DNA of 58,843 bases from Methanolobus sp. (GTDB lineage: Archaea; Halobacteriota; Methanosarcinia; Methanosarcinales; Methanosarcinaceae). Location of the stretch: assembly GCF_030682845.1 (NCBI RefSeq), contig NZ_JAUXNK010000008.1, positions 1 to 58,843 of the forward strand, given 5' to 3'. Within the stretch, counting starts at the first letter, position 1. Each line of letters starts with the position of its first letter. The translations under genes and the position numbers were made by a program. This document shows positions 1-58,843 of the stretch, piece after piece. Under the pieces are notes generated by a model that was not told the origin of the DNA, made no database searches, and was given only the letters and a program-made list of their open reading frames with translations.

Positions 1-662
1 TACCGGGTGGTGTTCAGCCATTTCATGTCCTTCCAGGCATCACTGTAGATGGTTATCCCGGTCGATCTCCCGTATTGTATCTCGTGGACCTCATCGAGAA
101 CTGCGTTGTGGATATGGGATATGTTCTTGAGCACCTGCTCAGCTGTGGTATTTGGCCTGCTGCTGGAGGCCATCATCAGTGCCACAAGTTTCTGATACGT
201 GAGTGCAGTACCATCGCATGTTCTGTGCTCATGGAGTATCTGTGTGACAGGACACGAGTAGTAGTTCTCACATTCAGGGCAACTCTCTGCAAGGGGCAGG
301 ATCGGCAGCTTATGAAGGTCAGGATACTTCTCACACAGCTCCTGATTCTTCAGGCAGGCGTGGTTGGAGGGTATCCGGATAACATTGCAGGTATCCCTGT
401 CAGAATATTTGATGGAATCCTCTATAACGGTCTTGTCGGCAATCTTATTAGTCGGGACGACGACTAGAAAACGTTCCTCCCGGTTCAAGGACTCGGCCAC
501 CAGTGCTGTCGTACAACCGGCACGTGTGGTCTTATAGACTATGTACAGTCCCTCCGGATATGCATTTAGTAGATTATATGCTGTTGCAATGCGTCTGTCC
601 TGATTCGTGCGAGGAACGATAAGAGGGGTCTGGAACGGTGATGCCGGGGTGGTACTTGACAT
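1..662 (-). CDS. helicase-like ATPase of a provirus/plasmid, 3' end cut by window
   Basis: An open frame starts at ATG 660-662 and runs off the left edge; about 220 residues are visible. The start is supported by a GAGGGGG Shine-Dalgarno-like stretch just upstream. The protein has a DEAD/DEAH-like Walker B (VLDEVHEIQ) near residues 192-200. A P-loop-like segment, TTRAGCTTAL, lies near residue 48, but a Cys stands where the Walker A Lys would be. A Cys cluster (CPECENYYSC and an upstream Cys) between these motifs could bind zinc or an Fe-S cluster. It is the last visible gene of the leftward small-gene operon, 50 bp after the preceding gene. The helicase assignment rests on the Walker B and general layout; helicase motifs III-VI lie outside the window. 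It could also be a primase-helicase or terminase-like ATPase. Confidence 0.6.
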   Translation of the reverse strand, partial: MSSTTPASPFQTPLIVPRTNQDRRIATAYNLLNAYPEGLYIVYKTTRAGCTTALVAESLNREERFLVVVPTNKIADKTVIEDSIKYSDRDTCNVIRIPSNHACLKNQELCEKYPDLHKLPILPLAESCPECENYYSCPVTQILHEHRTCDGTALTYQKLVALMMASSSRPNTTAEQVLKNISHIHNAVLDEVHEIQYGRSTGITIYSDAWKDMKWLNTTR

Positions 663-712
663 CACGTTCTACCCCCTCGCGATCTTTCACGTTTACGTTT
701 GATGTTATCACC

Positions 713-1117
713 TCACTGAGAGGAACAGAACTTGCCATTCACCAGATAGTTTCTAACCGCCTGTGCTATCTCGTTGTACCGGGCCACACTGTCACTGTCC
801 TTCGGTGCTTCAAGGACGTGGAATGCAAAACATCCTCTGTTGTCTACCTTGAACGCTTGCAGCACACAGATAGTCCTGTCGTCGCTTTCTTCGAACATCT
901 TCCTGAATTGATATGTCTTTTTGCAGAACGCGACAGCTGGCATGAGCCCAAGCAACTCAAATCCAGCATTTTCTTTTGTTCCAGGTCTGTACAACTTATA
1001 TTCTATGAACCTGAAAACATCCGGGTGTCCGTACAACACGGCCCACCCGGCTTTCAGCTTATCACGTGCCATATCTGCAACTTCATCGGTCTGCAACATC
1101 ACTACGCTTGCACCCAT
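713..1117 (-). CDS. hypothetical protein, 134 aa, provirus operon
   Basis: The 134-residue protein is soluble and mixed alpha/beta, with no motif I recognise. ATG 1115-1117 is preceded by GGAGGTGACGAA, a good ribosome-binding site. It lies between the RecA-like ATPase gene (73 bp upstream) and the helicase-like gene (50 bp downstream) on the same strand, so it is probably co-transcribed with both. A role in replication or recombination would be guilt by association only. The long frames on the opposite strand across this region have no matching ribosome-binding sites and look like shadows. Confidence 0.65.
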   Translation of the reverse strand: MGASVVMLQTDEVADMARDKLKAGWAVLYGHPDVFRFIEYKLYRPGTKENAGFELLGLMPAVAFCKKTYQFRKMFEESDDRTICVLQAFKVDNRGCFAFHVLEAPKDSDSVARYNEIAQAVRNYLVNGKFCSSQ

Positions 1118-1190
1118 TTCGTCACCTCCGTTGCAGTTGTTTTTATCCTTTCACACCCATCCCTTTCGATCTCTACACACACAACAGAGG

Positions 1191-2177
1191 TCATGCCTGC
1201 ACCTCCACACCATTGCTGCTGATCTTCATGTCCGCTATCTTTGTTCTGTGACCCACGGACCTGCTCCGGAACGCACTGATACGGATGTTGGTGTATGCAG
1301 GCTTGCGGTCCACGATCTCTGTCTTCCAGATCTCCTTGGCTGCAAACTGGCTTTTATCACCGAAGGGCCGGAGTATATGCCCGGGTTCTTTGTTGAACTC
1401 GCTCTCCGGCTGGTTCGTAACGACCACAACACCGCTGTTCAGGTATGCCCAGCCCTTGAGGTCCCCGAAGATAGCGATAAGCTTTAGCAGAGCATCGCCT
1501 TTCTGCTTCATGTTCATCCTGGCATATGCGGTCAGCACCGGGAACCCGATTGAGTCAATGATCACAACATCCACTTTCGGGAGCTTCTGTACGATCCTGT
1601 CGATCTCATCGATGATGGGGGTGTACTTGTACTCGCATCCTTTCAGGTACTTGATGTCAGTCTCTGTCAGGTTCCTCTCGGTATCCAGATAGAACACCTT
1701 CTTCCCAGAGGCAATAGCCTCCTTTGCAACGGCCATGGCGAACTTTGACTTGCCAGATCCCGTATCTCCGAACACTTCAAGGACATCGTTCCCGACATAT
1801 CCATGGATGAGGGCCAGTAGATGTGTCGTTGTAGCGTCATTTTCATAAGATGTTGATGCATTCTGTTCAGTGGTGGGCTCTTGTGGACAATCCTCCTTGC
1901 TTTGGTCGGCTATTGGTTCGTCTTCATGGGGTCCACCACTTTGTTCACATGAACTTTCTACAAGCATCTTGAGCTCTGTGAGTGTTTGGTCTTCAGGCAC
2001 ATCGTATTCCCGATGATCTTCGACCCATTTGAAAACCTCGTTCTTCTTGAAGTCCACACCCCAGAACACGAACTCGCCCGGGTTGGTACTGGCTTTTTTC
2101 CACACATCAGTGCCGTTGAGGGTGTTATATCCCCTCATATTAAGTATGGGAACAAGTGTTTCTTTGTCAAGTCTCAT
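1191..2177 (-). CDS. RecA/RadA-like P-loop ATPase
   Basis: This 328-residue protein has a Walker A motif GDTGSGKS and a Walker B strand VDVVIIDSIG, the core layout of RecA/RadA/KaiC-type ATPases. The N-terminal ~130 residues are acidic and unlike RadA; they include an FVFWGVDF segment and a low-complexity linker (roughly residues 80-120). I chose ATG 2175-2177 because GAGGT lies 8 nt upstream; a TTG five codons earlier is the alternative. It overlaps nothing, but starts 11 bp after the stop of a 57-residue gene, which suggests coupled translation. Archaeal viruses and plasmids often carry such a single-domain recombinase or replication ATPase. That function is inferred; the fold assignment is firm. 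Confidence 0.8.
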   Translation of the reverse strand: MRLDKETLVPILNMRGYNTLNGTDVWKKASTNPGEFVFWGVDFKKNEVFKWVEDHREYDVPEDQTLTELKMLVESSCEQSGGPHEDEPIADQSKEDCPQEPTTEQNASTSYENDATTTHLLALIHGYVGNDVLEVFGDTGSGKSKFAMAVAKEAIASGKKVFYLDTERNLTETDIKYLKGCEYKYTPIIDEIDRIVQKLPKVDVVIIDSIGFPVLTAYARMNMKQKGDALLKLIAIFGDLKGWAYLNSGVVVVTNQPESEFNKEPGHILRPFGDKSQFAAKEIWKTEIVDRKPAYTNIRISAFRSRSVGHRTKIADMKISSNGVEVQA

Positions 2178-2188
2178 GTTTTCAAACC

Positions 2189-2362
2189 TCAATACAGTCC
2201 ATGTGCCTCTCTCATTTCCTGATCAGAATGCATATAGTTCTCAAAACGGCGCTTCAAGCCGTCAATTTCGACTTCAAGGCAGCTTATTTTTAGAGACAGC
2301 TCTGCAAGCATGTCAAGGTCATCCTGCGGATACTCGGGCATTATTTCACCCTGGGTTGTCAT
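2189..2362 (-). CDS. small coiled-coil protein, 57 aa
   Basis: ATG 2360-2362 overlaps the stop of the upstream gene as TGATG, and the frame ends at TGA 2189-2191. The 57-residue product is acidic at its N-terminus and has a leucine-rich heptad-like stretch (LAELSLKISCLEVEIDGLKRRF) cut by few breaks, so a short coiled coil is likely. It lies in a chain of genes joined by overlapping stop/start codons, and that arrangement is the main reason to believe it is translated. No family is recognised. Confidence 0.6.
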   Translation of the reverse strand: MTTQGEIMPEYPQDDLDMLAELSLKISCLEVEIDGLKRRFENYMHSDQEMREAHGLY

Positions 2363-2622
2363 CACTGAGCACCTCTCTTCAGGATCTCATTAATTGCAGT
2401 CATTACTTCCTCAACGCCTCTGGAAACATCTGCATGTATCAGTTCCCGGATCTCATCACCGCTCTCCAGTCTTCTGGATATCGTGACCTGTGCATTTGGC
2501 TTGATATTACCTTTTGAATCGATCTCTGCACCGATCTTTGTTGATATCTCGTAGCCCTGAGTGTAGACTATGCGCGTTTCAGAACCCATCTTTGATGTTG
2601 GATTTGGGAGTATGTCGTCCAT
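2362..2622 (-). CDS. hypothetical protein, 86 aa, provirus operon
   Basis: ATG 2620-2622 overlaps the preceding stop (TGATG) and has AGGAGG nine nt upstream, which decides this start over a longer frame that would run through the upstream gene. The 86 residues form a predicted beta-rich N-terminal half followed by an acidic helix. No cysteines, membrane segment or known motif is visible. Its stop overlaps the start of the 57-aa gene in the same TGATG manner. Function unknown; co-expression with the RecA-like ATPase is likely. Confidence 0.7.
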   Translation of the reverse strand: MDDILPNPTSKMGSETRIVYTQGYEISTKIGAEIDSKGNIKPNAQVTISRRLESGDEIRELIHADVSRGVEEVMTAINEILKRGAQ

Positions 2623-2921
2623 CAGGTATTCCTCCTGAGATCCTTTACAACAATGGGCACCATCCCTGCCTGTGACCATCCTATCCGGGTCACATTCTTG
2701 CATGATGCAAGCTCTGCGGTTGCGACCATGTTCACAAATCTGGAGGCTCTGCCGGTTATGACCGCAAATACCTCGTTCTCTCCAGAGACCTTGCTTCGGA
2801 CCCACTGCTGGATCCTGGTCACGTCCGCAGCACCGATGTGTTTCAGGGGGTCGTCCTTCGTGTAACCTATTCCTGTTGGCAATCGGTCGAAATCGATGTA
2901 TACTTCAACTTCTTCTGTCAT
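2622..2921 (-). CDS. hypothetical protein, 99 aa, provirus operon
   Basis: The frame begins at ATG 2919-2921 with GGAAG upstream and ends in a TGATG overlap with the next gene. The 99-residue product opens with a strongly acidic beta-like segment (TEEVEVYIDFDR) and has a KVxGENEVFAVITGRASRF stretch. That pattern recalls small nucleic-acid-binding proteins but matches no family I can name. The longer frame extending to 3173 runs through the tRNA-like element and the zinc-ribbon gene and is rejected. Confidence 0.65.
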   Translation of the reverse strand: MTEEVEVYIDFDRLPTGIGYTKDDPLKHIGAADVTRIQQWVRSKVSGENEVFAVITGRASRFVNMVATAELASCKNVTRIGWSQAGMVPIVVKDLRRNT

Positions 2922-2983
2922 TTCATTCACTTCCTTTCGGTTGTATCTTAAATGCCTGCAGCATATGTTTTCTGCAGGCCAAT

Positions 2984-3029
2984 GCTCCGGCCGGGGCTCG
3001 AACCCGGAAATGACCCAGACGTCCCGGAG
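2984..3029 (-). other. tRNA-like T-arm plus acceptor stem fragment
   Basis: On the minus strand 3007-2991 reads as a perfect T-arm: CCGGG stem, a 7-nt TTCGAGC loop, CCCGG stem. The flanking hexamers CTCCGG (3029-3024) and CCGGAG (2990-2985) pair as an acceptor-like helix stacked directly on the T-arm. Only 16 nt (3023-3008) separate the 5' acceptor strand from the T-arm, so there is no room for D and anticodon arms. It lies in the only non-coding gap (2922-3048) of the operon. It may be a tRNA 3'-end att-site remnant, a minimal tRNA mimic, or a transcription/processing signal. The structure is visible; function is not. Confidence 0.5.
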
Positions 3030-3048
3030 TGGATGGAGGAGGTGACCT

Positions 3049-3195
3049 TTAGGGTCTGACCTCCTTATCGCATTCCGGGCAGTAGATGGGGCGGTTCTTA
3101 CACTGCCAGTCAACCTCGAAAATGTGCCCGCATTGGTCGCATATGCACTCGGCCACGATCCTTGTGCGTGCAAGCGGCATGCTGTTGATGGTCAT
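3049..3195 (-). CDS. zinc-ribbon microprotein, 48 aa
   Basis: ATG 3193-3195 overlaps the upstream stop (ATGA) and the frame ends at TAA 3049-3051. The 48-residue protein carries Cys pairs C-x4-CDQC and CPEC about 23 residues apart, the spacing of a rubredoxin-like zinc ribbon. Such mini zinc proteins are common in archaeal viruses and in haloarchaeal and methanogen chromosomes. It is probably a DNA-, RNA- or protein-binding adaptor. The assignment as a zinc protein is good; the role is unknown. Confidence 0.7.
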   Translation of the reverse strand: MTINSMPLARTRIVAECICDQCGHIFEVDWQCKNRPIYCPECDKEVRP

Positions 3196-3533
3196 GCTGC
3201 AGCCTCGTGAGATCTCGCATCGTTCATCCTGTTCAGGTCCTCACAATAATACTCGGCCATCTTTTCAGGAGATATCTCACGTGTATGCTCATGCCCGCAT
3301 TCAGAGCATTTCCACCAGGACCGGGCACCAAGCTTTGTAGTGACCCCGGCCTCAATGCATGTTGATGTCTCTTTGTGGCATCCTGGGCACTGACCTACCC
3401 GGTCCAATGTGGATCTGCAGACATCCATGGCATGATTGAACCTGCGCACCCTGTGGCCTTCACCCAGCCAGTATCGGTCCTTTGTAGACCCGATCGGCCG
3501 GCCTGCATAGCCTCCGCTCTTAGACCAGCCCAT
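3192..3533 (-). CDS. zinc-ribbon protein, 113 aa
   Basis: The protein has CPGC and, about 25 residues later, CSEC followed by GHEH, a four-Cys zinc ribbon in the C-terminal half. The N-terminal ~50 residues are basic and Gly/Arg-rich (GYAGRPIGSTKDR), suggesting nucleic acid contact. I chose ATG 3531-3533; longer frames would overlap two other genes completely. It overlaps the end of the upstream 51-aa gene by 14 bp and ends ATGA with the next zinc-ribbon gene. A regulator or a recruitment factor of the provirus is plausible but unproven. Confidence 0.65.
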   Translation of the reverse strand: MGWSKSGGYAGRPIGSTKDRYWLGEGHRVRRFNHAMDVCRSTLDRVGQCPGCHKETSTCIEAGVTTKLGARSWWKCSECGHEHTREISPEKMAEYYCEDLNRMNDARSHEAAA

Positions 3534-3675
3534 GCTCAAACCCCGCAAGGAATTTAACCATATGAGCCATTTCAACTATCGGGCACCATATGGGAAGAGC
3601 AGCATACTTGTCCCATTCTGCAGGTGCCTGGTTATAGACGGCCAGTGCCTTCTCGCGTGCAAAGTCAGATGGCAT
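3520..3675 (-). CDS. hypothetical microprotein, 51 aa
   Basis: ATG 3673-3675 to TAA 3520-3522, with GGGAG about ten nt upstream. The 51-residue product has a helical N-terminal half (FAREKALAVYNQAPAEWDKY) and a hydrophobic C-terminus. It overlaps the preceding gene by 11 bp and the next by 14 bp, in keeping with this tightly packed operon. No family recognised; it could be a spurious frame, but the gene would otherwise leave an unusual gap. Confidence 0.5.
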   Translation of the reverse strand: MPSDFAREKALAVYNQAPAEWDKYAALPIWCPIVEMAHMVKFLAGFEHGLV

Positions 3676-3820
3676 TGGTCATCACTCCCATACCCGCCAT
3701 TATTTTGGCTGCCCTGGCAAGCATCTGCTGGCTGGGTGTTCCGTTCTCCCATTGTTCGATGCGATATGGTTTCTGTTCGATGAACTGGCGTGCCTGCTCT
3801 TCAATTGGAAGTTGGTTCAT
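3665..3820 (-). CDS. hypothetical microprotein, 51 aa
   Basis: ATG 3818-3820 overlaps the stop of the RHH gene (ATGA) and the frame ends at TGA 3665-3667. The 51-residue product has a segment IEEQARQFIEQKPYRIEQWENGTPSQQM, then a methionine-rich hydrophobic tail. The middle part resembles the start of a helix-turn-helix, but it is too short to be sure. Its position directly behind the RHH gene suggests an accessory regulator. Function unknown. Confidence 0.5.
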   Translation of the reverse strand: MNQLPIEEQARQFIEQKPYRIEQWENGTPSQQMLARAAKIMAGMGVMTNAI

Positions 3821-4056
3821 GATCCCACCGCCAGATCTTCCAGTATTGGCAAGTCTTCTGCGGCTGTTTGATCATCGGTCTCTCTTCTCATTTGCATCTG
3901 TATTCCTCTTTCTTCTTTGATCGCCTGAATTCCCCTGCGCATCGCACCTCTCCCTGCATCACTTACATTTGTGAAAATGCCATGTTTTACAAGCTCAGAG
4001 AGATCTTCTTTGTCAGCACGCGCAAGACGTATACTAGTGGGGTAGTTCTCACTCAT
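3817..4056 (-). CDS. ribbon-helix-helix transcriptional regulator
   Basis: The 79-residue protein begins with a strand PTSIRLARADKED, followed by LSELVKHGIF and VSDAGRGAMRRGI, the standard beta-alpha-alpha layout of CopG/Arc-type repressors whose paired strands enter the DNA major groove. The ATG is preceded by AAGGAGTTATAAT, a strong ribosome-binding site. It is the first gene of the leftward operon, which makes it the probable autorepressor or early/late switch of the element. A second RHH gene faces it across the 131-bp divergent promoter region, so the two may form a regulatory pair. Confidence 0.75.
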   Translation of the reverse strand: MSENYPTSIRLARADKEDLSELVKHGIFTNVSDAGRGAMRRGIQAIKEERGIQMQMRRETDDQTAAEDLPILEDLAVGS

Positions 4057-4109
4057 ATTATAACTCCTTACTTTAGTCGTACCATTGCACCATTATTCAA
4101 GAACTTCAT

Positions 4110-4121
4110 GTTATTTATATG
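4110..4121 (-). promoter_or_regulatory. TATA box of leftward provirus operon
   Basis: Read on the minus strand this is CATATAAATAAC, 54 nt upstream of the RHH start codon. With the usual archaeal spacing, transcription would start near 4087, giving a leader of about 30 nt that contains AAGGAG. Prediction from sequence only. Confidence 0.55.
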
Positions 4122-4153
4122 TTTGTATTTTGGCCTTACTATTGCCGTAACAA

Positions 4154-4165
4154 AACATATATATC
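4154..4165 (+). promoter_or_regulatory. TATA box of rightward RHH gene
   Basis: AACATATATATC lies about 25-30 nt upstream of ATG 4188 with no Shine-Dalgarno sequence between, which predicts a leaderless transcript starting at or next to the ATG. The palindrome at 4181-4196 would then cover the transcription start. Confidence 0.55.
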
Positions 4166-4180
4166 TGATTACTACTTAGT

Positions 4181-4196
4181 AACTACCATGGTAGTT
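4181..4196. promoter_or_regulatory. perfect 16-bp palindrome over the start codon, candidate operator
   Basis: AACTACCATGGTAGTT is identical on both strands and contains the ATG of the RHH gene at its centre. RHH dimers typically bind short inverted repeats near their own promoters, so this is a natural autoregulatory operator. Binding would block a leaderless transcript at its start point. The palindrome is seen; its use is inferred. Confidence 0.6.
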
Positions 4197-4562
4197 AAAA
4201 GAAATAAAGAAAAGGTATCAATAGCCATGAGCTCATATCTACTGAATAAGGCAAAAGAGCTTGTTCAAGCCGATGAGTTTGGCTCGGTCTCTGATGTTAT
4301 CTCAACCGCCGTGTCTCAGTTCATATTTATGCATGATCAAGCACAACGTGATGATAAACTGCAGTTTCCTTCAGTGTCTGACTATGTAACAGATGCAGGG
4401 GAATTGATAGAAAATATGATCAACGAGTATCTGAGAAGCCCAGAAGGTAAGGCCATCATCAGATCGATCATCCGCGAGTCTCTCACTCCACATAATGAAT
4501 CTCTAAAAAAGAAACCGGTTGTAATCTATACTGAAGAATATACCACCAATGAACTTCCCTAA
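4188..4562 (+). CDS. second ribbon-helix-helix regulator
   Basis: The 124-residue product starts with KEKVSIAMSSYLLNKAKELVQADEFGSVSDVISTAVSQFI, an RHH domain (residues ~5-45), followed by an acidic helical tail that probably mediates oligomerisation. ATG 4188 is chosen over an upstream in-frame ATG at 4119 because the TATA box at 4154-4165 lies between them. It is transcribed away from the other RHH gene across a shared control region. No toxin-like gene follows in an operon, so an antitoxin role is less likely than a lysogeny or copy-number regulator. Confidence 0.75.
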   Translation: MVVKRNKEKVSIAMSSYLLNKAKELVQADEFGSVSDVISTAVSQFIFMHDQAQRDDKLQFPSVSDYVTDAGELIENMINEYLRSPEGKAIIRSIIRESLTPHNESLKKKPVVIYTEEYTTNELP

Positions 4563-4612
4563 TAAGCATTACTTTCACCGGACTTTAATTCTCTATATAT
4601 GGTATAGTCAAC

Positions 4613-4888
4613 ATGTCCCAGCATAAACAATACTGGGATGATACCATAACCATATTTCTTAATTTCCAGACCAAATGTTCAAGGTGCGCAGATACGCATC
4701 CTGCTAAAGTTGAAATTACCGAAGAAGAGCTAGTGGATCTGTTCAAGGCATGGTTCTCCGGTCTCAAAGGGGATCTGGAGATCTATCGTCATGAACAGAT
4801 CTTAATGGTAACCACTAACCAGAAAGTAATTCGAAACTACGAGAGATTAGTAGGCGGTGATATTCAGATCGCTAGCTTCATCGACTGA
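4613..4888 (+). CDS. hypothetical protein, 91 aa
   Basis: The 91-residue protein contains a CSRC pair near residues 22-25 and an amphipathic acidic helix (ITEEELVDLFKAWFSGL). A possible TATA box CTATATATGG sits about 15-20 nt before the ATG, and there is no Shine-Dalgarno, so a leaderless mRNA is possible. It is a separate short unit between the RHH gene and another small gene. No family recognised. Confidence 0.55.
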   Translation: MSQHKQYWDDTITIFLNFQTKCSRCADTHPAKVEITEEELVDLFKAWFSGLKGDLEIYRHEQILMVTTNQKVIRNYERLVGGDIQIASFID

Positions 4889-4959
4889 TCATAATACTTT
4901 CACTCTACTAAGCTCAATCGTTTATTAAAATAGTATCTTATTGTACTTCCCTGGTAGGA

Positions 4960-5331
4960 ATGAAAATGTATGTAAAAAGTAATTGTCCATACGGAAAGCG
5001 AACATGCTATCACGACGTTTGTTTCCGTATTAAAAAAGAGGTACTGTTTGATGGTAAAGGGTACAGAGAGTACCAAACTATCACGCATATAGAGGTCACA
5101 GATACGACATCCAAGGAAGAACTTGCCCAGCGCATCATAAATGAACTCCGGGGGGACATTTACAACGGAATGTCTACCAACGAACTCTGCAAGATCCTCA
5201 AGGAGAAGTTCGGTGTCCTGGAACAGTATTGCTGTGATCTAGTGCAGCAGTTGAAGATCGAGCTGGATATGTACTGTCCGGATAGGCAGCATCTGTATTA
5301 TGTGGAGGCAAGGTCTCCATTAATTGATTGA
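4960..5331 (+). CDS. hypothetical protein, 123 aa
   Basis: The protein is rich in cysteine (eight Cys in 123 residues) with an N-terminal CPYGKRTCYHDVCF cluster and a C-terminal helical half containing LCKILKEKFGVLEQYCC, which resembles a small winged-helix or replication-regulator-like helix bundle. AT-rich TTTATTAAAATAGTAT upstream may be the promoter. The cysteine pattern could coordinate a metal. It forms part of the accessory strip next to the provirus control region; function unknown. Confidence 0.6.
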   Translation: MKMYVKSNCPYGKRTCYHDVCFRIKKEVLFDGKGYREYQTITHIEVTDTTSKEELAQRIINELRGDIYNGMSTNELCKILKEKFGVLEQYCCDLVQQLKIELDMYCPDRQHLYYVEARSPLID

Positions 5332-5454
5332 TATTTAATACATAGTATTGCAATCATAGATGGAAGAACTTGTTAACAGAATTTCTTGTTAAATATGGGG
5401 ATTTCCCAAGTTACAAATGAGCAAGTATGATTGTTGCAAATCTAGGATGATACA

Positions 5455-6348
5455 ATGTGTAATGTTACGATTACCCAACAAAACTGTGGCACAGGCCAAT
5501 ATCAAGAGCTAAGGGTATCTTTTGGTGATCTCGAAAACTGCCAGTTAAAATGTCCTTTTTGCTTTACTTTAGGTCAGAAGCGTTCAAAAGATTCTCTTTC
5601 GGATCTAGGTGAAGTTGATATATCTAAAGTAAAGACTATAAGATTCACTGGAGGAGAACCGCTTTACCATCAAGAACAGATTGATGGAATAATAAGAGAA
5701 CTCAAATTAATTGAAAAAAAGAATCCCCCGGGTTTGGATCTGGTAATTCTCCAAACAAATGCAATCTCCGTAAGTAATATCAATCTTAAAGAGTTATTTG
5801 AAATAGAATTGCCTATTCTCTTTGAAGTGTCGATCAAAGGCACTAATATCAAAGAATTTGAACTTTTAACATTTGAAAGCCGGATTGATGCAAAAAGTGC
5901 TCAGTACTTTATGGAAAAACAGTTTAAAGGCTATGAGATTATATCAAATGTCTGTAAGCCAAAGAAGAACATTTCGGTCCTAGCAAGATTAGGCATATTT
6001 CACAGTAGCGTTACCAAGCCAACTTTCAAATTTATAGATTCTACAACCCATGAATTAATGTTTAATCCGGATAACTGGGATAAACGGTTTTTAAACATTC
6101 ACAATGATCAAAATAGGATATGGAGTGACCTATTTGATAGGAAAGTACTTATAGAAAAAATAAAGACTCCGGGGGATGGCTCTCCTAATATGGGGATAAG
6201 ATATCGCCAGGTTATTGAAAAATTAAAGTCAATTGGAATACTGGAAGAGAACAAATCATCTCTTCCCCAAATCTATCACGAAAAGTATCTCTACGAAAAA
6301 GGGAATGACGTGTATTCTAAAATTGCAGCACAATTAGCAAGTAATTGA
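5455..6348 (+). CDS. radical SAM enzyme of unknown function
   Basis: The 297-residue protein has the radical SAM signature C-x3-C-x2-C (C29, C33, C36: NCQLKCPFC) and a downstream TGGEP motif (FTGGEPL near residue 69), which contacts SAM. The C-terminal half is helical and poor in cysteine, so there is no SPASM-type auxiliary cluster visible. It reads toward the defence island and ends 178 bp from the convergent DUF429 gene. The CPFCF context recalls small MoaA-like or viperin-like enzymes, but I do not see enough to call it either. Its location between a provirus control region and a defence operon makes an anti-phage or RNA/peptide-modifying role worth testing. Confidence 0.8.
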   Translation: MCNVTITQQNCGTGQYQELRVSFGDLENCQLKCPFCFTLGQKRSKDSLSDLGEVDISKVKTIRFTGGEPLYHQEQIDGIIRELKLIEKKNPPGLDLVILQTNAISVSNINLKELFEIELPILFEVSIKGTNIKEFELLTFESRIDAKSAQYFMEKQFKGYEIISNVCKPKKNISVLARLGIFHSSVTKPTFKFIDSTTHELMFNPDNWDKRFLNIHNDQNRIWSDLFDRKVLIEKIKTPGDGSPNMGIRYRQVIEKLKSIGILEENKSSLPQIYHEKYLYEKGNDVYSKIAAQLASN

Positions 6349-6525
6349 TCTATCCTAACAATGTCAGCGGCGTTATAGGGAATAAAGGACATATAAACGT
6401 TACCTGCAAAGAAAAAAGTAAATTACAGGACGAAAATTTACTAAATGGTCAAAGTGAGATGAGAGGTAGCAAAATTTGAGTATGAGTTCGCAACCTATGT
6501 TGAGAAGTTCAAATCTTTACCGGAT

Positions 6526-7251
6526 TTAATGATAAAAGTACATCATTCTCATGGGCAGTCCTTTTGAATCGATTTCTGGAGACAAAGGAATAGATCTTAA
6601 TCCGCACTCACATCCTAGTTTTGCTGTTAATGCGGCCACCAATGCATCAAGAATATCATCTTTTGCAACATCTTTTCCTTTAAATTTAGACAACGCCTGA
6701 TTTACTATTTCATCAGTGCCTGAGTATATATTTCTTAAAACTTCAATGCGTTCCTTAAAGCCTTCTGACGTCTTCTTTGAAAAAACCATTGGCTTACCTG
6801 AAAGCATGTAAAAGCATAATTCAGGATGTATTTCCAAAACAGTGGATTGTGCTTCCACATTTTCGCTTAAAAATAGATCCACCTCACGTATTTTAGGTGC
6901 AATTGCAAAACTTTGTTTTGATAATCCTTTACTGGTATATTTTCGATTGATTTCAGAAGCACGTTCGTAAGAAAGTTCATAAGCAGCCTGTCTACATGGA
7001 GCATTAAAAACACTACTTCCTCTTGGTTGGCCTAGTTTCTTTCGAGCGTCTCTGTCGCATTGTCTCCCCAACTCGTCTTCTCTTAAACCAATTGGAGTGT
7101 CAATGAGGATATGTGAGGCGTCTCGATACCTATCCCAAATAGCTGAGATGTTTGGATACAAACCGATATCAAATTCTTCTTCACTTAATAATTGAATTGC
7201 AAACCACCCAGATGAACAACCATCAACTCCTACTACATTCATCTTTACCAT
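6526..7251 (-). CDS. DUF429 family protein in the defence operon
   Basis: The protein opens with NVVGVDGCSSGWFAI, the start of the DUF429 (predicted RNase H-like) fold, and has HILIDTPIGL, then RKKLGQPRGSSVFNAPCR, and a C-terminal DDILDALVAAL acidic patch. All are typical of DUF429. The acidic residues (first-strand D, IDTPIG, DDILDA) are where an RNase H-fold active site would lie. The start overlaps the end of the helicase gene by 7 bp; an in-frame ATG three codons later with AAGGG in front is an equally good start. Coupling to the methylase/helicase operon suggests it belongs to the same system, as a possible nuclease. No enzymatic role is known to me for this family. Confidence 0.75.
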   Translation of the reverse strand: MVKMNVVGVDGCSSGWFAIQLLSEEEFDIGLYPNISAIWDRYRDASHILIDTPIGLREDELGRQCDRDARKKLGQPRGSSVFNAPCRQAAYELSYERASEINRKYTSKGLSKQSFAIAPKIREVDLFLSENVEAQSTVLEIHPELCFYMLSGKPMVFSKKTSEGFKERIEVLRNIYSGTDEIVNQALSKFKGKDVAKDDILDALVAALTAKLGCECGLRSIPLSPEIDSKGLPMRMMYFYH

Positions 7252-9953
7252 CCCTTCAATAGATGCTGTTTTTTCTCATGGCTATCAAGAACCTTTGCAC
7301 AGGATTCCCAATCAATAGGGACCGGCTTATTGTACCTTATTTCAAAAGGATGTCTTTCGGGTATTCCATCAATGGTCTTCTTTACATCTTCTTTTTTATC
7401 CAATGCAACATTTACCCACACATCCTCAAGTACATCTGGAATCTGTCCAAAGAGCGAGTTGATCTTTTCAAGTCTGTCTGAAAGGAGTTCATGCACCCTG
7501 TCCTCTACTGAGCCTTTATAGCGCATATTGTAGATCCACACATCATCATAGACCTGACCAATGCGCTGTATCCTTCCTTTTCTTTGTTCAAGCCTTGTAG
7601 GGTTCCATGGCAAGTCAAGGTTAATGAGCGTACCAAGTGTTTGCAGGTTCAGACCCTCACTGGCTGCATCTGTTCCCAACAACAGTTTGATTGTGCCTTT
7701 GCGAACAAGTGTTTTGATCTCTTCACGTGATGCACGCCTGAAGGTGCCATTTTCTATGATTCCGGAGCGATTGCTTCCTGCATATATGCCGATTTTCTCA
7801 TCAACCAATTCTCCCTTCAGTTTGTCAGCAAGCCACTGTATCGAGTCATAGTATTGTGAAAATACTATGCAGCCTCGTTCAAGCCATCTGTCGTTCCTCA
7901 GAATATTCAGAACCTTTTCATACTTTGGATCAGTGTCCATATGTTCTTCAATTATCTCGGAGAATCTGGTCAAGAGGCTTCTTTCTTCTTCCGACATGTT
8001 TTCAAAGAGCTCACTTCTCTGGACATCTTCTTCCTCTTCTTCACCGTCAAATTCCACTTCCTTGCGAACTCCAAGCATTTTATTTGCCGTGACCTTTCCT
8101 GCGTATAATGAGCTTCCAACACGTCTGAGGAGAAGAGTCTTTAGGAAACCTGTGCCTTTTGCCCTTTGGCTGAGTAACTGACAGAACTCTTCCGCAGCTT
8201 TGTATGCATCTTGAAGGTATATTGGAAGAGGAATTGCATCTCTTTCATCCTCTCCGAACAGCTTAACCTCTATCTTCTGTAAGTAAGGCTCTCCGGTTTC
8301 AGGGTTCCTGGCGTTCTCAAGGAAATCTCTTGTTCTTCGTATAATGTGCCTGATGTAAGGATTATGATTCTGGAAAAAGTCATTTTTCATCCTTTCAAGT
8401 CTTGACCTGTCAGGGTAGCTTAAATCCATCCACCTTGAAGGAGTAACTACTGCTACGGAATCTTCAACTGTAAGGGAACGCCTGAGGATGACGTAATCCA
8501 TACCTTCAGAAACCGGAGGCAATGGGTTTGCTATCCACTTGAAGAGTTCATTGTCCGTGTCCTGAATAGTTCTGTTTCCTTGGATGATGTCCAGTGATCC
8601 AGACGCTTCATTTCTCCATTTGCTGAACTTATTGCCCAAGACGGATTCATTTTTACCGCCTGCAAGTATGGACAATAGGTCGTATGCTTCTATGGGGTAG
8701 AGCTGCACAGGCGTTGCGGTTGCCAGAAGCATGCTTTTTGTGTTCCCCGCGATTCCTTGAAGGAAAGCAAGAAGATTGTTTGGTTCAGCTCTTTCATTCT
8801 CATGTGTAGGGCCGAGATTCTTCCTTCTTGCCCTGTGGGATTCATCAACGATGATGCAGTCGTATTTCTTTGAACATAGCTGGTCGGGTATGGTTGACCT
8901 CTCGCTACCATAGGAATGGATTATCAGGCCATAAGATATAATCCCAATTCTTCTAGGACACTTCAGTATGCCTTCTTCACCGTATTTCGGGTATTCAATA
9001 CCCTCTTCATCTACCCACCTGCCATTATCCCATACTGCGGAAGGAAGGTCCAGATGCTCTTTCATCTCATCCTGCCATTGCCAGCGCAGGGTTGCAGGTG
9101 TGAGGATCAGTATGGGCTTATCTCCAGTAAGAGCGATCAACTGCGCGGTCATTGCAAGTTGCAGGGTCTTACCAAGTCCAACCATGTCTGCAAGGACAAA
9201 ACGTGCTCCATGCTCTGTTTGATGGGCCTTGAATGCAATGTCTATGAAGTATTTCTGATGCTCCCAAAGCCCGAGTTCATTCCTGTAAACCGGGCTTTCC
9301 ACAATCGCGGATGCTGCCTCCGGTTGTTTCTGCCATTCGAGGAGTGATGGTATAACTTCGCGCTGTGCTATCCTTCCGATATCCTCAATGATGAACTCTG
9401 CAAGCACCTTATAATCCGGATGGTTCCACAAGGCATCGAACTCTTCCTGTACCCAGTTCACGGCATCGTCAGAATCATCTTCCCAGACAAGTTCATAGTT
9501 GCGTTTCCAGGCAGACAGTGTCTCATTTATGCTTCCCATGAATGCAGTTTTTGTCCCGTCTGCTTTTGTTATGACTCCGGCTTTTCCATGAATTAATCCG
9601 AATGCTTTATCGGGAAGCACTCTTACCTGGAGTTTCCCAGACTTCAGATACTTGTAAAGTTTTGCAAATCTTCCACGAGCATTTTCATCAATCTTTTCAG
9701 GTTCCTCTGCACACCACTCTTTCCTTATAGCCGCAAGAGCCGCACGTGCAGTCTTCACATCCTCAGGTTCAAGTTGCGAGTTACACAGAACACGAACAGT
9801 CCCTTCAACCGAATCAAGCGCCTCTCCCGCAACTTCAAGAATAGATGAGCTGAAATATCCTGCTATCCGGTCATACTTCTTAGCACCTTCGAGGCGCTTG
9901 TTAAGGAACGTTGCATCCAGGGGTTCCCTGCGGGATGAGAAGCGGTTGATCAT
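7245..9953 (-). CDS. phospholipase D-like domain/SNF2 helicase, defence operon
   Basis: The 902-residue protein joins two domains. Residues ~1-200 form a phospholipase D-like unit with an HGK...D...GSIN motif near 123-150, the single HKD half-site used by PLD-type nucleases. Residues ~230-830 are an SF2 SNF2-type ATPase: GLGKT (~260), DESH (~370), TATP (~413), and motifs V-VI (GTDAASEGLNLQ, RIQRIGQ) near 765-800. PLD-helicase fusions of this kind (COG0553) occur in anti-phage loci. It sits between the DUF1156 methylase (36 bp upstream) and the coupled DUF429 gene. It is likely the DNA-translocating and possibly cleaving effector that discriminates unmodified invading DNA; that is inference from the context. 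Confidence 0.85.
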   Translation of the reverse strand: MINRFSSRREPLDATFLNKRLEGAKKYDRIAGYFSSSILEVAGEALDSVEGTVRVLCNSQLEPEDVKTARAALAAIRKEWCAEEPEKIDENARGRFAKLYKYLKSGKLQVRVLPDKAFGLIHGKAGVITKADGTKTAFMGSINETLSAWKRNYELVWEDDSDDAVNWVQEEFDALWNHPDYKVLAEFIIEDIGRIAQREVIPSLLEWQKQPEAASAIVESPVYRNELGLWEHQKYFIDIAFKAHQTEHGARFVLADMVGLGKTLQLAMTAQLIALTGDKPILILTPATLRWQWQDEMKEHLDLPSAVWDNGRWVDEEGIEYPKYGEEGILKCPRRIGIISYGLIIHSYGSERSTIPDQLCSKKYDCIIVDESHRARRKNLGPTHENERAEPNNLLAFLQGIAGNTKSMLLATATPVQLYPIEAYDLLSILAGGKNESVLGNKFSKWRNEASGSLDIIQGNRTIQDTDNELFKWIANPLPPVSEGMDYVILRRSLTVEDSVAVVTPSRWMDLSYPDRSRLERMKNDFFQNHNPYIRHIIRRTRDFLENARNPETGEPYLQKIEVKLFGEDERDAIPLPIYLQDAYKAAEEFCQLLSQRAKGTGFLKTLLLRRVGSSLYAGKVTANKMLGVRKEVEFDGEEEEEDVQRSELFENMSEEERSLLTRFSEIIEEHMDTDPKYEKVLNILRNDRWLERGCIVFSQYYDSIQWLADKLKGELVDEKIGIYAGSNRSGIIENGTFRRASREEIKTLVRKGTIKLLLGTDAASEGLNLQTLGTLINLDLPWNPTRLEQRKGRIQRIGQVYDDVWIYNMRYKGSVEDRVHELLSDRLEKINSLFGQIPDVLEDVWVNVALDKKEDVKKTIDGIPERHPFEIRYNKPVPIDWESCAKVLDSHEKKQHLLKGW

Positions 9954-9989
9954 TGTAACAGTCCTAGTCCTTGAAATTACTTTGTTTGC

Positions 9990-12881
9990 TCATATGTGAT
10001 CCTGCTCAACAACAACTGATAGTATCTTTGCAGCCGTAGAGTCTTCCTGCCACTGCCCCATGGAATCATTCATTCCAAGAGCAGCAAAGTACCTGAGAAG
10101 CTCTACGATTTCCTTTCTCTTCTCCCAGTACCCGGGATACTCACGTAGCCAAACTTTCCCTGCCGCAGTATTCTCTTCCTGCCTTGTCTGCCGGATAGCA
10201 AACAATAAGTTCCTTACAAGTGACGAAGAGAAACCTTCTCCACCAACATCGCGATCCTTGAATTCAGAAGCTGTCTTGAGTCTTGTCTCATTAGCCTTCA
10301 CGCTCTGCTGCAGGTTCTTATATTCTCGAATACCAAAACCACGTGCAAGTTCCTGATAAGCTCCGGTCCTATACTCGCCATGACTTTCAAGCTCAAGTCC
10401 CTTTAGATAAAACCTCTCTTCAGGCATAAGCTGCTTCCACACCCATGAGTCGATGCCCACTGGTACAAGATAATCGCAGGCAATCTTCACTGCGTTCTCA
10501 ATGACTCCTTCCAGAGGGTTCCTCTCACCCTTTCCTCTCGCACGGCTAAGTTCGCGCTCGATATCAATGTCTTCTATTTGCTTATAACGAGTAAGCACAC
10601 GCAGAGCTGCTGCATAAGCCGCAAGCTGATAGTCAGTATCTCCAAAGTTCGGATCTTCCTTGTCATCAATTTCCAGCATTGAATCAAGTTGTGTTTTTAC
10701 TTCTTTTTCAACTTCAGGATAAATCTCATCAAGAAATGCAACATCTTCTGATATTTGCTTGCGCAGCACAAGTAGGACTGTTCCTTGGACATAATTACCC
10801 ACTTTCAAACCTGAACTAGTCTCAGTAGATATACACCATGCTGCTGTGACCTGTAGGCCCGCTGCCCATAGTATCATTGCAAGATCTGCCCACACGTTTG
10901 CATCCTTATGGGTGAACATTACAATCTGAGAGCCATTGTCGGGCATGTGTGTTGTGAGATTTTTATATACTTCAACCATTCCTTTACGGAACTCTTCATC
11001 AGATCCTTTAATGGCCAGTGCTCTTTTAGAGTCAGTGTACCATTTCGGAAAAAGCCCCTTAATGGGCTTTTGATACCATGCGAGGAAAAACTCAGTCAAT
11101 TCATGATAGTTGATAGCATCTGCGTAGGGAGGGTCTGTTATCCAGTAATCACAAACATGAGTTAAAACCCTAGAGTCAAGAACATGAACATTTTTATTAA
11201 CTGTGATTTGTTCTTCTTTAATATTTGAAAACCAAGCGTTTTTTAGCATCTCTACACCTCTTCCAGAATAACTATATAATGTGTTTAAAGCTTGGTTACT
11301 GAATGTATTGGCTGGCTTATCTGTCTGATTTATCCACATACACAATTTTGAGTTCCAATCCAAACATTTGCCCAAATTTAAAAGAAGTAATGTTTCTTGT
11401 CTTTGATTGAATTCTCTCTGATTTGCCTTTTCATTTAACAATCCCTGATATAACAGTTGTCGTGGAGTAAATAGATGGTGCCAATGCGTCCACCCTCTTT
11501 CCCTTATAGGCTGATCATTATTATAGCCACCCTCAATCTTCATGCTAGGCAAAAACCCTTTAATCCGCCATTCTGAAAACTTATCTTTTATGATTGATAG
11601 GGTCTTATCTTCCCGCTTTAAATCGTGTTCATCTGGTTCACAAAAGTGCCATTTTACCTGCTCACAACCATATAAATCTTTTACATTTTCCATCCACCTA
11701 ATGCAGTAAAGCCTTTCCTGAAATATATCATCTGGGCGAGGAACAATATCATTGTTCTCCCAGAGTCGCAGACCACTAGCGTGTTCACGTCGGATTGCTG
11801 AGATTGGAATAGGTGACTGGTGTCCTGGACAGTCTATATTGGGGCAAACCATTCCTTTTGGAGTTATCGTCCCCGAATCACGAGCTCTTTTTGACTCCTC
11901 TAAATTTGCTAATCTAATATGAATGTGAAAGCGTTTGTTCTGTGAATCAGGTTCTAGTTCTGCAATTACCTTTTGCATACGCTCAGCAATCGATAAAGAG
12001 GATAGAAGTGGTACTTTCCAACCACATTCTGGACATACTATTTCATTACAATACAGATAGGCATAGCCACGCCACCCCTTCTCATTATGCTCTATATTCC
12101 ATTCTGTAATCTGCTGGTCAATAGCCTCATAGACTTCCGTCTGGGCATTTTTCACTTCATCAACTACTTCTTTGCCACCACCAATTATGTTCAATGCCGA
12201 CCAGGTAAGAAGTGCTGCAACGGAACTCAAATCGGAGCCAAACACATCACATCCAACCCTTGCAGCCTCGAATGGAACACTGCCTCCTCCACAAAAACAA
12301 TCTCCAACGATAGGACGTTCACCAAATTGTCGTACCCCAAGCTCTTCAACAAGTTCCGATATCTTGGATGCATGTGTACTCAGATGTGCATTGATATCAC
12401 CCCATGCTTTCAAAGAAGGGCCCTCTATTTCTTCTGGACGACAACAATACTTCAGGCGTTCATCATACCCCATGCGCATGAAAACCGTGCGCTGGAGTCC
12501 GTCCTTATCCTCGCGTGAGAGCCCCCGGCGCAGTTTTCCATTATCAAAATATATTGCTTTTTCACGGGATGAGAGATATACTTGCAATTCGCTTGCAGGG
12601 ATAGACGATTTTTTTCTCTCCCACATACCTTCCTCATCCATAGTCAGAAGCTTAAGGAAAATTTCACGGTCTTTTTTAGGATTATCTGTTGCTGGCAAAA
12701 GTAGACCTAAAACTGCCGCTCTTACTAGAATCAGTGGCTTGCGTCCCCACCATTTTCCTAATGGCTGCAAGGTTTGGCTCTGTGCACTTTTTCGCTCCTT
12801 ATAGCTCTCCTTTGAAACCTTGGAAACAGGGAATTGTGATTCGATAAACGATTTTTTGAAAGGAACGTTATTAACAGACAT
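9990..12881 (-). CDS. DUF1156 DNA methylase (COG1743-type)
   Basis: The N-terminus (SFIESQFPVSKVSKESYKERK, then LGKWWGRKPLILVRAA) is the DUF1156 signature. A SAM-binding GDCFCGGGSVPFEAARVGC lies near residue 192 and the catalytic DPPY (ITDPPYADAINYHELTEFF) near 583, so the enzyme is a predicted amino-methyltransferase acting on DNA adenine or N4-cytosine. Two zinc-ribbon-like pairs (CNEIVCPEC; CPNIDCPGH) are inserted between them. I chose the ATG at 12879-12881 because GGAG lies 7 nt upstream; an ATG five codons earlier is possible. COG1743 methylases take part in BREX type 3 and related islands. Here it follows DUF499 and DUF3780 and precedes the PLD helicase, and it probably marks self DNA. 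Confidence 0.9.
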   Translation of the reverse strand: MSVNNVPFKKSFIESQFPVSKVSKESYKERKSAQSQTLQPLGKWWGRKPLILVRAAVLGLLLPATDNPKKDREIFLKLLTMDEEGMWERKKSSIPASELQVYLSSREKAIYFDNGKLRRGLSREDKDGLQRTVFMRMGYDERLKYCCRPEEIEGPSLKAWGDINAHLSTHASKISELVEELGVRQFGERPIVGDCFCGGGSVPFEAARVGCDVFGSDLSSVAALLTWSALNIIGGGKEVVDEVKNAQTEVYEAIDQQITEWNIEHNEKGWRGYAYLYCNEIVCPECGWKVPLLSSLSIAERMQKVIAELEPDSQNKRFHIHIRLANLEESKRARDSGTITPKGMVCPNIDCPGHQSPIPISAIRREHASGLRLWENNDIVPRPDDIFQERLYCIRWMENVKDLYGCEQVKWHFCEPDEHDLKREDKTLSIIKDKFSEWRIKGFLPSMKIEGGYNNDQPIRERGWTHWHHLFTPRQLLYQGLLNEKANQREFNQRQETLLLLNLGKCLDWNSKLCMWINQTDKPANTFSNQALNTLYSYSGRGVEMLKNAWFSNIKEEQITVNKNVHVLDSRVLTHVCDYWITDPPYADAINYHELTEFFLAWYQKPIKGLFPKWYTDSKRALAIKGSDEEFRKGMVEVYKNLTTHMPDNGSQIVMFTHKDANVWADLAMILWAAGLQVTAAWCISTETSSGLKVGNYVQGTVLLVLRKQISEDVAFLDEIYPEVEKEVKTQLDSMLEIDDKEDPNFGDTDYQLAAYAAALRVLTRYKQIEDIDIERELSRARGKGERNPLEGVIENAVKIACDYLVPVGIDSWVWKQLMPEERFYLKGLELESHGEYRTGAYQELARGFGIREYKNLQQSVKANETRLKTASEFKDRDVGGEGFSSSLVRNLLFAIRQTRQEENTAAGKVWLREYPGYWEKRKEIVELLRYFAALGMNDSMGQWQEDSTAAKILSVVVEQDHI

Positions 12882-12901
12882 GTTTTCTCCAACCATTAGA
12901 A

Positions 12902-13540
12902 TTAATTAAAATCAAGTAAACTGCCCTGCTTTTTCTTTTCCTGATCTATGCTCTTTTCCTTATCGTCCAGATTTGCAATGAGCCCTACGCGCTGCTCTGC
13001 TTTGGAGGAAGTTATGGGATTGTCACACAGGGCAAACCTGACCGCTGCTCTCCAGCCCGTGTTCCTTCCTCGCGATGCCTGACCTGTTGCGGCATTTGTC
13101 ATCGTATAAAGCCACCAGCGTTCTTCAGGCAGAAGGCCAAGCCAATTGGCTACTGCTGCAGGTATGCGTCCTGGGTCTGCATCCTCGATAGCCCAGCCAA
13201 GAAGAACAAGCTCTTTCCCGAACAGGCGGGAAACAGGTGTCAGACCTCTTCCCTTCCAGCTGCCTTTCTTGTATCCCATTTCCTTCAGGCGGCGGTTGAA
13301 CTCTGCGGAAACTGCATCTGCTATCAAATCCCACTTGACACGGGGAAGAGTTACACGCAGCCTCTCATCACTCTCATCCTTCACTGCGTGTATTTTACCT
13401 TTCCACATCTCACTATTCCATGACATATGCTCTGATATCTGCACATCTCCCGTCGGGGATATTACTGATACAAGAAAATAATGCTCCGACTCCGCCGGCT
13501 TAAACCCAAAACCCTCTACAACAGAACTTTCACGATTCAC
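12902..13540 (-). CDS. DUF3780 family protein
   Basis: The 212-residue protein matches DUF3780 in its conserved GFGFKPAESEHYFLV start, the VSRLFGKELVLLGWAIEDAD block and the LLPEERWWLYTMTNAATG block. The start is GTG 13538-13540, overlapping the DUF499 stop as GTGA with GAGG upstream, so translation is coupled. DUF3780 has no known activity but occurs with DUF499 and DUF1156 genes in defence islands. No membrane segment or catalytic motif is evident. It probably acts as a structural subunit or as a partner of the methylase. Confidence 0.85.
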   Translation of the reverse strand: MNRESSVVEGFGFKPAESEHYFLVSVISPTGDVQISEHMSWNSEMWKGKIHAVKDESDERLRVTLPRVKWDLIADAVSAEFNRRLKEMGYKKGSWKGRGLTPVSRLFGKELVLLGWAIEDADPGRIPAAVANWLGLLPEERWWLYTMTNAATGQASRGRNTGWRAAVRFALCDNPITSSKAEQRVGLIANLDDKEKSIDQEKKKQGSLLDFN

Positions 13541-16500
13541 TGACTTACCTCATCCATATTGATGTTTGCTTTCTCTGCATCTGCAAAGTCCTTCATGTCC
13601 TGACCTGTTGTAAACTTAATGCTTCGTGCATCGATGCTGACCTGTCCTTCAGAATAGATCTCCCTCATGGATTCAACGAGTTTTTCAATCTGCTCACCTG
13701 AAAGTTCAATTCCTGAATCTACATTAAGCTCTATCCAGCTCTTGCCTATGATCGATAACCGGACCTCAGGCACACGAGCCTTGTACTTTTTAAGGCGGCT
13801 TGTGAAATCAAAGCTCTCTTTTGTAGATTTAATACTGTGATTATGTTTCCATGTAGCAGGCTTATCCAAGCTCAACCCTGGTTTATCCGCTTTCCAGTCA
13901 ATATCTATCCTGATCTGCTCAGATTCAATCCCCTCTTTTTCGGCAATTGCAAGCACCACTCTTACAGACCTATCTATCTCAAAAGGGCTTGTATATAATC
14001 CACCGGCATTCTTGGGATTTGAACCATCGGTGGTATACCTTATAGTAGCACCGGCAGGAGCTGCTTTAAATTCGACCGTTTTCCCTTTTCCGTTATCAAG
14101 GACTCTTTTCTTCAAGGTAACTGAATTGCTCCATTTAATGGCTGGGCCCGGTTCATGCACACCCTTAGAGTCAATACAAAGGAAAGAGGCATGCATATCC
14201 TTTATTAAGAAATTCTGGAAATCCTCTACCTTAGCAGAAGCAGTAGTTGCTTCTCCCCCGACATCATAGTAAACGGTATCCCCGTTGACAGGCATTACTT
14301 TTAATGTAACTTCCCCTGTATTCTCATCCTTGTTCCATTCCATGACCTGAACAGCTGTGGAAGGTGCTGGAAAAGGACCTTTATCAACATATCCACCATC
14401 CATCCTCCACTGCTCTTTCCTTAACATCTCATCTTTCAGGTTGTCAAGAGCATTAGGATGGTGCCATTGCCATTTGGTAAGGATAGCTGCACGTTTCTTT
14501 ATCTCAGACCACTGCATATTCTGCTGTGTAAGCAGACGCTGTTCGCACTTCTTCCTGAATGTATCTCCATCCACTTCAAGGGTGAACTTCTGCTTATCAG
14601 CAAGAGTGGTTCGTATAAGGTCCTCTCCACGACACTTATTGCCTTCAAAATTCATGGTCAGGTCAGTAACGCGCAGTTCATCATTGTGCGGATAATGCAG
14701 ACGAGTAAATGTCTCTCTGGCAGTGCTTAACAACCTGTGAATAATGTTATCCTTAAGGTCCTGGGCAATGATCCTCTGGGTATCGTCAGACCTTACACCA
14801 CTGCTATCCATTTCAGACAGAATGGATTTGATTGCCTTGTACTCTTTGCCTACAGAGATCAAGTTGTTCATAGTGTCCCTCTGACCGGAGAGGAAGCACA
14901 CACGATTTTTATAGTCAAGAGCCTCATAGAATTCATTTAGGTGCGGATGCAAAGTCCCACCGTGTGGCTCATATAACACTAATTTGATCTTATCCTGACT
15001 TATTGTAATATCATCAACTGCAGGAAGTACTTGAAGTTCCTGGTAACAGTCCTTTCTCTCAGGTATAAAAATAGCCTGCAGGAACTCCTTCACATCTTTT
15101 AATGCCGCTTCCCTACTATATGACTCTGCAAGTGACCTCAAGCGGGCCACAAGATTCTCTGTATTCTTGAAATACACTTTTCCATTGTTTGCCCTATGCA
15201 GATACCAACAAAGCTGACTCTCAAGAGTGGAGATCATATCTGGAAGAGTAGTAAGGTCTCGCCCAGGAGCTGCAATATCAGTTATAATCTCAGATGTTGT
15301 CAGACCAAGCACGGAATTCTCAACATTCGCAAGAGATGCCATCAGGATCAATTTAGATATATCCTGTGCATCAGAACCACCACGTTTCAAATCCTCCATC
15401 TCTGCAACTGAATCCCCATCTGATGCAATATCATGACTTATAGCATTTCCAAGGGTAGGGTTGATGAGATTAATCTCTGCACTCATCTCAGGACTATTGA
15501 GGTCGATCATATGAGGATGGATAAGTAATGCGTACTTGGCACCATCTGATTCATAAAGATGTGATACTAACACACGCATAAAACGAATGAGTCCTCTTGT
15601 CTGCTGGAAGCCGGGATTCTCCCTGAAACGTGCATAAAGATCCTTTATCGCAGGATGGAATGGGTACGAATCCCTTACCTGCTGGACAATTTTATCGGGC
15701 GACACGTGTGTCAGGTCCATTTGTCCTGCTTCTTTAATGATATCCCCATATGCCTGTGCAATCTGCAGGATTGCATCATCATCAGGAAGCTCTTCGAAAA
15801 TGCGCTTCTTGAGAATCTGATATACCTCGTCAGTATTAAGCCCGACAGGCTCAATGTTCACAGAACCTCTTCCGACTTCGTTTTCAAAATCGTGAAGTGC
15901 CTGGCTTATCTGTTGACTTCCGCCTTCATAGGTTGCCTTCAGGTCTGAAAGTACAATGGAAACCTGCGATAGCTCTTCTGTTCCAAGTGCAACCAAAAGA
16001 TTTGAAAGTGCGGTCTTTGTAACCACGGAAAGGTCAGTGTTCCCAACGGTTTTAGACTTCGCATTCTCAAAATAAGGCGGTAGCTCATCAAAAAGGATCA
16101 ACAGCTTTTGTCCTTTCAATAGATTGATCCAGGCACTTTTGCCAGGGGCCTGCAATGGAGAATAATAATCTTTAAAAAACTCTCTTTTTCCAACCTGTTC
16201 GGCAATAGATCCCCATATGCCATAGGGTGCGTCACTCTCACGCCCGTTGAACACGACAACTTTGATAGGACCAAGAACATTCTTGCCAAAACCTTCGCCC
16301 ATCACCTTCTCTCTTATTTCAGGATATTTGGCAAGAAGGGCAAGTCCAATCATACAGTGAGTCTTACCGCCGCCCATTGCCTGGGTCAACTTGAAAACAG
16401 AAGAATCGGATTCATTTGCAAATCTCCTGAAAACCTGTTTAAAAAGAGACTTCATTCCTTCAGTGAGATAGTTCTCTTCAAAGAAATCATAAGGATTTAT

Positions 16501-16599
16501 CTTGTCCTCAACGACATCCGAAATATCAAGGACCACATCCCTGCGATTTCTGTCAAAAATAGAATCACGGGCTTTACAGATGTTTTGAATAGGTTGCAT
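13537..16599 (-). CDS. DUF499 P-loop ATPase with chitobiase-like C-terminal domain
   Basis: The 1020-residue protein is the first gene of the operon. Walker A is QAMGGGKTH near residue 75 and Walker B is LLILFDELPPYF near 170, as in the DUF499/COG1483 AAA+-like ATPases. The long middle is helical. Around residues 846-905 there is a beta-sandwich segment, IRYTTDGSNPKNAGGLYTSPFEI, which matches the chitobiase/beta-hexosaminidase C-terminal (Ig-like) pattern. ATG has GGAGGG five nt upstream. A related group of ATPases (BrxC/PglY type) drives BREX; this one may likewise be the large motor or sensor of the system. The exact job is unknown. Confidence 0.88.
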   Translation of the reverse strand: MQPIQNICKARDSIFDRNRRDVVLDISDVVEDKINPYDFFEENYLTEGMKSLFKQVFRRFANESDSSVFKLTQAMGGGKTHCMIGLALLAKYPEIREKVMGEGFGKNVLGPIKVVVFNGRESDAPYGIWGSIAEQVGKREFFKDYYSPLQAPGKSAWINLLKGQKLLILFDELPPYFENAKSKTVGNTDLSVVTKTALSNLLVALGTEELSQVSIVLSDLKATYEGGSQQISQALHDFENEVGRGSVNIEPVGLNTDEVYQILKKRIFEELPDDDAILQIAQAYGDIIKEAGQMDLTHVSPDKIVQQVRDSYPFHPAIKDLYARFRENPGFQQTRGLIRFMRVLVSHLYESDGAKYALLIHPHMIDLNSPEMSAEINLINPTLGNAISHDIASDGDSVAEMEDLKRGGSDAQDISKLILMASLANVENSVLGLTTSEIITDIAAPGRDLTTLPDMISTLESQLCWYLHRANNGKVYFKNTENLVARLRSLAESYSREAALKDVKEFLQAIFIPERKDCYQELQVLPAVDDITISQDKIKLVLYEPHGGTLHPHLNEFYEALDYKNRVCFLSGQRDTMNNLISVGKEYKAIKSILSEMDSSGVRSDDTQRIIAQDLKDNIIHRLLSTARETFTRLHYPHNDELRVTDLTMNFEGNKCRGEDLIRTTLADKQKFTLEVDGDTFRKKCEQRLLTQQNMQWSEIKKRAAILTKWQWHHPNALDNLKDEMLRKEQWRMDGGYVDKGPFPAPSTAVQVMEWNKDENTGEVTLKVMPVNGDTVYYDVGGEATTASAKVEDFQNFLIKDMHASFLCIDSKGVHEPGPAIKWSNSVTLKKRVLDNGKGKTVEFKAAPAGATIRYTTDGSNPKNAGGLYTSPFEIDRSVRVVLAIAEKEGIESEQIRIDIDWKADKPGLSLDKPATWKHNHSIKSTKESFDFTSRLKKYKARVPEVRLSIIGKSWIELNVDSGIELSGEQIEKLVESMREIYSEGQVSIDARSIKFTTGQDMKDFADAEKANINMDEVSQ

Positions 16600-16638
16600 T
16601 TAGACCCTCCAGCGAGATTTGGACATAATGTAACGTTA

Positions 16639-16655
16639 AAATATTTTTATTTAAG
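16639..16655 (-). promoter_or_regulatory. likely promoter of the DUF499-DUF429 operon
   Basis: On the minus strand GCTTAAATAAAAATATT forms the only TATA-like stretch within 100 nt of the DUF499 start. A start site about 25 nt downstream leaves a short leader containing GGAGGG. No second promoter of this quality is seen inside the operon. Confidence 0.4.
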
Positions 16656-16705
16656 CAATATCCTTTATATCATAAGAGAGTTTCGATTTTTGCTCTGTAG
16701 AAATA

Positions 16706-17000
16706 TCATTTTACATCACCATCCAATTTAAACTCTGCAAAAACCGGATAATGGTCTGATACTGCCACAGTCTGCTCTTCTGTAAGATTGTATTCCAAAT
16801 CATGCATGGACACGCCGAACTGGCCGTATAAATCCGATTTATCTGTGAGGATAATCCTGTAAAAGGTGTATTCGGTGAACTGGATGGTTGGGTCCTCGGT
16901 GATTGTCCTGTAGGATGATATTAGAAGAAAGATCAGTATTTGTGTCAGCTACACAGCCTAATGAGAATAAGAGTAGGATGAGACTGGCGAAAATAAACAT
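16706..17000 (-). pseudogene. remnant of a lipoprotein endonuclease/exonuclease/phosphatase (EEP) gene
   Basis: From ATG 17000 the frame encodes an intact lipoprotein signal, MFIFASLILLLFSLGC, then ends after a short stretch. In the next frame the sequence continues as a DNase I-like C-terminus (TFYRIILTDKSDL ... VSDHYPVFAEFKL) to TGA 16706-16708; SDHYPV is the conserved EEP His-Asp end motif. So the start and end of a secreted nuclease gene have been joined out of frame around 16900, with about 200 or more codons missing. The ATG abuts the helicase stop at 17001. The piece may be a scar of the event that inserted or removed neighbouring cargo. Confidence 0.75.
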
Positions 17001-20000
17001 TCATCGCATCTCCAAATGTTCCTTTATCCTTGTAATCACATTTGTTGGTGTTTCCCTGACTGCTTTTGCTGGTACTCTTAGTACTCTAAAACCTTGCCCT
17101 TTAAGGTACTCATCACGAATATCATCTTCTTTGATTGACTCCATTGTCTGAATCACTGGATACGACTTACCTTGGATTTCTACAAATTCTTGATCACCAA
17201 TGCATTGAATATAGACTATTTCATTATTGATCTGTATATATCTGCGGTTTACGTCAAATTTAACCGTATATTTTTCTCCATTGACCCTAACAAAGTAGTG
17301 TTGCTTTCCATCGACTTCAATTACCAGTTTTACGCCGAGCTGGTCATTGATAAGCAAAAAATCAACTTCAATACCGCCAATCATCACATGTACTTGTGGA
17401 ATTAAACCTTCTATTATCAGCCAGCTGAAAAGTTCTAGTTCTTCTCGGCTTGTATCTCGCAATAGCTTGACTTTATCGATATAATCGACAAGATTGCATA
17501 GTATACCGCCAGTACTTTTGCAATATTTAAAATTTCCTACAACGAATAGAGCTTCACGCGCCCTTGTTAAGGCTACATTGACAAGATTGGGAGAGTTTGC
17601 AAAATTTGTGGCTCCCTTTTCGATTCCATTGGATATGACCGAGCTGAAAATAATTATGTCCCTTTCATCACCTTGAAACTTATGTGCAGTTCCAACTGTT
17701 ATTTCACTGTTCAGATTTAGCTCGTTAAGTCTTTTTTCAATTCCTGCAACCTGTGAAGCAAAAGGAGAAACAACTCCAATACTTAGATGTCCTAGACCCT
17801 CATTATTTCTAAGATCTTGTATCAATTCACATACAGCTTTTATCTCTTCAGGATTGATCCAGCTCTTTCCGGCATTACCTCTAAGACACATTCCTGAAAT
17901 ATTTCTGCCAAAGATACCGGATCTAACTGAGGCTGCATTTTCCTGCGGTAATTGCTTTTTGAGTTTCAAACGCTTTTGGTAGATATAATGGTTTGAAAAA
18001 CCAATTATTAGGGGATGGCTTCTATAATGCTCGACAAGTAAGATTATGTCAGCTCTGCCATGTGGGAGACAGCGCAATCCTATTTGGAATACATTTGTTT
18101 TGCTATGGCCAAGTAACTCTAGCCACTTGGAAACTCCATGCTTAAAAGCAAGAGCCATCTCTTTTTGGGGATTAATTTCAGGTATTGCAGGTAATTGATC
18201 CGGATCTCCAATTATAACTATTCTCTTAGCACGGTAAATAAGTGGCAGAATATTGGTAAGTGTGCACTGAGATGCTTCATCAATTACAAGTATATCAAAT
18301 ATTTCTGGCACCATTGGTATTGACTGCGGAGAAAGGGCTGTTGTAGTCCAAACAGGTACCGCAATAAGTGCTTTTTGATACTTATCGGCTGGAAAATCCT
18401 TAACCTTCTCACGTGTTCTTCTGTAGTGATTATAAAGATCATCAACACTATCCAAAATAGCTCTTTCCTCTTTGATCCTATCTTCCCACCCTGCTTTTGC
18501 ATGAGTAAAAGACAAAATCTCTAGCTCGGAGTCAAGTTTTCTGATTTCTCCTTTTATGCGCTCTGGGTCAAAATCAACAAAGAGATCATTCAAATCATCT
18601 ACTGGCCAATAAACGACTGAATCTTTAATCAGTGGTAAAATAACAGATTTTATTTTTTCTTTGCCCATCGGTTCAGGAACCTTGTTCATAGCTACTGTTA
18701 GGTATTTGATTGCCCACTCATAGACATCTCTCATCTCTTTGATCTTAACAGCAAGAGTTGTCTCGTAGCATTCCTTCCATTCTGAGGCTATTTTATTGCA
18801 CTCGCTTAAATGGTTCCATAAGATATCATCTTGCTTGGGAAGCACGGTGGTATCAAGTTTTTTTAGAGCTAAAGATGGCGGTTTTTCATGCCACCATGCA
18901 AAAATTCTAACTTTATCAGAGGGTATCTGTTCAATTATTCTAATATAGTTTTGATATTTACTCTCAGTTTCGATTGCATCTGTCCATATTGATATGAAGT
19001 TATCGAATCTTGTAGTGTTTAACGTACGTTGAGCGATTGTTACATTTTCTTGTGTAGGAGAAGGAAGTAAGGACAATACTGTTTTTGCAAAGTTCATATC
19101 ATTTGAATTCATCCAGGAATCAAGCAAAGGGTTACTAAACAATAACCTCTGGAATTCCTGGGATCCCGCAGTGAGGTTTAAAAGAAGTAGATCGGCTTTT
19201 TGTTTTGTTTTCCAAGCTTCTGCGGCCTGCAAAGATATTTTTTTCTTAGATTCTATTTCCTTGATGAGCATTGACAGTGAGCTGATATCTGTAATATTCA
19301 GTTCCTGAGATAAACCCAGATCTAAAGCTTTACTTTGAAGAGATATAAAATCACTTTCAATTTCATTCCAGGTAAGCTTGTGAGCGCTCCATTCTTTTTG
19401 AATCTCGATCCAAAGGAGACTTTTATCTATTGCTTCATTTAATGACTTACGTCCCTTTTGTTCGTTTTCACTAAACTGAGTCCAAATATTAACTGGATAA
19501 TAGTTGCGAATCTCAACCTCGATTTTTCTCAGTCGACTATTGGCCTTTTTCCTCTTTAATGTGCTAATTATGCCGCCTGGAATTGAAGAAAGATAAGCGT
19601 ACTCCGTTTTCCATTTTGTTATTTTTTCCAGATCATAGTTTGCGTTTTCTGACAAACCCGCTTGTACAAGCTCTTTCCTTTTATCATCATATCTATTTTT
19701 GATTTCGTTTATGATTCTGTGCTGATTTGAAAATCTAGAAAAAGCCATTTGACTCTCTTGCAGTAACTTGTCTGCTTTGACTGCCCATTCAACAGCGTCT
19801 TTTTCTCCATGCCATTGGAGGAACTCCTCTTTCATCTCCACTGGACTAAGGTATTCCTGAAGAACTTGATTAAGTATAGAATGGTATGCCTTAAGCCAGC
19901 TTTCAAACTTTTTAGGACCATGTTCTGTAAGAATCCAACTAAAATTGTTATAATCATTGGGGTTTAAACCCATTTTTTGTAATGCTGTATTCCTCTCTTT

Positions 20001-21455
20001 TATAGTTGAATCCAACTTATTCCCGATTTCTATCCTTTGTTGTGAATCAAGTTCAATCTGATACTCACATTTTTGTATTCCTTCCATCCACTTTAAAAGG
20101 GGATCTACAACCGTTTCAGTAAAGGATTCAGGAGGTAGATTATAACCTATTGAATTAATCTGGCTGGAAAATCTTTCTCTTTCAAGATCTATCTCTCTTT
20201 TCTTTCCAAGAAAGTGCGCGTGTGATGTTAATGCTGATCTTATTGCCTCTGTTACTTCCTGTGGTGTTTTTCCATCCAGAAAAGCTTGCATTTCGTTTTT
20301 CTTTGAAACAAGTTCATCCATTCTTTTTTCAGTTTGCTTCGATTCACACCGTTTAGTATTTGCGGATACGTTATTGAGGATCTTTCTGAGTGACTCTTCT
20401 ATATTACTTTTGTATCTGCTTCCTGCACGTATTGCAATAGGGTATTCACAGTCAAAATTTGAGAGCCTATCAAATACTACATCCACTGCGGCGTTTGTTG
20501 TGCTTGAAAACAGCACACTAATATTGTTTGCCCAGGCATTTAGTAGAAGAGATACTACAACTTGGCTTTTTCCGCATCCTGGGGGTCCACTTATAACCGT
20601 AACAGATTTTGATTTGAGAATTTCGGAAACTGCCATTCTTTGTGAATCATTAAGAGGAACTATTGGTAATAGCTCTGTGCTTTCCAGTTTTTGAGAGGAG
20701 GGCCATTCTTCAAGTAATTTTAGGCCGCCTATTTCAGAAGGATTTCCTTTTAATTGCTTTTCAAGTTCAGAATAGTCCTGGAGAATATGATGAGTATATA
20801 GAGAACTTGATTTTGGAGGAAGGAAGAATGTCCATGAATAGTTTGGGATTTTCAGTCTTGCATTTTTAGTATGTTTTGAGTTTAATAACTTTTCAAGCTC
20901 AGGCACAAGATTAAATAACTCTTTATAAAGGTGCTTTGAAAGCTCTTGCTTGTTTTTATCTGATTGGACATGCGCCTTTTCAATAGTCTCACGAGTAATG
21001 TCTTCAATTGGCGTTTCTGGTTCAATCTCATTTTTATCCAAAATTTTGTAGACATGTGGGGATAAATCCCAGTTTCCTTCAGTAGGTATTATATTGATAG
21101 TTCCGTTATCTACTTCAAGCTTTACACTTCTGTAAAAAAGAGGGTTTAAACAGTCCGAGATCGAATTATTTTCTATTCTTGAATCGATCCAGCAAGGACC
21201 ACCAAGATATCCCTCAATAGCACTCCTATTTACTAGAGCTTCTAATAATGGCTCACTGGTAATGGAATCGCACGAAATTTTCCAGGGACCTGCCATATCT
21301 TTAATCGCAAACTTCTCCAGGAGTGTCCAACGATAAGAATTTAGATTATTTTGAGGATCTACTGTAAGAGAAAAGAAATCGTCCTGGCTCATTTGAACAA
21401 TCTCTTTATGAAATTGAGTTATGCTCAACCAGGGTATTTCCCGTTTTTTGGACAT
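17001..21455 (-). CDS. giant SF1 (UPF1/Dna2-like) helicase with C-terminal DUF559-type nuclease
   Basis: The 1484-residue protein has helicase core A with GPPGCGKS (~290) and core B with DEASQ (~1058), GDPDQLPA, YRSHPLI, TAHKFQGDERD and VALTRARE, all SF1B signatures. Between motif I and motif II lies a ~650-residue charged, mostly helical, probably coiled-coil insertion. Residues ~1336-1484 form a Vsr/DUF559-like nuclease: VDF (D1365), EVDGKQHY (E1380, D1382), then a ~55-residue insert, then IRDEYLKGQGFRVLRVPAKAV. Such helicase-nuclease fusions are typical of defence effectors. It lies upstream of the DUF499 operon on the same strand but has its own promoter, so it could be part of that system or an independent one. 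Confidence 0.88.
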   Translation of the reverse strand: MSKKREIPWLSITQFHKEIVQMSQDDFFSLTVDPQNNLNSYRWTLLEKFAIKDMAGPWKISCDSITSEPLLEALVNRSAIEGYLGGPCWIDSRIENNSISDCLNPLFYRSVKLEVDNGTINIIPTEGNWDLSPHVYKILDKNEIEPETPIEDITRETIEKAHVQSDKNKQELSKHLYKELFNLVPELEKLLNSKHTKNARLKIPNYSWTFFLPPKSSSLYTHHILQDYSELEKQLKGNPSEIGGLKLLEEWPSSQKLESTELLPIVPLNDSQRMAVSEILKSKSVTVISGPPGCGKSQVVVSLLLNAWANNISVLFSSTTNAAVDVVFDRLSNFDCEYPIAIRAGSRYKSNIEESLRKILNNVSANTKRCESKQTEKRMDELVSKKNEMQAFLDGKTPQEVTEAIRSALTSHAHFLGKKREIDLERERFSSQINSIGYNLPPESFTETVVDPLLKWMEGIQKCEYQIELDSQQRIEIGNKLDSTIKERNTALQKMGLNPNDYNNFSWILTEHGPKKFESWLKAYHSILNQVLQEYLSPVEMKEEFLQWHGEKDAVEWAVKADKLLQESQMAFSRFSNQHRIINEIKNRYDDKRKELVQAGLSENANYDLEKITKWKTEYAYLSSIPGGIISTLKRKKANSRLRKIEVEIRNYYPVNIWTQFSENEQKGRKSLNEAIDKSLLWIEIQKEWSAHKLTWNEIESDFISLQSKALDLGLSQELNITDISSLSMLIKEIESKKKISLQAAEAWKTKQKADLLLLNLTAGSQEFQRLLFSNPLLDSWMNSNDMNFAKTVLSLLPSPTQENVTIAQRTLNTTRFDNFISIWTDAIETESKYQNYIRIIEQIPSDKVRIFAWWHEKPPSLALKKLDTTVLPKQDDILWNHLSECNKIASEWKECYETTLAVKIKEMRDVYEWAIKYLTVAMNKVPEPMGKEKIKSVILPLIKDSVVYWPVDDLNDLFVDFDPERIKGEIRKLDSELEILSFTHAKAGWEDRIKEERAILDSVDDLYNHYRRTREKVKDFPADKYQKALIAVPVWTTTALSPQSIPMVPEIFDILVIDEASQCTLTNILPLIYRAKRIVIIGDPDQLPAIPEINPQKEMALAFKHGVSKWLELLGHSKTNVFQIGLRCLPHGRADIILLVEHYRSHPLIIGFSNHYIYQKRLKLKKQLPQENAASVRSGIFGRNISGMCLRGNAGKSWINPEEIKAVCELIQDLRNNEGLGHLSIGVVSPFASQVAGIEKRLNELNLNSEITVGTAHKFQGDERDIIIFSSVISNGIEKGATNFANSPNLVNVALTRAREALFVVGNFKYCKSTGGILCNLVDYIDKVKLLRDTSREELELFSWLIIEGLIPQVHVMIGGIEVDFLLINDQLGVKLVIEVDGKQHYFVRVNGEKYTVKFDVNRRYIQINNEIVYIQCIGDQEFVEIQGKSYPVIQTMESIKEDDIRDEYLKGQGFRVLRVPAKAVRETPTNVITRIKEHLEMR

Positions 21456-22356
21456 GACATATATAAATGATACAGTCGTATATATGATTTATTACATAGT
21501 GTCTGATGAATAATATTAATATAGTTTTGAATTAGTTGTATTACAATATGCAACACAACATGGAACTTGCTAGATGGATGCTCGTAATGCGCATATATCT
21601 CCCGGTAGAAGTTAATGCTGCCAAGATCCGGTAATTTATAAAAGTGAAGAGTCAAGTTCACCTATTGTTATAGTGATGATATGGATAGCGATAGTTGACT
21701 TAAGAAATAATTAAATCAGTTTAAAGGCCATATAATACAAATGCTGCGAAGACACAACTTATTCATCCTTGATAAAATATATGTGCTATTAGGTCTTAAT
21801 GTAGCACGGTGAAAGAGTACGGAATTATAGCGGTGAGCCCATTCCTACCACCTGAACAATACTGCTATGTTATCACCCAATGACCGAAGATACAAAAGAT
21901 ATAAGTTGTCCAAATAGTCCTTGCTTATGCAAGTTGTAGTTAGAAAATTTGATATATAACTTGTCTCATAATGCAATGCAGTGAACGTGTAGGCATCGTA
22001 CTGGGTGCAGCAAGCCCGCCCGGGGCTTTCAACTTTTATTTTCAACAAGATACATTAACTCAGTCATTTATGATAAAAGACGATTTATTACAGGCTTTTC
22101 AGCATAATCAGAAACCGTTGAAAAATCAGGAAAATGAGATTTAATGACGGGCAACTTCTTGGTTACTGTTTCAGCCTTGGAAAAAAGTGTCTTCGTATGG
22201 AATCACTAATCTACCTCTTATAAGAAGCATCACATGGAGGTAGAAAAATTTTTCTGTTTCTAATACGAAAGAAATATTCCAGGAATTAAACAAAGTTTAT
22301 TTTTTAAATATCTTCGATACCAATTAATATCATGAAAAACAACTAAATTGACGCTT
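21456..22356. other. 0.9-kb stretch without recognisable gene
   Basis: The promoter of the giant helicase occupies the left end and the promoter of the MNT gene the right end. In between I find no frame with a credible ribosome-binding site or recognisable product. A 67-codon leftward frame at 21845-22048 (SPGRACCTQYDAYTFTALHYETSYIS) is the only one that looks protein-like. It has no motif and may be a relic. Base composition is AT-rich compared with the backbone. Confidence 0.5.
21477..21490 (-). promoter_or_regulatory. TATA box of the giant helicase gene
   Basis: AAATCATATATACG on the minus strand lies about 22-35 nt before ATG 21455, with no Shine-Dalgarno in between, which predicts a leaderless transcript. 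A second AT-rich TTATATAT just before the ATG is too close to serve this start. Confidence 0.5.
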
Positions 22357-22665
22357 ATGACCTCACAATCCAACAATACAATTGAGAACTATATTCGGCA
22401 GCTTCATGATATGAAGCCGGAACTTGAAAAGATATTTAATGTCAGTTCTCTTGCTGTTTTCGGCTCTTATATAAGAGGAGAGCAAACAACAACCAGCGAT
22501 CTAGATATATTGGTGGAATTCAGTGAAGCTCCGGGCCTGCTTGAATTCATTGAACTTGAAAACTGTCTTTCTGATACTCTGGGGATAAAAGTAGATCTGG
22601 TGCTCAAAAGAGCTTTAAAGCCAAATATAGGGAAAAACATACTGAATGAGGCAATACCTGTATGA
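22357..22665 (+). CDS. mntA: MNT-domain nucleotidyltransferase antitoxin
   Basis: The 102-residue protein has the minimal nucleotidyltransferase motif FGSYIRGEQTTTSDLDILVEF (GSxxxG ... SDLD), which coordinates metal and NTP. It precedes and overlaps a HEPN/HepT gene by 4 bp (ATGA), the canonical arrangement in which MntA inactivates HepT by AMP transfer to its Tyr. ATG 22357 is preferred over an upstream TTG. The pair stands at the right end of the defence island, where toxin-antitoxin modules often act in phage defence or stabilise the island. Confidence 0.85.
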   Translation: MTSQSNNTIENYIRQLHDMKPELEKIFNVSSLAVFGSYIRGEQTTTSDLDILVEFSEAPGLLEFIELENCLSDTLGIKVDLVLKRALKPNIGKNILNEAIPV

Positions 22666-23009
22666 AAAATGAGCGAAAAGCCACTGATTATTTGCAGGAC
22701 ATCCTGTATGCCATAAAGAAAGTGGATGACTTTACCAGTGATTTAACTTATGATCAGTTTGTAGAAGATGAAAAAACACAGTTTGCAGTTATCAGGGCAA
22801 TCGAAGTCATAGGAGAAGCCGCAAAAAACATTCCGGACCCCGTAAAGAACAAACACCTGTCCATCCCATGGAGAAATATTACAGGAATGCGCGATAAACT
22901 GATACATGCCTATTTTGGTGTAGACATGGAAATTCTCTGGAAAGCAGCTACTATAGAAGTACCTGGAATCGAACCTAAGATCAGAAAGATCCTTGACAGT
23001 TTAGAGTAA
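22662..23009 (+). CDS. hepT: HEPN-domain toxin (HepT family)
   Basis: The 115-residue helical protein carries the HEPN RNase motif RDKLIHAY (Rx4HxY) near residue 78, with Tyr the expected AMPylation target of the neighbouring MNT protein. An upstream AIEVIGEAAKNIP block is typical of HepT. It is coupled to the MNT gene by an ATGA overlap. It is predicted to cleave RNA when freed from modification. The catalytic residues appear intact. Confidence 0.87.
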   Translation: MKNERKATDYLQDILYAIKKVDDFTSDLTYDQFVEDEKTQFAVIRAIEVIGEAAKNIPDPVKNKHLSIPWRNITGMRDKLIHAYFGVDMEILWKAATIEVPGIEPKIRKILDSLE

Positions 23010-23179
23010 AATTATGCGATATTACTGTCCATGACCTAAGATCAGTGTGCTTATGCATCGAAATTGAAAAAAGCCATTTAAGAAAGCTCCAATTAAAAAA
23101 AGCCATCAGGCAGATACGAATCAACCGGAGTTGATCTTACCGCACCTACCTTCTTGCGTATATTTGTTATATTAATAAC

Positions 23180-23404
23180 TTAATATCTTGCTGGTCTGTG
23201 CTTCTGGTAGCAGTCCCTGCAGTATACAGGCCTGTCACCGGATGGCACGAAAGGCACTTCAGTTTCCTGTTTGCAGTCTGCACAGACTGCCTTGTGCATT
23301 TCTCTTGGGCCGCTTGGCCTGAATCCACCGCTGCCACCGCTGCCACCGCTTCCGCCTCTGCTGCTTCCGCCTCTGCTATTTCCGCCTCTGTTATCGTATC
23401 CCAT
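23180..23404 (-). CDS. Gly/Arg-rich CxxC-CxxC zinc-binding protein, copy 1
   Basis: The first ~33 of 74 residues are Gly, Ser and Arg rich (RGG/SGG repeats). The rest is a compact metal site: CADC, 18 residues later CRDC, and a conserved basic end (YQKHRPARY). The RGG tail and zinc knuckle suggest an RNA-binding protein. A paralogue at 26166-26357 is almost identical after the glycine region, and both have a homologous leader of about 190 nt. Small CxxC-x-CxxC proteins of this type are common in Methanosarcinales. A role in stress or cold response is a guess prompted by the leader. Confidence 0.85.
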   Translation of the reverse strand: MGYDNRGGNSRGGSSRGGSGGSGGSGGFRPSGPREMHKAVCADCKQETEVPFVPSGDRPVYCRDCYQKHRPARY

Positions 23405-23600
23405 TATTTTATTTCTCCTTGATTTTATTAGTTCGCTCAGCAGAAGCCGAGATCGAGAATATTCGCATGATTAGTTCTACCTGAGATCAATCAGGTACCT
23501 CATTCTGATACGACTAACTCTAATTGTCCGAGCAATTATTAAAAGAAGCATACAGTGATGAATAATTCTTTATTAAATCCTTGACCAATCGAACTAGCTC
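23405..23600 (-). promoter_or_regulatory. long conserved 5' leader of CxxC protein copy 1
   Basis: A TATA box TTTATATATCAT (23625-23614, minus strand) places the transcription start near 23595, leaving an unusually long leader of about 190 nt before ATG 23404. Its first ~70 nt (TTCGATTGGTCAAGGATTTA and on through TGCTTCTTTTA) and a second block around the TCGCATGA...CTCGATC segment recur in the leader of copy 2. A Shine-Dalgarno (AAGGAGAAATAA) ends the leader. Conservation outside the coding region points to a regulatory RNA element. Confidence 0.6.
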
Positions 23601-23756
23601 TATCAAGAGCACCATGATATATAAACCCAATGCTATCAACGATCCCTCCGGAATCTGCATTAGATAGACAACACTCCTTATGAAGTCCTCAAAAATATTA
23701 AGCATCCTCCTGCGCATAAACATAAATAGTTGTAAGAAAGACCATCTAAGAGGATA

Positions 23757-25103
23757 ATGGACGAGAACTATGACGCTTTTGTGATTGGGACCGGAGCTGC
23801 GGGGACCACTTTTGCATATAAGCTGAAAGCTTCCGGAATGAAAGTGGCAATAGCCGACTGCCGAGAATATGGAGGGACCTGTGCCCTGAGAGGATGTATT
23901 CCAAAAAAGGTGCTCACAGGGGCGGCTAATATCATTGATGCTCACAACAGGATGCGTGAAAAAGGCAGCGGGAAAGAGACAACGTTTCTCGATTGGCCGG
24001 CACTCATAGATTTTAAAAGAACTTTTACCGTCCCCCATCCTCAGCAAAGGGAAGGCGGCTTCAAAGGTGCAGGCATAGATACGTATCATGGAATCGTACG
24101 CTTTGCAAGCGAGTCCACCCTGATAATCGGGGACCAGAGGATCAGAACAAATTACATCGCAATCGCAACCGGATCAAAACCTCGCATGCCTGACATACCC
24201 GGCAAAGAGTATTTTGTCACCAGCGAGCAATTTATGGAAATGGAAAATATCCCGGAAAGGATCATCTTTGCAGGCGGAGGTTATATTTCCTTCGAGTTCG
24301 CCCATGTTGCAGCACGGGCAGGCTCTGAAGTGACAATACTGCAAAGAGGGGACAGGGTTTTAAAAGAGTTTGATCCGGACCTGGTGGATTTTCTTGTTAA
24401 AGCATCGGAAGATGCAGGTATTCGTGTGATTACAGGACATGAGGTCAGGAAGATAGAGAAGATAAACGAATCAATAGTGACAACTTGTTGCCGGAAGGAC
24501 GGAAAAGAGGAGACATTTTATGCAGACATGATCGTGCACGGCCTTGGAAGAGCTCCTGCCATAGAAGAGCTGCAGCTTGAAAAAGGCAATGTTGCATTGG
24601 AAAAGGGAAATATTGTACTGAACGAATACCTCCAGAGTGTTTCCAATCCTAAAGTATACGCTGCCGGCGACTGCATACTCCCGGGACCCAAACTCACTCC
24701 TGTCGTAAGCATGCAGGCAGATATAGCCGCAAGCAATATTATCGAAGGTAACAAGTCCGGTGCCGACTACAGCGTCATACCCTCAACAGTATTCACTATT
24801 CCACCCCTTGCAATGGTTGGAGTCTCAGAGAGCACATCATCGCCTGGTCACAAAGTGCTTTTCCATGATATGAGCCAATGGTACTCTGCAAAGCGGACGA
24901 ACATCAGATATTCAGCATCAAAAGTTATCATTGATGAGCAAACTGACAGGATACTCGGAGCCCACATACTGGGACTCAATGCTGAGGAAGTGATCAATCT
25001 CTTTGCACTTGCCATGAAATATGACCTGACTGCAACACAACTCAGGTCAACGATATTTGCCTACCCAAGCATATCCTACGATCTGAACTATATACTCAAA
25101 TAG
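23757..25103 (+). CDS. FAD-dependent pyridine nucleotide-disulfide oxidoreductase
   Basis: The 448-residue protein has the N-terminal GTGAAGTT dinucleotide site, the redox-active pair in GGTCALRGCIPKK (C42 and C47, CxxxxC as in glutathione reductase and lipoamide dehydrogenase), and a second GGGYISFEFA site for NAD(P)H. The C-terminal dimerisation domain lacks the usual HPTxxE catalytic His; the equivalent place reads AYPSISYD. It is therefore probably a reductase of an unusual substrate rather than a classical lipoamide dehydrogenase. The ATG has AGAGGATA upstream. It is monocistronic. Confidence 0.88.
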   Translation: MDENYDAFVIGTGAAGTTFAYKLKASGMKVAIADCREYGGTCALRGCIPKKVLTGAANIIDAHNRMREKGSGKETTFLDWPALIDFKRTFTVPHPQQREGGFKGAGIDTYHGIVRFASESTLIIGDQRIRTNYIAIATGSKPRMPDIPGKEYFVTSEQFMEMENIPERIIFAGGGYISFEFAHVAARAGSEVTILQRGDRVLKEFDPDLVDFLVKASEDAGIRVITGHEVRKIEKINESIVTTCCRKDGKEETFYADMIVHGLGRAPAIEELQLEKGNVALEKGNIVLNEYLQSVSNPKVYAAGDCILPGPKLTPVVSMQADIAASNIIEGNKSGADYSVIPSTVFTIPPLAMVGVSESTSSPGHKVLFHDMSQWYSAKRTNIRYSASKVIIDEQTDRILGAHILGLNAEEVINLFALAMKYDLTATQLRSTIFAYPSISYDLNYILK

Positions 25104-25210
25104 AAATCTTCCCGGGACAAATCCATTCATCCCAACTATAACTCCCTCTGTAAAAAAAGAGACCATTATTCCAATTCTTCTCATAGTTCTCTTTTCATCA
25201 GACCCTTTGA

Positions 25211-25492
25211 GTGAAGGTAAAGTTAACCTCACGAAATAGAAGTTGGATAGGCGATATTGAAAAAGAGTTCCCCGGTGCGGAGGTAAGAGTATATGAACCA
25301 GAGAAATCGCACCCTTTGAAAGGAGGGATACTTGTTGTCGATGACACGGAGATTCTTATAATCACCATAAAGGATGAGAGCATTCCCCTGAACATAGCCG
25401 CCACCTGGTACAACGGGAAAGAGCAGGTCCATATTTTCAAGCATTTCATCGAAGTCGAATGGGAAACGTCCAGCCCGATAGGGAATGAATGA
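25211..25492 (+). CDS. hypothetical protein, 93 aa
   Basis: A GTG-initiated frame encodes a beta-rich soluble protein with a core ILVVDDTEILIITIKDE and a C-terminal FKHFIEVEWE. No ribosome-binding site is convincing. The composition and the lack of a better frame on the other strand favour a real gene. No family is recognised. Confidence 0.5.
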   Translation: MKVKLTSRNRSWIGDIEKEFPGAEVRVYEPEKSHPLKGGILVVDDTEILIITIKDESIPLNIAATWYNGKEQVHIFKHFIEVEWETSSPIGNE

Positions 25493-25527
25493 ATGCTTAT
25501 ATAATAGTCATGTGATTACATTGTACT

Positions 25528-25722
25528 ATGAACAGCGGTACTACCAGGAACAATATCAAGATCGGATCCAGTGTGGGAATAGTTCTCAAGCAGGATCAGA
25601 GAAGCGGGAAAATAACCCGAGGTATTGTAAAGAGGATCTTGACAAATTCATCGACCCATCCACATGGGATAAAGGTCGAACTGGAAAACGGAAGCATAGG
25701 AAGAGTAAAGGAAATACACTGA
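25528..25722 (+). CDS. ywbE: YwbE family protein
   Basis: The 64-residue protein matches the YwbE/DUF2196 family over its full length: NIKIGSSVGIVLKQDQRSGK, then GIVKRILTNSSTHPHGIKVEL, then GSIGRVKEI. These are small beta-barrel proteins of unknown function widespread in bacteria and methanogens. An overlapping longer frame at 25485-25811 is a shadow. The ATG follows a TATA-like TTATATAATAG at 25498 by about 25-30 nt, so a leaderless transcript is likely. Confidence 0.9.
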   Translation: MNSGTTRNNIKIGSSVGIVLKQDQRSGKITRGIVKRILTNSSTHPHGIKVELENGSIGRVKEIH

Positions 25723-25811
25723 GAAATGCACGAAGTAATACTTGTCATGATAACAGCATGACTCATCAACTTGCATCGTGCACTACTTACATGCAATTGC
25801 CTTATGCGTAA

Positions 25812-26000
25812 TCATCCATTTGTGGTATAGCAAACAAAACTTTTTTTGCAGCTGGTGCATCTGGAAGCAGACTTATAGGCCGCTCCAAAGTCAGCCGGGA
25901 TCTGAGAATCCATTGAAACACAGATGATGCGCTGTCCTGAAGGTATTGTCGCAAGGATCTGGGTCCCGCATACCGGACATAATACATTTTCAATTTTCAT
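25812..26000 (-). CDS. zinc-ribbon protein, 62 aa
   Basis: The 62-residue protein has CPVC near residue 8 and CTSC near residue 49, a zinc ribbon with a ~37-residue beta insert (ILATIPSGQRIICVSMD). The ATG at 25998-26000 has an upstream GGGAACGTGGA stretch. It may be a small transcription or translation accessory factor. It lies between YwbE and the second CxxC-protein gene and is not obviously co-transcribed with either. Confidence 0.65.
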   Translation of the reverse strand: MKIENVLCPVCGTQILATIPSGQRIICVSMDSQIPADFGAAYKSASRCTSCKKSFVCYTTNG

Positions 26001-26165
26001 TCCACGTTCCCTTGATTCCCTTAACCATGTCAGTTAATAGATGGTACCATAAAAGAAGATACTTGAAAAAATCCGTCAGGCAGATAGAATGCCATGAATC
26101 ATAGACTCTGCTTTCAATATCTGCCCAGCAGGTAAAATAAATTAGATGATTATATGAATATAACT

Positions 26166-26357
26166 CTAATATCTGGCTGGTCTGTGCTTCTGGTAGCAGT
26201 CCCTGCAATATACAGGCCTGTCTGCAGCAGGAACAAAGGGTACTTCAGTTTCCTGTTTACAGTCCGAGCAAGTTGCCTTGTGCATCTCTCTTGGACCTGT
26301 TGATCTGAAACCACCGCTGCCGCCTCTGCTGTCTCCGCTTCTGTTATCGAATCTCAT
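26166..26357 (-). CDS. Gly/Arg-rich CxxC-CxxC zinc-binding protein, copy 2
   Basis: The 63-residue paralogue of the protein at 23180-23404 has a shorter Gly/Arg/Ser head but the same CSDC...CRDC site and an identical YQKHRPARY end. The two genes lie 2.8 kb apart on the same strand, and their leaders and even a short piece of 3' flank (GTCAGGCAGATA-like) are related. They arose by duplication of a complete transcription unit. A role in RNA binding is inferred from the RGG-like head. Confidence 0.85.
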   Translation of the reverse strand: MRFDNRSGDSRGGSGGFRSTGPREMHKATCSDCKQETEVPFVPAADRPVYCRDCYQKHRPARY

Positions 26358-26555
26358 ATTTGATTTCCTTTATATTGTTCTAGTTCGTCCTGATGGTCAC
26401 CAGGATCGAGAAATTTCGCATGACAAATTAGATCTGATTTTAGCCAGATCTGCTTTTCTATACGGTTTACTCTTTACTGTCCAATCAATTCACTAAAAGA
26501 AGCACACAATGATGGATAATTCTTTACTAAATCGTTGAGCAATCGAACTGATACC
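26358..26555 (-). promoter_or_regulatory. long conserved 5' leader of CxxC protein copy 2
   Basis: A TATA box at 26570-26582 (minus strand TTATATATCATAG) sets a start near 26550 and a leader of about 190 nt, the same length as for copy 1. The blocks CAGTTCGATTGCTCAACGATTT, its AAAGAATTATCC continuation through TGCTTCTTTTAG, and TCATGCGAAATTTCTCGATCC align with copy 1, while the sequence between them has diverged. AAGGAAATCAAAT precedes the ATG. It is a candidate cis-regulatory RNA. Confidence 0.6.
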
Positions 26556-26691
26556 TAATAATGAACACTATGATATATAAAATGTTTGCTGTCAATCATA
26601 TTTTATGAACCTTTGAGGCAAGCAAATCCAAACATGCAAAACTATTACCTTATGAGTGGATTTATATTCTACTTCCCTGTCAGGTAGTCCT

Positions 26692-27213
26692 ATGGAAAAG
26701 ATATCCATCCGGAATGCTGAGCCAGGAGACATAGAAAAGATAATGCACATAGAGCATGAATCTTTCCAGGAACATATCCGTGAAAGCAGGGACGTATTCC
26801 TGGACAGGATATCTGCTTTCCGGGAAGGGTTCCTTGTCATGGAGATCTGCGAAGATATTTGCGGATACATTTCCTCGGAAATATGGGACTACGCAGAGAA
26901 CATCACTGCTACCAGTTTCACATTGAACCACAGGATAAGTGAGACCCATACAACCACCGGATCAGAACTTTACATCTCCTCCATAGGCATCCTGGAAAAG
27001 TATCGCGGAAAAGGTTACGGAAATCTGCTATTCACAGAACTATCCTGCCGTATGATTGAAAAATATGTAATTTCAAGTATGATTCTGCTTGTTTCTGCAA
27101 GCTGGGATGCTGCGAGGAAGATTTATGAGAAGAATGGTTTTGAGGAAATGTGCAGAATTCCCGGCTTCTTCGACAAGGTAAATGAGGGAATTGTGATGCG
27201 TAAGCACTTATAA
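26692..27213 (+). CDS. GNAT acetyltransferase (RimI-like)
   Basis: The 173-residue protein begins ISIRNAEPGDIEKIMHIEHESF and has the acetyl-CoA loop EKYRGKGYGNLLFTEL (R/QxxGxG/A) near residue 105 and the C-terminal AARKIYEKNGFEE typical of RimI-type N-acetyltransferases. The substrate could be a protein N-terminus or a small amine. ATG 26692 is chosen over an ATG 12 codons earlier because a TATA-like TTTATATTC lies only 30 nt before it, giving a leaderless mRNA. It stands alone. Confidence 0.85.
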   Translation: MEKISIRNAEPGDIEKIMHIEHESFQEHIRESRDVFLDRISAFREGFLVMEICEDICGYISSEIWDYAENITATSFTLNHRISETHTTTGSELYISSIGILEKYRGKGYGNLLFTELSCRMIEKYVISSMILLVSASWDAARKIYEKNGFEEMCRIPGFFDKVNEGIVMRKHL

Positions 27214-27233
27214 GCCCCCCATATCAACAAATA

Positions 27234-27707
27234 TTACTGCACTTTCCCACCATATATTTCCTTCAGTCCTTTGCGGGGATCATAACCGGATTTGAACTTA
27301 AGTTTGCCAGCACCTGAATTGATGGTGATCTCCCATAAAGCGGAAGTCCTTTCATCATCATATTTGTTCTTTTCCCGGGCTTTGACCGAGACAATGCCAG
27401 CATTAGGGATACTGAAATTTTCAGTATTCTCTGAGCGTATCAGATCAGGGGACATGTCCAGATATTTTTCAGCATAGTTAAAGGATGCACCCATCTGGGA
27501 GCCCCATTGTCCGAAAAAACCCTTGCCTTCAGCCTTTGCCTTATCCCTGGCATCCATAACAGCCTGCTTCAACATATCATTTGTGACTTTCGCAAATATG
27601 CTCTCGTCACGGGTCGCTACCAATGTGAAAGAGTGAGATAGTAGTCCCAGCATTTTACTTTTTCTCAAATATGGCATGACGCCAATTATGCTTTTTTCTT
27701 GTTCCAT
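27234..27707 (-). CDS. conserved hypothetical protein, 157 aa
   Basis: The protein is soluble with an N-terminal beta-strand pattern (MPYLRKSKMLGLLSHSFTLVATRDESIFAKVT) that resembles pleckstrin-homology-like domains. A helical middle and a C-terminal GKLKFKSGYDP hairpin follow. I chose ATG 27705-27707 with AAGGA upstream; the longer frame uses TTG. It is convergent with the acetyltransferase gene. No catalytic motif is seen. Confidence 0.65.
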   Translation of the reverse strand: MEQEKSIIGVMPYLRKSKMLGLLSHSFTLVATRDESIFAKVTNDMLKQAVMDARDKAKAEGKGFFGQWGSQMGASFNYAEKYLDMSPDLIRSENTENFSIPNAGIVSVKAREKNKYDDERTSALWEITINSGAGKLKFKSGYDPRKGLKEIYGGKVQ

Positions 27708-27885
27708 GAGTTCACCGTCCTTAGATCGATAATCTTTCCGAGATTCATAAATGTAGTATCCCAAAATAACAAAAGAGTATTAAATGTTAAATTATAAATA
27801 TGTTGCAATACAAAGATATTGCATATAGAAGATATAATTCTTGCTTAATGTCCCACCATAAAACACAGATTATGTAAACCGGATT

Positions 27886-30321
27886 ATGACATCCCACGAA
27901 ATCGAGAGACTGCTGTTGCACCATTCTGCAGAAGATGATAAATATCGAAGCTTTCTGGACGAATTACCTGTCGGCATAGTTTCATGCGATATAGAAGGGA
28001 ATATCATCGATGTGAACAAAGCCCTTCTGACCTTATTAGGTTCCCCTTCCGCAGAAGCCACAAAACGCATCAATATGCTGACATTCCCATCACTTGCCGA
28101 ATCTGGCATATCAGCAACCATTAAAGAAGTTTTAGAAAAAGGAATAGTTGCCTCAATAGAGACATCATATTGTTCAAGATGGGGGAAATGCCTGGTCCTT
28201 CGTTTTAAGGCAGTCCCCTATTTTGACGCTACCGGAAATATCATTGGCTGCTACAGTATAGTGGAAGATGCAACCAAAACAAGAGAAACAGAAGGAGCTC
28301 TTGAAAAAAAGGTCCGGAAAGAAAAGCTTATTTCGCATATCTCCGGCAGGTTCATAAACAGCACTTTGAGTGACATTGATCCCGAGATCAACAATTCCCT
28401 TGAAGATATGGCCAGGTTTCTCGGTGCACAACGTGCTATCCTGTATTCAGATAACAAGGACCGGGACTATATGACAAAGTCCTATGAATGGCGTGCTGAA
28501 GGTATCCATTCTTACGCGGGAACAAAAGGGACGATAAAAAAGAACGCATGGATATCAGAGCAATTTAATAAACAGTTGATTGTCAGTGTTCCCGATGTCA
28601 AGCAATTTCCTGATGAAGGCAAGTTGATAAAAGAAGAACTTGAAAAGCTGGGAATAGTATCAGTTGTGATGGTACCTCTATTCTATAAAAGTATATTTAA
28701 AGGGTTTATAGGAATAGGCTCAGTAAACAAGAAAAAAGAATGGGATGAATCCGAGTTTTACTTATTGAAACTTATCGGAGAGATGATCACAAGCCTTCTT
28801 GAACGCAAATCTACGGAAAGCCGGCTGTTAAGTAAAGAGGAAGATTACAGAAAGGTCATCAACTCCATTGACACTATCATCTGGAAGACAGATGTTGACA
28901 GGGAAGGAAATTTCATTAATCCTTATGTTTCTGCGCCTGCCGATAAGATACTCGGGCTTCCCGGAGACTCTATAGGAACTAACTGGTACAAGTATTTCTC
29001 GTCAATACACCCTGAGGACAGAAACATACTTTTAAGTCTCCTGAATTCTGATTCCATCGACACAGGAACCACAGAGAATCTGGATTACCGGCTCATCGGA
29101 ATCGATGGTAACATCTTCTGGATGAACTCCACAGCAACTGCCTGTATTCTGGAGGACGGGCATATACAGTTGTTTGGCACTACCCGCAACATAACAAAGC
29201 AAAAGGTCGCAGAAGAAGAACTCAGCAAAAGTGAGAGAAAATACAGGTCCCTTATAGAACAATCAAATGATGCAATCTTCATAAACAGGCTGGATGGGCG
29301 GATCATCGATGTCAATAGCAGAGCATGCAAGATGATGGGATATACCCCCGAACAACTGAAGAGGATGTCAGTCATCGACCTGATGGTCCCGGATGAAAGG
29401 GAAAATGGATCACAGGTATTGGAGACTTTTAAAAAGCAAGGATCCGTGCATGGAGAAACAAGGTACCTTACCTCAAAAGGCAATATTCTGGATGTAGAGA
29501 TCAGCGCATCAGTGCTTGAAGGATACGAGGACATTGCCCAGGCAGTTGTAAGAGATATTACCGAACGCAAAAAGGCAGAAGATATCATGCTCCTGGCAAA
29601 GATAGAAGCTGAGTCTGCGAACCGTAGCAAGAGCGAATTCCTTGCGAGCATGAGCCATGAGTTGCGCACCCCCCTTAACTCCATAATCGGCTTTTCAGAC
29701 ATGCTTTCAGAAGGTTACGCAGGTCCCTTAAGCGATATTCAAAGAAAGTATACTCAGTATATCTCAACAAGCGGAAAGTACCTGCTCACACTCATTAATA
29801 ATATACTTGATATTGCCAAGATCGAGAGCGGTAAAATGGAGCTGGAGCCCGAACATTTCACCATGGACGAAGTGTTTGAGGACGCTGAAAAACTGGCAGG
29901 TCATCTGGCCAGGAAGAAGAATATCAAGTTGCAAATCCAGAAATTAGAAAACATTGAACTCGTTGCAGATAAGATCAAGATTAAGCAGATAATATACAAT
30001 CTTCTCAGTAATGCTATAAAATTCACACCGGAACATGGGAAGGTAAACCTCCTGGCATCAGTAAACCACAACAGAATAAAGATATCCGTAAGAGATACCG
30101 GCATCGGCATATCTGAAGAGGATTTAGACCGGCTTTTTTTGCCATTCAAACAAATCGACAGCCAGCTCTCACGCCAGTATAATGGTAGCGGACTTGGACT
30201 ATCCATTGTAAAGAAACTTGTGGAGCTGCATGGCGGAGATATCAGTGTTGAGAGCAAGGTAGGAGAAGGGAGCACCTTTGCTTTTACAATACCTCTGATT
30301 TCATCAACAAAAAAAGCTTAA
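27886..30321 (+). CDS. cytosolic multi-PAS/GAF sensor histidine kinase
   Basis: The 811-residue protein has a PAS domain at ~20-120, a GAF domain at ~165-300, two PAS domains at ~320-430 and ~445-555, HisKA at ~575-640 with the phosphoacceptor His (H591, SMSHELRTPLNS), and HATPase at ~690-805 with N box NLLSNAIKF, DTGIGIS and GSGLGLSI. No membrane segment is present, so it senses a cytosolic signal through PAS or GAF. No receiver-domain gene is adjacent, so the partner is unknown. Such orphan kinases are abundant in Methanosarcinaceae. Confidence 0.93.
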   Translation: MTSHEIERLLLHHSAEDDKYRSFLDELPVGIVSCDIEGNIIDVNKALLTLLGSPSAEATKRINMLTFPSLAESGISATIKEVLEKGIVASIETSYCSRWGKCLVLRFKAVPYFDATGNIIGCYSIVEDATKTRETEGALEKKVRKEKLISHISGRFINSTLSDIDPEINNSLEDMARFLGAQRAILYSDNKDRDYMTKSYEWRAEGIHSYAGTKGTIKKNAWISEQFNKQLIVSVPDVKQFPDEGKLIKEELEKLGIVSVVMVPLFYKSIFKGFIGIGSVNKKKEWDESEFYLLKLIGEMITSLLERKSTESRLLSKEEDYRKVINSIDTIIWKTDVDREGNFINPYVSAPADKILGLPGDSIGTNWYKYFSSIHPEDRNILLSLLNSDSIDTGTTENLDYRLIGIDGNIFWMNSTATACILEDGHIQLFGTTRNITKQKVAEEELSKSERKYRSLIEQSNDAIFINRLDGRIIDVNSRACKMMGYTPEQLKRMSVIDLMVPDERENGSQVLETFKKQGSVHGETRYLTSKGNILDVEISASVLEGYEDIAQAVVRDITERKKAEDIMLLAKIEAESANRSKSEFLASMSHELRTPLNSIIGFSDMLSEGYAGPLSDIQRKYTQYISTSGKYLLTLINNILDIAKIESGKMELEPEHFTMDEVFEDAEKLAGHLARKKNIKLQIQKLENIELVADKIKIKQIIYNLLSNAIKFTPEHGKVNLLASVNHNRIKISVRDTGIGISEEDLDRLFLPFKQIDSQLSRQYNGSGLGLSIVKKLVELHGGDISVESKVGEGSTFAFTIPLISSTKKA

Positions 30322-30389
30322 AGTAGAGTATCTATATTACTTAACAATATTTCATATAAGGATTTATCTTTCACAAACACAGTATAAAT

Positions 30390-31682
30390 ATGCGAATAGT
30401 CCAGGTACTTATCCCTAATGGAAAACGTGAGCCTGTACTGGCTTTGCTGGATGATGAAAATATCGATTATGCCGTATGGGAAGAGACCGGGAGGAGAGAC
30501 TTCGAAGCCCTTGTGCAGTTCCCGATACCACCGATCGGCGTTGAACCTGTGCTCGATAAGCTTCGCAAGGCAGGAGTGAGCAGAGACACATATACCATTG
30601 TGTATTCTCCCGAGATGGTTGTTTCCACACGCATCGAAGCACTGGAAAAGCGTTATTCAGGTAAACGCATAGCCAGGGAGGAACTCATAGCACGTGCGGA
30701 AGAGCTGGCGCCTGCAACCTCAACTTTTTTTGCATTCCTTATCCTTAGCACTATTATTGCCACCGGAGGGCTGCTGCTCGACTCGGCTGCAACCATTATC
30801 GGAGCTATGGTCGTTGCTCCTCTTATGGGACCGGCTGTCTCTGCCAGCGTAGGAACTGTCCTGGATAATCGAAAACTTGCATCACGAGGTATAATGTTGC
30901 AGGTTACAGGCCTTCTTGCAGCGATCGCAGTTGCTGCTATTATCGGAATAATCATCCAGAATACGATACTTGTAGCTCCCGGACTTGATATCCGTGAAGT
31001 GCCCCAGATCGCCGAGCGCACAAGCCCGAATTTCCTGTCCCTCTTCCTTGCCCTTGGTTCCGGGCTTGCCGGAGCTATCAGTATCATGCGTAATGCCGGA
31101 TCTGCTCTGGTAGGAGTTGCCATTGCCGTGGCTCTTATACCACCTGCGGCAACTGCAGGACTTGGCATTGCATGGGGTCTCCCCGGGGTTGCTATCGCTG
31201 CAACCGTGCTGGTTCTTGTGAACCTTCTTGCCATTAATGTGTCTGCACTGGTCCTTTTCTGGATCTCAGGCTACAGACCGATGGAAGTGACTGCTGTCGG
31301 ACGTGCACGTTCAGCCGTGATAGTCCGCACAGTCACCCTTGTTGCCGCCATTGCTGTCCTCTGTATTGTCCTTGGGCTGGTCACCTATTCCACCTACCAG
31401 TCCAATCTCTTTGAACAACAGGCAAAGCAGGAAATACAGCTCATGTATGAGGAATCCGGCTATGCTGAGCAGGGAGTTATTCTCTCAAATATCAATGTTG
31501 ACTACAGACCTGCCGACATCCTGCTTGACAATCCACCCATAGTAACTGTTATCATGGGTTACCAGGCCGGACAGGTCATCCCTCCTGACATAGCCAGCCG
31601 TGTAGATGAACACCTGACCACTGCCACCGGCAGGGAGGTTCGTGTAACGGTAGGATTCGTGGAAGCCCAGCAGACAGCCTGA
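30390..31682 (+). CDS. DUF389 / TIGR00341 family membrane protein
   Basis: The N-terminal ~110 residues are a soluble ferredoxin-like domain (MRIVQVLIPNGKREPVLALL). They are followed by about seven hydrophobic segments, with conserved AATIIGAMVVAPLMGPAVSAS and SIMRNAGSALVGVAIAVALIPPAATAGL loops characteristic of DUF389. The C-terminus returns to a soluble strand region. The protein sits in the cytoplasmic membrane; a transport role is often supposed but not shown. The ATG is preceded by AT-rich sequence without a clear Shine-Dalgarno. Confidence 0.9.
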   Translation: MRIVQVLIPNGKREPVLALLDDENIDYAVWEETGRRDFEALVQFPIPPIGVEPVLDKLRKAGVSRDTYTIVYSPEMVVSTRIEALEKRYSGKRIAREELIARAEELAPATSTFFAFLILSTIIATGGLLLDSAATIIGAMVVAPLMGPAVSASVGTVLDNRKLASRGIMLQVTGLLAAIAVAAIIGIIIQNTILVAPGLDIREVPQIAERTSPNFLSLFLALGSGLAGAISIMRNAGSALVGVAIAVALIPPAATAGLGIAWGLPGVAIAATVLVLVNLLAINVSALVLFWISGYRPMEVTAVGRARSAVIVRTVTLVAAIAVLCIVLGLVTYSTYQSNLFEQQAKQEIQLMYEESGYAEQGVILSNINVDYRPADILLDNPPIVTVIMGYQAGQVIPPDIASRVDEHLTTATGREVRVTVGFVEAQQTA

Positions 31683-31775
31683 AATAACCAGGTATGCTTT
31701 CCTGCAAAACTTTATTAGTGTGGATCAGGTTAACAGGAAAACAAATTCTATCCCCAAAGAACCGTGTGACTGAAG

Positions 31776-32588
31776 ATGCCTTCAACAAAAATAGCAGCAG
31801 ACCTGAAAATACCACTTATTGAAATGAGGAATGTGACAGTATCCAGAAATGGCCGTAAGATACTGGATTCCATCAGCCTGCAGATATGCAAGGGAGAGAA
31901 CGTTGCCATAATAGGACCTAATGGCTCCGGAAAATCCTCCCTGGTCAAGGTGATCACCGGGGATTACCGTCCGCGTGCGGACAACAGGAACATGGTTTTC
32001 AGGATAATGGGGAAAGAAACCTGGAACCTGTTCGATCTCAGGAGCCTTCTGGGAATAGTGTCAGGAGATCTTCAGTTTGATTACACAAGGGATATCAAGG
32101 GCTTTGATGTCGTCCTCTCGGGTTTCTTCAGCAGTATCGGCATTTACTCCAACCATAAAGTGAAGCCGGAAATGGTACACACGGTTTACGAGGTAATGAA
32201 GTTCCTGGAAATATCTCACCTTTCAGACAAGCTCATATCAGAGATGTCCACCGGGGAAGCACGGAGAATACTTATAGGCCGGGCGCTCGTCCATGACCCG
32301 CATATCCTTGTGCTGGATGAGCCTGCAAATAGCCTGGATATGAAAAGCCATCACCTGTTCAGGGAACTGACCCGCAGGGTAGCCTCCCATGGTAAGAGCA
32401 TCGTTCTTGTGACCCACGATCTCGGAGATATAATTCCCGAAATGAACCGGGTGGTACTCCTGAAGGATGGAAAGGTCTTTGCAGACGGGGAGAAAGAGGA
32501 AATCCTTAGCGAAGAGAATCTGTCGCTTCTTTTCGGGCTTCCTGTCAAAGTTACAAGGAACAACGGCTACTATCATGCGATATATTGA
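31776..32588 (+). CDS. ABC transporter ATP-binding protein (ModF-like)
   Basis: The 270-residue protein is a single ABC ATPase: Walker A GPNGSGKSS (~residue 50), a MSTGEARRILIGRAL signature in place of LSGGQ, Walker B ILVLDEPANSLD, and the switch VTHDLGDI. No permease lies next to it. This and the altered signature resemble the COG1119 ModF-like group, whose members may act outside transport. It lies 93 bp after DUF389 on the same strand but has separate spacing. Confidence 0.88.
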   Translation: MPSTKIAADLKIPLIEMRNVTVSRNGRKILDSISLQICKGENVAIIGPNGSGKSSLVKVITGDYRPRADNRNMVFRIMGKETWNLFDLRSLLGIVSGDLQFDYTRDIKGFDVVLSGFFSSIGIYSNHKVKPEMVHTVYEVMKFLEISHLSDKLISEMSTGEARRILIGRALVHDPHILVLDEPANSLDMKSHHLFRELTRRVASHGKSIVLVTHDLGDIIPEMNRVVLLKDGKVFADGEKEEILSEENLSLLFGLPVKVTRNNGYYHAIY

Positions 32589-32729
32589 CCTTTGAGTTGC
32601 ACCATTCACCCTAAGGAAGAGTTTTCCTGGAAAAGTGCTGTCTTACGTCTTACTATTCTTCTATTTTTAAGATAATGATTTAAGGCACAATTCCCATTAT
32701 CTATCCATAATCGTAATACGGATGATACT

Positions 32730-33992
32730 ATGCGGGAATTCATCGAAAAACTCAAAGAGACCGGGAAGCTTGTCGAGATCACACGTCCAGTTTCAAAGGT
32801 GTTCGAGGCTCCGAGGATAGCAAAGCAGACACCTGCTCCTGTGCTTTTCCATGACATCAGCGGAAGTCGGGCCATAATGAATGTCCTTGGTTCCAGGGAA
32901 GAACTTGCGGCGATGTTCGGCGTGGATAAGGACAGGATAATACAGAAACTTTCTGAGATAAGCCCTGACGGAGAGGTCGTACTGGTAAAGGACTCGCCCA
33001 CAAAGGAAGTTGTGGAAACAGAAGTCGACCTAACCACGCTCCCCATAATGACACATTTTGAGAAGGATGCAGGGCCCTATATTACCGCAGGCGTGGTTAT
33101 TGCCGAGTACGGAGGTACCATGAACGCAGCAATTCACAGGCTTCTGGTGGTGGATAAGAACAGGATAGCTGCAAGACTGGTGGCTCCGAGGCATACATAC
33201 GTAATGCACAAGAAAGCTGCCGAGAAGGGAGAGAAACTACCGGTAGCAATAGTCATCGGCGCCGATCCGGCGGTTACCTATGCTTCCACCACACGAGTGC
33301 CTGCAGGGAAGGAGTTCAATTATGCTGCGGCGCTTATGGGCAAGCCACTCGAGGTTTTCGAATGCAGCAATGGCATCAAGGTTCCACATGCAGAGATAGT
33401 ACTGGAAGGATACATAGACCCGAAGGAACGCGTGGATGAGGGCCCATTTGTCGATATCACAGGCACCTACGATCTTGTGCGAAAAGAACCTGTCATCCAC
33501 ATAACCAGGATATTGCACCGTAAGGATCCCATATACCACGGCATCCTTCCTGCAGGACCTGAGCATCTGCTAATGATGGGAGTACCTTACGAGCCCAGGA
33601 TATACAAGGCTGTGAGCGAGGTTACTACCGTTAAGAACGTCGTGCTCACCGAGGGAGGATGCTGCTACCTGCATGCTGTCGTCCAGATAGAGAAGCAGAC
33701 AGAAGGCGACGGTAAGAACGCCATCATGGCGGCATTTGCCAGCCACACCAGCCTCAAGCACGTGGTCGTGGTGGACGAGGATATAGATATCTTTGACATC
33801 AAGGATGTGGAGTTCGCCATAGCAACCAGGGTAAAGGGAGATATGGATATTATGATAATACCCCATGTTCGCGGCAGTTCCCTTGATCCCAGGGGAGCAC
33901 CGGACGGTACGACCACAAAGGTTGGCATCGATGCAACAAAAGTGCTGGCGGAGAAGGAGATTTTCGAAAGGGCGAAAATGCCCCCTGAGTGA
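32730..33992 (+). CDS. UbiD-family decarboxylase, probable anhydromevalonate phosphate decarboxylase
   Basis: The 420-residue protein is a full-length UbiD: the prenylated-FMN/metal site segments NAAIHRLLVVDKNRIAARL and HTYVMHKKAAEKGEKLPVAI, and the acidic ECSNGIKVPHAEIVLEGYID...DEGPFVDITGTYD region carrying the Glu/Arg catalytic network. It is followed after 28 bp by both subunits of an aconitase-X type dehydratase. In archaea this trio makes isopentenyl phosphate from 5-phosphomevalonate: dehydration to trans-anhydromevalonate 5-phosphate, then decarboxylation. The role comes from this known pathway and the context; a UbiX partner supplying prenyl-FMN would lie elsewhere. Confidence 0.9.
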   Translation: MREFIEKLKETGKLVEITRPVSKVFEAPRIAKQTPAPVLFHDISGSRAIMNVLGSREELAAMFGVDKDRIIQKLSEISPDGEVVLVKDSPTKEVVETEVDLTTLPIMTHFEKDAGPYITAGVVIAEYGGTMNAAIHRLLVVDKNRIAARLVAPRHTYVMHKKAAEKGEKLPVAIVIGADPAVTYASTTRVPAGKEFNYAAALMGKPLEVFECSNGIKVPHAEIVLEGYIDPKERVDEGPFVDITGTYDLVRKEPVIHITRILHRKDPIYHGILPAGPEHLLMMGVPYEPRIYKAVSEVTTVKNVVLTEGGCCYLHAVVQIEKQTEGDGKNAIMAAFASHTSLKHVVVVDEDIDIFDIKDVEFAIATRVKGDMDIMIIPHVRGSSLDPRGAPDGTTTKVGIDATKVLAEKEIFERAKMPPE

Positions 33993-34020
33993 TCATTTAA
34001 CAACTGTGTGAAGGATTCCC

Positions 34021-35208
34021 ATGTATCTTACAAAAGAAGAGGAAAAGACCCTGGAGGGCGAGTACGGTGAGACACTCCGCAAGGCCATAGAGATCCTTGT
34101 GGCACTTGGGGACATTTACGGTGCCGACAGCCTGATACCTGTCAAGAGCGCACAGATAGCCGGAGTATCCTATAAGACAATAGGCGATGCCGGACTGGAA
34201 TGGATATCCGATCTTAAGGGCAAGGCCAGGATACCTGCTATACTCAACCCTGCAGGCATGGACATGATGCGCTGGAAGGAAATGGGTATTGAAGCTCATT
34301 TTGCGAAAAAGCAGCAGGATATCATTGCTGCCTACGAGAACCTAGGCATCCGGACAAAATGCACCTGTACACCATATTACCTGGAAGGATTTGATACAGG
34401 CTATGGCGACCATCTGGCATGGAGCGAGTCTTCAGCGGTATGCTACGCAAATTCAGTTATAGGCGCAAGGACGAACAGGGAAGGCGGGCCTTCTGCACTT
34501 TCGGCGGCTCTTGTGGGCAAGACTGCCAACTACGGATATCACCTTGATGAGATGCGCGAGCCGGTCATGTCTGTCACGGTCGACTTCGAAATCTCAGGAT
34601 CGGACTACGGGGCGCTTGGATATGTGGCCGGGAAGGTCATCGGTAACAGGGTGCCAATATTCTACCTGAAGGGACAACCATCTGGAGATGAGATGAAGTC
34701 ACTTGGCGCTGCACTGGCAGCCTCAGGAGCTGTTGCACTTTATCACATAGAAGGCGTTACACCCGATGCGATCCGGTCTAAGTATGAAAGACCGGATGAG
34801 AGTCTCATGATTGAGAAAGAACAGATATTGGAAGTTTACGAAACCGGAAAAAGCGGAGAAAGCTCGTTGGATACTGACATAATCACTCTGGGATGTCCGC
34901 ACTGCTCACCCGCTGAACTGGAGAGCATTGCAGGGTTACTTGCCGGTAAGAAGGTCGCCAAAGAGATATGGGTATGCACCTCAAGGGAGGTCGCGGAAAG
35001 ATATCCCGACCTTGTGGAAGGTATCGAGAAAAGCGGGGCAAAAGTAGTGTGTGATACCTGCATGGTGGTGTCCCCTGCCACCAACAATTACCGCTGCATG
35101 ATGGTCAACTCCGGGAAGGCCCTTGCATACGTCCCCAGTATGTGCGGAGTTGCCTCCAGATTCGCAAGTATAGAGGAGTGCATCAGGGAGGCTGTGAATG
35201 ATAATTAA
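34021..35208 (+). CDS. aconitase X large subunit, probable phosphomevalonate dehydratase
   Basis: The 395-residue protein is the AcnX catalytic subunit: [17 protein letters not shown], then KCTCTPYYL with cluster cysteines, [30 protein letters not shown], and a C-terminal CDTCMVVSP pair, giving the three cysteines that hold a 4Fe-4S cluster. With the small subunit it forms the phosphomevalonate dehydratase of the archaeal mevalonate pathway. The gene overlaps the small subunit gene by 11 bp and follows the UbiD gene by 28 bp, so the three form one operon. Confidence 0.92.
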
Positions 35209-35611
35209 ATGCAGGAAGATTTCCAGGGGAGTTGCAGAGGGGCAGGTGCTACTTACACACGAAGCGATATCATTCCTTGGCAATGTTGATCCTAAGACCG
35301 GGATCATAGTCGAACCAAAGCACGAACTTTTCGGTCAGTGCATCAAGGATAGAGTACTTGTGTTCCCCCAGGGGAAAGGATCGACGGTAGGGTCATACGT
35401 ACTTTACCAGCTCATAAAGAACAATGCTGCTCCCGCTGCTATGATAAATGTAGAGTCAGAACCCATCGTTGCGGTAGGGGCAATAATATCCTGCATACCT
35501 CTTGTTGACAGGATGGAACGGGATCCTTTCGAGGTCCTTAAGAACGGAGATACTGTCAGGGTTGACGGCACTTCCGGGTCGGTGGAAATTCCAGAAGGAT
35601 CAGAATTGTAA
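35198..35611 (+). CDS. aconitase X small subunit (DUF126), probable phosphomevalonate dehydratase
   Basis: The 137-residue protein matches the AcnX swivel subunit: [43 protein letters not shown] and the closing [11 protein letters not shown]. The conserved KGSTVGSY loop carries the serine equivalent to the aconitase swivel-domain active site. Its start overlaps the large-subunit stop, ensuring equal synthesis. It ends 4 bp before the B12/radical SAM gene, which may be co-transcribed. Confidence 0.92.
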
Positions 35612-35615
35612 ACAC

Positions 35616-36722
35616 ATGGACATCAATCTTCGCTGGGACAATAAGAACTCCTATAGTTTCGCTGCGCTGGCGCCCCTTCTCCCCGGGGCGCAGAGATCGA
35701 AAGGTCCCAGAGACGGGATAATGGTCTACAGCTTTGCAACCAGGCAAAAAGATTCTGTTTTTGAGGAAATCACAGGTGCAGGTACTGATTCGATATTCAT
35801 AGCCGGGGGGCCTCATCCTTCAGGAGCGCCTGAGGAGACTCTCCGCTATTTTGACTACGTGGTCTTAGGAGAAGGAGAAGAGACCCTTCCCGAACTCATA
35901 AAAGCGATCATCTCCAGGGAAAATACATGTAAGGTGAAAGGCATCGCATACAGGGATAACAGGGGGAATACTGTTTTCACTGCATGCAGGGAGCCTGTTG
36001 ACCTGGATAAGTACCCCTGTTTTGATCCCGGTATCGCCATGGCCCCCATGGAGATAAGCAGAGGATGCCCTTTCAGGTGCAAGTACTGCCAGACCCCGCA
36101 TATATTCGGAGGCAAGCTCAGGCACAGAAGTATCGATTCGATCGCGAAGTGGGCAAAATACTTCAAGGACATGCGATTCACATCATCCAACGCGCTTGCA
36201 TATGGAAGTGACGGAATCCATCCGCGTTTTGACCGGGTGGAGAAATTACTCTCAAAGCTGCGCAGTATCGAAGGCAAGAACATCTACTTTGGTACGTTCC
36301 CCTCGGAGGTCAGGCCGGAGTTCATTACCCAGGAGTCTATCGGGCTTATCACTAAATACTGTGACAATACACGACTGAACCTGGGTGCTCAGTCCGGCAG
36401 TGAAGAGGTTTTGAGGGATATCCTGAGAGGTCACACTGTAGAAGATACGTATCGGGGAATCGAGCTGTGTTTTGATAATGGCATCACTCCTGTAGTAGAC
36501 TTTATCGTAGGTTTCCCGGATGAGACAGAAGAAGACCAGAACAAGAGCCTGGAAATGATAGAATGGATATGCAGGAAAGGCGGCACTGTACATGCGCATT
36601 ACCTTACTCCCCTGCCCGGGACGCCCTATGAAAAAGCTGTACCTTCTCCTGTTAATGACCGTTTCAAGCGTGTGCTTGGGAAACTGGCAATGGAAGGGAA
36701 GGCCACAGGGTCGTGGGGATGA
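35616..36722 (+). CDS. B12-binding domain/radical SAM protein (MJ1487/TIGR04013 type)
   Basis: The 368-residue protein has a short N-terminal cobalamin-binding-like Rossmann region (DSIFIAGGPHPSG, VVLGEGEETLPEL) and a radical SAM domain with RGCPFRCKYCQ (~residues 150-157) and DFIVGFPDETEED. It resembles the archaeal MJ1487 group of class B-like radical SAM enzymes; the substrate is unknown. A B12-binding His is not obvious. The start ATG 35616 is only 4 bp after the DUF126 stop, and the longer frame through that gene is rejected. Its link to isoprenoid synthesis is only positional. Confidence 0.85.
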   Translation: MDINLRWDNKNSYSFAALAPLLPGAQRSKGPRDGIMVYSFATRQKDSVFEEITGAGTDSIFIAGGPHPSGAPEETLRYFDYVVLGEGEETLPELIKAIISRENTCKVKGIAYRDNRGNTVFTACREPVDLDKYPCFDPGIAMAPMEISRGCPFRCKYCQTPHIFGGKLRHRSIDSIAKWAKYFKDMRFTSSNALAYGSDGIHPRFDRVEKLLSKLRSIEGKNIYFGTFPSEVRPEFITQESIGLITKYCDNTRLNLGAQSGSEEVLRDILRGHTVEDTYRGIELCFDNGITPVVDFIVGFPDETEEDQNKSLEMIEWICRKGGTVHAHYLTPLPGTPYEKAVPSPVNDRFKRVLGKLAMEGKATGSWG

Positions 36723-36758
36723 GGAAAAACCAGGGAGGATTCCTCAGGAAATACAGAT

Positions 36759-37487
36759 TTATAATGAGATGTTATTTCCGACGCTGCTCTCTTCAAAAGC
36801 TCCGCTGTAAAAGACAAATACCTTTATCTTGCCACCTTTGTTGAATTTCCTCATCTCCCGGTCATAAACGCCCTGGACATGTTTCAGTTTGTTCTTTTCA
36901 AAATGTTGCCGTGCTTTTTCTAAAAAGGCTACCTTCTGTTCCAGGAAGGCATGTTCATAATTTTTTATTTCCCTTGCTAGCGTTTTACATTCCTCGTCGC
37001 TTATATCGTCATGATAGCAGCCGTGGAGGTCCAGCCCGCTGATCTGCCTCCAGCCGATATTGCCTTTTTCATCAGCTTCCAGGTGAAGCATATAAGGGTA
37101 CAGCCTGCAAATGAACGGGCGCCGGTCATAGATGGTGCAGCGTTTATCATGGAGGAATATACAGGAACCGTCTTTTTGTGTTTTCAGCGCATAGCCCGAT
37201 ACATAGAAGTTCCCGTGCTGGTCACATAACTCATAATATGGCGCAGGCTCGATTGCATCCGGGTCTGTTTCCCTTATGGCCTTCAGGTCTTCATCCAGCA
37301 GGAACACATGGTCATTGAACTCCTGTGTGCAGCAGCGCGCACAGAGATCACATTTGAAGCCGACCTCTTTGATGATAGAGATAAGTTCTTCATCGGGGTA
37401 GGCCAGCAGTGCCTTTATCTCCTCGGCGGCCGATTCCATCTGGATGTCTATTGCTTTGCTTAAGGTGATCAACTCCTCGGTATACAT
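36759..37487 (-). CDS. YkgJ-type Fe-S/zinc cluster protein
   Basis: The 242-residue protein has CDLCARCCTQEF near residue 55 and CTIYDRRPFICRLYP near residue 118, the Cys signature of the YkgJ family, which is thought to bind an iron-sulfur or zinc centre. The ATG at 37485-37487 replaces a TTG start ten codons upstream. A helical, basic tail follows the cluster domain. It is convergent with the B12/radical SAM gene. Biochemical role unknown. Confidence 0.88.
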   Translation of the reverse strand: MYTEELITLSKAIDIQMESAAEEIKALLAYPDEELISIIKEVGFKCDLCARCCTQEFNDHVFLLDEDLKAIRETDPDAIEPAPYYELCDQHGNFYVSGYALKTQKDGSCIFLHDKRCTIYDRRPFICRLYPYMLHLEADEKGNIGWRQISGLDLHGCYHDDISDEECKTLAREIKNYEHAFLEQKVAFLEKARQHFEKNKLKHVQGVYDREMRKFNKGGKIKVFVFYSGAFEESSVGNNISL

Positions 37488-37684
37488 ATCTGCATAGAGG
37501 GTACGGATTAAAAGCAATTTTGGTCTCAGTCAGCCTCTATATTTCCCGTAAGGTTTAATAACAAGCATCACATCTAAGGGTAAACTTAGAACGATGTTAA
37601 CCAGCCTTATGATCAGAGCTGGATTGTCGGGCATCATTGCTTATCTTGTTGATATTACATCCAAATTTCACAGAGGTCTTATAA

Positions 37685-37858
37685 ATGGGTAAAACTGGCA
37701 GTATTGAATGGGTCAAGGTAAAAGGCCGTAAGGGTAGAACAATAAAAGTACAGAAATCCAAAGGGATCAAGGCTCATCCGGGTCCGGCACAGAGGTATTC
37801 CTCAAACGGCACCAAAAGGAGATTCATGCAGAGATCTCCAAAAGCACTTGTAAAGTGA
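37685..37858 (+). CDS. DUF5350 family small basic protein
   Basis: The 57-residue product begins [19 protein letters not shown] and is strongly basic, matching the methanogen-specific DUF5350 family. ATG 37685 has AGAGGTCTTATA in front and the gene ends in a hairpin terminator. Its composition suggests nucleic-acid or ribosome association. It is monocistronic, upstream of the thermosome gene. Confidence 0.88.
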
Positions 37859-37888
37859 GTTGATCTCACTCTTTATTCCTTTTTTTAC
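37854..37888 (+). terminator. terminator of DUF5350 gene
   Basis: The stem AGTGAG/CTCACT with a TTGAT loop overlaps the stop codon and is followed by pyrimidine-rich CTTTATTCCTTTTTTT, the T-rich type of archaeal terminator. Confidence 0.7.
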
Positions 37889-38052
37889 AATTTCCTGTTT
37901 TTCCTAGTTGTTTCGCTATCCTCTTTAAGCCAGGCTTCTTTTTAAAGCATGATTGTCCTACACCGATACTATTATATAGAACAACATTCATTAGAAAACG
38001 TCAGGAATTTAGAATTATTCCATAATTTCCAATAACAGGAGGATAGAAATAA

Positions 38053-39702
38053 ATGGCAGGACAGATGGCTGGACAGCCGATTTTCATATTAAGAGAAGGA
38101 AGCCAGAGAACTAGAGGCAGAGAAGCACAGAGCAATAACATCATGGCTGCAAAGGCAGTCGCTGAAGCTGTTAGGACAACACTTGGTCCAAAAGGAATGG
38201 ACAAAATGCTTGTCGACAGCCTTGGAGATGTTGTCATCACAAACGATGGTGCAACCATTCTTAAAGAGATGGACATCGAGCACCCCGCAGCAAAGATGAT
38301 CGTAGAGGTTGCAAAGACCCAGGATAATGAGGTCGGAGACGGAACCACTAGCGCAGCAGTCATTGCAGGGGAACTCCTCAAGAAGGCGGAAGAACTTATC
38401 GACCAGGACATCCACCCCACCATTATTGCATCCGGATACAGGCTCGCTTCCGAGAAAGCCGCCGAGATCTTAAAGACACTGACAAAGGCAGTCACAAAGA
38501 ACGACAGAAGCGTACTGTTGAACATTTCCGGCACTGCTATGACAGGTAAGGGAGCAGAAGCAAACAAAGACGTACTTTCGGAAATTGCTGTTTCAGCCAT
38601 ACTAAGCATTGTTGATGAGGACAACAAGGTCGACATGGACAACATCAAGGTCGAGAAGAAAGTCGGTGCCCGCATCGAAGAATCAAAGCTCATTGAGGGA
38701 ATGATCATCGACAAGGAACGTGTCCACACCAACATGCCAAAGAAGGTCGCGGATGCAAAGATAGCACTCATCAACACGGCTATCGAGCTCAAGGACACAG
38801 AGGTTGATGCTGAGATATCCATCACATCACCAGAGCAGCTCCAGTCATTCCTTGACCAGGAAGAAAAGATGATCAAGGACATCGTCGAAAAAGTAGTCAA
38901 GAGCGGTGCAACTGTAGTTTTCTGCCAGAAAGGTATCGACGACATGGCACAGCACTACCTTGCAAAGGCAGGCATATTTGCAGTGAGGCGTGTCAAGAAG
39001 AGCGATATGGAGAAACTCGCAAAGGCAACCGGAGGCAAACTTGTCACAAACCTTGATGAGATCACCCTGGCAGACCTCGGTTACGCTGCACTCGTAGAGG
39101 AAAAGAAGATCGGCGGCGATGAGATGACCTTTGTCACTGGCTGCAAGAATCCAAAAGCAGTATCTATCCTTCTGCGCGGCGGCACAGAGCATGTTATCGA
39201 CAACATCGAGAGGGCACTTCATGATGCTCTGAGAGTGGTTGGCGTAGCTATCGAAGACGAACAGCTTGTGGCTGGCGGAGGTTCACCGGAGGTCGAGGTT
39301 TCACTCAGGCTCCAGGAATACGCATCAACCCTCAGTGGCAGGGAACAGCTTGCTGTAAAGGCCTTCGCAGAAGCCCTTGAGATCATCCCGAGGACACTTG
39401 CTGAGAACGCAGGTCTGGACCCCATAGACATGCTCATGGAACTTCGTGCACACCACGAAAAGGGCCAGAAGACAGCCGGACTGAATGTTTACGAAGGTAA
39501 GGTCATCGATATGTGGGAAGCAGGAGTAGTTGAGCCACTAAGGGTAAAGACCCAGGCTATTAACGCTGCTGCAGAATCCGCAGTCATGATCCTGAGGATC
39601 GACGACATCATTGCATCCAGGCAGGGACCTGGCGGACCATCCGGTGCTGACATGGTACCAAACATGCCACCAGGCGGAATGCCCGGCATGGAAGACATGT
39701 AA
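38053..39702 (+). CDS. thsA: thermosome subunit (group II chaperonin)
   Basis: The 549-residue protein has the group II chaperonin marks: [17 protein letters not shown], the ATPase loop GDGTTSAAV (~residue 96), the [13 protein letters not shown] motif and a Gly/Met-rich tail ([13 protein letters not shown]). It folds cytosolic proteins in an eight-membered double ring. ATG is preceded by ACAGGAGGATAG. A TATA box ATTATATAG about 75 nt upstream gives a short leader. Only this subunit gene is in the window; paralogues commonly lie elsewhere. Confidence 0.97.
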
Positions 39703-39728
39703 GTATCAGGAAACTGAAAATATACAGG

Positions 39729-39757
39729 GCGCAGAATAGTTCTGCGCTACCTTTTTT
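39729..39757 (+). terminator. terminator of thermosome gene
   Basis: GCGCAGAA-TAG-TTCTGCGC is a perfect 8-bp stem with a 3-nt loop, followed by a TACCTTTTTT run, 26 bp after the thermosome stop. Confidence 0.8.
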
Positions 39758-39873
39758 ATACTAAATCTGTTTACGCCATTACCGCTTTTTTAATCATGTT
39801 GATGTTAAGTGATGATTTTGTATCATCATTGCCTAAATGACCTCATAGTCATTAGCCTGCCTGATACACAAAG

Positions 39874-39891
39874 GAGGATTTCGATAAACCC
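39874..39891 (+). repeat. left terminal inverted repeat of IS5 element
   Basis: GAGGATTTCGATAAACCC; pairs with the right end with three mismatches. It lies 50 bp before the transposase start. Confidence 0.75.
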
Positions 39892-39940
39892 AGTCAACAT
39901 TGCACTAAAATATAAATAATAGGCAAATAAATTAAGTACC

Positions 39941-40885
39941 ATGGATGATTTAACTGATTTTGCCCTTAATGAAGAATATAAACGTCTTCAATCTGTTGGA
40001 GACAAGCTTGCAGAAATAGAATCACTTATTGATTGGAAACCATTTCGTCCAATCCTGGAATCAATGTACAAGAACAGAACAGGTTCAGGCGGTAGGCCTG
40101 AAGCTGATGTTATTGTGATGTTTAAAATGCTTGTTCTACAACAGTGGCATGGTCTTTCTGATGCTGAACTTGAAAGACAGTGTATTGACAGGATATCCTT
40201 TAGGAAGTTCCTTGGATTTCCAGAATATGTTCCAGACAGTACAACTGTCTGGTCATTTAGAAAGAGAATTAGCGATAATGGAAAAGAGAATGAAATATGG
40301 AATGAGATGCAGAGGCAGCTTAATGCCCTTGGATTGAAAATCAAACAGGGGATGATCCAGGATGCCACATTCATTCACTCCAACCCTGGACATGCTAAAG
40401 CTGATAAGCCCCGTGGAAAAGATGCTAAAACAGCAAGAAGTAAAGATGGAACATGGGTAAAAAAAGGTGACAAATCTCATTTTGGATATAAGCTTCATAC
40501 AATAATTGACAAGGACTATGAATTGATCAGAAGATTTGAAACAACAACTGCATCAGTACATGATTCACAGGTAGATCTATCTGAAGTGGGTGAAGTAGTC
40601 TACCGTGACAAAGGATACTTTGGAGCAGTTGCAAAGGGTTTTGCAGCAACAATGCAAAGAGCTGTAAGAGGACATCCATTAGGAATAGCGGATATTCTCA
40701 GAAATGAACGGATAAGTGTGCAGCGAGTTCCATGTGAAAGAGTCTATGCAGTAGCAAAGGAAGTGTTCAAAGCAGGAAAAGTGCTTGTCACAAATGTGGA
40801 AAGGGTGAATGTAAAAATGCTGATTACAGCTTTTTCTTTTAATCTTCATCAATTGAGAACACTGAAAAGGAAGGGAACTATCTAA
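39941..40885 (+). CDS. IS5-family transposase
   Basis: The 314-residue protein has the DUF772-like N-terminal helix (GGRPEADVIVMFKMLVLQQWHGLSDAELERQ) and a DDE catalytic core: QDATFIHSN (first Asp), VVYRDKGYFG (second Asp), and CERVYAVAKEVFKAG (Glu). The frame is intact, so the element may still be active. It probably cuts and pastes this single element. Typical IS5 lengths are close to this. Confidence 0.93.
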   Translation: MDDLTDFALNEEYKRLQSVGDKLAEIESLIDWKPFRPILESMYKNRTGSGGRPEADVIVMFKMLVLQQWHGLSDAELERQCIDRISFRKFLGFPEYVPDSTTVWSFRKRISDNGKENEIWNEMQRQLNALGLKIKQGMIQDATFIHSNPGHAKADKPRGKDAKTARSKDGTWVKKGDKSHFGYKLHTIIDKDYELIRRFETTTASVHDSQVDLSEVGEVVYRDKGYFGAVAKGFAATMQRAVRGHPLGIADILRNERISVQRVPCERVYAVAKEVFKAGKVLVTNVERVNVKMLITAFSFNLHQLRTLKRKGTI

Positions 40886-40993
40886 GATAGCGTAAGCTAT
40901 CCTAAAATTAAGGTGAAAAGGAACAAAAACATAAAAATCTTGGATGAAGTGGGACGAGTAACAACTTGAATTTATCAGATGCTTAAAAAAAGA

Positions 40994-41011
40994 GGGTTAA
41001 TCTGAATCCTC
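40994..41011 (-). repeat. right terminal inverted repeat of IS5 element
   Basis: The complement reads GAGGATTCAGATTAACCC, matching the left end at 15 of 18 positions. AAAG follows immediately. Confidence 0.75.
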
Positions 41012-41105
41012 AAAGAATAAACAGGAACTAGAGATTATTGATAGCCGTAAGTTCAGAAATTACTTAACAATAAGATGATATACAGAAACATCATTACTGC
41101 AATAT

Positions 41106-41696
41106 GTGCATGCCGTAATAATCAAAGATATAGCAACAGTACAGATGGGATATTCATTCAGATCCAGGCTTGAAGCGTCTGAGAATGGAAAAGTTGTGGT
41201 CATCCAGATGAAAGACCTGCTTGATGACAACAGTGTAGATTGCAGCAGATTGATGAAAATCGACATGCATACTCTAAAAGAGCAGCACTTTGCCCGAAAA
41301 GGAGATCTGGTGTTCAGGTCAAGGGGCCAAGTAAATACTTCTGCAATTATCCGTGGAAATCCTGGAAAAGCTGTTATTGCTGCTCCCCTGCTAAGGATCA
41401 GAATTACAAATTTTGAAAATGTTTTACCGGAATACCTGAACTGGTACATCAGCCAGGCGGATGCACAGCGCTATCTGACTTCCGTGCAGGCAGGAACCTC
41501 TGTTAACATGATAAGGAGCAAAGAGTTGGAAGAGATGCCTGTTCACCTGCCTTCTTTGAAAATGCAGAATAATATTGTCGAGCTGGCAGCACTATCCGCC
41601 AGGGAGCGGATGATATTGAGCGCACTGGCTGAAAAACGAGGGAGATACATCTCCGTACTGTTAATGCAGCTTGCAAAAGAGGATAAAAAATGTTGA
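41106..41696 (+). CDS. half-size type I restriction specificity subunit
   Basis: The 196-residue protein resembles one half of HsdS. The N-terminal ~140 residues have the target-recognition-domain pattern (KDIATVQMGYSFRSRL, then FARKGDLVFRSRGQ and a PEYLNWYISQADAQRYL), and a conserved helix follows (PSLKMQNNIVELAALSARERM). A functional S subunit has two such halves, so this one could dimerise or act with the full-size S at 44980. The start is GTG 41106, about 25 nt behind a TATA-like GATGATATAC. It overlaps hsdM by 7 bp. Confidence 0.8.
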   Translation: MHAVIIKDIATVQMGYSFRSRLEASENGKVVVIQMKDLLDDNSVDCSRLMKIDMHTLKEQHFARKGDLVFRSRGQVNTSAIIRGNPGKAVIAAPLLRIRITNFENVLPEYLNWYISQADAQRYLTSVQAGTSVNMIRSKELEEMPVHLPSLKMQNNIVELAALSARERMILSALAEKRGRYISVLLMQLAKEDKKC

Positions 41697-43258
41697 AACA
41701 AGTTGACCAGAAAGATATCAACAATGCAGCCTGGGCGGCGTGCGACACGTTCAGGGGAGTTGTTGACCCGGCACAATACAAGGATTACATTCTTGTTATG
41801 CTGTTCCTGAAATACATATCCGATGTGTGGCAGGACCATTACGAATCATACCGGGAGCAATATGGAGACGATGATGAGCGTATAAGACGCAAGCTGGAAC
41901 GTGAGCGGTTTGTCCTTCCGGTTGTAAGGTTGATCGAAACCGATGAGAAGACAGGAGAAGGAACTTTGCTGGATGAGTTTCCTGCCACCTATTACAGCCT
42001 TTATGACCGCAGGGCTGCCGCAAACATTGGCGAATTGGTCAATATTGTGCTCGACCATATTGAAGAGTCAAACAAGAGCAAACTTGAAGGAGTTTTCCGT
42101 AACATTGACTTTAACAGTGAAGCAAACCTGGGAAAAACAAAGGACAGGAACAGGCGCCTGAAGCAGCTTCTGGAAGACTTCCACAAACCACAGCTGAATA
42201 TGAAGCCAAGCCTTGTTTCGGAGGATGTGATCGGGAACACCTACATATACCTGATAGAGCGCTTTGCTTCGGATTCCGGTAAGAAGGCCGGGGAATTCTT
42301 TACCCCGCCAAAGGTTACGGAACTGGTTGCCAGGCTTGCCAGGCCAGAACCGGGGGACCGCATATGTGACCCTGCATGTGGCTCCGGCGGCCTTCTGGTC
42401 CAGGCTGCCAGGGAGATAGGCAGCCGCGATTTCGCTCTTTTCGGGCAGGAGTCGAATGGCAGTACGTGGGCATTGTGCCGGATGAACATGTTCCTGCACA
42501 GCTTTGACAGTGCCCGCATTGAGTGGTGTGATACGCTGAACAGCCCGCTTCTGGTGGAGAACGACCGCCTGATGAAGTTCAATTGTGTTGTTGCCAATCC
42601 TCCGTTCTCCCTGGACAAATGGGGTGCCGAGAATGCGGAAAGCGACCGCTACAACCGCTTCTGGCGCGGCGTCCCCCCAAAAAGCAAGGGAGACTGGGCG
42701 TTCATCAGCCACATGGTTGAGATCGCACTGGAAAAAGAAGGACGTGTGGCCGTGGTTGTGCCCCACGGAGTGCTTTTCAGGGGAGCACAGGAAGGCCAGA
42801 TCCGCAGGAAGATGATCGAGGAAAATCTGCTTGACGCAGTTATCGGCCTTCCGGGAAACCTGTTCCCCACCACCAATATTCCTGTGGCGGTCCTTGTCTT
42901 TGACCGCTCGCGGGAAAAGGGAGGAGCTAGGGAGGACTGCAAGGATGTCCTTTTCATCGATGCCAGCCGGCAATTTAGGTCCGGGAAGAACCAGAACACG
43001 CTTTCGGACGAGCATCTTGCAAGGATCATGGCGACATACGAATCCAGAGACGACGTGGATAAATATGCTCATGCGGCAGACCTTAAGGAGATAAAGGAGA
43101 ACGATTTCAACCTGAATATCCCCCGCTATGTAGATACCTTCGAGGAAGAGGAGGAGATCGATATCGATGCCGTCCAGCAGGAGATCGATGAGTTGGAAAA
43201 GGAGCTGGCAGAGGTGCGAGTGAAAATGGCTGAGAAGCTAAAGGAGATCCAGCGATGA
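41690..43258 (+). CDS. hsdM: type I restriction modification subunit M
   Basis: The 522-residue protein is a full HsdM: the helical N-terminus (FLKYISDVWQDHYE), the SAM site DPACGSGGLLVQAA (~residue 228), AGEFFTPPKV in front of it, and the catalytic NPPFSLDKWG (~residue 302), which indicates N6-adenine methylation. The C-terminal coiled coil (DAVQQEIDELEKELAEV) contacts S. It ends with an ATGA overlap with rhuM. The motifs appear intact. Confidence 0.95.
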   Translation: MLKQVDQKDINNAAWAACDTFRGVVDPAQYKDYILVMLFLKYISDVWQDHYESYREQYGDDDERIRRKLERERFVLPVVRLIETDEKTGEGTLLDEFPATYYSLYDRRAAANIGELVNIVLDHIEESNKSKLEGVFRNIDFNSEANLGKTKDRNRRLKQLLEDFHKPQLNMKPSLVSEDVIGNTYIYLIERFASDSGKKAGEFFTPPKVTELVARLARPEPGDRICDPACGSGGLLVQAAREIGSRDFALFGQESNGSTWALCRMNMFLHSFDSARIEWCDTLNSPLLVENDRLMKFNCVVANPPFSLDKWGAENAESDRYNRFWRGVPPKSKGDWAFISHMVEIALEKEGRVAVVVPHGVLFRGAQEGQIRRKMIEENLLDAVIGLPGNLFPTTNIPVAVLVFDRSREKGGAREDCKDVLFIDASRQFRSGKNQNTLSDEHLARIMATYESRDDVDKYAHAADLKEIKENDFNLNIPRYVDTFEEEEEIDIDAVQQEIDELEKELAEVRVKMAEKLKEIQR

Positions 43259-44295
43259 GAGGGAGTAGTAAAAAATTAATCCGCAACAGCACTGCGGAAT
43301 TTCTCATCTTTACCGGGCAGGCTGGCGAACAGAGCATTGAAGTAAGATACGAAGATGAGACTATCTGGCTATCCCAGAAAATGATTGCAACTTTGTTTGA
43401 AGTGAGTGTCAAAACAATAAGTGAGCATTTGATAAATTGCTACAAACAGTCTGAGATTAATAAAAATGAAACCATCCGGAAATTCCAGATAGTTCAAACT
43501 GAAGGTTCAAGAGAAGTCAAAAGATCGGTCGATTTTTACAATCTTGACGCTATAATTTCTGTAGGATACAGGGTTAATTCGATACGTGCAACACAGTTTC
43601 GTCAATGGGCTACGAGAGTTTTGCACGACTTTGCCATCAAGGGCTATGTGCTGGATAAAAAGCGTATGGAGAATGGTTCCTTCCTTAACGAAGATTATTT
43701 TGAGCATCTTCTTGAGGAAATTCGAGAGATCCGGCTCAGTGAGCGTAGGTTTTACCAGAAAATCACAGATATTTACGCCACCAGTGTGGACTACAATAGG
43801 AATGCACCTACAACTAAGGCATTTTTTGCGAGAGTACAGAACAAGTTGCATTTTGCCATACATGGACGCACAGCAGCCGAACTTATTGTGGAGCGGGCAG
43901 ACAGTACTAAAACTAACATGGGGCTTAGTACCTGGGAAAATGCACCAGATGGTAAGATTTTGAAGAGCGATGTTTCAGTTGCTAAAAATTATCTTGCAAA
44001 AGGTGAACTGGAATCATTAGGACGTATCGTTAACGCCTATCTGGATCTGGCGGAGGAAAGGGCACGAAGAAGAATACCAATGACAATGGAAGATTGGGCT
44101 AAACGTCTGGATAAGTTCCTTGAGTTTGATGATCGGGATATTCTCCATGACAGCGGAAAAATAACTGCCGATGCTGCTAAAGAGTATGCTGAAAGCGAGT
44201 TCCAAAAATACCGCATTGTGCAGGACCAGATGTTTGAATCTGATTTTGACAGAATGATCAAGGATTTGCCAAAGAATCCAAAGTCTGAGAAATAA
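43255..44295 (+). CDS. rhuM: RhuM family protein
   Basis: The 346-residue protein matches RhuM: TIWLSQKMIATLFEVSVKTISEHLINCYK (a helix-turn-helix-like start), VDFYNLDAIISVGYRVNSIRATQFRQWATRVL and the helical C-terminal half ending with EFDDRDIL. RhuM genes are often inserted in type I restriction operons, as here between hsdM and hsdS, overlapping hsdM by 4 bp. The function is unknown; the wHTH-like domain and location suggest a regulator or an accessory anti-phage protein. Confidence 0.92.
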   Translation: MRGSSKKLIRNSTAEFLIFTGQAGEQSIEVRYEDETIWLSQKMIATLFEVSVKTISEHLINCYKQSEINKNETIRKFQIVQTEGSREVKRSVDFYNLDAIISVGYRVNSIRATQFRQWATRVLHDFAIKGYVLDKKRMENGSFLNEDYFEHLLEEIREIRLSERRFYQKITDIYATSVDYNRNAPTTKAFFARVQNKLHFAIHGRTAAELIVERADSTKTNMGLSTWENAPDGKILKSDVSVAKNYLAKGELESLGRIVNAYLDLAEERARRRIPMTMEDWAKRLDKFLEFDDRDILHDSGKITADAAKEYAESEFQKYRIVQDQMFESDFDRMIKDLPKNPKSEK

Positions 44296-44356
44296 CAGAT
44301 ACGGAAGATTTAATGAAATTACCTCTAACAAAATCACAAAATCCGGAATTGGAATC

Positions 44357-44936
44357 ATGAGTCAGAATCAGATTAACACGTTTACGAATTATGCTGAAAC
44401 CAGAAACCTGAGGTGCATGATGCTGTTTGCCGAATTTTTCCCTGATTATAAGATTATCGTTCCACTGGCACGACAATTAAGCTGGTCGCAGTTTGCTACC
44501 GATTCAGGAAACAATAACTCTGATTTTAGATTCCAGTTAACTGCGGAAGAATATAAGGTTTTGAGGTCACAGATTGTTACCTCAAGTTCAGAACGCGGTG
44601 GGCGGCGCTATTTACCTTACGCCTTTACCGAGCAGGGCGTGTCAATGCTGTCTACGGTATTGAAAAGCGAAACTGCATACCCCCGAAGTCACCCCCTATG
44701 TTACCCCCGAAGTTTTAAGGATGATTCAGATGATTACCGGAAAAATGTCACGAATTGATATCATCACCGCTCTTGGCCTGAAGGACGAAAAACACTTCAG
44801 GGAAAATTACCAGCAGATTGGAATCGCCACAGGTGTAATTGAGATGACAGTCCCTGATAAACCTAAAAGCAGTAAGCAGAAATATCGACTGACTGATACC
44901 GGAAAGAATCTTTTGAAAGGAAGGAAACACGAATGA
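44357..44936 (+). pseudogene. mosaic of DUF1016, ORF6N and Fic-type tail fragments
   Basis: An ATG frame (44357-44758) joins a DUF1016-like piece (NLRCMMLFAEFFPDYKIIVPLARQLSWSQF) directly to an ORF6N piece (FRFQLTAEEYKVLRSQI...RRYLPYAFTEQGVSMLS). Around 44670 the reading continues in the +1 frame as a TPEVTPYVTPEV linker and a winged-helix tail (SRIDIITALGLKDEKHFRENY...VPDKPKSSKQKYRL) that usually ends Fic or RecG-like proteins. The three pieces come from families common in restriction islands. The product of the first frame would be a 133-residue chimera with an odd PRSHPLCYPRSFK end. I interpret it as a recombination remnant. Confidence 0.7.
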
Positions 44937-44979
44937 ACAATGATAGACAAAGGTTCCTGGGGAAATTGGAGGTGGAAGA

Positions 44980-46215
44980 ATGAAATTGCCTGATGGGTGG
45001 GAAATGTACTCTTTAGGAGATATTTTCACGTTTAAAAATGGATTAAATGCTGAAAAAGCATCTTATGGCAAAGGTATCAAATTTATTAATGTCATGGATG
45101 TCCTTCAAGGAAACTCCATAACAGCTGACATTGTTTCAGGACAAATAACCTTGCCAGAAAAAAAAATAAAAGAAAATCTGGTCAAAAAAGGTGATGTTTT
45201 ATTTAACCGTACTTCAGAGACCCCTGAAGAAATAGGAATGACATCAGTTTACTTGGATGATGAAGACGTTGTTTTCGGTGGATTTGTTATCAAAGGGCGC
45301 CCAATAGATAATAAATTAGATAACATGTTTAAAAAATACTGTTTTTTTTCTGAAAGTGTAAGAAAAGAAATAATTCGGAGAGGACAAGGTGCTGTTAGAG
45401 TAAATATAGGCCAAAAAGATCTGTCAAAAGTCTCAATGACGGTCCCCTCAATCCCCGAACAAAAAGCCATTGCCGACCTGTTATCCACATGGGATGAGGC
45501 CATCGAGAAGACTGAAAGGATGATTCAGGTGAAGGAGAAGCGGTTTAAGTGGTTGCTGGATAATCTCATTGTCAAACCCTGCCGTGAAGGAAAGTGGAAG
45601 GAAGTCAGATTAAGTAAGCTTTTTGAGCCGATGACAGAAAAAAATACCGTTGACGAAACAAATGTACTTACCACTTCTGCAGAGCACGGTTTGGTGAGTC
45701 AATTTAAGTATTACAAAAAAAGTGTATCTGCTGAGGACGTTTCGGGATATCATCTCCTTAAAAAAGGTGATTTTGCATATAACCGCAGCTCATCAAATGG
45801 ATGTCCTTATGGAGTTATCAAACGGCTTGATGAAAGTAATCAAGGGGTTCTTTCAACTCTGTACATCTGTATGAGACCCATTTCTGATCAAGAGATGAAC
45901 TCCGACTTTTATGTTCACCTCTTTGAATCGGGCATTCTCAATCGAAAACTTCGAGGAATTTGTCAGGAAGGTGCAAGAAGTCATGGGCTTCTTAATCTTT
46001 CAAAGTCAGATTATTTCGCAATGAAAATTCCATATCCTGCAATAGAAATTCAAGATAAGGTTGCTGAGGTTCTCAATTTAGCAGAAAGCGAAATTGAACT
46101 TCTTTGCTCTACATTTGAAAAATACAAAACCCAGAAACGCGGCCTGATGCAGAAGATGCTTACAGGCGAGTGGCAGGTGAGGGAAGAGATAATCAGAAAG
46201 CATTCCGGGGTGTGA
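44980..46215 (+). CDS. hsdS: type I restriction specificity subunit S
   Basis: The 411-residue protein has two target-recognition domains (residues ~1-160 and ~200-360), each followed by a conserved helix (PSIPEQKAIADLLSTWDEAIEKTERMI and PAIEIQDKVAEVLNLAESEIELL). It decides the DNA sequence recognised by the complex. The ATG has GGAGGTGGAAGA in front. It probably assembles with HsdM and HsdR; the half-S gene upstream may be a second specificity source. Confidence 0.93.
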   Translation: MKLPDGWEMYSLGDIFTFKNGLNAEKASYGKGIKFINVMDVLQGNSITADIVSGQITLPEKKIKENLVKKGDVLFNRTSETPEEIGMTSVYLDDEDVVFGGFVIKGRPIDNKLDNMFKKYCFFSESVRKEIIRRGQGAVRVNIGQKDLSKVSMTVPSIPEQKAIADLLSTWDEAIEKTERMIQVKEKRFKWLLDNLIVKPCREGKWKEVRLSKLFEPMTEKNTVDETNVLTTSAEHGLVSQFKYYKKSVSAEDVSGYHLLKKGDFAYNRSSSNGCPYGVIKRLDESNQGVLSTLYICMRPISDQEMNSDFYVHLFESGILNRKLRGICQEGARSHGLLNLSKSDYFAMKIPYPAIEIQDKVAEVLNLAESEIELLCSTFEKYKTQKRGLMQKMLTGEWQVREEIIRKHSGV

Positions 46216-46217
46216 CT

Positions 46218-46751
46218 ATGGCAAGGAGAAGACTGAATTCCCTGGAAAAGGCGGAATTGATCGCCCTGGTGAAGGACATGATGGAACTGTCTGCTGACAA
46301 TAAGCTCTTTGTCAGGTCGGCGCTTGCAGACGCCGAAGATATTGAAGTTGAGAAGTATAAGAAGAAAATATCCCGTGCCCTTAGTTACAATATGAGAGGA
46401 ACGAAATACTGGGATCTTAAAGAGGCGGGGCGCATTATCCGGTATCTTGAAAAGGCTACCGATGATCCGATGATCAGGGCGGACGTTTATGTGCATACAG
46501 TGGTGCAGGGGCACAGAATTACTGATGAGCTCGGAGATATTGACCAGGACTACTACCACACAATGGAAGATTTCTATGAGGACGCAGCAAAATGGGTTCT
46601 TGCTGCGCAAAAGCAGGGACACGACATTACACTTTTGAAGGAAAGCCTGCGTGAGGTCATGCTAAAAGCACAGGGCATCGGCTGGGGATACTGTGACGAG
46701 CTGTCAAGTCTCTGGTCAGAGTATTTTGGAGACAACGACGCAGAAGAATAA
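46218..46751 (+). CDS. hypothetical protein in type I restriction operon, 177 aa
   Basis: The protein is highly charged and helical (ALSYNMRGTKYWDLKEAGRIIRYLEKA ... IDQDYYHTMEDFYEDAAKWVLAAQKQGHD). It has no cysteine cluster or known catalytic motif. ATG 46218 lies 2 bp after the hsdS stop; an in-frame longer version starting within hsdS is unlikely. It may be related to the DUF6155 group, but I am not certain. Its place between hsdS and hsdR suggests an accessory or immunity-like factor of the system. Confidence 0.7.
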   Translation: MARRRLNSLEKAELIALVKDMMELSADNKLFVRSALADAEDIEVEKYKKKISRALSYNMRGTKYWDLKEAGRIIRYLEKATDDPMIRADVYVHTVVQGHRITDELGDIDQDYYHTMEDFYEDAAKWVLAAQKQGHDITLLKESLREVMLKAQGIGWGYCDELSSLWSEYFGDNDAEE

Positions 46752-46763
46752 GGAGGAAAAAAC

Positions 46764-49700
46764 ATGGATACGTTCGAGACAAACGAAAAGGCTCTTTCAC
46801 AGATTCCAGCAGTACAGCTTCTCATAAACCTGGGTTATGAGTATTTAAGTCCGGGCGAGGCGCTGAAGGAAAGGCAGAGCCGCACTTCCAATGTACTCCT
46901 TGAGAGCATCCTGCGCAGCCAGCTTAAGAAAATAAACCGCATCCAGTACAGGGGAAACGAGTACCTGTTCAGCGAGGAGAACATCCAGTCCGCCATCGAG
47001 AAGCTGAAGAACATCAGGTACGACGGACTGCTGAAGACCAATGAAATGGTATACGACCTCCTGACCCTCGGGACGGCAATGGAGCAGACCCTTGAAGGCA
47101 ACTCCAAGAGCTTCAACCTGAACTACATCGACTGGCGCAATCCCGGGAAGAACAGCTTCCATGTAACCGTTGAGTATAGTGTCCAGCGCACCAGAAGCAC
47201 CGATACCGTGCGCCCGGATATCGTGCTATTTGTCAACGGAATTCCCTTCTGCGTAATTGAATGCAAGGCTCCGCAGGTGGATATCGGGCAGGCTGTATCA
47301 CAATCCATCAGGAACCAGACTGATGAACACATTCCAAAACTCTTCACTTATACCCAGCTGCTTCTTGCCATAAACAAGAACAGTGCCATGTATGCAACAG
47401 TCGCAAGTGCTGCAAAGTTCTGGAGCATCTGGAAAGAAAAACAGACGCAAGCCGGGACCCCGGAGTTTGAAAAACTACAGGAGCTTGTCAGCAAGCCGCT
47501 GGAAAAAGATATCATCTCCAGAATATTGACCACCCTCAACGCAGAGTCCGAAATACTGGAAAAAGAACGCCTTGTCACCGAACAGGACAGGTCGATATAT
47601 TCACTGTGCCGTCCCGAAAGATTACTGGAGCTGGCATGGAAATTCACCATATTTGATGCAGGTATTAAAAAGATCGCCAGGTATCAGCAGTATTTTGTAA
47701 CAAGATCAACCCTCAGGCGCATAAAGCAATTCGGCGAGGACGGATCCCGCAGGGGAGGCATCATCTGGCACACACAGGGGTCCGGCAAATCCCTGACAAT
47801 GGTCATGCTGGCAAGGAGCCTCGCCCTTGACCCGGAAATATTGAATCCCCGGATAGTACTGGTAACAGACAGGGACGATCTGGATAAACAGCTTGGCAAC
47901 ACATTTGCCGCCTGCGGTCTTGAAGCAAATCGCGCCACCTCCGGGCGCAACCTTCTGGAACTTATCAGTGAAAAACAGTCAGGCATCATAACCACGCTGA
48001 TCCACAAATTCGACAAAGCCTATGCTGCCGGGAAATACCAGGAAGGATCGCCAGATATCTTCGTGCTGGTCGATGAAAGTCACCGCACCCAGTTCGGATC
48101 GTTTTCCGCACGCATGAGGCAGATGTTCCCCAACGCATGCTACCTGGGATTCACAGGAACCCCCCTGATGAAAAAGGAAAAGAACAGCTTCACCAAATTC
48201 GGCGGACTGCTTGAGCCCCATTACTCCATAACACAGGCCGTTGAGGACGGCGCTGTGGTGCCGCTCCTTTATGAAGGGAGGCATGTGGAAATGACCCAGA
48301 ACCAGGTGGCTGTTGACATGTGGTTCGAGCGCCATACCCAGGGACTTACCGACCAGCAGAAAGCCGACCTCAAACACAAATATGCCAGGGCGGAAATGCT
48401 GAACAAAGCAGAGCAGGTCATCTACATGAGGGCGTTCGATATAAGCGAGCACTACCGTGCAAACTGGCAGGGGACCGGGTTCAAAGCCCAGCTTGTCGCC
48501 CCCAGCAAGCCTGCCGCCCTGAGATACCACAATTACCTGAACGAAATTGGCACGGTTTCATCGGAGGTCGTCATTTCCCCGCCGGACATGCGCGAAAGTT
48601 ACGATGAGACCGATGACGAAGCAACCGACGAGGTTGTCAAATTCTGGCAAAAAATGATGAGACGCTACGGGAGCGAGGAAGAATACACAAAACAGCTCAT
48701 CAACCAGTTCAAACACGGCATCGATCCGGAAATACTGATAGTGGTAAGCAAACTCCTGACAGGATTTGACGCCCCGAAAAATACCGTATTGTACCTGTGC
48801 AGGGTTTTACGGGAGCACACTCTGCTTCAGGCTATTGCAAGGGTTAACCGTATTCACGAAGGCAAAGAGTTTGGATTCATTGTTGATTACGCAAGCATAC
48901 TCGGAGAACTGGACAAAGCACTGACCATGTACAGTGCATTTGAAGGCTTCGACGAGTCGGACCTTGCAGGTACACTCAGTTCGATAAACAGGGAAATCGA
49001 AAAACTGCCCGGCAGGTACTCTGACCTCTGGGACCTCTTCAAAACAGTAAAACATGCCTATGATGAAGAAGAATACGAACTTCTGCTGGCAGACGAACAG
49101 CTCAGGGAAGAATTCTACTCCCGCCTTTCCGAGTATTCCAGAAACCTCGCAATTGCCCTGTCTTCAGACCGCTTTCTATCAGAAACTGACGAACAGACAC
49201 TATCCCGATACAAAACCGACCTCATGAAGTTCCAGTCACTGAAAAATTCAGTCAAACTGCGATATGCCGAGGCAATCGATTACAGGGATTACGAGCCAAA
49301 GATCAAGAAACTTCTCGACACGCACATTCAGGCGGATGAAGTGATCCGGCTCAACGAGCCCGTCAATATCTTCGATGATAAAATGTTCGATCAGGTAAAA
49401 GAAGAACATGGGATCTACGAAACAAAAAAGACCGCTGCCTCCCGAGCCGATACAATAGCTCATGCCACCAGGAAAGTAATTATAGATAAAATGGATACGG
49501 ACCCTGCATTCTATGAAAAGTTCTCAAAGCTCATCCAGCAGGCTATAGAAGATTTCAGAGCAAAGAGACTCTCTGACCTGGACTATCTGAACAGGGTCAT
49601 GGATATCAGGAGCAAGGTCGTTGGAAAGGTACATGATGAAGTACCGGCTCAGCTCACCGATAATGAAGATGCTATGGCTTACTACGGAGTGATAAAACCG

Positions 49701-49964
49701 TTCATTAAAAACCATGGACTGGACGGGAAGGAGCTTGAAAAGATTATCGCCGATACTGCGGTAGCCGTTCATGTAATTATTGAAAAACACAGAAAGGTCA
49801 ATTTCTGGGATGATGAGGATGCTCAAAAACAAACAGAAAACGAAATTGACGACTATTTGTACGATGAACTGAAGAATGGGAAAAATATCGACCTGTCAAG
49901 CGAACAGATGGACGGGATTATCGAAAAGGTCCAGCTGGTTGCAAAACACAGGAGCTACAGATGA
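46764..49964 (+). CDS. hsdR: type I restriction endonuclease subunit R
   Basis: The 1066-residue protein carries the nuclease PD-(D/E)xK core (PDIVLFVNGIPFCVIECKAPQ, ~residue 150-175), helicase Walker A WHTQGSGKS (~residue 340), DESHRTQFG (~residue 437), and the motor's later motifs, then a helical C-terminus that binds M. ATG has AAGGAGG in front. All key residues appear intact, so the R subunit is probably active. It ends with ATGA overlap with the metalloprotease gene. Confidence 0.96.
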   Translation: MDTFETNEKALSQIPAVQLLINLGYEYLSPGEALKERQSRTSNVLLESILRSQLKKINRIQYRGNEYLFSEENIQSAIEKLKNIRYDGLLKTNEMVYDLLTLGTAMEQTLEGNSKSFNLNYIDWRNPGKNSFHVTVEYSVQRTRSTDTVRPDIVLFVNGIPFCVIECKAPQVDIGQAVSQSIRNQTDEHIPKLFTYTQLLLAINKNSAMYATVASAAKFWSIWKEKQTQAGTPEFEKLQELVSKPLEKDIISRILTTLNAESEILEKERLVTEQDRSIYSLCRPERLLELAWKFTIFDAGIKKIARYQQYFVTRSTLRRIKQFGEDGSRRGGIIWHTQGSGKSLTMVMLARSLALDPEILNPRIVLVTDRDDLDKQLGNTFAACGLEANRATSGRNLLELISEKQSGIITTLIHKFDKAYAAGKYQEGSPDIFVLVDESHRTQFGSFSARMRQMFPNACYLGFTGTPLMKKEKNSFTKFGGLLEPHYSITQAVEDGAVVPLLYEGRHVEMTQNQVAVDMWFERHTQGLTDQQKADLKHKYARAEMLNKAEQVIYMRAFDISEHYRANWQGTGFKAQLVAPSKPAALRYHNYLNEIGTVSSEVVISPPDMRESYDETDDEATDEVVKFWQKMMRRYGSEEEYTKQLINQFKHGIDPEILIVVSKLLTGFDAPKNTVLYLCRVLREHTLLQAIARVNRIHEGKEFGFIVDYASILGELDKALTMYSAFEGFDESDLAGTLSSINREIEKLPGRYSDLWDLFKTVKHAYDEEEYELLLADEQLREEFYSRLSEYSRNLAIALSSDRFLSETDEQTLSRYKTDLMKFQSLKNSVKLRYAEAIDYRDYEPKIKKLLDTHIQADEVIRLNEPVNIFDDKMFDQVKEEHGIYETKKTAASRADTIAHATRKVIIDKMDTDPAFYEKFSKLIQQAIEDFRAKRLSDLDYLNRVMDIRSKVVGKVHDEVPAQLTDNEDAMAYYGVIKPFIKNHGLDGKELEKIIADTAVAVHVIIEKHRKVNFWDDEDAQKQTENEIDDYLYDELKNGKNIDLSSEQMDGIIEKVQLVAKHRSYR

Positions 49965-50686
49965 CAGGGGTAACAAATTGCGAGAACAGGTCATTTACCT
50001 ATGGTCAGAAAACAATTGAATACCGGCTAATTTACGCAAAAAGGAAAACACTGGAAATCGCAGTCCATCCGGACAGTACTGTAATTATTAAAGCACCGAC
50101 TGGTTCTGAAATCTCACTGATCGAGAAAAAGATACATAAAAGAGCGCGGTGGATCTTAAAACAGGTGGATTATTTCCGGCAGTTCACTCCAAAAACACCA
50201 GAGCGGCTTTACATCAGTGGAGAGACACATCTGTATCTTGGAAAACAATATCGCTTAAAAGTTACCAGGGGACAGAAAAATAGCGCCAGGTTGTCCGGAG
50301 GAGTTTTTCAGGTCACTTGCCTGGATGAACCTGAACCAGAACTCGTAAAAAAACTCATGAAAAAATGGTATTCAGAGAAGGCAAATATTCAGTTTGCCGA
50401 AAGTATTGAGAGATGCTGGCCAAAGTTTAAGTTTTTGGACTTCGGCAAACCTTCAATTTCTGTAAAATGCATGCAAAAAAGATGGGGAAGCCTCTCTGAA
50501 AAAGGTACCATGACATTAAACACGGAACTTGTCAAAGCTCCTAAACAATGCATTGATTATGTTGTCATCCATGAGCTATGCCATCTAAAGTATCATGATC
50601 ATAGTCCCGATTACTACAGGATGCTTGATTCATTGATGCCGGGCTGGGAGAAAATAAAGCATAAACTCGAGCTCAGCATGGCTTAA
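49961..50686 (+). CDS. YgjP-like (M48/SprT-type) zinc metalloprotease
   Basis: The 241-residue protein has the zinc motif VIHELCHLKYHDHS (HExxH near residue 205) and the third ligand region PDYYRML, with a KRWGSLSEKGTMTLNTEL block typical of the YgjP/DUF45 family. It overlaps hsdR by 4 bp; proteases of this family often end type I restriction operons. The role is unknown: it may control levels of the restriction subunits. The catalytic Glu is present. Confidence 0.9.
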   Translation: MTGVTNCENRSFTYGQKTIEYRLIYAKRKTLEIAVHPDSTVIIKAPTGSEISLIEKKIHKRARWILKQVDYFRQFTPKTPERLYISGETHLYLGKQYRLKVTRGQKNSARLSGGVFQVTCLDEPEPELVKKLMKKWYSEKANIQFAESIERCWPKFKFLDFGKPSISVKCMQKRWGSLSEKGTMTLNTELVKAPKQCIDYVVIHELCHLKYHDHSPDYYRMLDSLMPGWEKIKHKLELSMA

Positions 50687-50704
50687 AAACAAAATCCCAA
50701 TGAA

Positions 50705-51820
50705 TTAGTGTTCAAGACACTTCAGTATATCCTGTGGTTCGTACCTTGTTTTGATCATCCTGGTCCTTCCACGCATGCCCTTGCCTGAGAAGTCGGCATC
50801 CAGGAACTGAGAGGAATTCATCTTTTCGAGGATCTCATAAAAGCGCGTATATCCAAGTCCTGTGATTTCATGGAAGGATTTATAGAGATCACCTGTCTGC
50901 AGGTCCCCTCCCTTTGCTATGAGACCAAGCAAAGTCCTCTCATGTTCGGTAAGGGAGCGAATGCTGCGGCAGAGGTACGTGAGCCGGGATGCATCATAGG
51001 CTTTCTCGACATCCTCGAGGGATGTAGTGCGGCTTGCCCTGCGCTCTGCGTTCAGCCCTGAACGCTTGAGAAGATCGATACCTACACGCAGGTCGCCTGT
51101 GGTGCTCACATACTCCACGATGCGCTCACACACCTCATCCGGTACTACGTTCGGGTAAAAAGCATGCTGCACCCTGTTGCGGACAATATCCCCGATCTCA
51201 CCCGGTCCGTATCGGGGGAAATTTATCTCTTCTGGCAAAAACACGGAGCCTACCCTGGGATCGAAATTATAGGAAGTACCCACATCACTGATGATAGCGA
51301 TAACTGAAACCCTTGCTCCCGGATACTGTTCATGGGCACGTAGCAGGGAATACATAACTTCGTCTGCATGCCCTTCGTGGAAAAGGTAATTTATATCATC
51401 AAGGGCAACCACCAGTATCTTGTTGGTATCCACAAGATGTTTCAATACTTTCTCAAAAAGCTTCCTGAAAGCGACACCGGATGTAGGCGGCTTGATATTG
51501 ACCAGCTTTTCGTATATCCTGGAAACTACCGCAAAACGTGTGGAATCCATCTGGCAGTTTATCTTTGCAAAGACCACATTATCGGTATGTTCCTTCATCT
51601 CATTGAACACTTTCTGGACCGCAGTGGTCTTTCCGGTACCCGGAGGGCCTTTGACAAGACAGTTCACCGGCCTCATCCCACGCATGGCCGGCTTCAGGCT
51701 GAACTTGAGGGCCTGCAACTGGGATTCCCTGTGTGCGAAGTATTCAGGAAGGTAATCCAGTTCAAGAACCTCACCGTTCCGGAATATGGTCTCATCCCAC
51801 AGAAGCACGTCCTTGGTCAC
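50705..51820 (-). CDS. cdc6: Orc1/Cdc6-type replication initiator
   Basis: The 371-residue protein has Walker A GPPGTGKTTAVQK (~residue 57), a Walker B-like VVALDDINYLF (Asp-Asp-Ile-Asn in place of DE), the sensor-type VRVGID segment, and a C-terminal winged helix (TGLGYTRFYEILEKM, FLDADF). The start is GTG 51818-51820 with AGAGAGG upstream. A TATA box TATATTTATATA lies about 60 nt further. The altered acidic Walker B resembles the Cdc6-2-like paralogues of methanogens, so this may be a paralogue that is not the main initiator. No origin repeats were recognised in the 124 bp upstream. Confidence 0.9.
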   Translation of the reverse strand: MTKDVLLWDETIFRNGEVLELDYLPEYFAHRESQLQALKFSLKPAMRGMRPVNCLVKGPPGTGKTTAVQKVFNEMKEHTDNVVFAKINCQMDSTRFAVVSRIYEKLVNIKPPTSGVAFRKLFEKVLKHLVDTNKILVVALDDINYLFHEGHADEVMYSLLRAHEQYPGARVSVIAIISDVGTSYNFDPRVGSVFLPEEINFPRYGPGEIGDIVRNRVQHAFYPNVVPDEVCERIVEYVSTTGDLRVGIDLLKRSGLNAERRASRTTSLEDVEKAYDASRLTYLCRSIRSLTEHERTLLGLIAKGGDLQTGDLYKSFHEITGLGYTRFYEILEKMNSSQFLDADFSGKGMRGRTRMIKTRYEPQDILKCLEH

Positions 51821-51944
51821 TTGTAAGCCTCTCTTTTGTCTATAAGGATATATTGTCGCGTAATCCAGCTTTGTAATTATATAAATATAGCCTGCCCATA
51901 ATAACTTTTTGCTTTCATCACCGCAGCCCGCCTTCAGCACTGCT

Positions 51945-53126
51945 TCAAGCAATGAATGCAGCGATATTCAGTACAGTATCAACAAGCTGGTCAACCTCTT
52001 CCTGCGTATTGTACAATGCGAACGAAGCTCTCACGGTACCATCCACTCCGAGGAACCCTATGCCGGGAATAGCACAGTGATAACCGCTACGCACGCATAT
52101 TTTCCGGGTCTGGTCAAGTATCATGGCAACATCGTGCGCATTCATACCGGTGACATTGAAAGGCACAACAGATGACCTTTCCTTTGGTCCGTAAACTTCC
52201 ACCCCATCTATCCCAGCAAGCCTGCGGGCGGCATCCCGGGCAAGAGTTACCTCATGCTTCTCGATATCCTTCACCCCTACATCTTTCACATATTCCACTG
52301 CCCTTCCAAGGCCAATGACTCCCGGCATATTGGGGGTACCGGCCTCGAACTTTGCAGGGCTTACCTCGATCTCATAACCGGAATCATTCACCGCACGGAC
52401 CATCCCCCCGCCAAGGAACAGCGGCTCGATAATATCCGGCTCCTTTATATACAACACACCGGTACCCTGCGGCCCCAGAAGGCCCTTGTGACCTGGAGTT
52501 ACAAAAAAATCAGGATCCATGGAACCCAAATTTACGGGCATGTGCCCTGCGGACTGGGAACCGTCCACCAGCACCCGGATATCCTCCCCATGAGCATCTT
52601 TGATAACCCTGCTGACTTCCTGTATGGAGCCAAATACATTGGACACCTGGGTGACGGCTATCAAGCGCGTTTGGCCGGTAATTGCCGATATTATATCCCC
52701 GGGATCGACAATACCGGTGATATCAGGTTTTACAATGGTGAGGTCCACTCCCTCCTCTTTAAGCCGCATCCAGGGAAGAAGGTTGGAGTGATGTTCCACG
52801 AGGGTGACTATAACATGGTCGCCATCCTCCCAGGGAAAACCCAGTGCAACAACATTTATGCTTTCTGTGGCATTCCTTGTGAAGATGGTCTTTTTTACAT
52901 CTGCATTCAGAAAAGCTGCGACGCTTTCCCTGGCATCCTCATAATGGTTTGTGGTCTCACGGGCAAGTCTGTGAGCTCCCCTGCCGTGATTGCCTGCATA
53001 CTTGAAAAAATACTCCTCCATAGCCCGGACTGCAGGTACCGGGGTCTGTGTGGTGGCTGCATTATCCAGATAGATAACTTCTTTAAGAACCGGAAAGTCT
53101 TCCCTGACGGAATGGACGTCGTACAT
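51945..53126 (-). CDS. sufS: SufS-type cysteine desulfurase
   Basis: The 393-residue protein is a group II class V aminotransferase: IYLDNAATTQTPVPAV, the PLP lysine in GHKGLLGPQG (~213), and the catalytic Cys region RSGYHCAIPG (~residue 347). It frees sulfur from cysteine for Fe-S cluster or thio-modification. It lies near YcaO/TfuA, which need sulfide; a supply role is possible but not shown. A 51-residue gene with its own terminator sits between the two. Confidence 0.9.
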   Translation of the reverse strand: MYDVHSVREDFPVLKEVIYLDNAATTQTPVPAVRAMEEYFFKYAGNHGRGAHRLARETTNHYEDARESVAAFLNADVKKTIFTRNATESINVVALGFPWEDGDHVIVTLVEHHSNLLPWMRLKEEGVDLTIVKPDITGIVDPGDIISAITGQTRLIAVTQVSNVFGSIQEVSRVIKDAHGEDIRVLVDGSQSAGHMPVNLGSMDPDFFVTPGHKGLLGPQGTGVLYIKEPDIIEPLFLGGGMVRAVNDSGYEIEVSPAKFEAGTPNMPGVIGLGRAVEYVKDVGVKDIEKHEVTLARDAARRLAGIDGVEVYGPKERSSVVPFNVTGMNAHDVAMILDQTRKICVRSGYHCAIPGIGFLGVDGTVRASFALYNTQEEVDQLVDTVLNIAAFIA

Positions 53127-53161
53127 AGGAGTCCTTACGTCAATAAAATAAAAATAGTTTT

Positions 53162-53180
53162 GCAGGCTTATTTTGCCTGC
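53162..53180 (-). terminator. terminator of 51-aa gene
   Basis: On the minus strand GCAGGC-AAAATAA-GCCTGC forms a 6-bp stem overlapping the stop codon, followed by AAAACTATTTTTATTTTATT. Confidence 0.65.
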
Positions 53181-53323
53181 AGTCCGCCTACCATGAAGCG
53201 GCAGAGATCCATATCCTCGTCGTTGAGTTCATCTGATGAAATCCCGGCGATAACGGAATGGAAATTGGATATAAAACAGTCGACATTGTCAGATCTGGTC
53301 TTATCTTTCCTTAGGTCTCTCAT
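53168..53323 (-). CDS. hypothetical protein, 51 aa
   Basis: ATG 53321-53323 has AGGAGG eight nt upstream and TAA at 53168-53170. The product is a charged helix-turn peptide with an acidic SSDELNDEDMDLC middle. A TATA-like ATATATATAC lies about 50 nt before. It precedes sufS but has a hairpin terminator after its stop, so it is probably its own unit. No family recognised. Confidence 0.65.
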   Translation of the reverse strand: MRDLRKDKTRSDNVDCFISNFHSVIAGISSDELNDEDMDLCRFMVGGLQAK

Positions 53324-53533
53324 AATTCCTCCTGTCTCTCATATATTAACCAGATAAGCACTTTGTATATATATTACATACTTTATGTTGCTATCCGATT
53401 GAACACTACAATTGGTGTAACAATTATATATAGTTATTGTTAAAAGGAAAAGTCATCGGAATTAGCCCTTAAATAAGTAAGAGATAAGCCATTGTCGCAA
53501 GAATTTAATAGATATAAGAGACTTTGCCTAAAC

Positions 53534-54811
53534 ATGCCAGAGATAACTATAGACAAATCACATATATACATCAGGGGAACACAGCGCGTCCTGGGGGAGG
53601 AGACAACCCTTGAAAAGGCCAAAAGCAGTCTTAACAGGATAGGGGTTACAAGGGTTGCCGGCATAACGGACCTTGACAGGATAGGCATACCCGTGATCAC
53701 AACGGTGAGGCCAAGCGCCGCAGAGGGAGCAATCTCCATATATTCCGGCAAAGGGAGCACAGAGAACCAGGCACGCATCTCGGCAATGATGGAAAGCTAT
53801 GAGAGATGCCTTGCAGAAAGAAGTGGCCTGAATATGGATGTAAATGAGGACATTTCCGCACCCTGCTTCATAGATAGTTTTGAAGGCGCACTTTCCAGAG
53901 GCTCCGCAGTAGATCCTGCATCCCTGTTACTGTCTGAAATGCATTCCCCGGAGCAACTGATAGAGTGGACCACCGGATGGGACCTGCTGAAAAAAGAAGA
54001 AATAGCTGTTCCTGCAAATGCTGTTTTCCATCCCTACAACGCACCCGGCCGGGCGGCGAAGCTTTTCAGGTCCAATACCAATGGACTTGCTGCCGGCAAC
54101 ATGCCCGAGGAAGCAATACTTCACGGGTTGCTTGAGGTTATTGAAAGGGATGCTCTAAGCACTGCTGAGTTTCACAGGTTTCCTGGCAAAGAAATAATCC
54201 TGACAGCAGAGGATGGAGAGAACTATGAACTGCTGCGCAGGTTCCTTGATAATGATATTGATGTTAAACTATGGCTTCTGCCACATGATACGGAGATAAC
54301 CACGGTTGTAGCGGCTACGGATGATGTGAGACTGATGGACCCGGCATTGCTTGTTATGGGAGCGGGAGCCCACCTGAAGCCCGAGATAGCGATAAAGAGG
54401 GCTCTGACAGAAGCAGCCCAGTCACGGGTCGTGCAGATACATGGCGCACGTGAGGACACTGACCGTGAGAGCTTTGTAAGGCAGATAGGTTACGACAGGA
54501 TCAAGCGCATGAACAGATACTGGTATGATGAGGGAGAAAAGGTCACGATGAATGAGATCAAAGACCTTTCAGCAAACAGCCCCTCAGAAAACATCGAAAC
54601 TGTTCTGGAGCAACTCAGCCGTGTCGTTAACAGCGCTGTAATCGTGGACCTTTCCAGAGAGAGCATACCGGTTTCCGTCATCAGGGCCATCATACCGGCA
54701 TTTGAGATGTACTCCCTCGACAGGGAGCGCATGGGGAGCAGGCTAAAAGCTGGAAAGAAACAAAAAATGGCTCCGCAAGAGCGCCCCTGGAGGCACAGGG
54801 TCAGGAAATGA
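53534..54811 (+). CDS. ycaO: YcaO protein for McrA glycine thioamidation
   Basis: The 425-residue protein is a YcaO ATPase with its GSTENQARISAMMESYERC motif and the ATP-binding segment around HGLLEVIERDA, as in methanogenesis marker 1. Together with TfuA it installs thioglycine in McrA of methyl-coenzyme M reductase. ATG 53534 is preferred to TTG 53492. A TATA box AATTATATATAG lies ~95-100 nt before it. Its stop overlaps the tfuA start as ATGA. Confidence 0.93.
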   Translation: MPEITIDKSHIYIRGTQRVLGEETTLEKAKSSLNRIGVTRVAGITDLDRIGIPVITTVRPSAAEGAISIYSGKGSTENQARISAMMESYERCLAERSGLNMDVNEDISAPCFIDSFEGALSRGSAVDPASLLLSEMHSPEQLIEWTTGWDLLKKEEIAVPANAVFHPYNAPGRAAKLFRSNTNGLAAGNMPEEAILHGLLEVIERDALSTAEFHRFPGKEIILTAEDGENYELLRRFLDNDIDVKLWLLPHDTEITTVVAATDDVRLMDPALLVMGAGAHLKPEIAIKRALTEAAQSRVVQIHGAREDTDRESFVRQIGYDRIKRMNRYWYDEGEKVTMNEIKDLSANSPSENIETVLEQLSRVVNSAVIVDLSRESIPVSVIRAIIPAFEMYSLDRERMGSRLKAGKKQKMAPQERPWRHRVRK

Positions 54812-55485
54812 GTGCAAAAAAGAGCAAAGCATTAGTATTCACAGGCACGAGCATCAGCCACGCAGATGCAAGCAAGATACTAGATGTTGATTACCAGCCC
54901 CCCGTTTTCAGAGGGAGTATGGAAACCGCGGTCATGGCCGGCTATATCCTTATTGGCATCATCGACGGAATATTCTTCAGCAGGGCAGCCGTTGCGCACA
55001 AAGAGATAATCAGAGCGATAGATGCAGGAGTTACCGTTGTGGGCGGATGCAGCATGGGTGCTCTGCGTGCCTCTGAACTCGATGTCCACGGCATGATCGG
55101 CGTGGGTAAGATATATGAATGGTACAGGGACGGAATAGTTGAAGATGATGACGAGGTCGCGGTGGCAACCAATCCTGACACATTCGAACCAGTTTCAAGT
55201 CCCATGGTAAATATGAGGGAAACTCTCTTTGCTGCCGCTCATAAGAAGATCATTGATGAAGAGAGCTGTGCGGCCTTAGTAGCACTTGCCAAGAAAACAC
55301 ATTACACCGAGAGAAGTTACTTTGGATTAACAAAAGAAGCTTCCATGATGAAAATAATATCTGAGGACAAAGCTGCAGAACTTCTGGATTACTGCAGAAA
55401 TCACGAGGCAGACATAAAAAGGCAGGATGCAGTACTGGTCCTTGAGAAAATGAGAGAGCTGCTGCTCAAAAGTAATATGAAATAG
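54808..55485 (+). CDS. tfuA: TfuA-like partner for McrA glycine thioamidation
   Basis: The 225-residue protein has the TfuA pattern VFTGTSISHADA, FRGSMETAVMAG and GVTVVGGCSMGALRASEL, the nucleophile-like Cys-Ser pair. It works with YcaO, probably delivering sulfide. It is coupled to ycaO by a 4-bp overlap. The pair is a methanogen hallmark. It converges on the metal transporter operon. Confidence 0.93.
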   Translation: MSAKKSKALVFTGTSISHADASKILDVDYQPPVFRGSMETAVMAGYILIGIIDGIFFSRAAVAHKEIIRAIDAGVTVVGGCSMGALRASELDVHGMIGVGKIYEWYRDGIVEDDDEVAVATNPDTFEPVSSPMVNMRETLFAAAHKKIIDEESCAALVALAKKTHYTERSYFGLTKEASMMKIISEDKAAELLDYCRNHEADIKRQDAVLVLEKMRELLLKSNMK

Positions 55486-55510
55486 GCAAAATACAGATGG
55501 ATACAAGAGC

Positions 55511-56329
55511 TCACCTGCTTGTGATCTTTGGTTTGACTGCTTTGTACACGAAATGGAGCATATAAACTGCAGACATCACAAGGATAATTGTCGCACCTGA
55601 AGGCACATCATAATTGTAGGAGAGCGCCAGCCCCATTATACTGAAGAGCGCACCAAAGAAGATGGACAGGTACATCATCTTTCTCAGGTTCTTTGTGTAA
55701 TGGCTGCTCAGGGATGCCGGCATAGTAAGCAGTGCTATAATTAGTATTATCCCTACAACCTTTATGAGCAGGACAATTGTCAATGCTATCAGGCACAGCA
55801 ACAGAAGATAAAGACGCTCTACATTGATACCTGCGACCGTGGCAAACTCCTCGTCAAAACATAGGGACATGAATTCCTTGTAATAGGCATATACCACCAG
55901 GATGATCACAACATCAAGGGCAACCATCAGGTAGATGTCCGAGAGTGGCACTGTGAGTATGTTTCCGAAAAGATAGGTCATCAGGTCCGGCGCATATCCG
56001 GGGGTGAGATAAATGAGAATGATGCCTATAGCCATGCCCAGTGACCACAGTATGCCAATGGCAGTATCTTCAGCCACCTTTGTCCTTTTGCTTGCAAGCC
56101 CCATGGCAATAGCTGCTAACAGGCTGAAAGGTATCAGTCCGTACATCGGGTTGACACCAAGGTAGTACCCAAGACCAATACCCCCGAATGACGCATGGGA
56201 AATGCCACCGCTCAGAGAGGAAACTTTTTTGACAACAACATATACGCCTATGATCCCACAGGCGATGCTTGCAAGGATTGCTGCCATTATCGCATTCCTC
56301 ATAAAGCCGTATTGCAGTATTTCAAGCAT
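55511..56329 (-). CDS. znuB: metal ABC transporter permease
   Basis: The 272-residue protein has about eight hydrophobic segments with the ABC-3 (zinc/manganese) permease marks GGISHASFGGIGLGY and VVGIILIIALLTMPASLSSH. It sits in the cytoplasmic membrane and is the last gene of the operon, 16 bp after the ATPase gene. The metal, Zn or Mn, is inferred from the His-rich binding protein. Confidence 0.93.
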   Translation of the reverse strand: MLEILQYGFMRNAIMAAILASIACGIIGVYVVVKKVSSLSGGISHASFGGIGLGYYLGVNPMYGLIPFSLLAAIAMGLASKRTKVAEDTAIGILWSLGMAIGIILIYLTPGYAPDLMTYLFGNILTVPLSDIYLMVALDVVIILVVYAYYKEFMSLCFDEEFATVAGINVERLYLLLLCLIALTIVLLIKVVGIILIIALLTMPASLSSHYTKNLRKMMYLSIFFGALFSIMGLALSYNYDVPSGATIILVMSAVYMLHFVYKAVKPKITSR

Positions 56330-56345
56330 GGAAAGTTTCCCCGGT

Positions 56346-57095
56346 TCAATGAATCTTCAAGACCCTGTGAGGAACACCATGCGCTATCAGCTCTACCGGG
56401 CATTGGTATGCAGCCTCAAGATCAGCAGGGCTCAGTTCCTTTGAATTGTGATAGTGCAACCTTCGATTCAGACAGGCGACCTTGTCAACATAAACCGACA
56501 GGGCGCTCATGTCGTGAGTCACAAGCAGGATAGCGATCTCCGACTTAAGCCTGTTGAGAAGCTCATAGAACTCCTTCTGGTGTTTTGAATCTATCCCGGT
56601 TGAAGGTTCGTCCAGGATCAGCAATTTGGGATGTGTAACAAGCGACCGGGCGATGAAGACCCTCTGTTTCTGTCCGCCTGACAGTTCACCGATCTGGCGG
56701 TCCCTGTAATCAAGCATAGCGACTACTTTAAGAGCTTCATAGGCAGCTTTTTTGTCCTCTTCGTTATATCCCATGAAGGGACCTTTATGGCCTAAGCAGC
56801 CCATGAGAACAACTTCCCATACACTTATGGGGAACTCGAGATTAGAAGAGATATATTGGGGCACATAACCCGCATACTTGCGGGTCTTTTTTGGATCGTC
56901 CCCCAGAAGTTTGACCGAGCCACGATCAGGTTTGATCAATCCAAGGATGACTTTCAGAAGGGTGCTTTTGCCACCTCCGTTGGGGCCGATTATAGCAAGG
57001 AAATCCCTGTCCTCAACTACAAGATCCACTTTTTCGAGCACGGGAACATTGCCATAACTTACCCATACATCCTTGAGATCGATCACTTCAACCAT
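56346..57095 (-). CDS. znuC: metal ABC transporter ATP-binding protein
   Basis: The 249-residue protein has Walker A GPNGGGKST (~residue 37), LSGGQKQRV, Walker B LLILDEPSTGID and the switch VTHDMS. It drives metal import with the adjacent permease and binding protein. The start directly follows the binding-protein stop with no gap, so they are co-translated. It is of the ZnuC/MntB group. Confidence 0.95.
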   Translation of the reverse strand: MVEVIDLKDVWVSYGNVPVLEKVDLVVEDRDFLAIIGPNGGGKSTLLKVILGLIKPDRGSVKLLGDDPKKTRKYAGYVPQYISSNLEFPISVWEVVLMGCLGHKGPFMGYNEEDKKAAYEALKVVAMLDYRDRQIGELSGGQKQRVFIARSLVTHPKLLILDEPSTGIDSKHQKEFYELLNRLKSEIAILLVTHDMSALSVYVDKVACLNRRLHYHNSKELSPADLEAAYQCPVELIAHGVPHRVLKIH

Positions 57096-58103
57096 TTAAG
57101 CCAATCCTTTTGCAAACGCTTCGGATACCTTTGCAAGATTATCTATATAATCTTTTGCAAGGGGATCGATAGCCACTACTTCTGCATTTATTTCAGAAGC
57201 TATAGACTTAGCACTTGTGGCACTGAAACCGGGCTGTACGAATATTACAGTAATATTCTTCTCCTTCGCCGTGTCTATCAGACGTTGCATATCTTTCGCA
57301 CTGGGTTCCTTACCCTCGATCTCTACGGAAACCTCCACAAGACCATACTCGTCCGCGAAATAGCCCCAGGAAGGATGATACACTATGAAACTGCTACCCT
57401 CTTTCCCGGAAAGGGTTTCCCTGATCATGGCGTCTGCGCCATCCAGCTCTGCAAGATAGGCATCCCTGTTCTGCATATAAAGGTCTTTGTTATCAGGGTC
57501 GATCTGTACGAGGCCTGCATAGATATTGTTGACCATTATCTTTGCTTCCAGAGGGGATGTCCATATATGAGGGTCCTTTGCACCTGCTGCGTGTGTGTGA
57601 CTGTGAGTGTGATTGTCCTCGTCGTGCTCCTCATGATCATGTTCTTCATGGTCATGTTCTTCATGGTCATGCGCTTCTGCATCATGTTCGTCGTGATCAT
57701 GATCTTCATCACCATGAGAGTGAGCCTCCATTGTCCGCAGCTTGATACCGCTTGATGAATCGACTATCAGCATGCCTGAGTTCTGGGCTATCAGCCGGTC
57801 CATCCATACATTCTCAAAGTCCAGCCCCGAGCCTACTTTCACATACATCTGAGCCTTACTCAGGTCCCTGAGCTGCCCCGGGGTAATCTCATAGGTATGA
57901 GGGTCTGCACCCTGAGGAACCATAACGAGCACCCGGACCTGATCTCCGGCAACCTTTTCCACGAATTCGGCCTGCGGAAGGATGCTCACAGCAACTACCG
58001 GTTTGTCCGATGAGGCAGATACTTCCTGACTGTCAACGCAACCACTCGTGATGACAAGTCCTAAAGATAGGAACACTACTAATAACATAATTAATTTATT
58101 CAT
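57096..58103 (-). CDS. znuA: zinc/manganese substrate-binding lipoprotein with His-rich loop
   Basis: The 335-residue protein starts MNKLIMLLVVFLSLGLVITS with a lipobox Cys at residue 22. ATG 58103 is preceded by GGAGGTATAAT, and a longer frame would run into the DtxR gene. Motifs: VAVSILPQAEFVEKVAGD, VMVPQGADPHTYE (first His), a His/Asp/Glu-rich loop at about 57590-57735, DPHIWTSPL, YHPSWGYFADEYG, and QPGFSATSAKSIASEI. This is the cluster A-I pattern. It binds Zn2+ outside the membrane; the acidic His-rich loop likely captures metal. Confidence 0.93.
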   Translation of the reverse strand: MNKLIMLLVVFLSLGLVITSGCVDSQEVSASSDKPVVAVSILPQAEFVEKVAGDQVRVLVMVPQGADPHTYEITPGQLRDLSKAQMYVKVGSGLDFENVWMDRLIAQNSGMLIVDSSSGIKLRTMEAHSHGDEDHDHDEHDAEAHDHEEHDHEEHDHEEHDEDNHTHSHTHAAGAKDPHIWTSPLEAKIMVNNIYAGLVQIDPDNKDLYMQNRDAYLAELDGADAMIRETLSGKEGSSFIVYHPSWGYFADEYGLVEVSVEIEGKEPSAKDMQRLIDTAKEKNITVIFVQPGFSATSAKSIASEINAEVVAIDPLAKDYIDNLAKVSEAFAKGLA

Positions 58104-58132
58104 ATTATACCTCCATTTAGCAATACTACCAA

Positions 58133-58158
58133 ATATGTTGGCCATATGCCAAACATAT
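58133..58158. promoter_or_regulatory. near-palindromic operator candidate of the metal operon
   Basis: The arms ATATGTTGGC and the complement of GCCAAACATAT, ATATGTTTGGC, are identical but for one inserted T, around the centre CATATG. It lies between the DtxR-family gene and the binding-protein gene, 30 bp before the znuA ATG. A DtxR-type regulator would bind such a site. The regulator gene ends only 9 bp away. Confidence 0.55.
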
Positions 58159-58167
58159 GAGCATAAA

Positions 58168-58590
58168 TCAGGGAACTCCACAGGACACATGCCGTATCTT
58201 TCCACATACGCTTGTCATGGGATGACCCATAGAAGTGCAGATCTTATCTACTGCGGCCTTTGAAACCAGGGATTCGAACCTCGAAGTCTCTTTACATGCT
58301 TCCTCCGCTGACAGACCATAATGACTAAGCATCAGGCTAAGTATATTGTGCCTATTGACAAGGAATTCAGCATACTTAAGGCCCGTTTCGGTCAGCCTTA
58401 CACCCCTGTAGGGGATATGCTCCACAAGCCCGGTCCCAGCAAGATCACCGATGGTCTTGGTAGAGGTGGAAGGGTCCACCTGCAACTGAGTAGAGATGTC
58501 TGTAGTCCTTACAAGTCCTCCTTTCTTAAAGAGGAACTTTAAATACTCTACTTTCTTTGGAGAAAGCTCAAGCCCAGTGATATCCTGCAT
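58168..58590 (-). CDS. DtxR-family metal-dependent regulator
   Basis: The 140-residue protein has an N-terminal winged helix (LVRTTDISTQLQVDPSTSTKTIGDLAGTGLV) and a dimer/metal domain with HNILSLMLSHYGLSAEEACKETSRFE and KICTSMGHP, which hold the metal-binding His, Glu and Cys. It probably represses the importer when metal is plentiful. The gene is upstream of znuA on the same strand with 64 bp between. A TATA box just before its ATG suggests a leaderless transcript. Confidence 0.92.
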   Translation of the reverse strand: MQDITGLELSPKKVEYLKFLFKKGGLVRTTDISTQLQVDPSTSTKTIGDLAGTGLVEHIPYRGVRLTETGLKYAEFLVNRHNILSLMLSHYGLSAEEACKETSRFESLVSKAAVDKICTSMGHPMTSVCGKIRHVSCGVP

Positions 58591-58607
58591 GCAGGGGAAT
58601 TACAAAC

Positions 58608-58623
58608 TGGAGATATATATTCT
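58608..58623 (-). promoter_or_regulatory. TATA box of DtxR-type regulator
   Basis: GAATATATATCTCCAG on the minus strand lies 18-33 nt before ATG 58590; no Shine-Dalgarno intervenes, so the mRNA is probably leaderless. Confidence 0.5.
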
Positions 58624-58843
58624 TTTGGATTTTGAGTCAAAAAGAAGGCAAAAGTTTGTATAGACTCCAAAAAAGGATTTAAGCCATTACATGAATGGCA
58701 GGTCACAAGAACATAAAAAAAATAGGCATTGTTAATTAAACATCGCTAGTTCTTTATTTCTGTACTTCATTAACAGGAGAACAGAGTATCTCAACATTTC
58801 AAGACTCTTTGAATAACACTTAGACTTTCTTCTCAATCTTGCC

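Follow-up and report, generated by a model that had tools for sequence, protein, structure and literature searches.

The window, by which we mean the whole stretch of 58,843 nt that was analysed, comes from a Methanolobus genome assembled in 110 contigs and includes an early operon read from the minus strand. The genes of this operon overlap, and by the list of open reading frames the 127-nt interval 2922-3048 is its only real gap, as the first-pass annotation had said. On the minus strand, which is the coding strand of the operon, the gap holds a tRNA-like element of 48 nt, between a gene for a Zn-ribbon protein and one for a protein of 99 aa (Table 1). The surroundings of the element are tailed proviruses, with genes for terminase, Prim-Pol/DUF5906 primase and RecA-like ATPase.

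Table 1. Coordinates in the window of the tRNA-like element, its parts and its neighbours.
Feature	Position	Strand	Remark
Upstream Zn-ribbon gene, 48 aa, ending CPECDKEVRP	3049..3195	(-)	sequence
H1 hairpin, just 5' of the element	3037..3065	(-)	encloses the stop codon (3049-3051) of the Zn-ribbon gene
tRNA-like element, 48 nt	2983..3030	(-)	2983 = discriminator position; 3030 = position 1 (A opposite C2984)
Acceptor-like stem, 5' strand CTCCGG	3024..3029	(-)	pairs with 2985-2990
Mini-arm GAC/GTC, 3 bp, 6-nt loop (predicted)	3012..3023	(-)	replaces D and anticodon arms; no covariation among close relatives
T-arm CCGGG TTCGAGC CCCGG	2991..3007	(-)	both-sided changes among relatives in 2/5 pairs
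Acceptor-like stem, 3' strand CCGGAG	2985..2990	(-)	
H3 hairpin GCCTGCAG/CTGCAGGC	2954..2979	(-)	starts 3 nt past the discriminator
Downstream gene, 99 aa, Csx3/Crn3-like (suggestive)	2622..2921	(-)	
Next operon gene, TYTQxYEI..KVGAEIDSKGNIKP protein	2362..2622	(-)	conserved in relatives
RecA/AAA-like operon gene	1191..2192	(-)	

The fold that had been noticed on first reading, a T-arm with a TTCGAGC loop on an acceptor-like stem, is indeed present on this strand. A 5-bp T-stem with the canonical T-loop is stacked on a 6-bp acceptor-like stem, and on the 5' side the spacing between acceptor and T-arm is 16 nt. Positions 1 and 72 are an A/C mismatch that is fixed throughout the window group. 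With 16 nt between its stems the element does not have the D and anticodon arms of a functional tRNA, ARAGORN called no tRNA at it, and Rfam gave no match there at gathering thresholds. It does have two of the features of a t-element, namely an acceptor stem stacked on a T-arm with a canonical T-loop, placed at a junction between genes of the same strand.

The folding energy of the element alone is at chance level (z -0.63, with 46 of 200 shuffles equal or better), and for the whole gap in the ten close sequences described below z ranges from -0.10 to -3.54. With regard to the arrangement of the stems, a strict descriptor gave 11 matches that were neither tRNAs nor the window element in 838 kb of strand, so that the chance of such a match within 300 nt upstream of a given gene is about 0.4%. 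When the 300 nt upstream in the window were shuffled, none of 500 shuffles matched the score of the element. A coding explanation was also tried and rejected: in five of the ten close loci ORF 2622-3173 reads on through the element, but in the other five its frame is broken there, and there is thus no conserved coding region.

The 99-aa downstream protein was searched for in 185 genomes of the order Methanosarcinales, and there were 12 matches in 10 genomes, ten at 85-100% identity and two near 30%. The element is kept at all ten close loci, on the same strand and between the same two genes, and a scan of named genomes with a DNA pattern found it in Methanolobus profundi (two copies), M. halotolerans and Methanolobus sp. 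Soudan_28. Compared in pairs, the loci are on average 86% identical in the element; the corresponding means are 64% for the upstream flank, 71% for the downstream flank and 67.5% for third codon positions in the gene that follows. Pairing is retained in 107 of 108 base-pair cells of the close group, and two T-stem pairs are altered on both sides in close relatives, as compensatory changes. The shuffle control on this pairing is modest (10/500 for the covariation score and 68/500 for pair types), and five of the six acceptor pairs are invariant within the group.

A covariance model, R1, built from the ten close loci recovered the same ten at high score across the order, and two further matches at 26 bits (L057 and L058, the low-scoring matches examined) are tRNA-Glu genes. 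In 392 genomes of the phylum the model found nothing new at high score, the other matches being at 24-30 bits as against 69-77 bits for the known loci.

The two loci near 30% identity each have a tRNA-like element of their own just upstream, with a different acceptor, and in diverged viruses (99-aa protein about 16-31% identical) acceptor and T-arm elements of unrelated sequence occupy the same operon position. Profile A2 of the 99-aa family matched 24 places in 19 of the 185 genomes, and at 15 of these the gene is preceded by a clear element or tRNA. These are the ten close loci, two places in G075, one each in G145 and G127, and contig C51 of the window's own genome. The element of G099 is borderline (22 of 500 shuffles score as well). 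By the descriptor there is no element at eight places, which are G119, G153, G157, G174, G139 and three partial matches in longer frames; for the partial matches, G157 and G174 this is the result of the strict scan, with G157 and G174 also read by eye. At G119 a 7-bp stem and an arm with a 10-nt loop can be read by eye, an arrangement that fails the descriptor, and G153, G157, G174 and G139 are Methanosarcina relatives of the gene without the element. The T-loop pattern was widened to allow TG and TC after the G127 element had been noticed by eye, and the strict version misses it.

Contig C51, in the window's own host genome, carries a sister virus whose RecA-like protein is 72% identical to that of the window, and it has complete tRNA genes, Thr(TGT) and Gln(TTG), where the element would stand. 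The G145 element scores 27 bits against the Rfam tRNA model, for which the threshold is 29. In a collection of viral contigs profile A2 picked out a single one, L094, whose element and gene are those of G145, and there was no match there for the 99-aa protein alone, for the DNA pattern or for three other single proteins. Searching with the RecA-like gene led to a Methanosarcina-like provirus in G154, which has a divergent copy of the 99-aa gene and two elements, with 87 nt and 12 of 12 pairs in one and 54 nt and 11 of 12 pairs in the other; the first of these directly precedes a different gene of the operon. The same search led to G168, in which neither gene nor element was found within the 1.6 kb upstream that was examined.

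When eight elements are taken together, 92 of their 96 pairs form, and none of 5000 re-dealings of the 3' arms reached that number; the G099 element was included, and G119 (loop not of 7 nt) and C51 (complete tRNAs) were left out. The length between the stems ranges from 13 to 87 nt across lineages, with no common sequence there. We are confident that the element is a selected tRNA-like RNA. The presence of whole tRNAs, or of other shrunken ones, at the same spot in relatives suggests that it is a viral cutting signal by which the message would be split.

The complete tRNAs of C51, and the near-threshold tRNA score in G145, are also what might be expected if the element were a viral tRNA gene in decay and without function today. 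We consider this improbable, as conservation of the 48-nt form exceeds that of third codon positions and of the flanks, compensatory changes are present, and the same half is retained in several lineages, where decay would not be expected to halt.

The first-pass annotation had proposed, as one of three possibilities, that the element is an att site or a remnant of one, of tRNA 3' origin. There is a resemblance to the 3' end of tRNA-Glu, which extends to 23 of the last 25 nt in the C42 copy, and to 20 of 25, the best for any host tRNA compared, in the window. The comparison took in the loci of 30 of 44 tRNA matches, which with their neighbours gave 31 distinct sequences, both tRNA-Glu included. 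Looking for an identical 3' half among the tRNAs of the host had been the proposed check, and as no segment is exactly identical the att proposal falls, and that of processing does not. The proviral regions compared have a common body that ends in a tyrosine integrase, and this adjoins tRNA-Leu in G120, tRNA-Thr in G107 and tRNA-Ser in G116. The G120 provirus, the only one found to be bounded on both sides, is bordered by 16-bp copies of the 3' end of tRNA-Leu, and the element lies about 17.6 kb inward, which refutes an att role there; attL for G116 and G107 was not found within 70 kb. In all integrated copies the flanking genes are joined unbroken through the element. We therefore regard integration at the element, past or present, as very improbable indeed.

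The 99-aa protein is known to us from its predicted fold and from profiles. In VIA-align its AlphaFold model (pLDDT 80.6) has Csx3/Crn3 as first-ranking match, with a Z of about 6.1 and so below 8; five Csx3 entries are among the eight best matches, and SAVED, CARF and actin-like entries rank next. Foldseek gave no match to the model at E 0.001. The window protein did not match NCBIfam TIGR02579 (Csx3), for which the best relative has 13.5 bits against a cut-off of 55.4, and phage records held no match to the protein, but other members of its family have weak matches to Csx3 and SAVED profiles. Csx3 is a ring nuclease of type III CRISPR systems (excerpts of PMC7371418), and viruses use SAVED ring nucleases, of which AcrIII-2 is one (excerpts of PMC12751052). 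The likeness to Csx3/Crn3 and AcrIII-2 lies in the top VIA matches and in the weak profile matches of relatives, and the difference in the Z below 8 and the absence of Foldseek matches. It is on this basis that we suggest a possible Csx3/Crn3-like identity for this early viral protein and its family, and an anti-defence role is given here as a lead only.

All ten close sequences fold in the gap to H1, element and H3, although in L037 the arms of H1 partly pair elsewhere. A hairpin equivalent to H3 starts 0-3 nt after the discriminator in the window group, C51 (14 bp), G119 (12 bp), G099 (21 bp) and G154 (6 bp). In a shuffle test, designed after the hairpins had been noticed, none of 300 shuffles was as good as H3 in four elements, and 2 of 300 were in the window. 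It is weak in the G116 copy of the window group (44/300) and in G145 (36/300), and by this test was not found in G127, G075 or the first G154 element; the rows for L130, L135 and L170_tls1 failed, and L134 was omitted with its sister L135 standing for it. For H1 the same test gave significance in some copies only (G116 2/300, G099 0/300), the values elsewhere being 19/300 in the window, 20/300 in G119, 30/300 in G145 and 37/300 in G154. H1 ends 0-1 nt from position 1 in some copies, with no single-stranded leader. As a separate observation, the regions upstream in L042, L102, L103 and L113 have long hairpins with large C-rich loops beside the tRNA-like elements, in several lineages, and the arms of these are alike in sequence (GCCCGCAGCGGT, GTCCGCAACGGT and ACTGCAGGCGGG).

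On balance we think it probable that the element is a viral t-element that works by excision. It would be a tRNA-derived structure, in this lineage cut down to acceptor stem and T-arm, within the polycistronic early message of a group of tailed viruses of Methanosarcinaceae. Acceptor stem and T-arm are the half of a tRNA that is recognised by RNase P and RNase Z. Such a reading by these enzymes is consistent with excerpts of PMC12630138. Cleavage by host RNase P ahead of position 1, and by RNase Z behind the discriminator, would take out the 48-nt piece, and as hairpins often lie close on both sides of the element its excision would leave mRNA ends capped by hairpins. H1 would then form the end of the upstream message, and H3 the start of the downstream one, which has the Csx3-like gene as its first gene; the hairpins would slow decay from the new ends, and the level of Csx3-like mRNA would be uncoupled from that of the preceding genes. 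Where H1 stands directly at position 1 RNase P could be hindered, and it is possible that RNase Z alone acts. Further points against excision are the fixed A1/C72 mismatch, the invariance of most acceptor pairs in the close group, the relatives of the gene in which there is no element, the G119 arrangement and the borderline G099 score, the copies in which H3 is weak or missing, and the later widening of the T-loop pattern. What the sequences show is the structure, its conservation and fixed position, the complete tRNAs that replace it in one sister virus, and its absence together with the gene in two others, in G115; that the message is cut, its ends protected and expression altered is what we infer. 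Of the three possibilities that had been raised, a substrate of RNase Z or CCA enzyme that processes the mRNA is thus the best supported, its cleavage being a prediction from sequence comparison, and the term tRNA mimic was apt as a description, there being complete tRNA genes at the same position in a related virus.

The element might alternatively stay in the message as an uncut leader that controls how the Csx3-like gene is translated or how stable its message is, perhaps through binding of the ribosome, of a tRNA enzyme or of the Csx3-like protein. In the close group it is always immediately 5' of that gene, and a search with the RecA-like protein found two further close viral relatives, in G115, that lack both gene and element, the Zn-ribbon gene abutting the next operon gene. 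The upstream stop codon lies inside H1, and the structure of AfCsx3 was solved with ssRNA bound (3wzi), which would both suit a leader. However one of the G154 copies precedes a different gene, and the interior of the element differs wholly between lineages, in length as well as sequence. Since only the half read by the enzymes is common to the lineages, and there are tRNAs at the same place in C51, excision fits better, and we think an uncut leader unlikely.

A further possibility is that the mini-tRNA once released acts in trans, as a CCA-tailed decoy for a tRNA-binding host enzyme or a defence nuclease, and to this we would give a slim chance. The structure would suit RNase Z and CCA enzyme, there is a possible anti-defence gene in the same operon, and mascRNA and plant t-elements are known to be released, the t-elements with CCA tails (excerpts of PMC4919922 and PMC11658184). 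However between lineages no sequence is kept outside the pairing positions. The usual target of tRNA-cutting defences is the anticodon arm, and the element has none. A broader proposal joins several of these ideas: in a group of tailed archaeal viruses, excision cassettes of hairpin, tRNA or mini-tRNA and hairpin would free from the early message a separate, hairpin-capped mRNA for a Csx3-type anti-defence protein, and the freed 48-nt mini-tRNA would have a second role in the infected cell. We put this forward as a doubtful proposal; if true, the freed mini-tRNA would be among the smallest natural substrates of its kind.

With regard to known systems, tRNAs punctuate polycistronic RNA in mitochondria and in rRNA operons. 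The C51 virus, with complete tRNAs between genes and the position fixed, resembles these, whereas the window version is not a functional tRNA. Haloferax is in the same phylum as the host of the window. In Haloferax a t-element ahead of 5S rRNA is cut by tRNase Z, and a crRNA flanked by t-elements gave mature RNA (excerpts of PMC4326828), and in plant mitochondria t-elements associated with mRNAs are cut and CCA-tailed but uncharged (excerpts of PMC11658184). In both cases, as proposed for the window, a tRNA-like structure at a transcript junction is described as a substrate of RNase P and RNase Z that defines RNA ends. The window element differs in being in a viral protein-coding operon, in having a 48-nt acceptor and T-arm form flanked by hairpins, in being replaced by complete tRNAs in a sister virus, and in that its processing is predicted from sequence.

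In MALAT1 a stabilising 3' structure precedes the cut, as H1 precedes the window element. The best Rfam match over the whole element, which was unprompted, is to the corresponding family, mascRNA-menRNA (RF01684), at 26.7 bits and E 0.001, below the gathering score of 42.5. mascRNA is a tRNA-like RNA freed by RNase P and RNase Z (excerpts of PMC4919922), but it comes from an animal nuclear lncRNA, is longer and has an anticodon-like arm, and no common descent is implied. The nearest laboratory counterpart is the RNase P model substrate Aab9T, which likewise consists of acceptor and T-arm, with a 5'-side bulge of 9 nt as against 16 nt in the window element, and human PRORP alone cuts this substrate at very low efficiency (excerpts of PMC12630138).

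In the literature searched, judged mainly from titles and the openings of abstracts, we found no report of such a tRNA-like element in an archaeal virus. The means by which archaeal viruses adjust the ratios of the proteins encoded on one long message are poorly understood. Here whole tRNAs, near-tRNAs and a 48-nt remnant occur at one and the same place in the operon, as if a tRNA had been pared to what the processing enzymes need, and this is a natural series with which to test how little archaeal RNase P and RNase Z require of a substrate. The element may also be useful as a ready-made processing tag for methanogen genetics.

Some other features of the proviruses may be recorded. In G000, contigs C104, C42, C51 and C80 are pieces of at least three related proviruses in one host genome, as judged by several copies of the RecA-like and 99-aa genes. 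The G120 and G107 proviruses (L063 and L064) are in two genera and at different tRNA sites, and have structural proteins that are mostly 84-100% identical and integrases that are 76-77% identical, a likeness hinting at recent transfer between the genera. The region 6526-21455 of the window is a probable cargo region of the provirus. By PADLOC models it holds a defence cluster, with PLD helicase, DUF1156 methylase, DUF3780, DUF499 and a large helicase protein like MkoC/MkoA, and the large genes found at the corresponding end in relatives are different ones. The G154 provirus has two solitary repeat-like sequences, G154:C1:1773634-1773665:- and G154:C1:1776826-1776857:+, which are 2 mismatches apart and have no other copy within 3 mismatches in that genome, and the first sits upstream of the Csx3-like gene in L170. 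They look like a type I CRISPR repeat, and we note them as candidates for RNA-based anti-CRISPRs.
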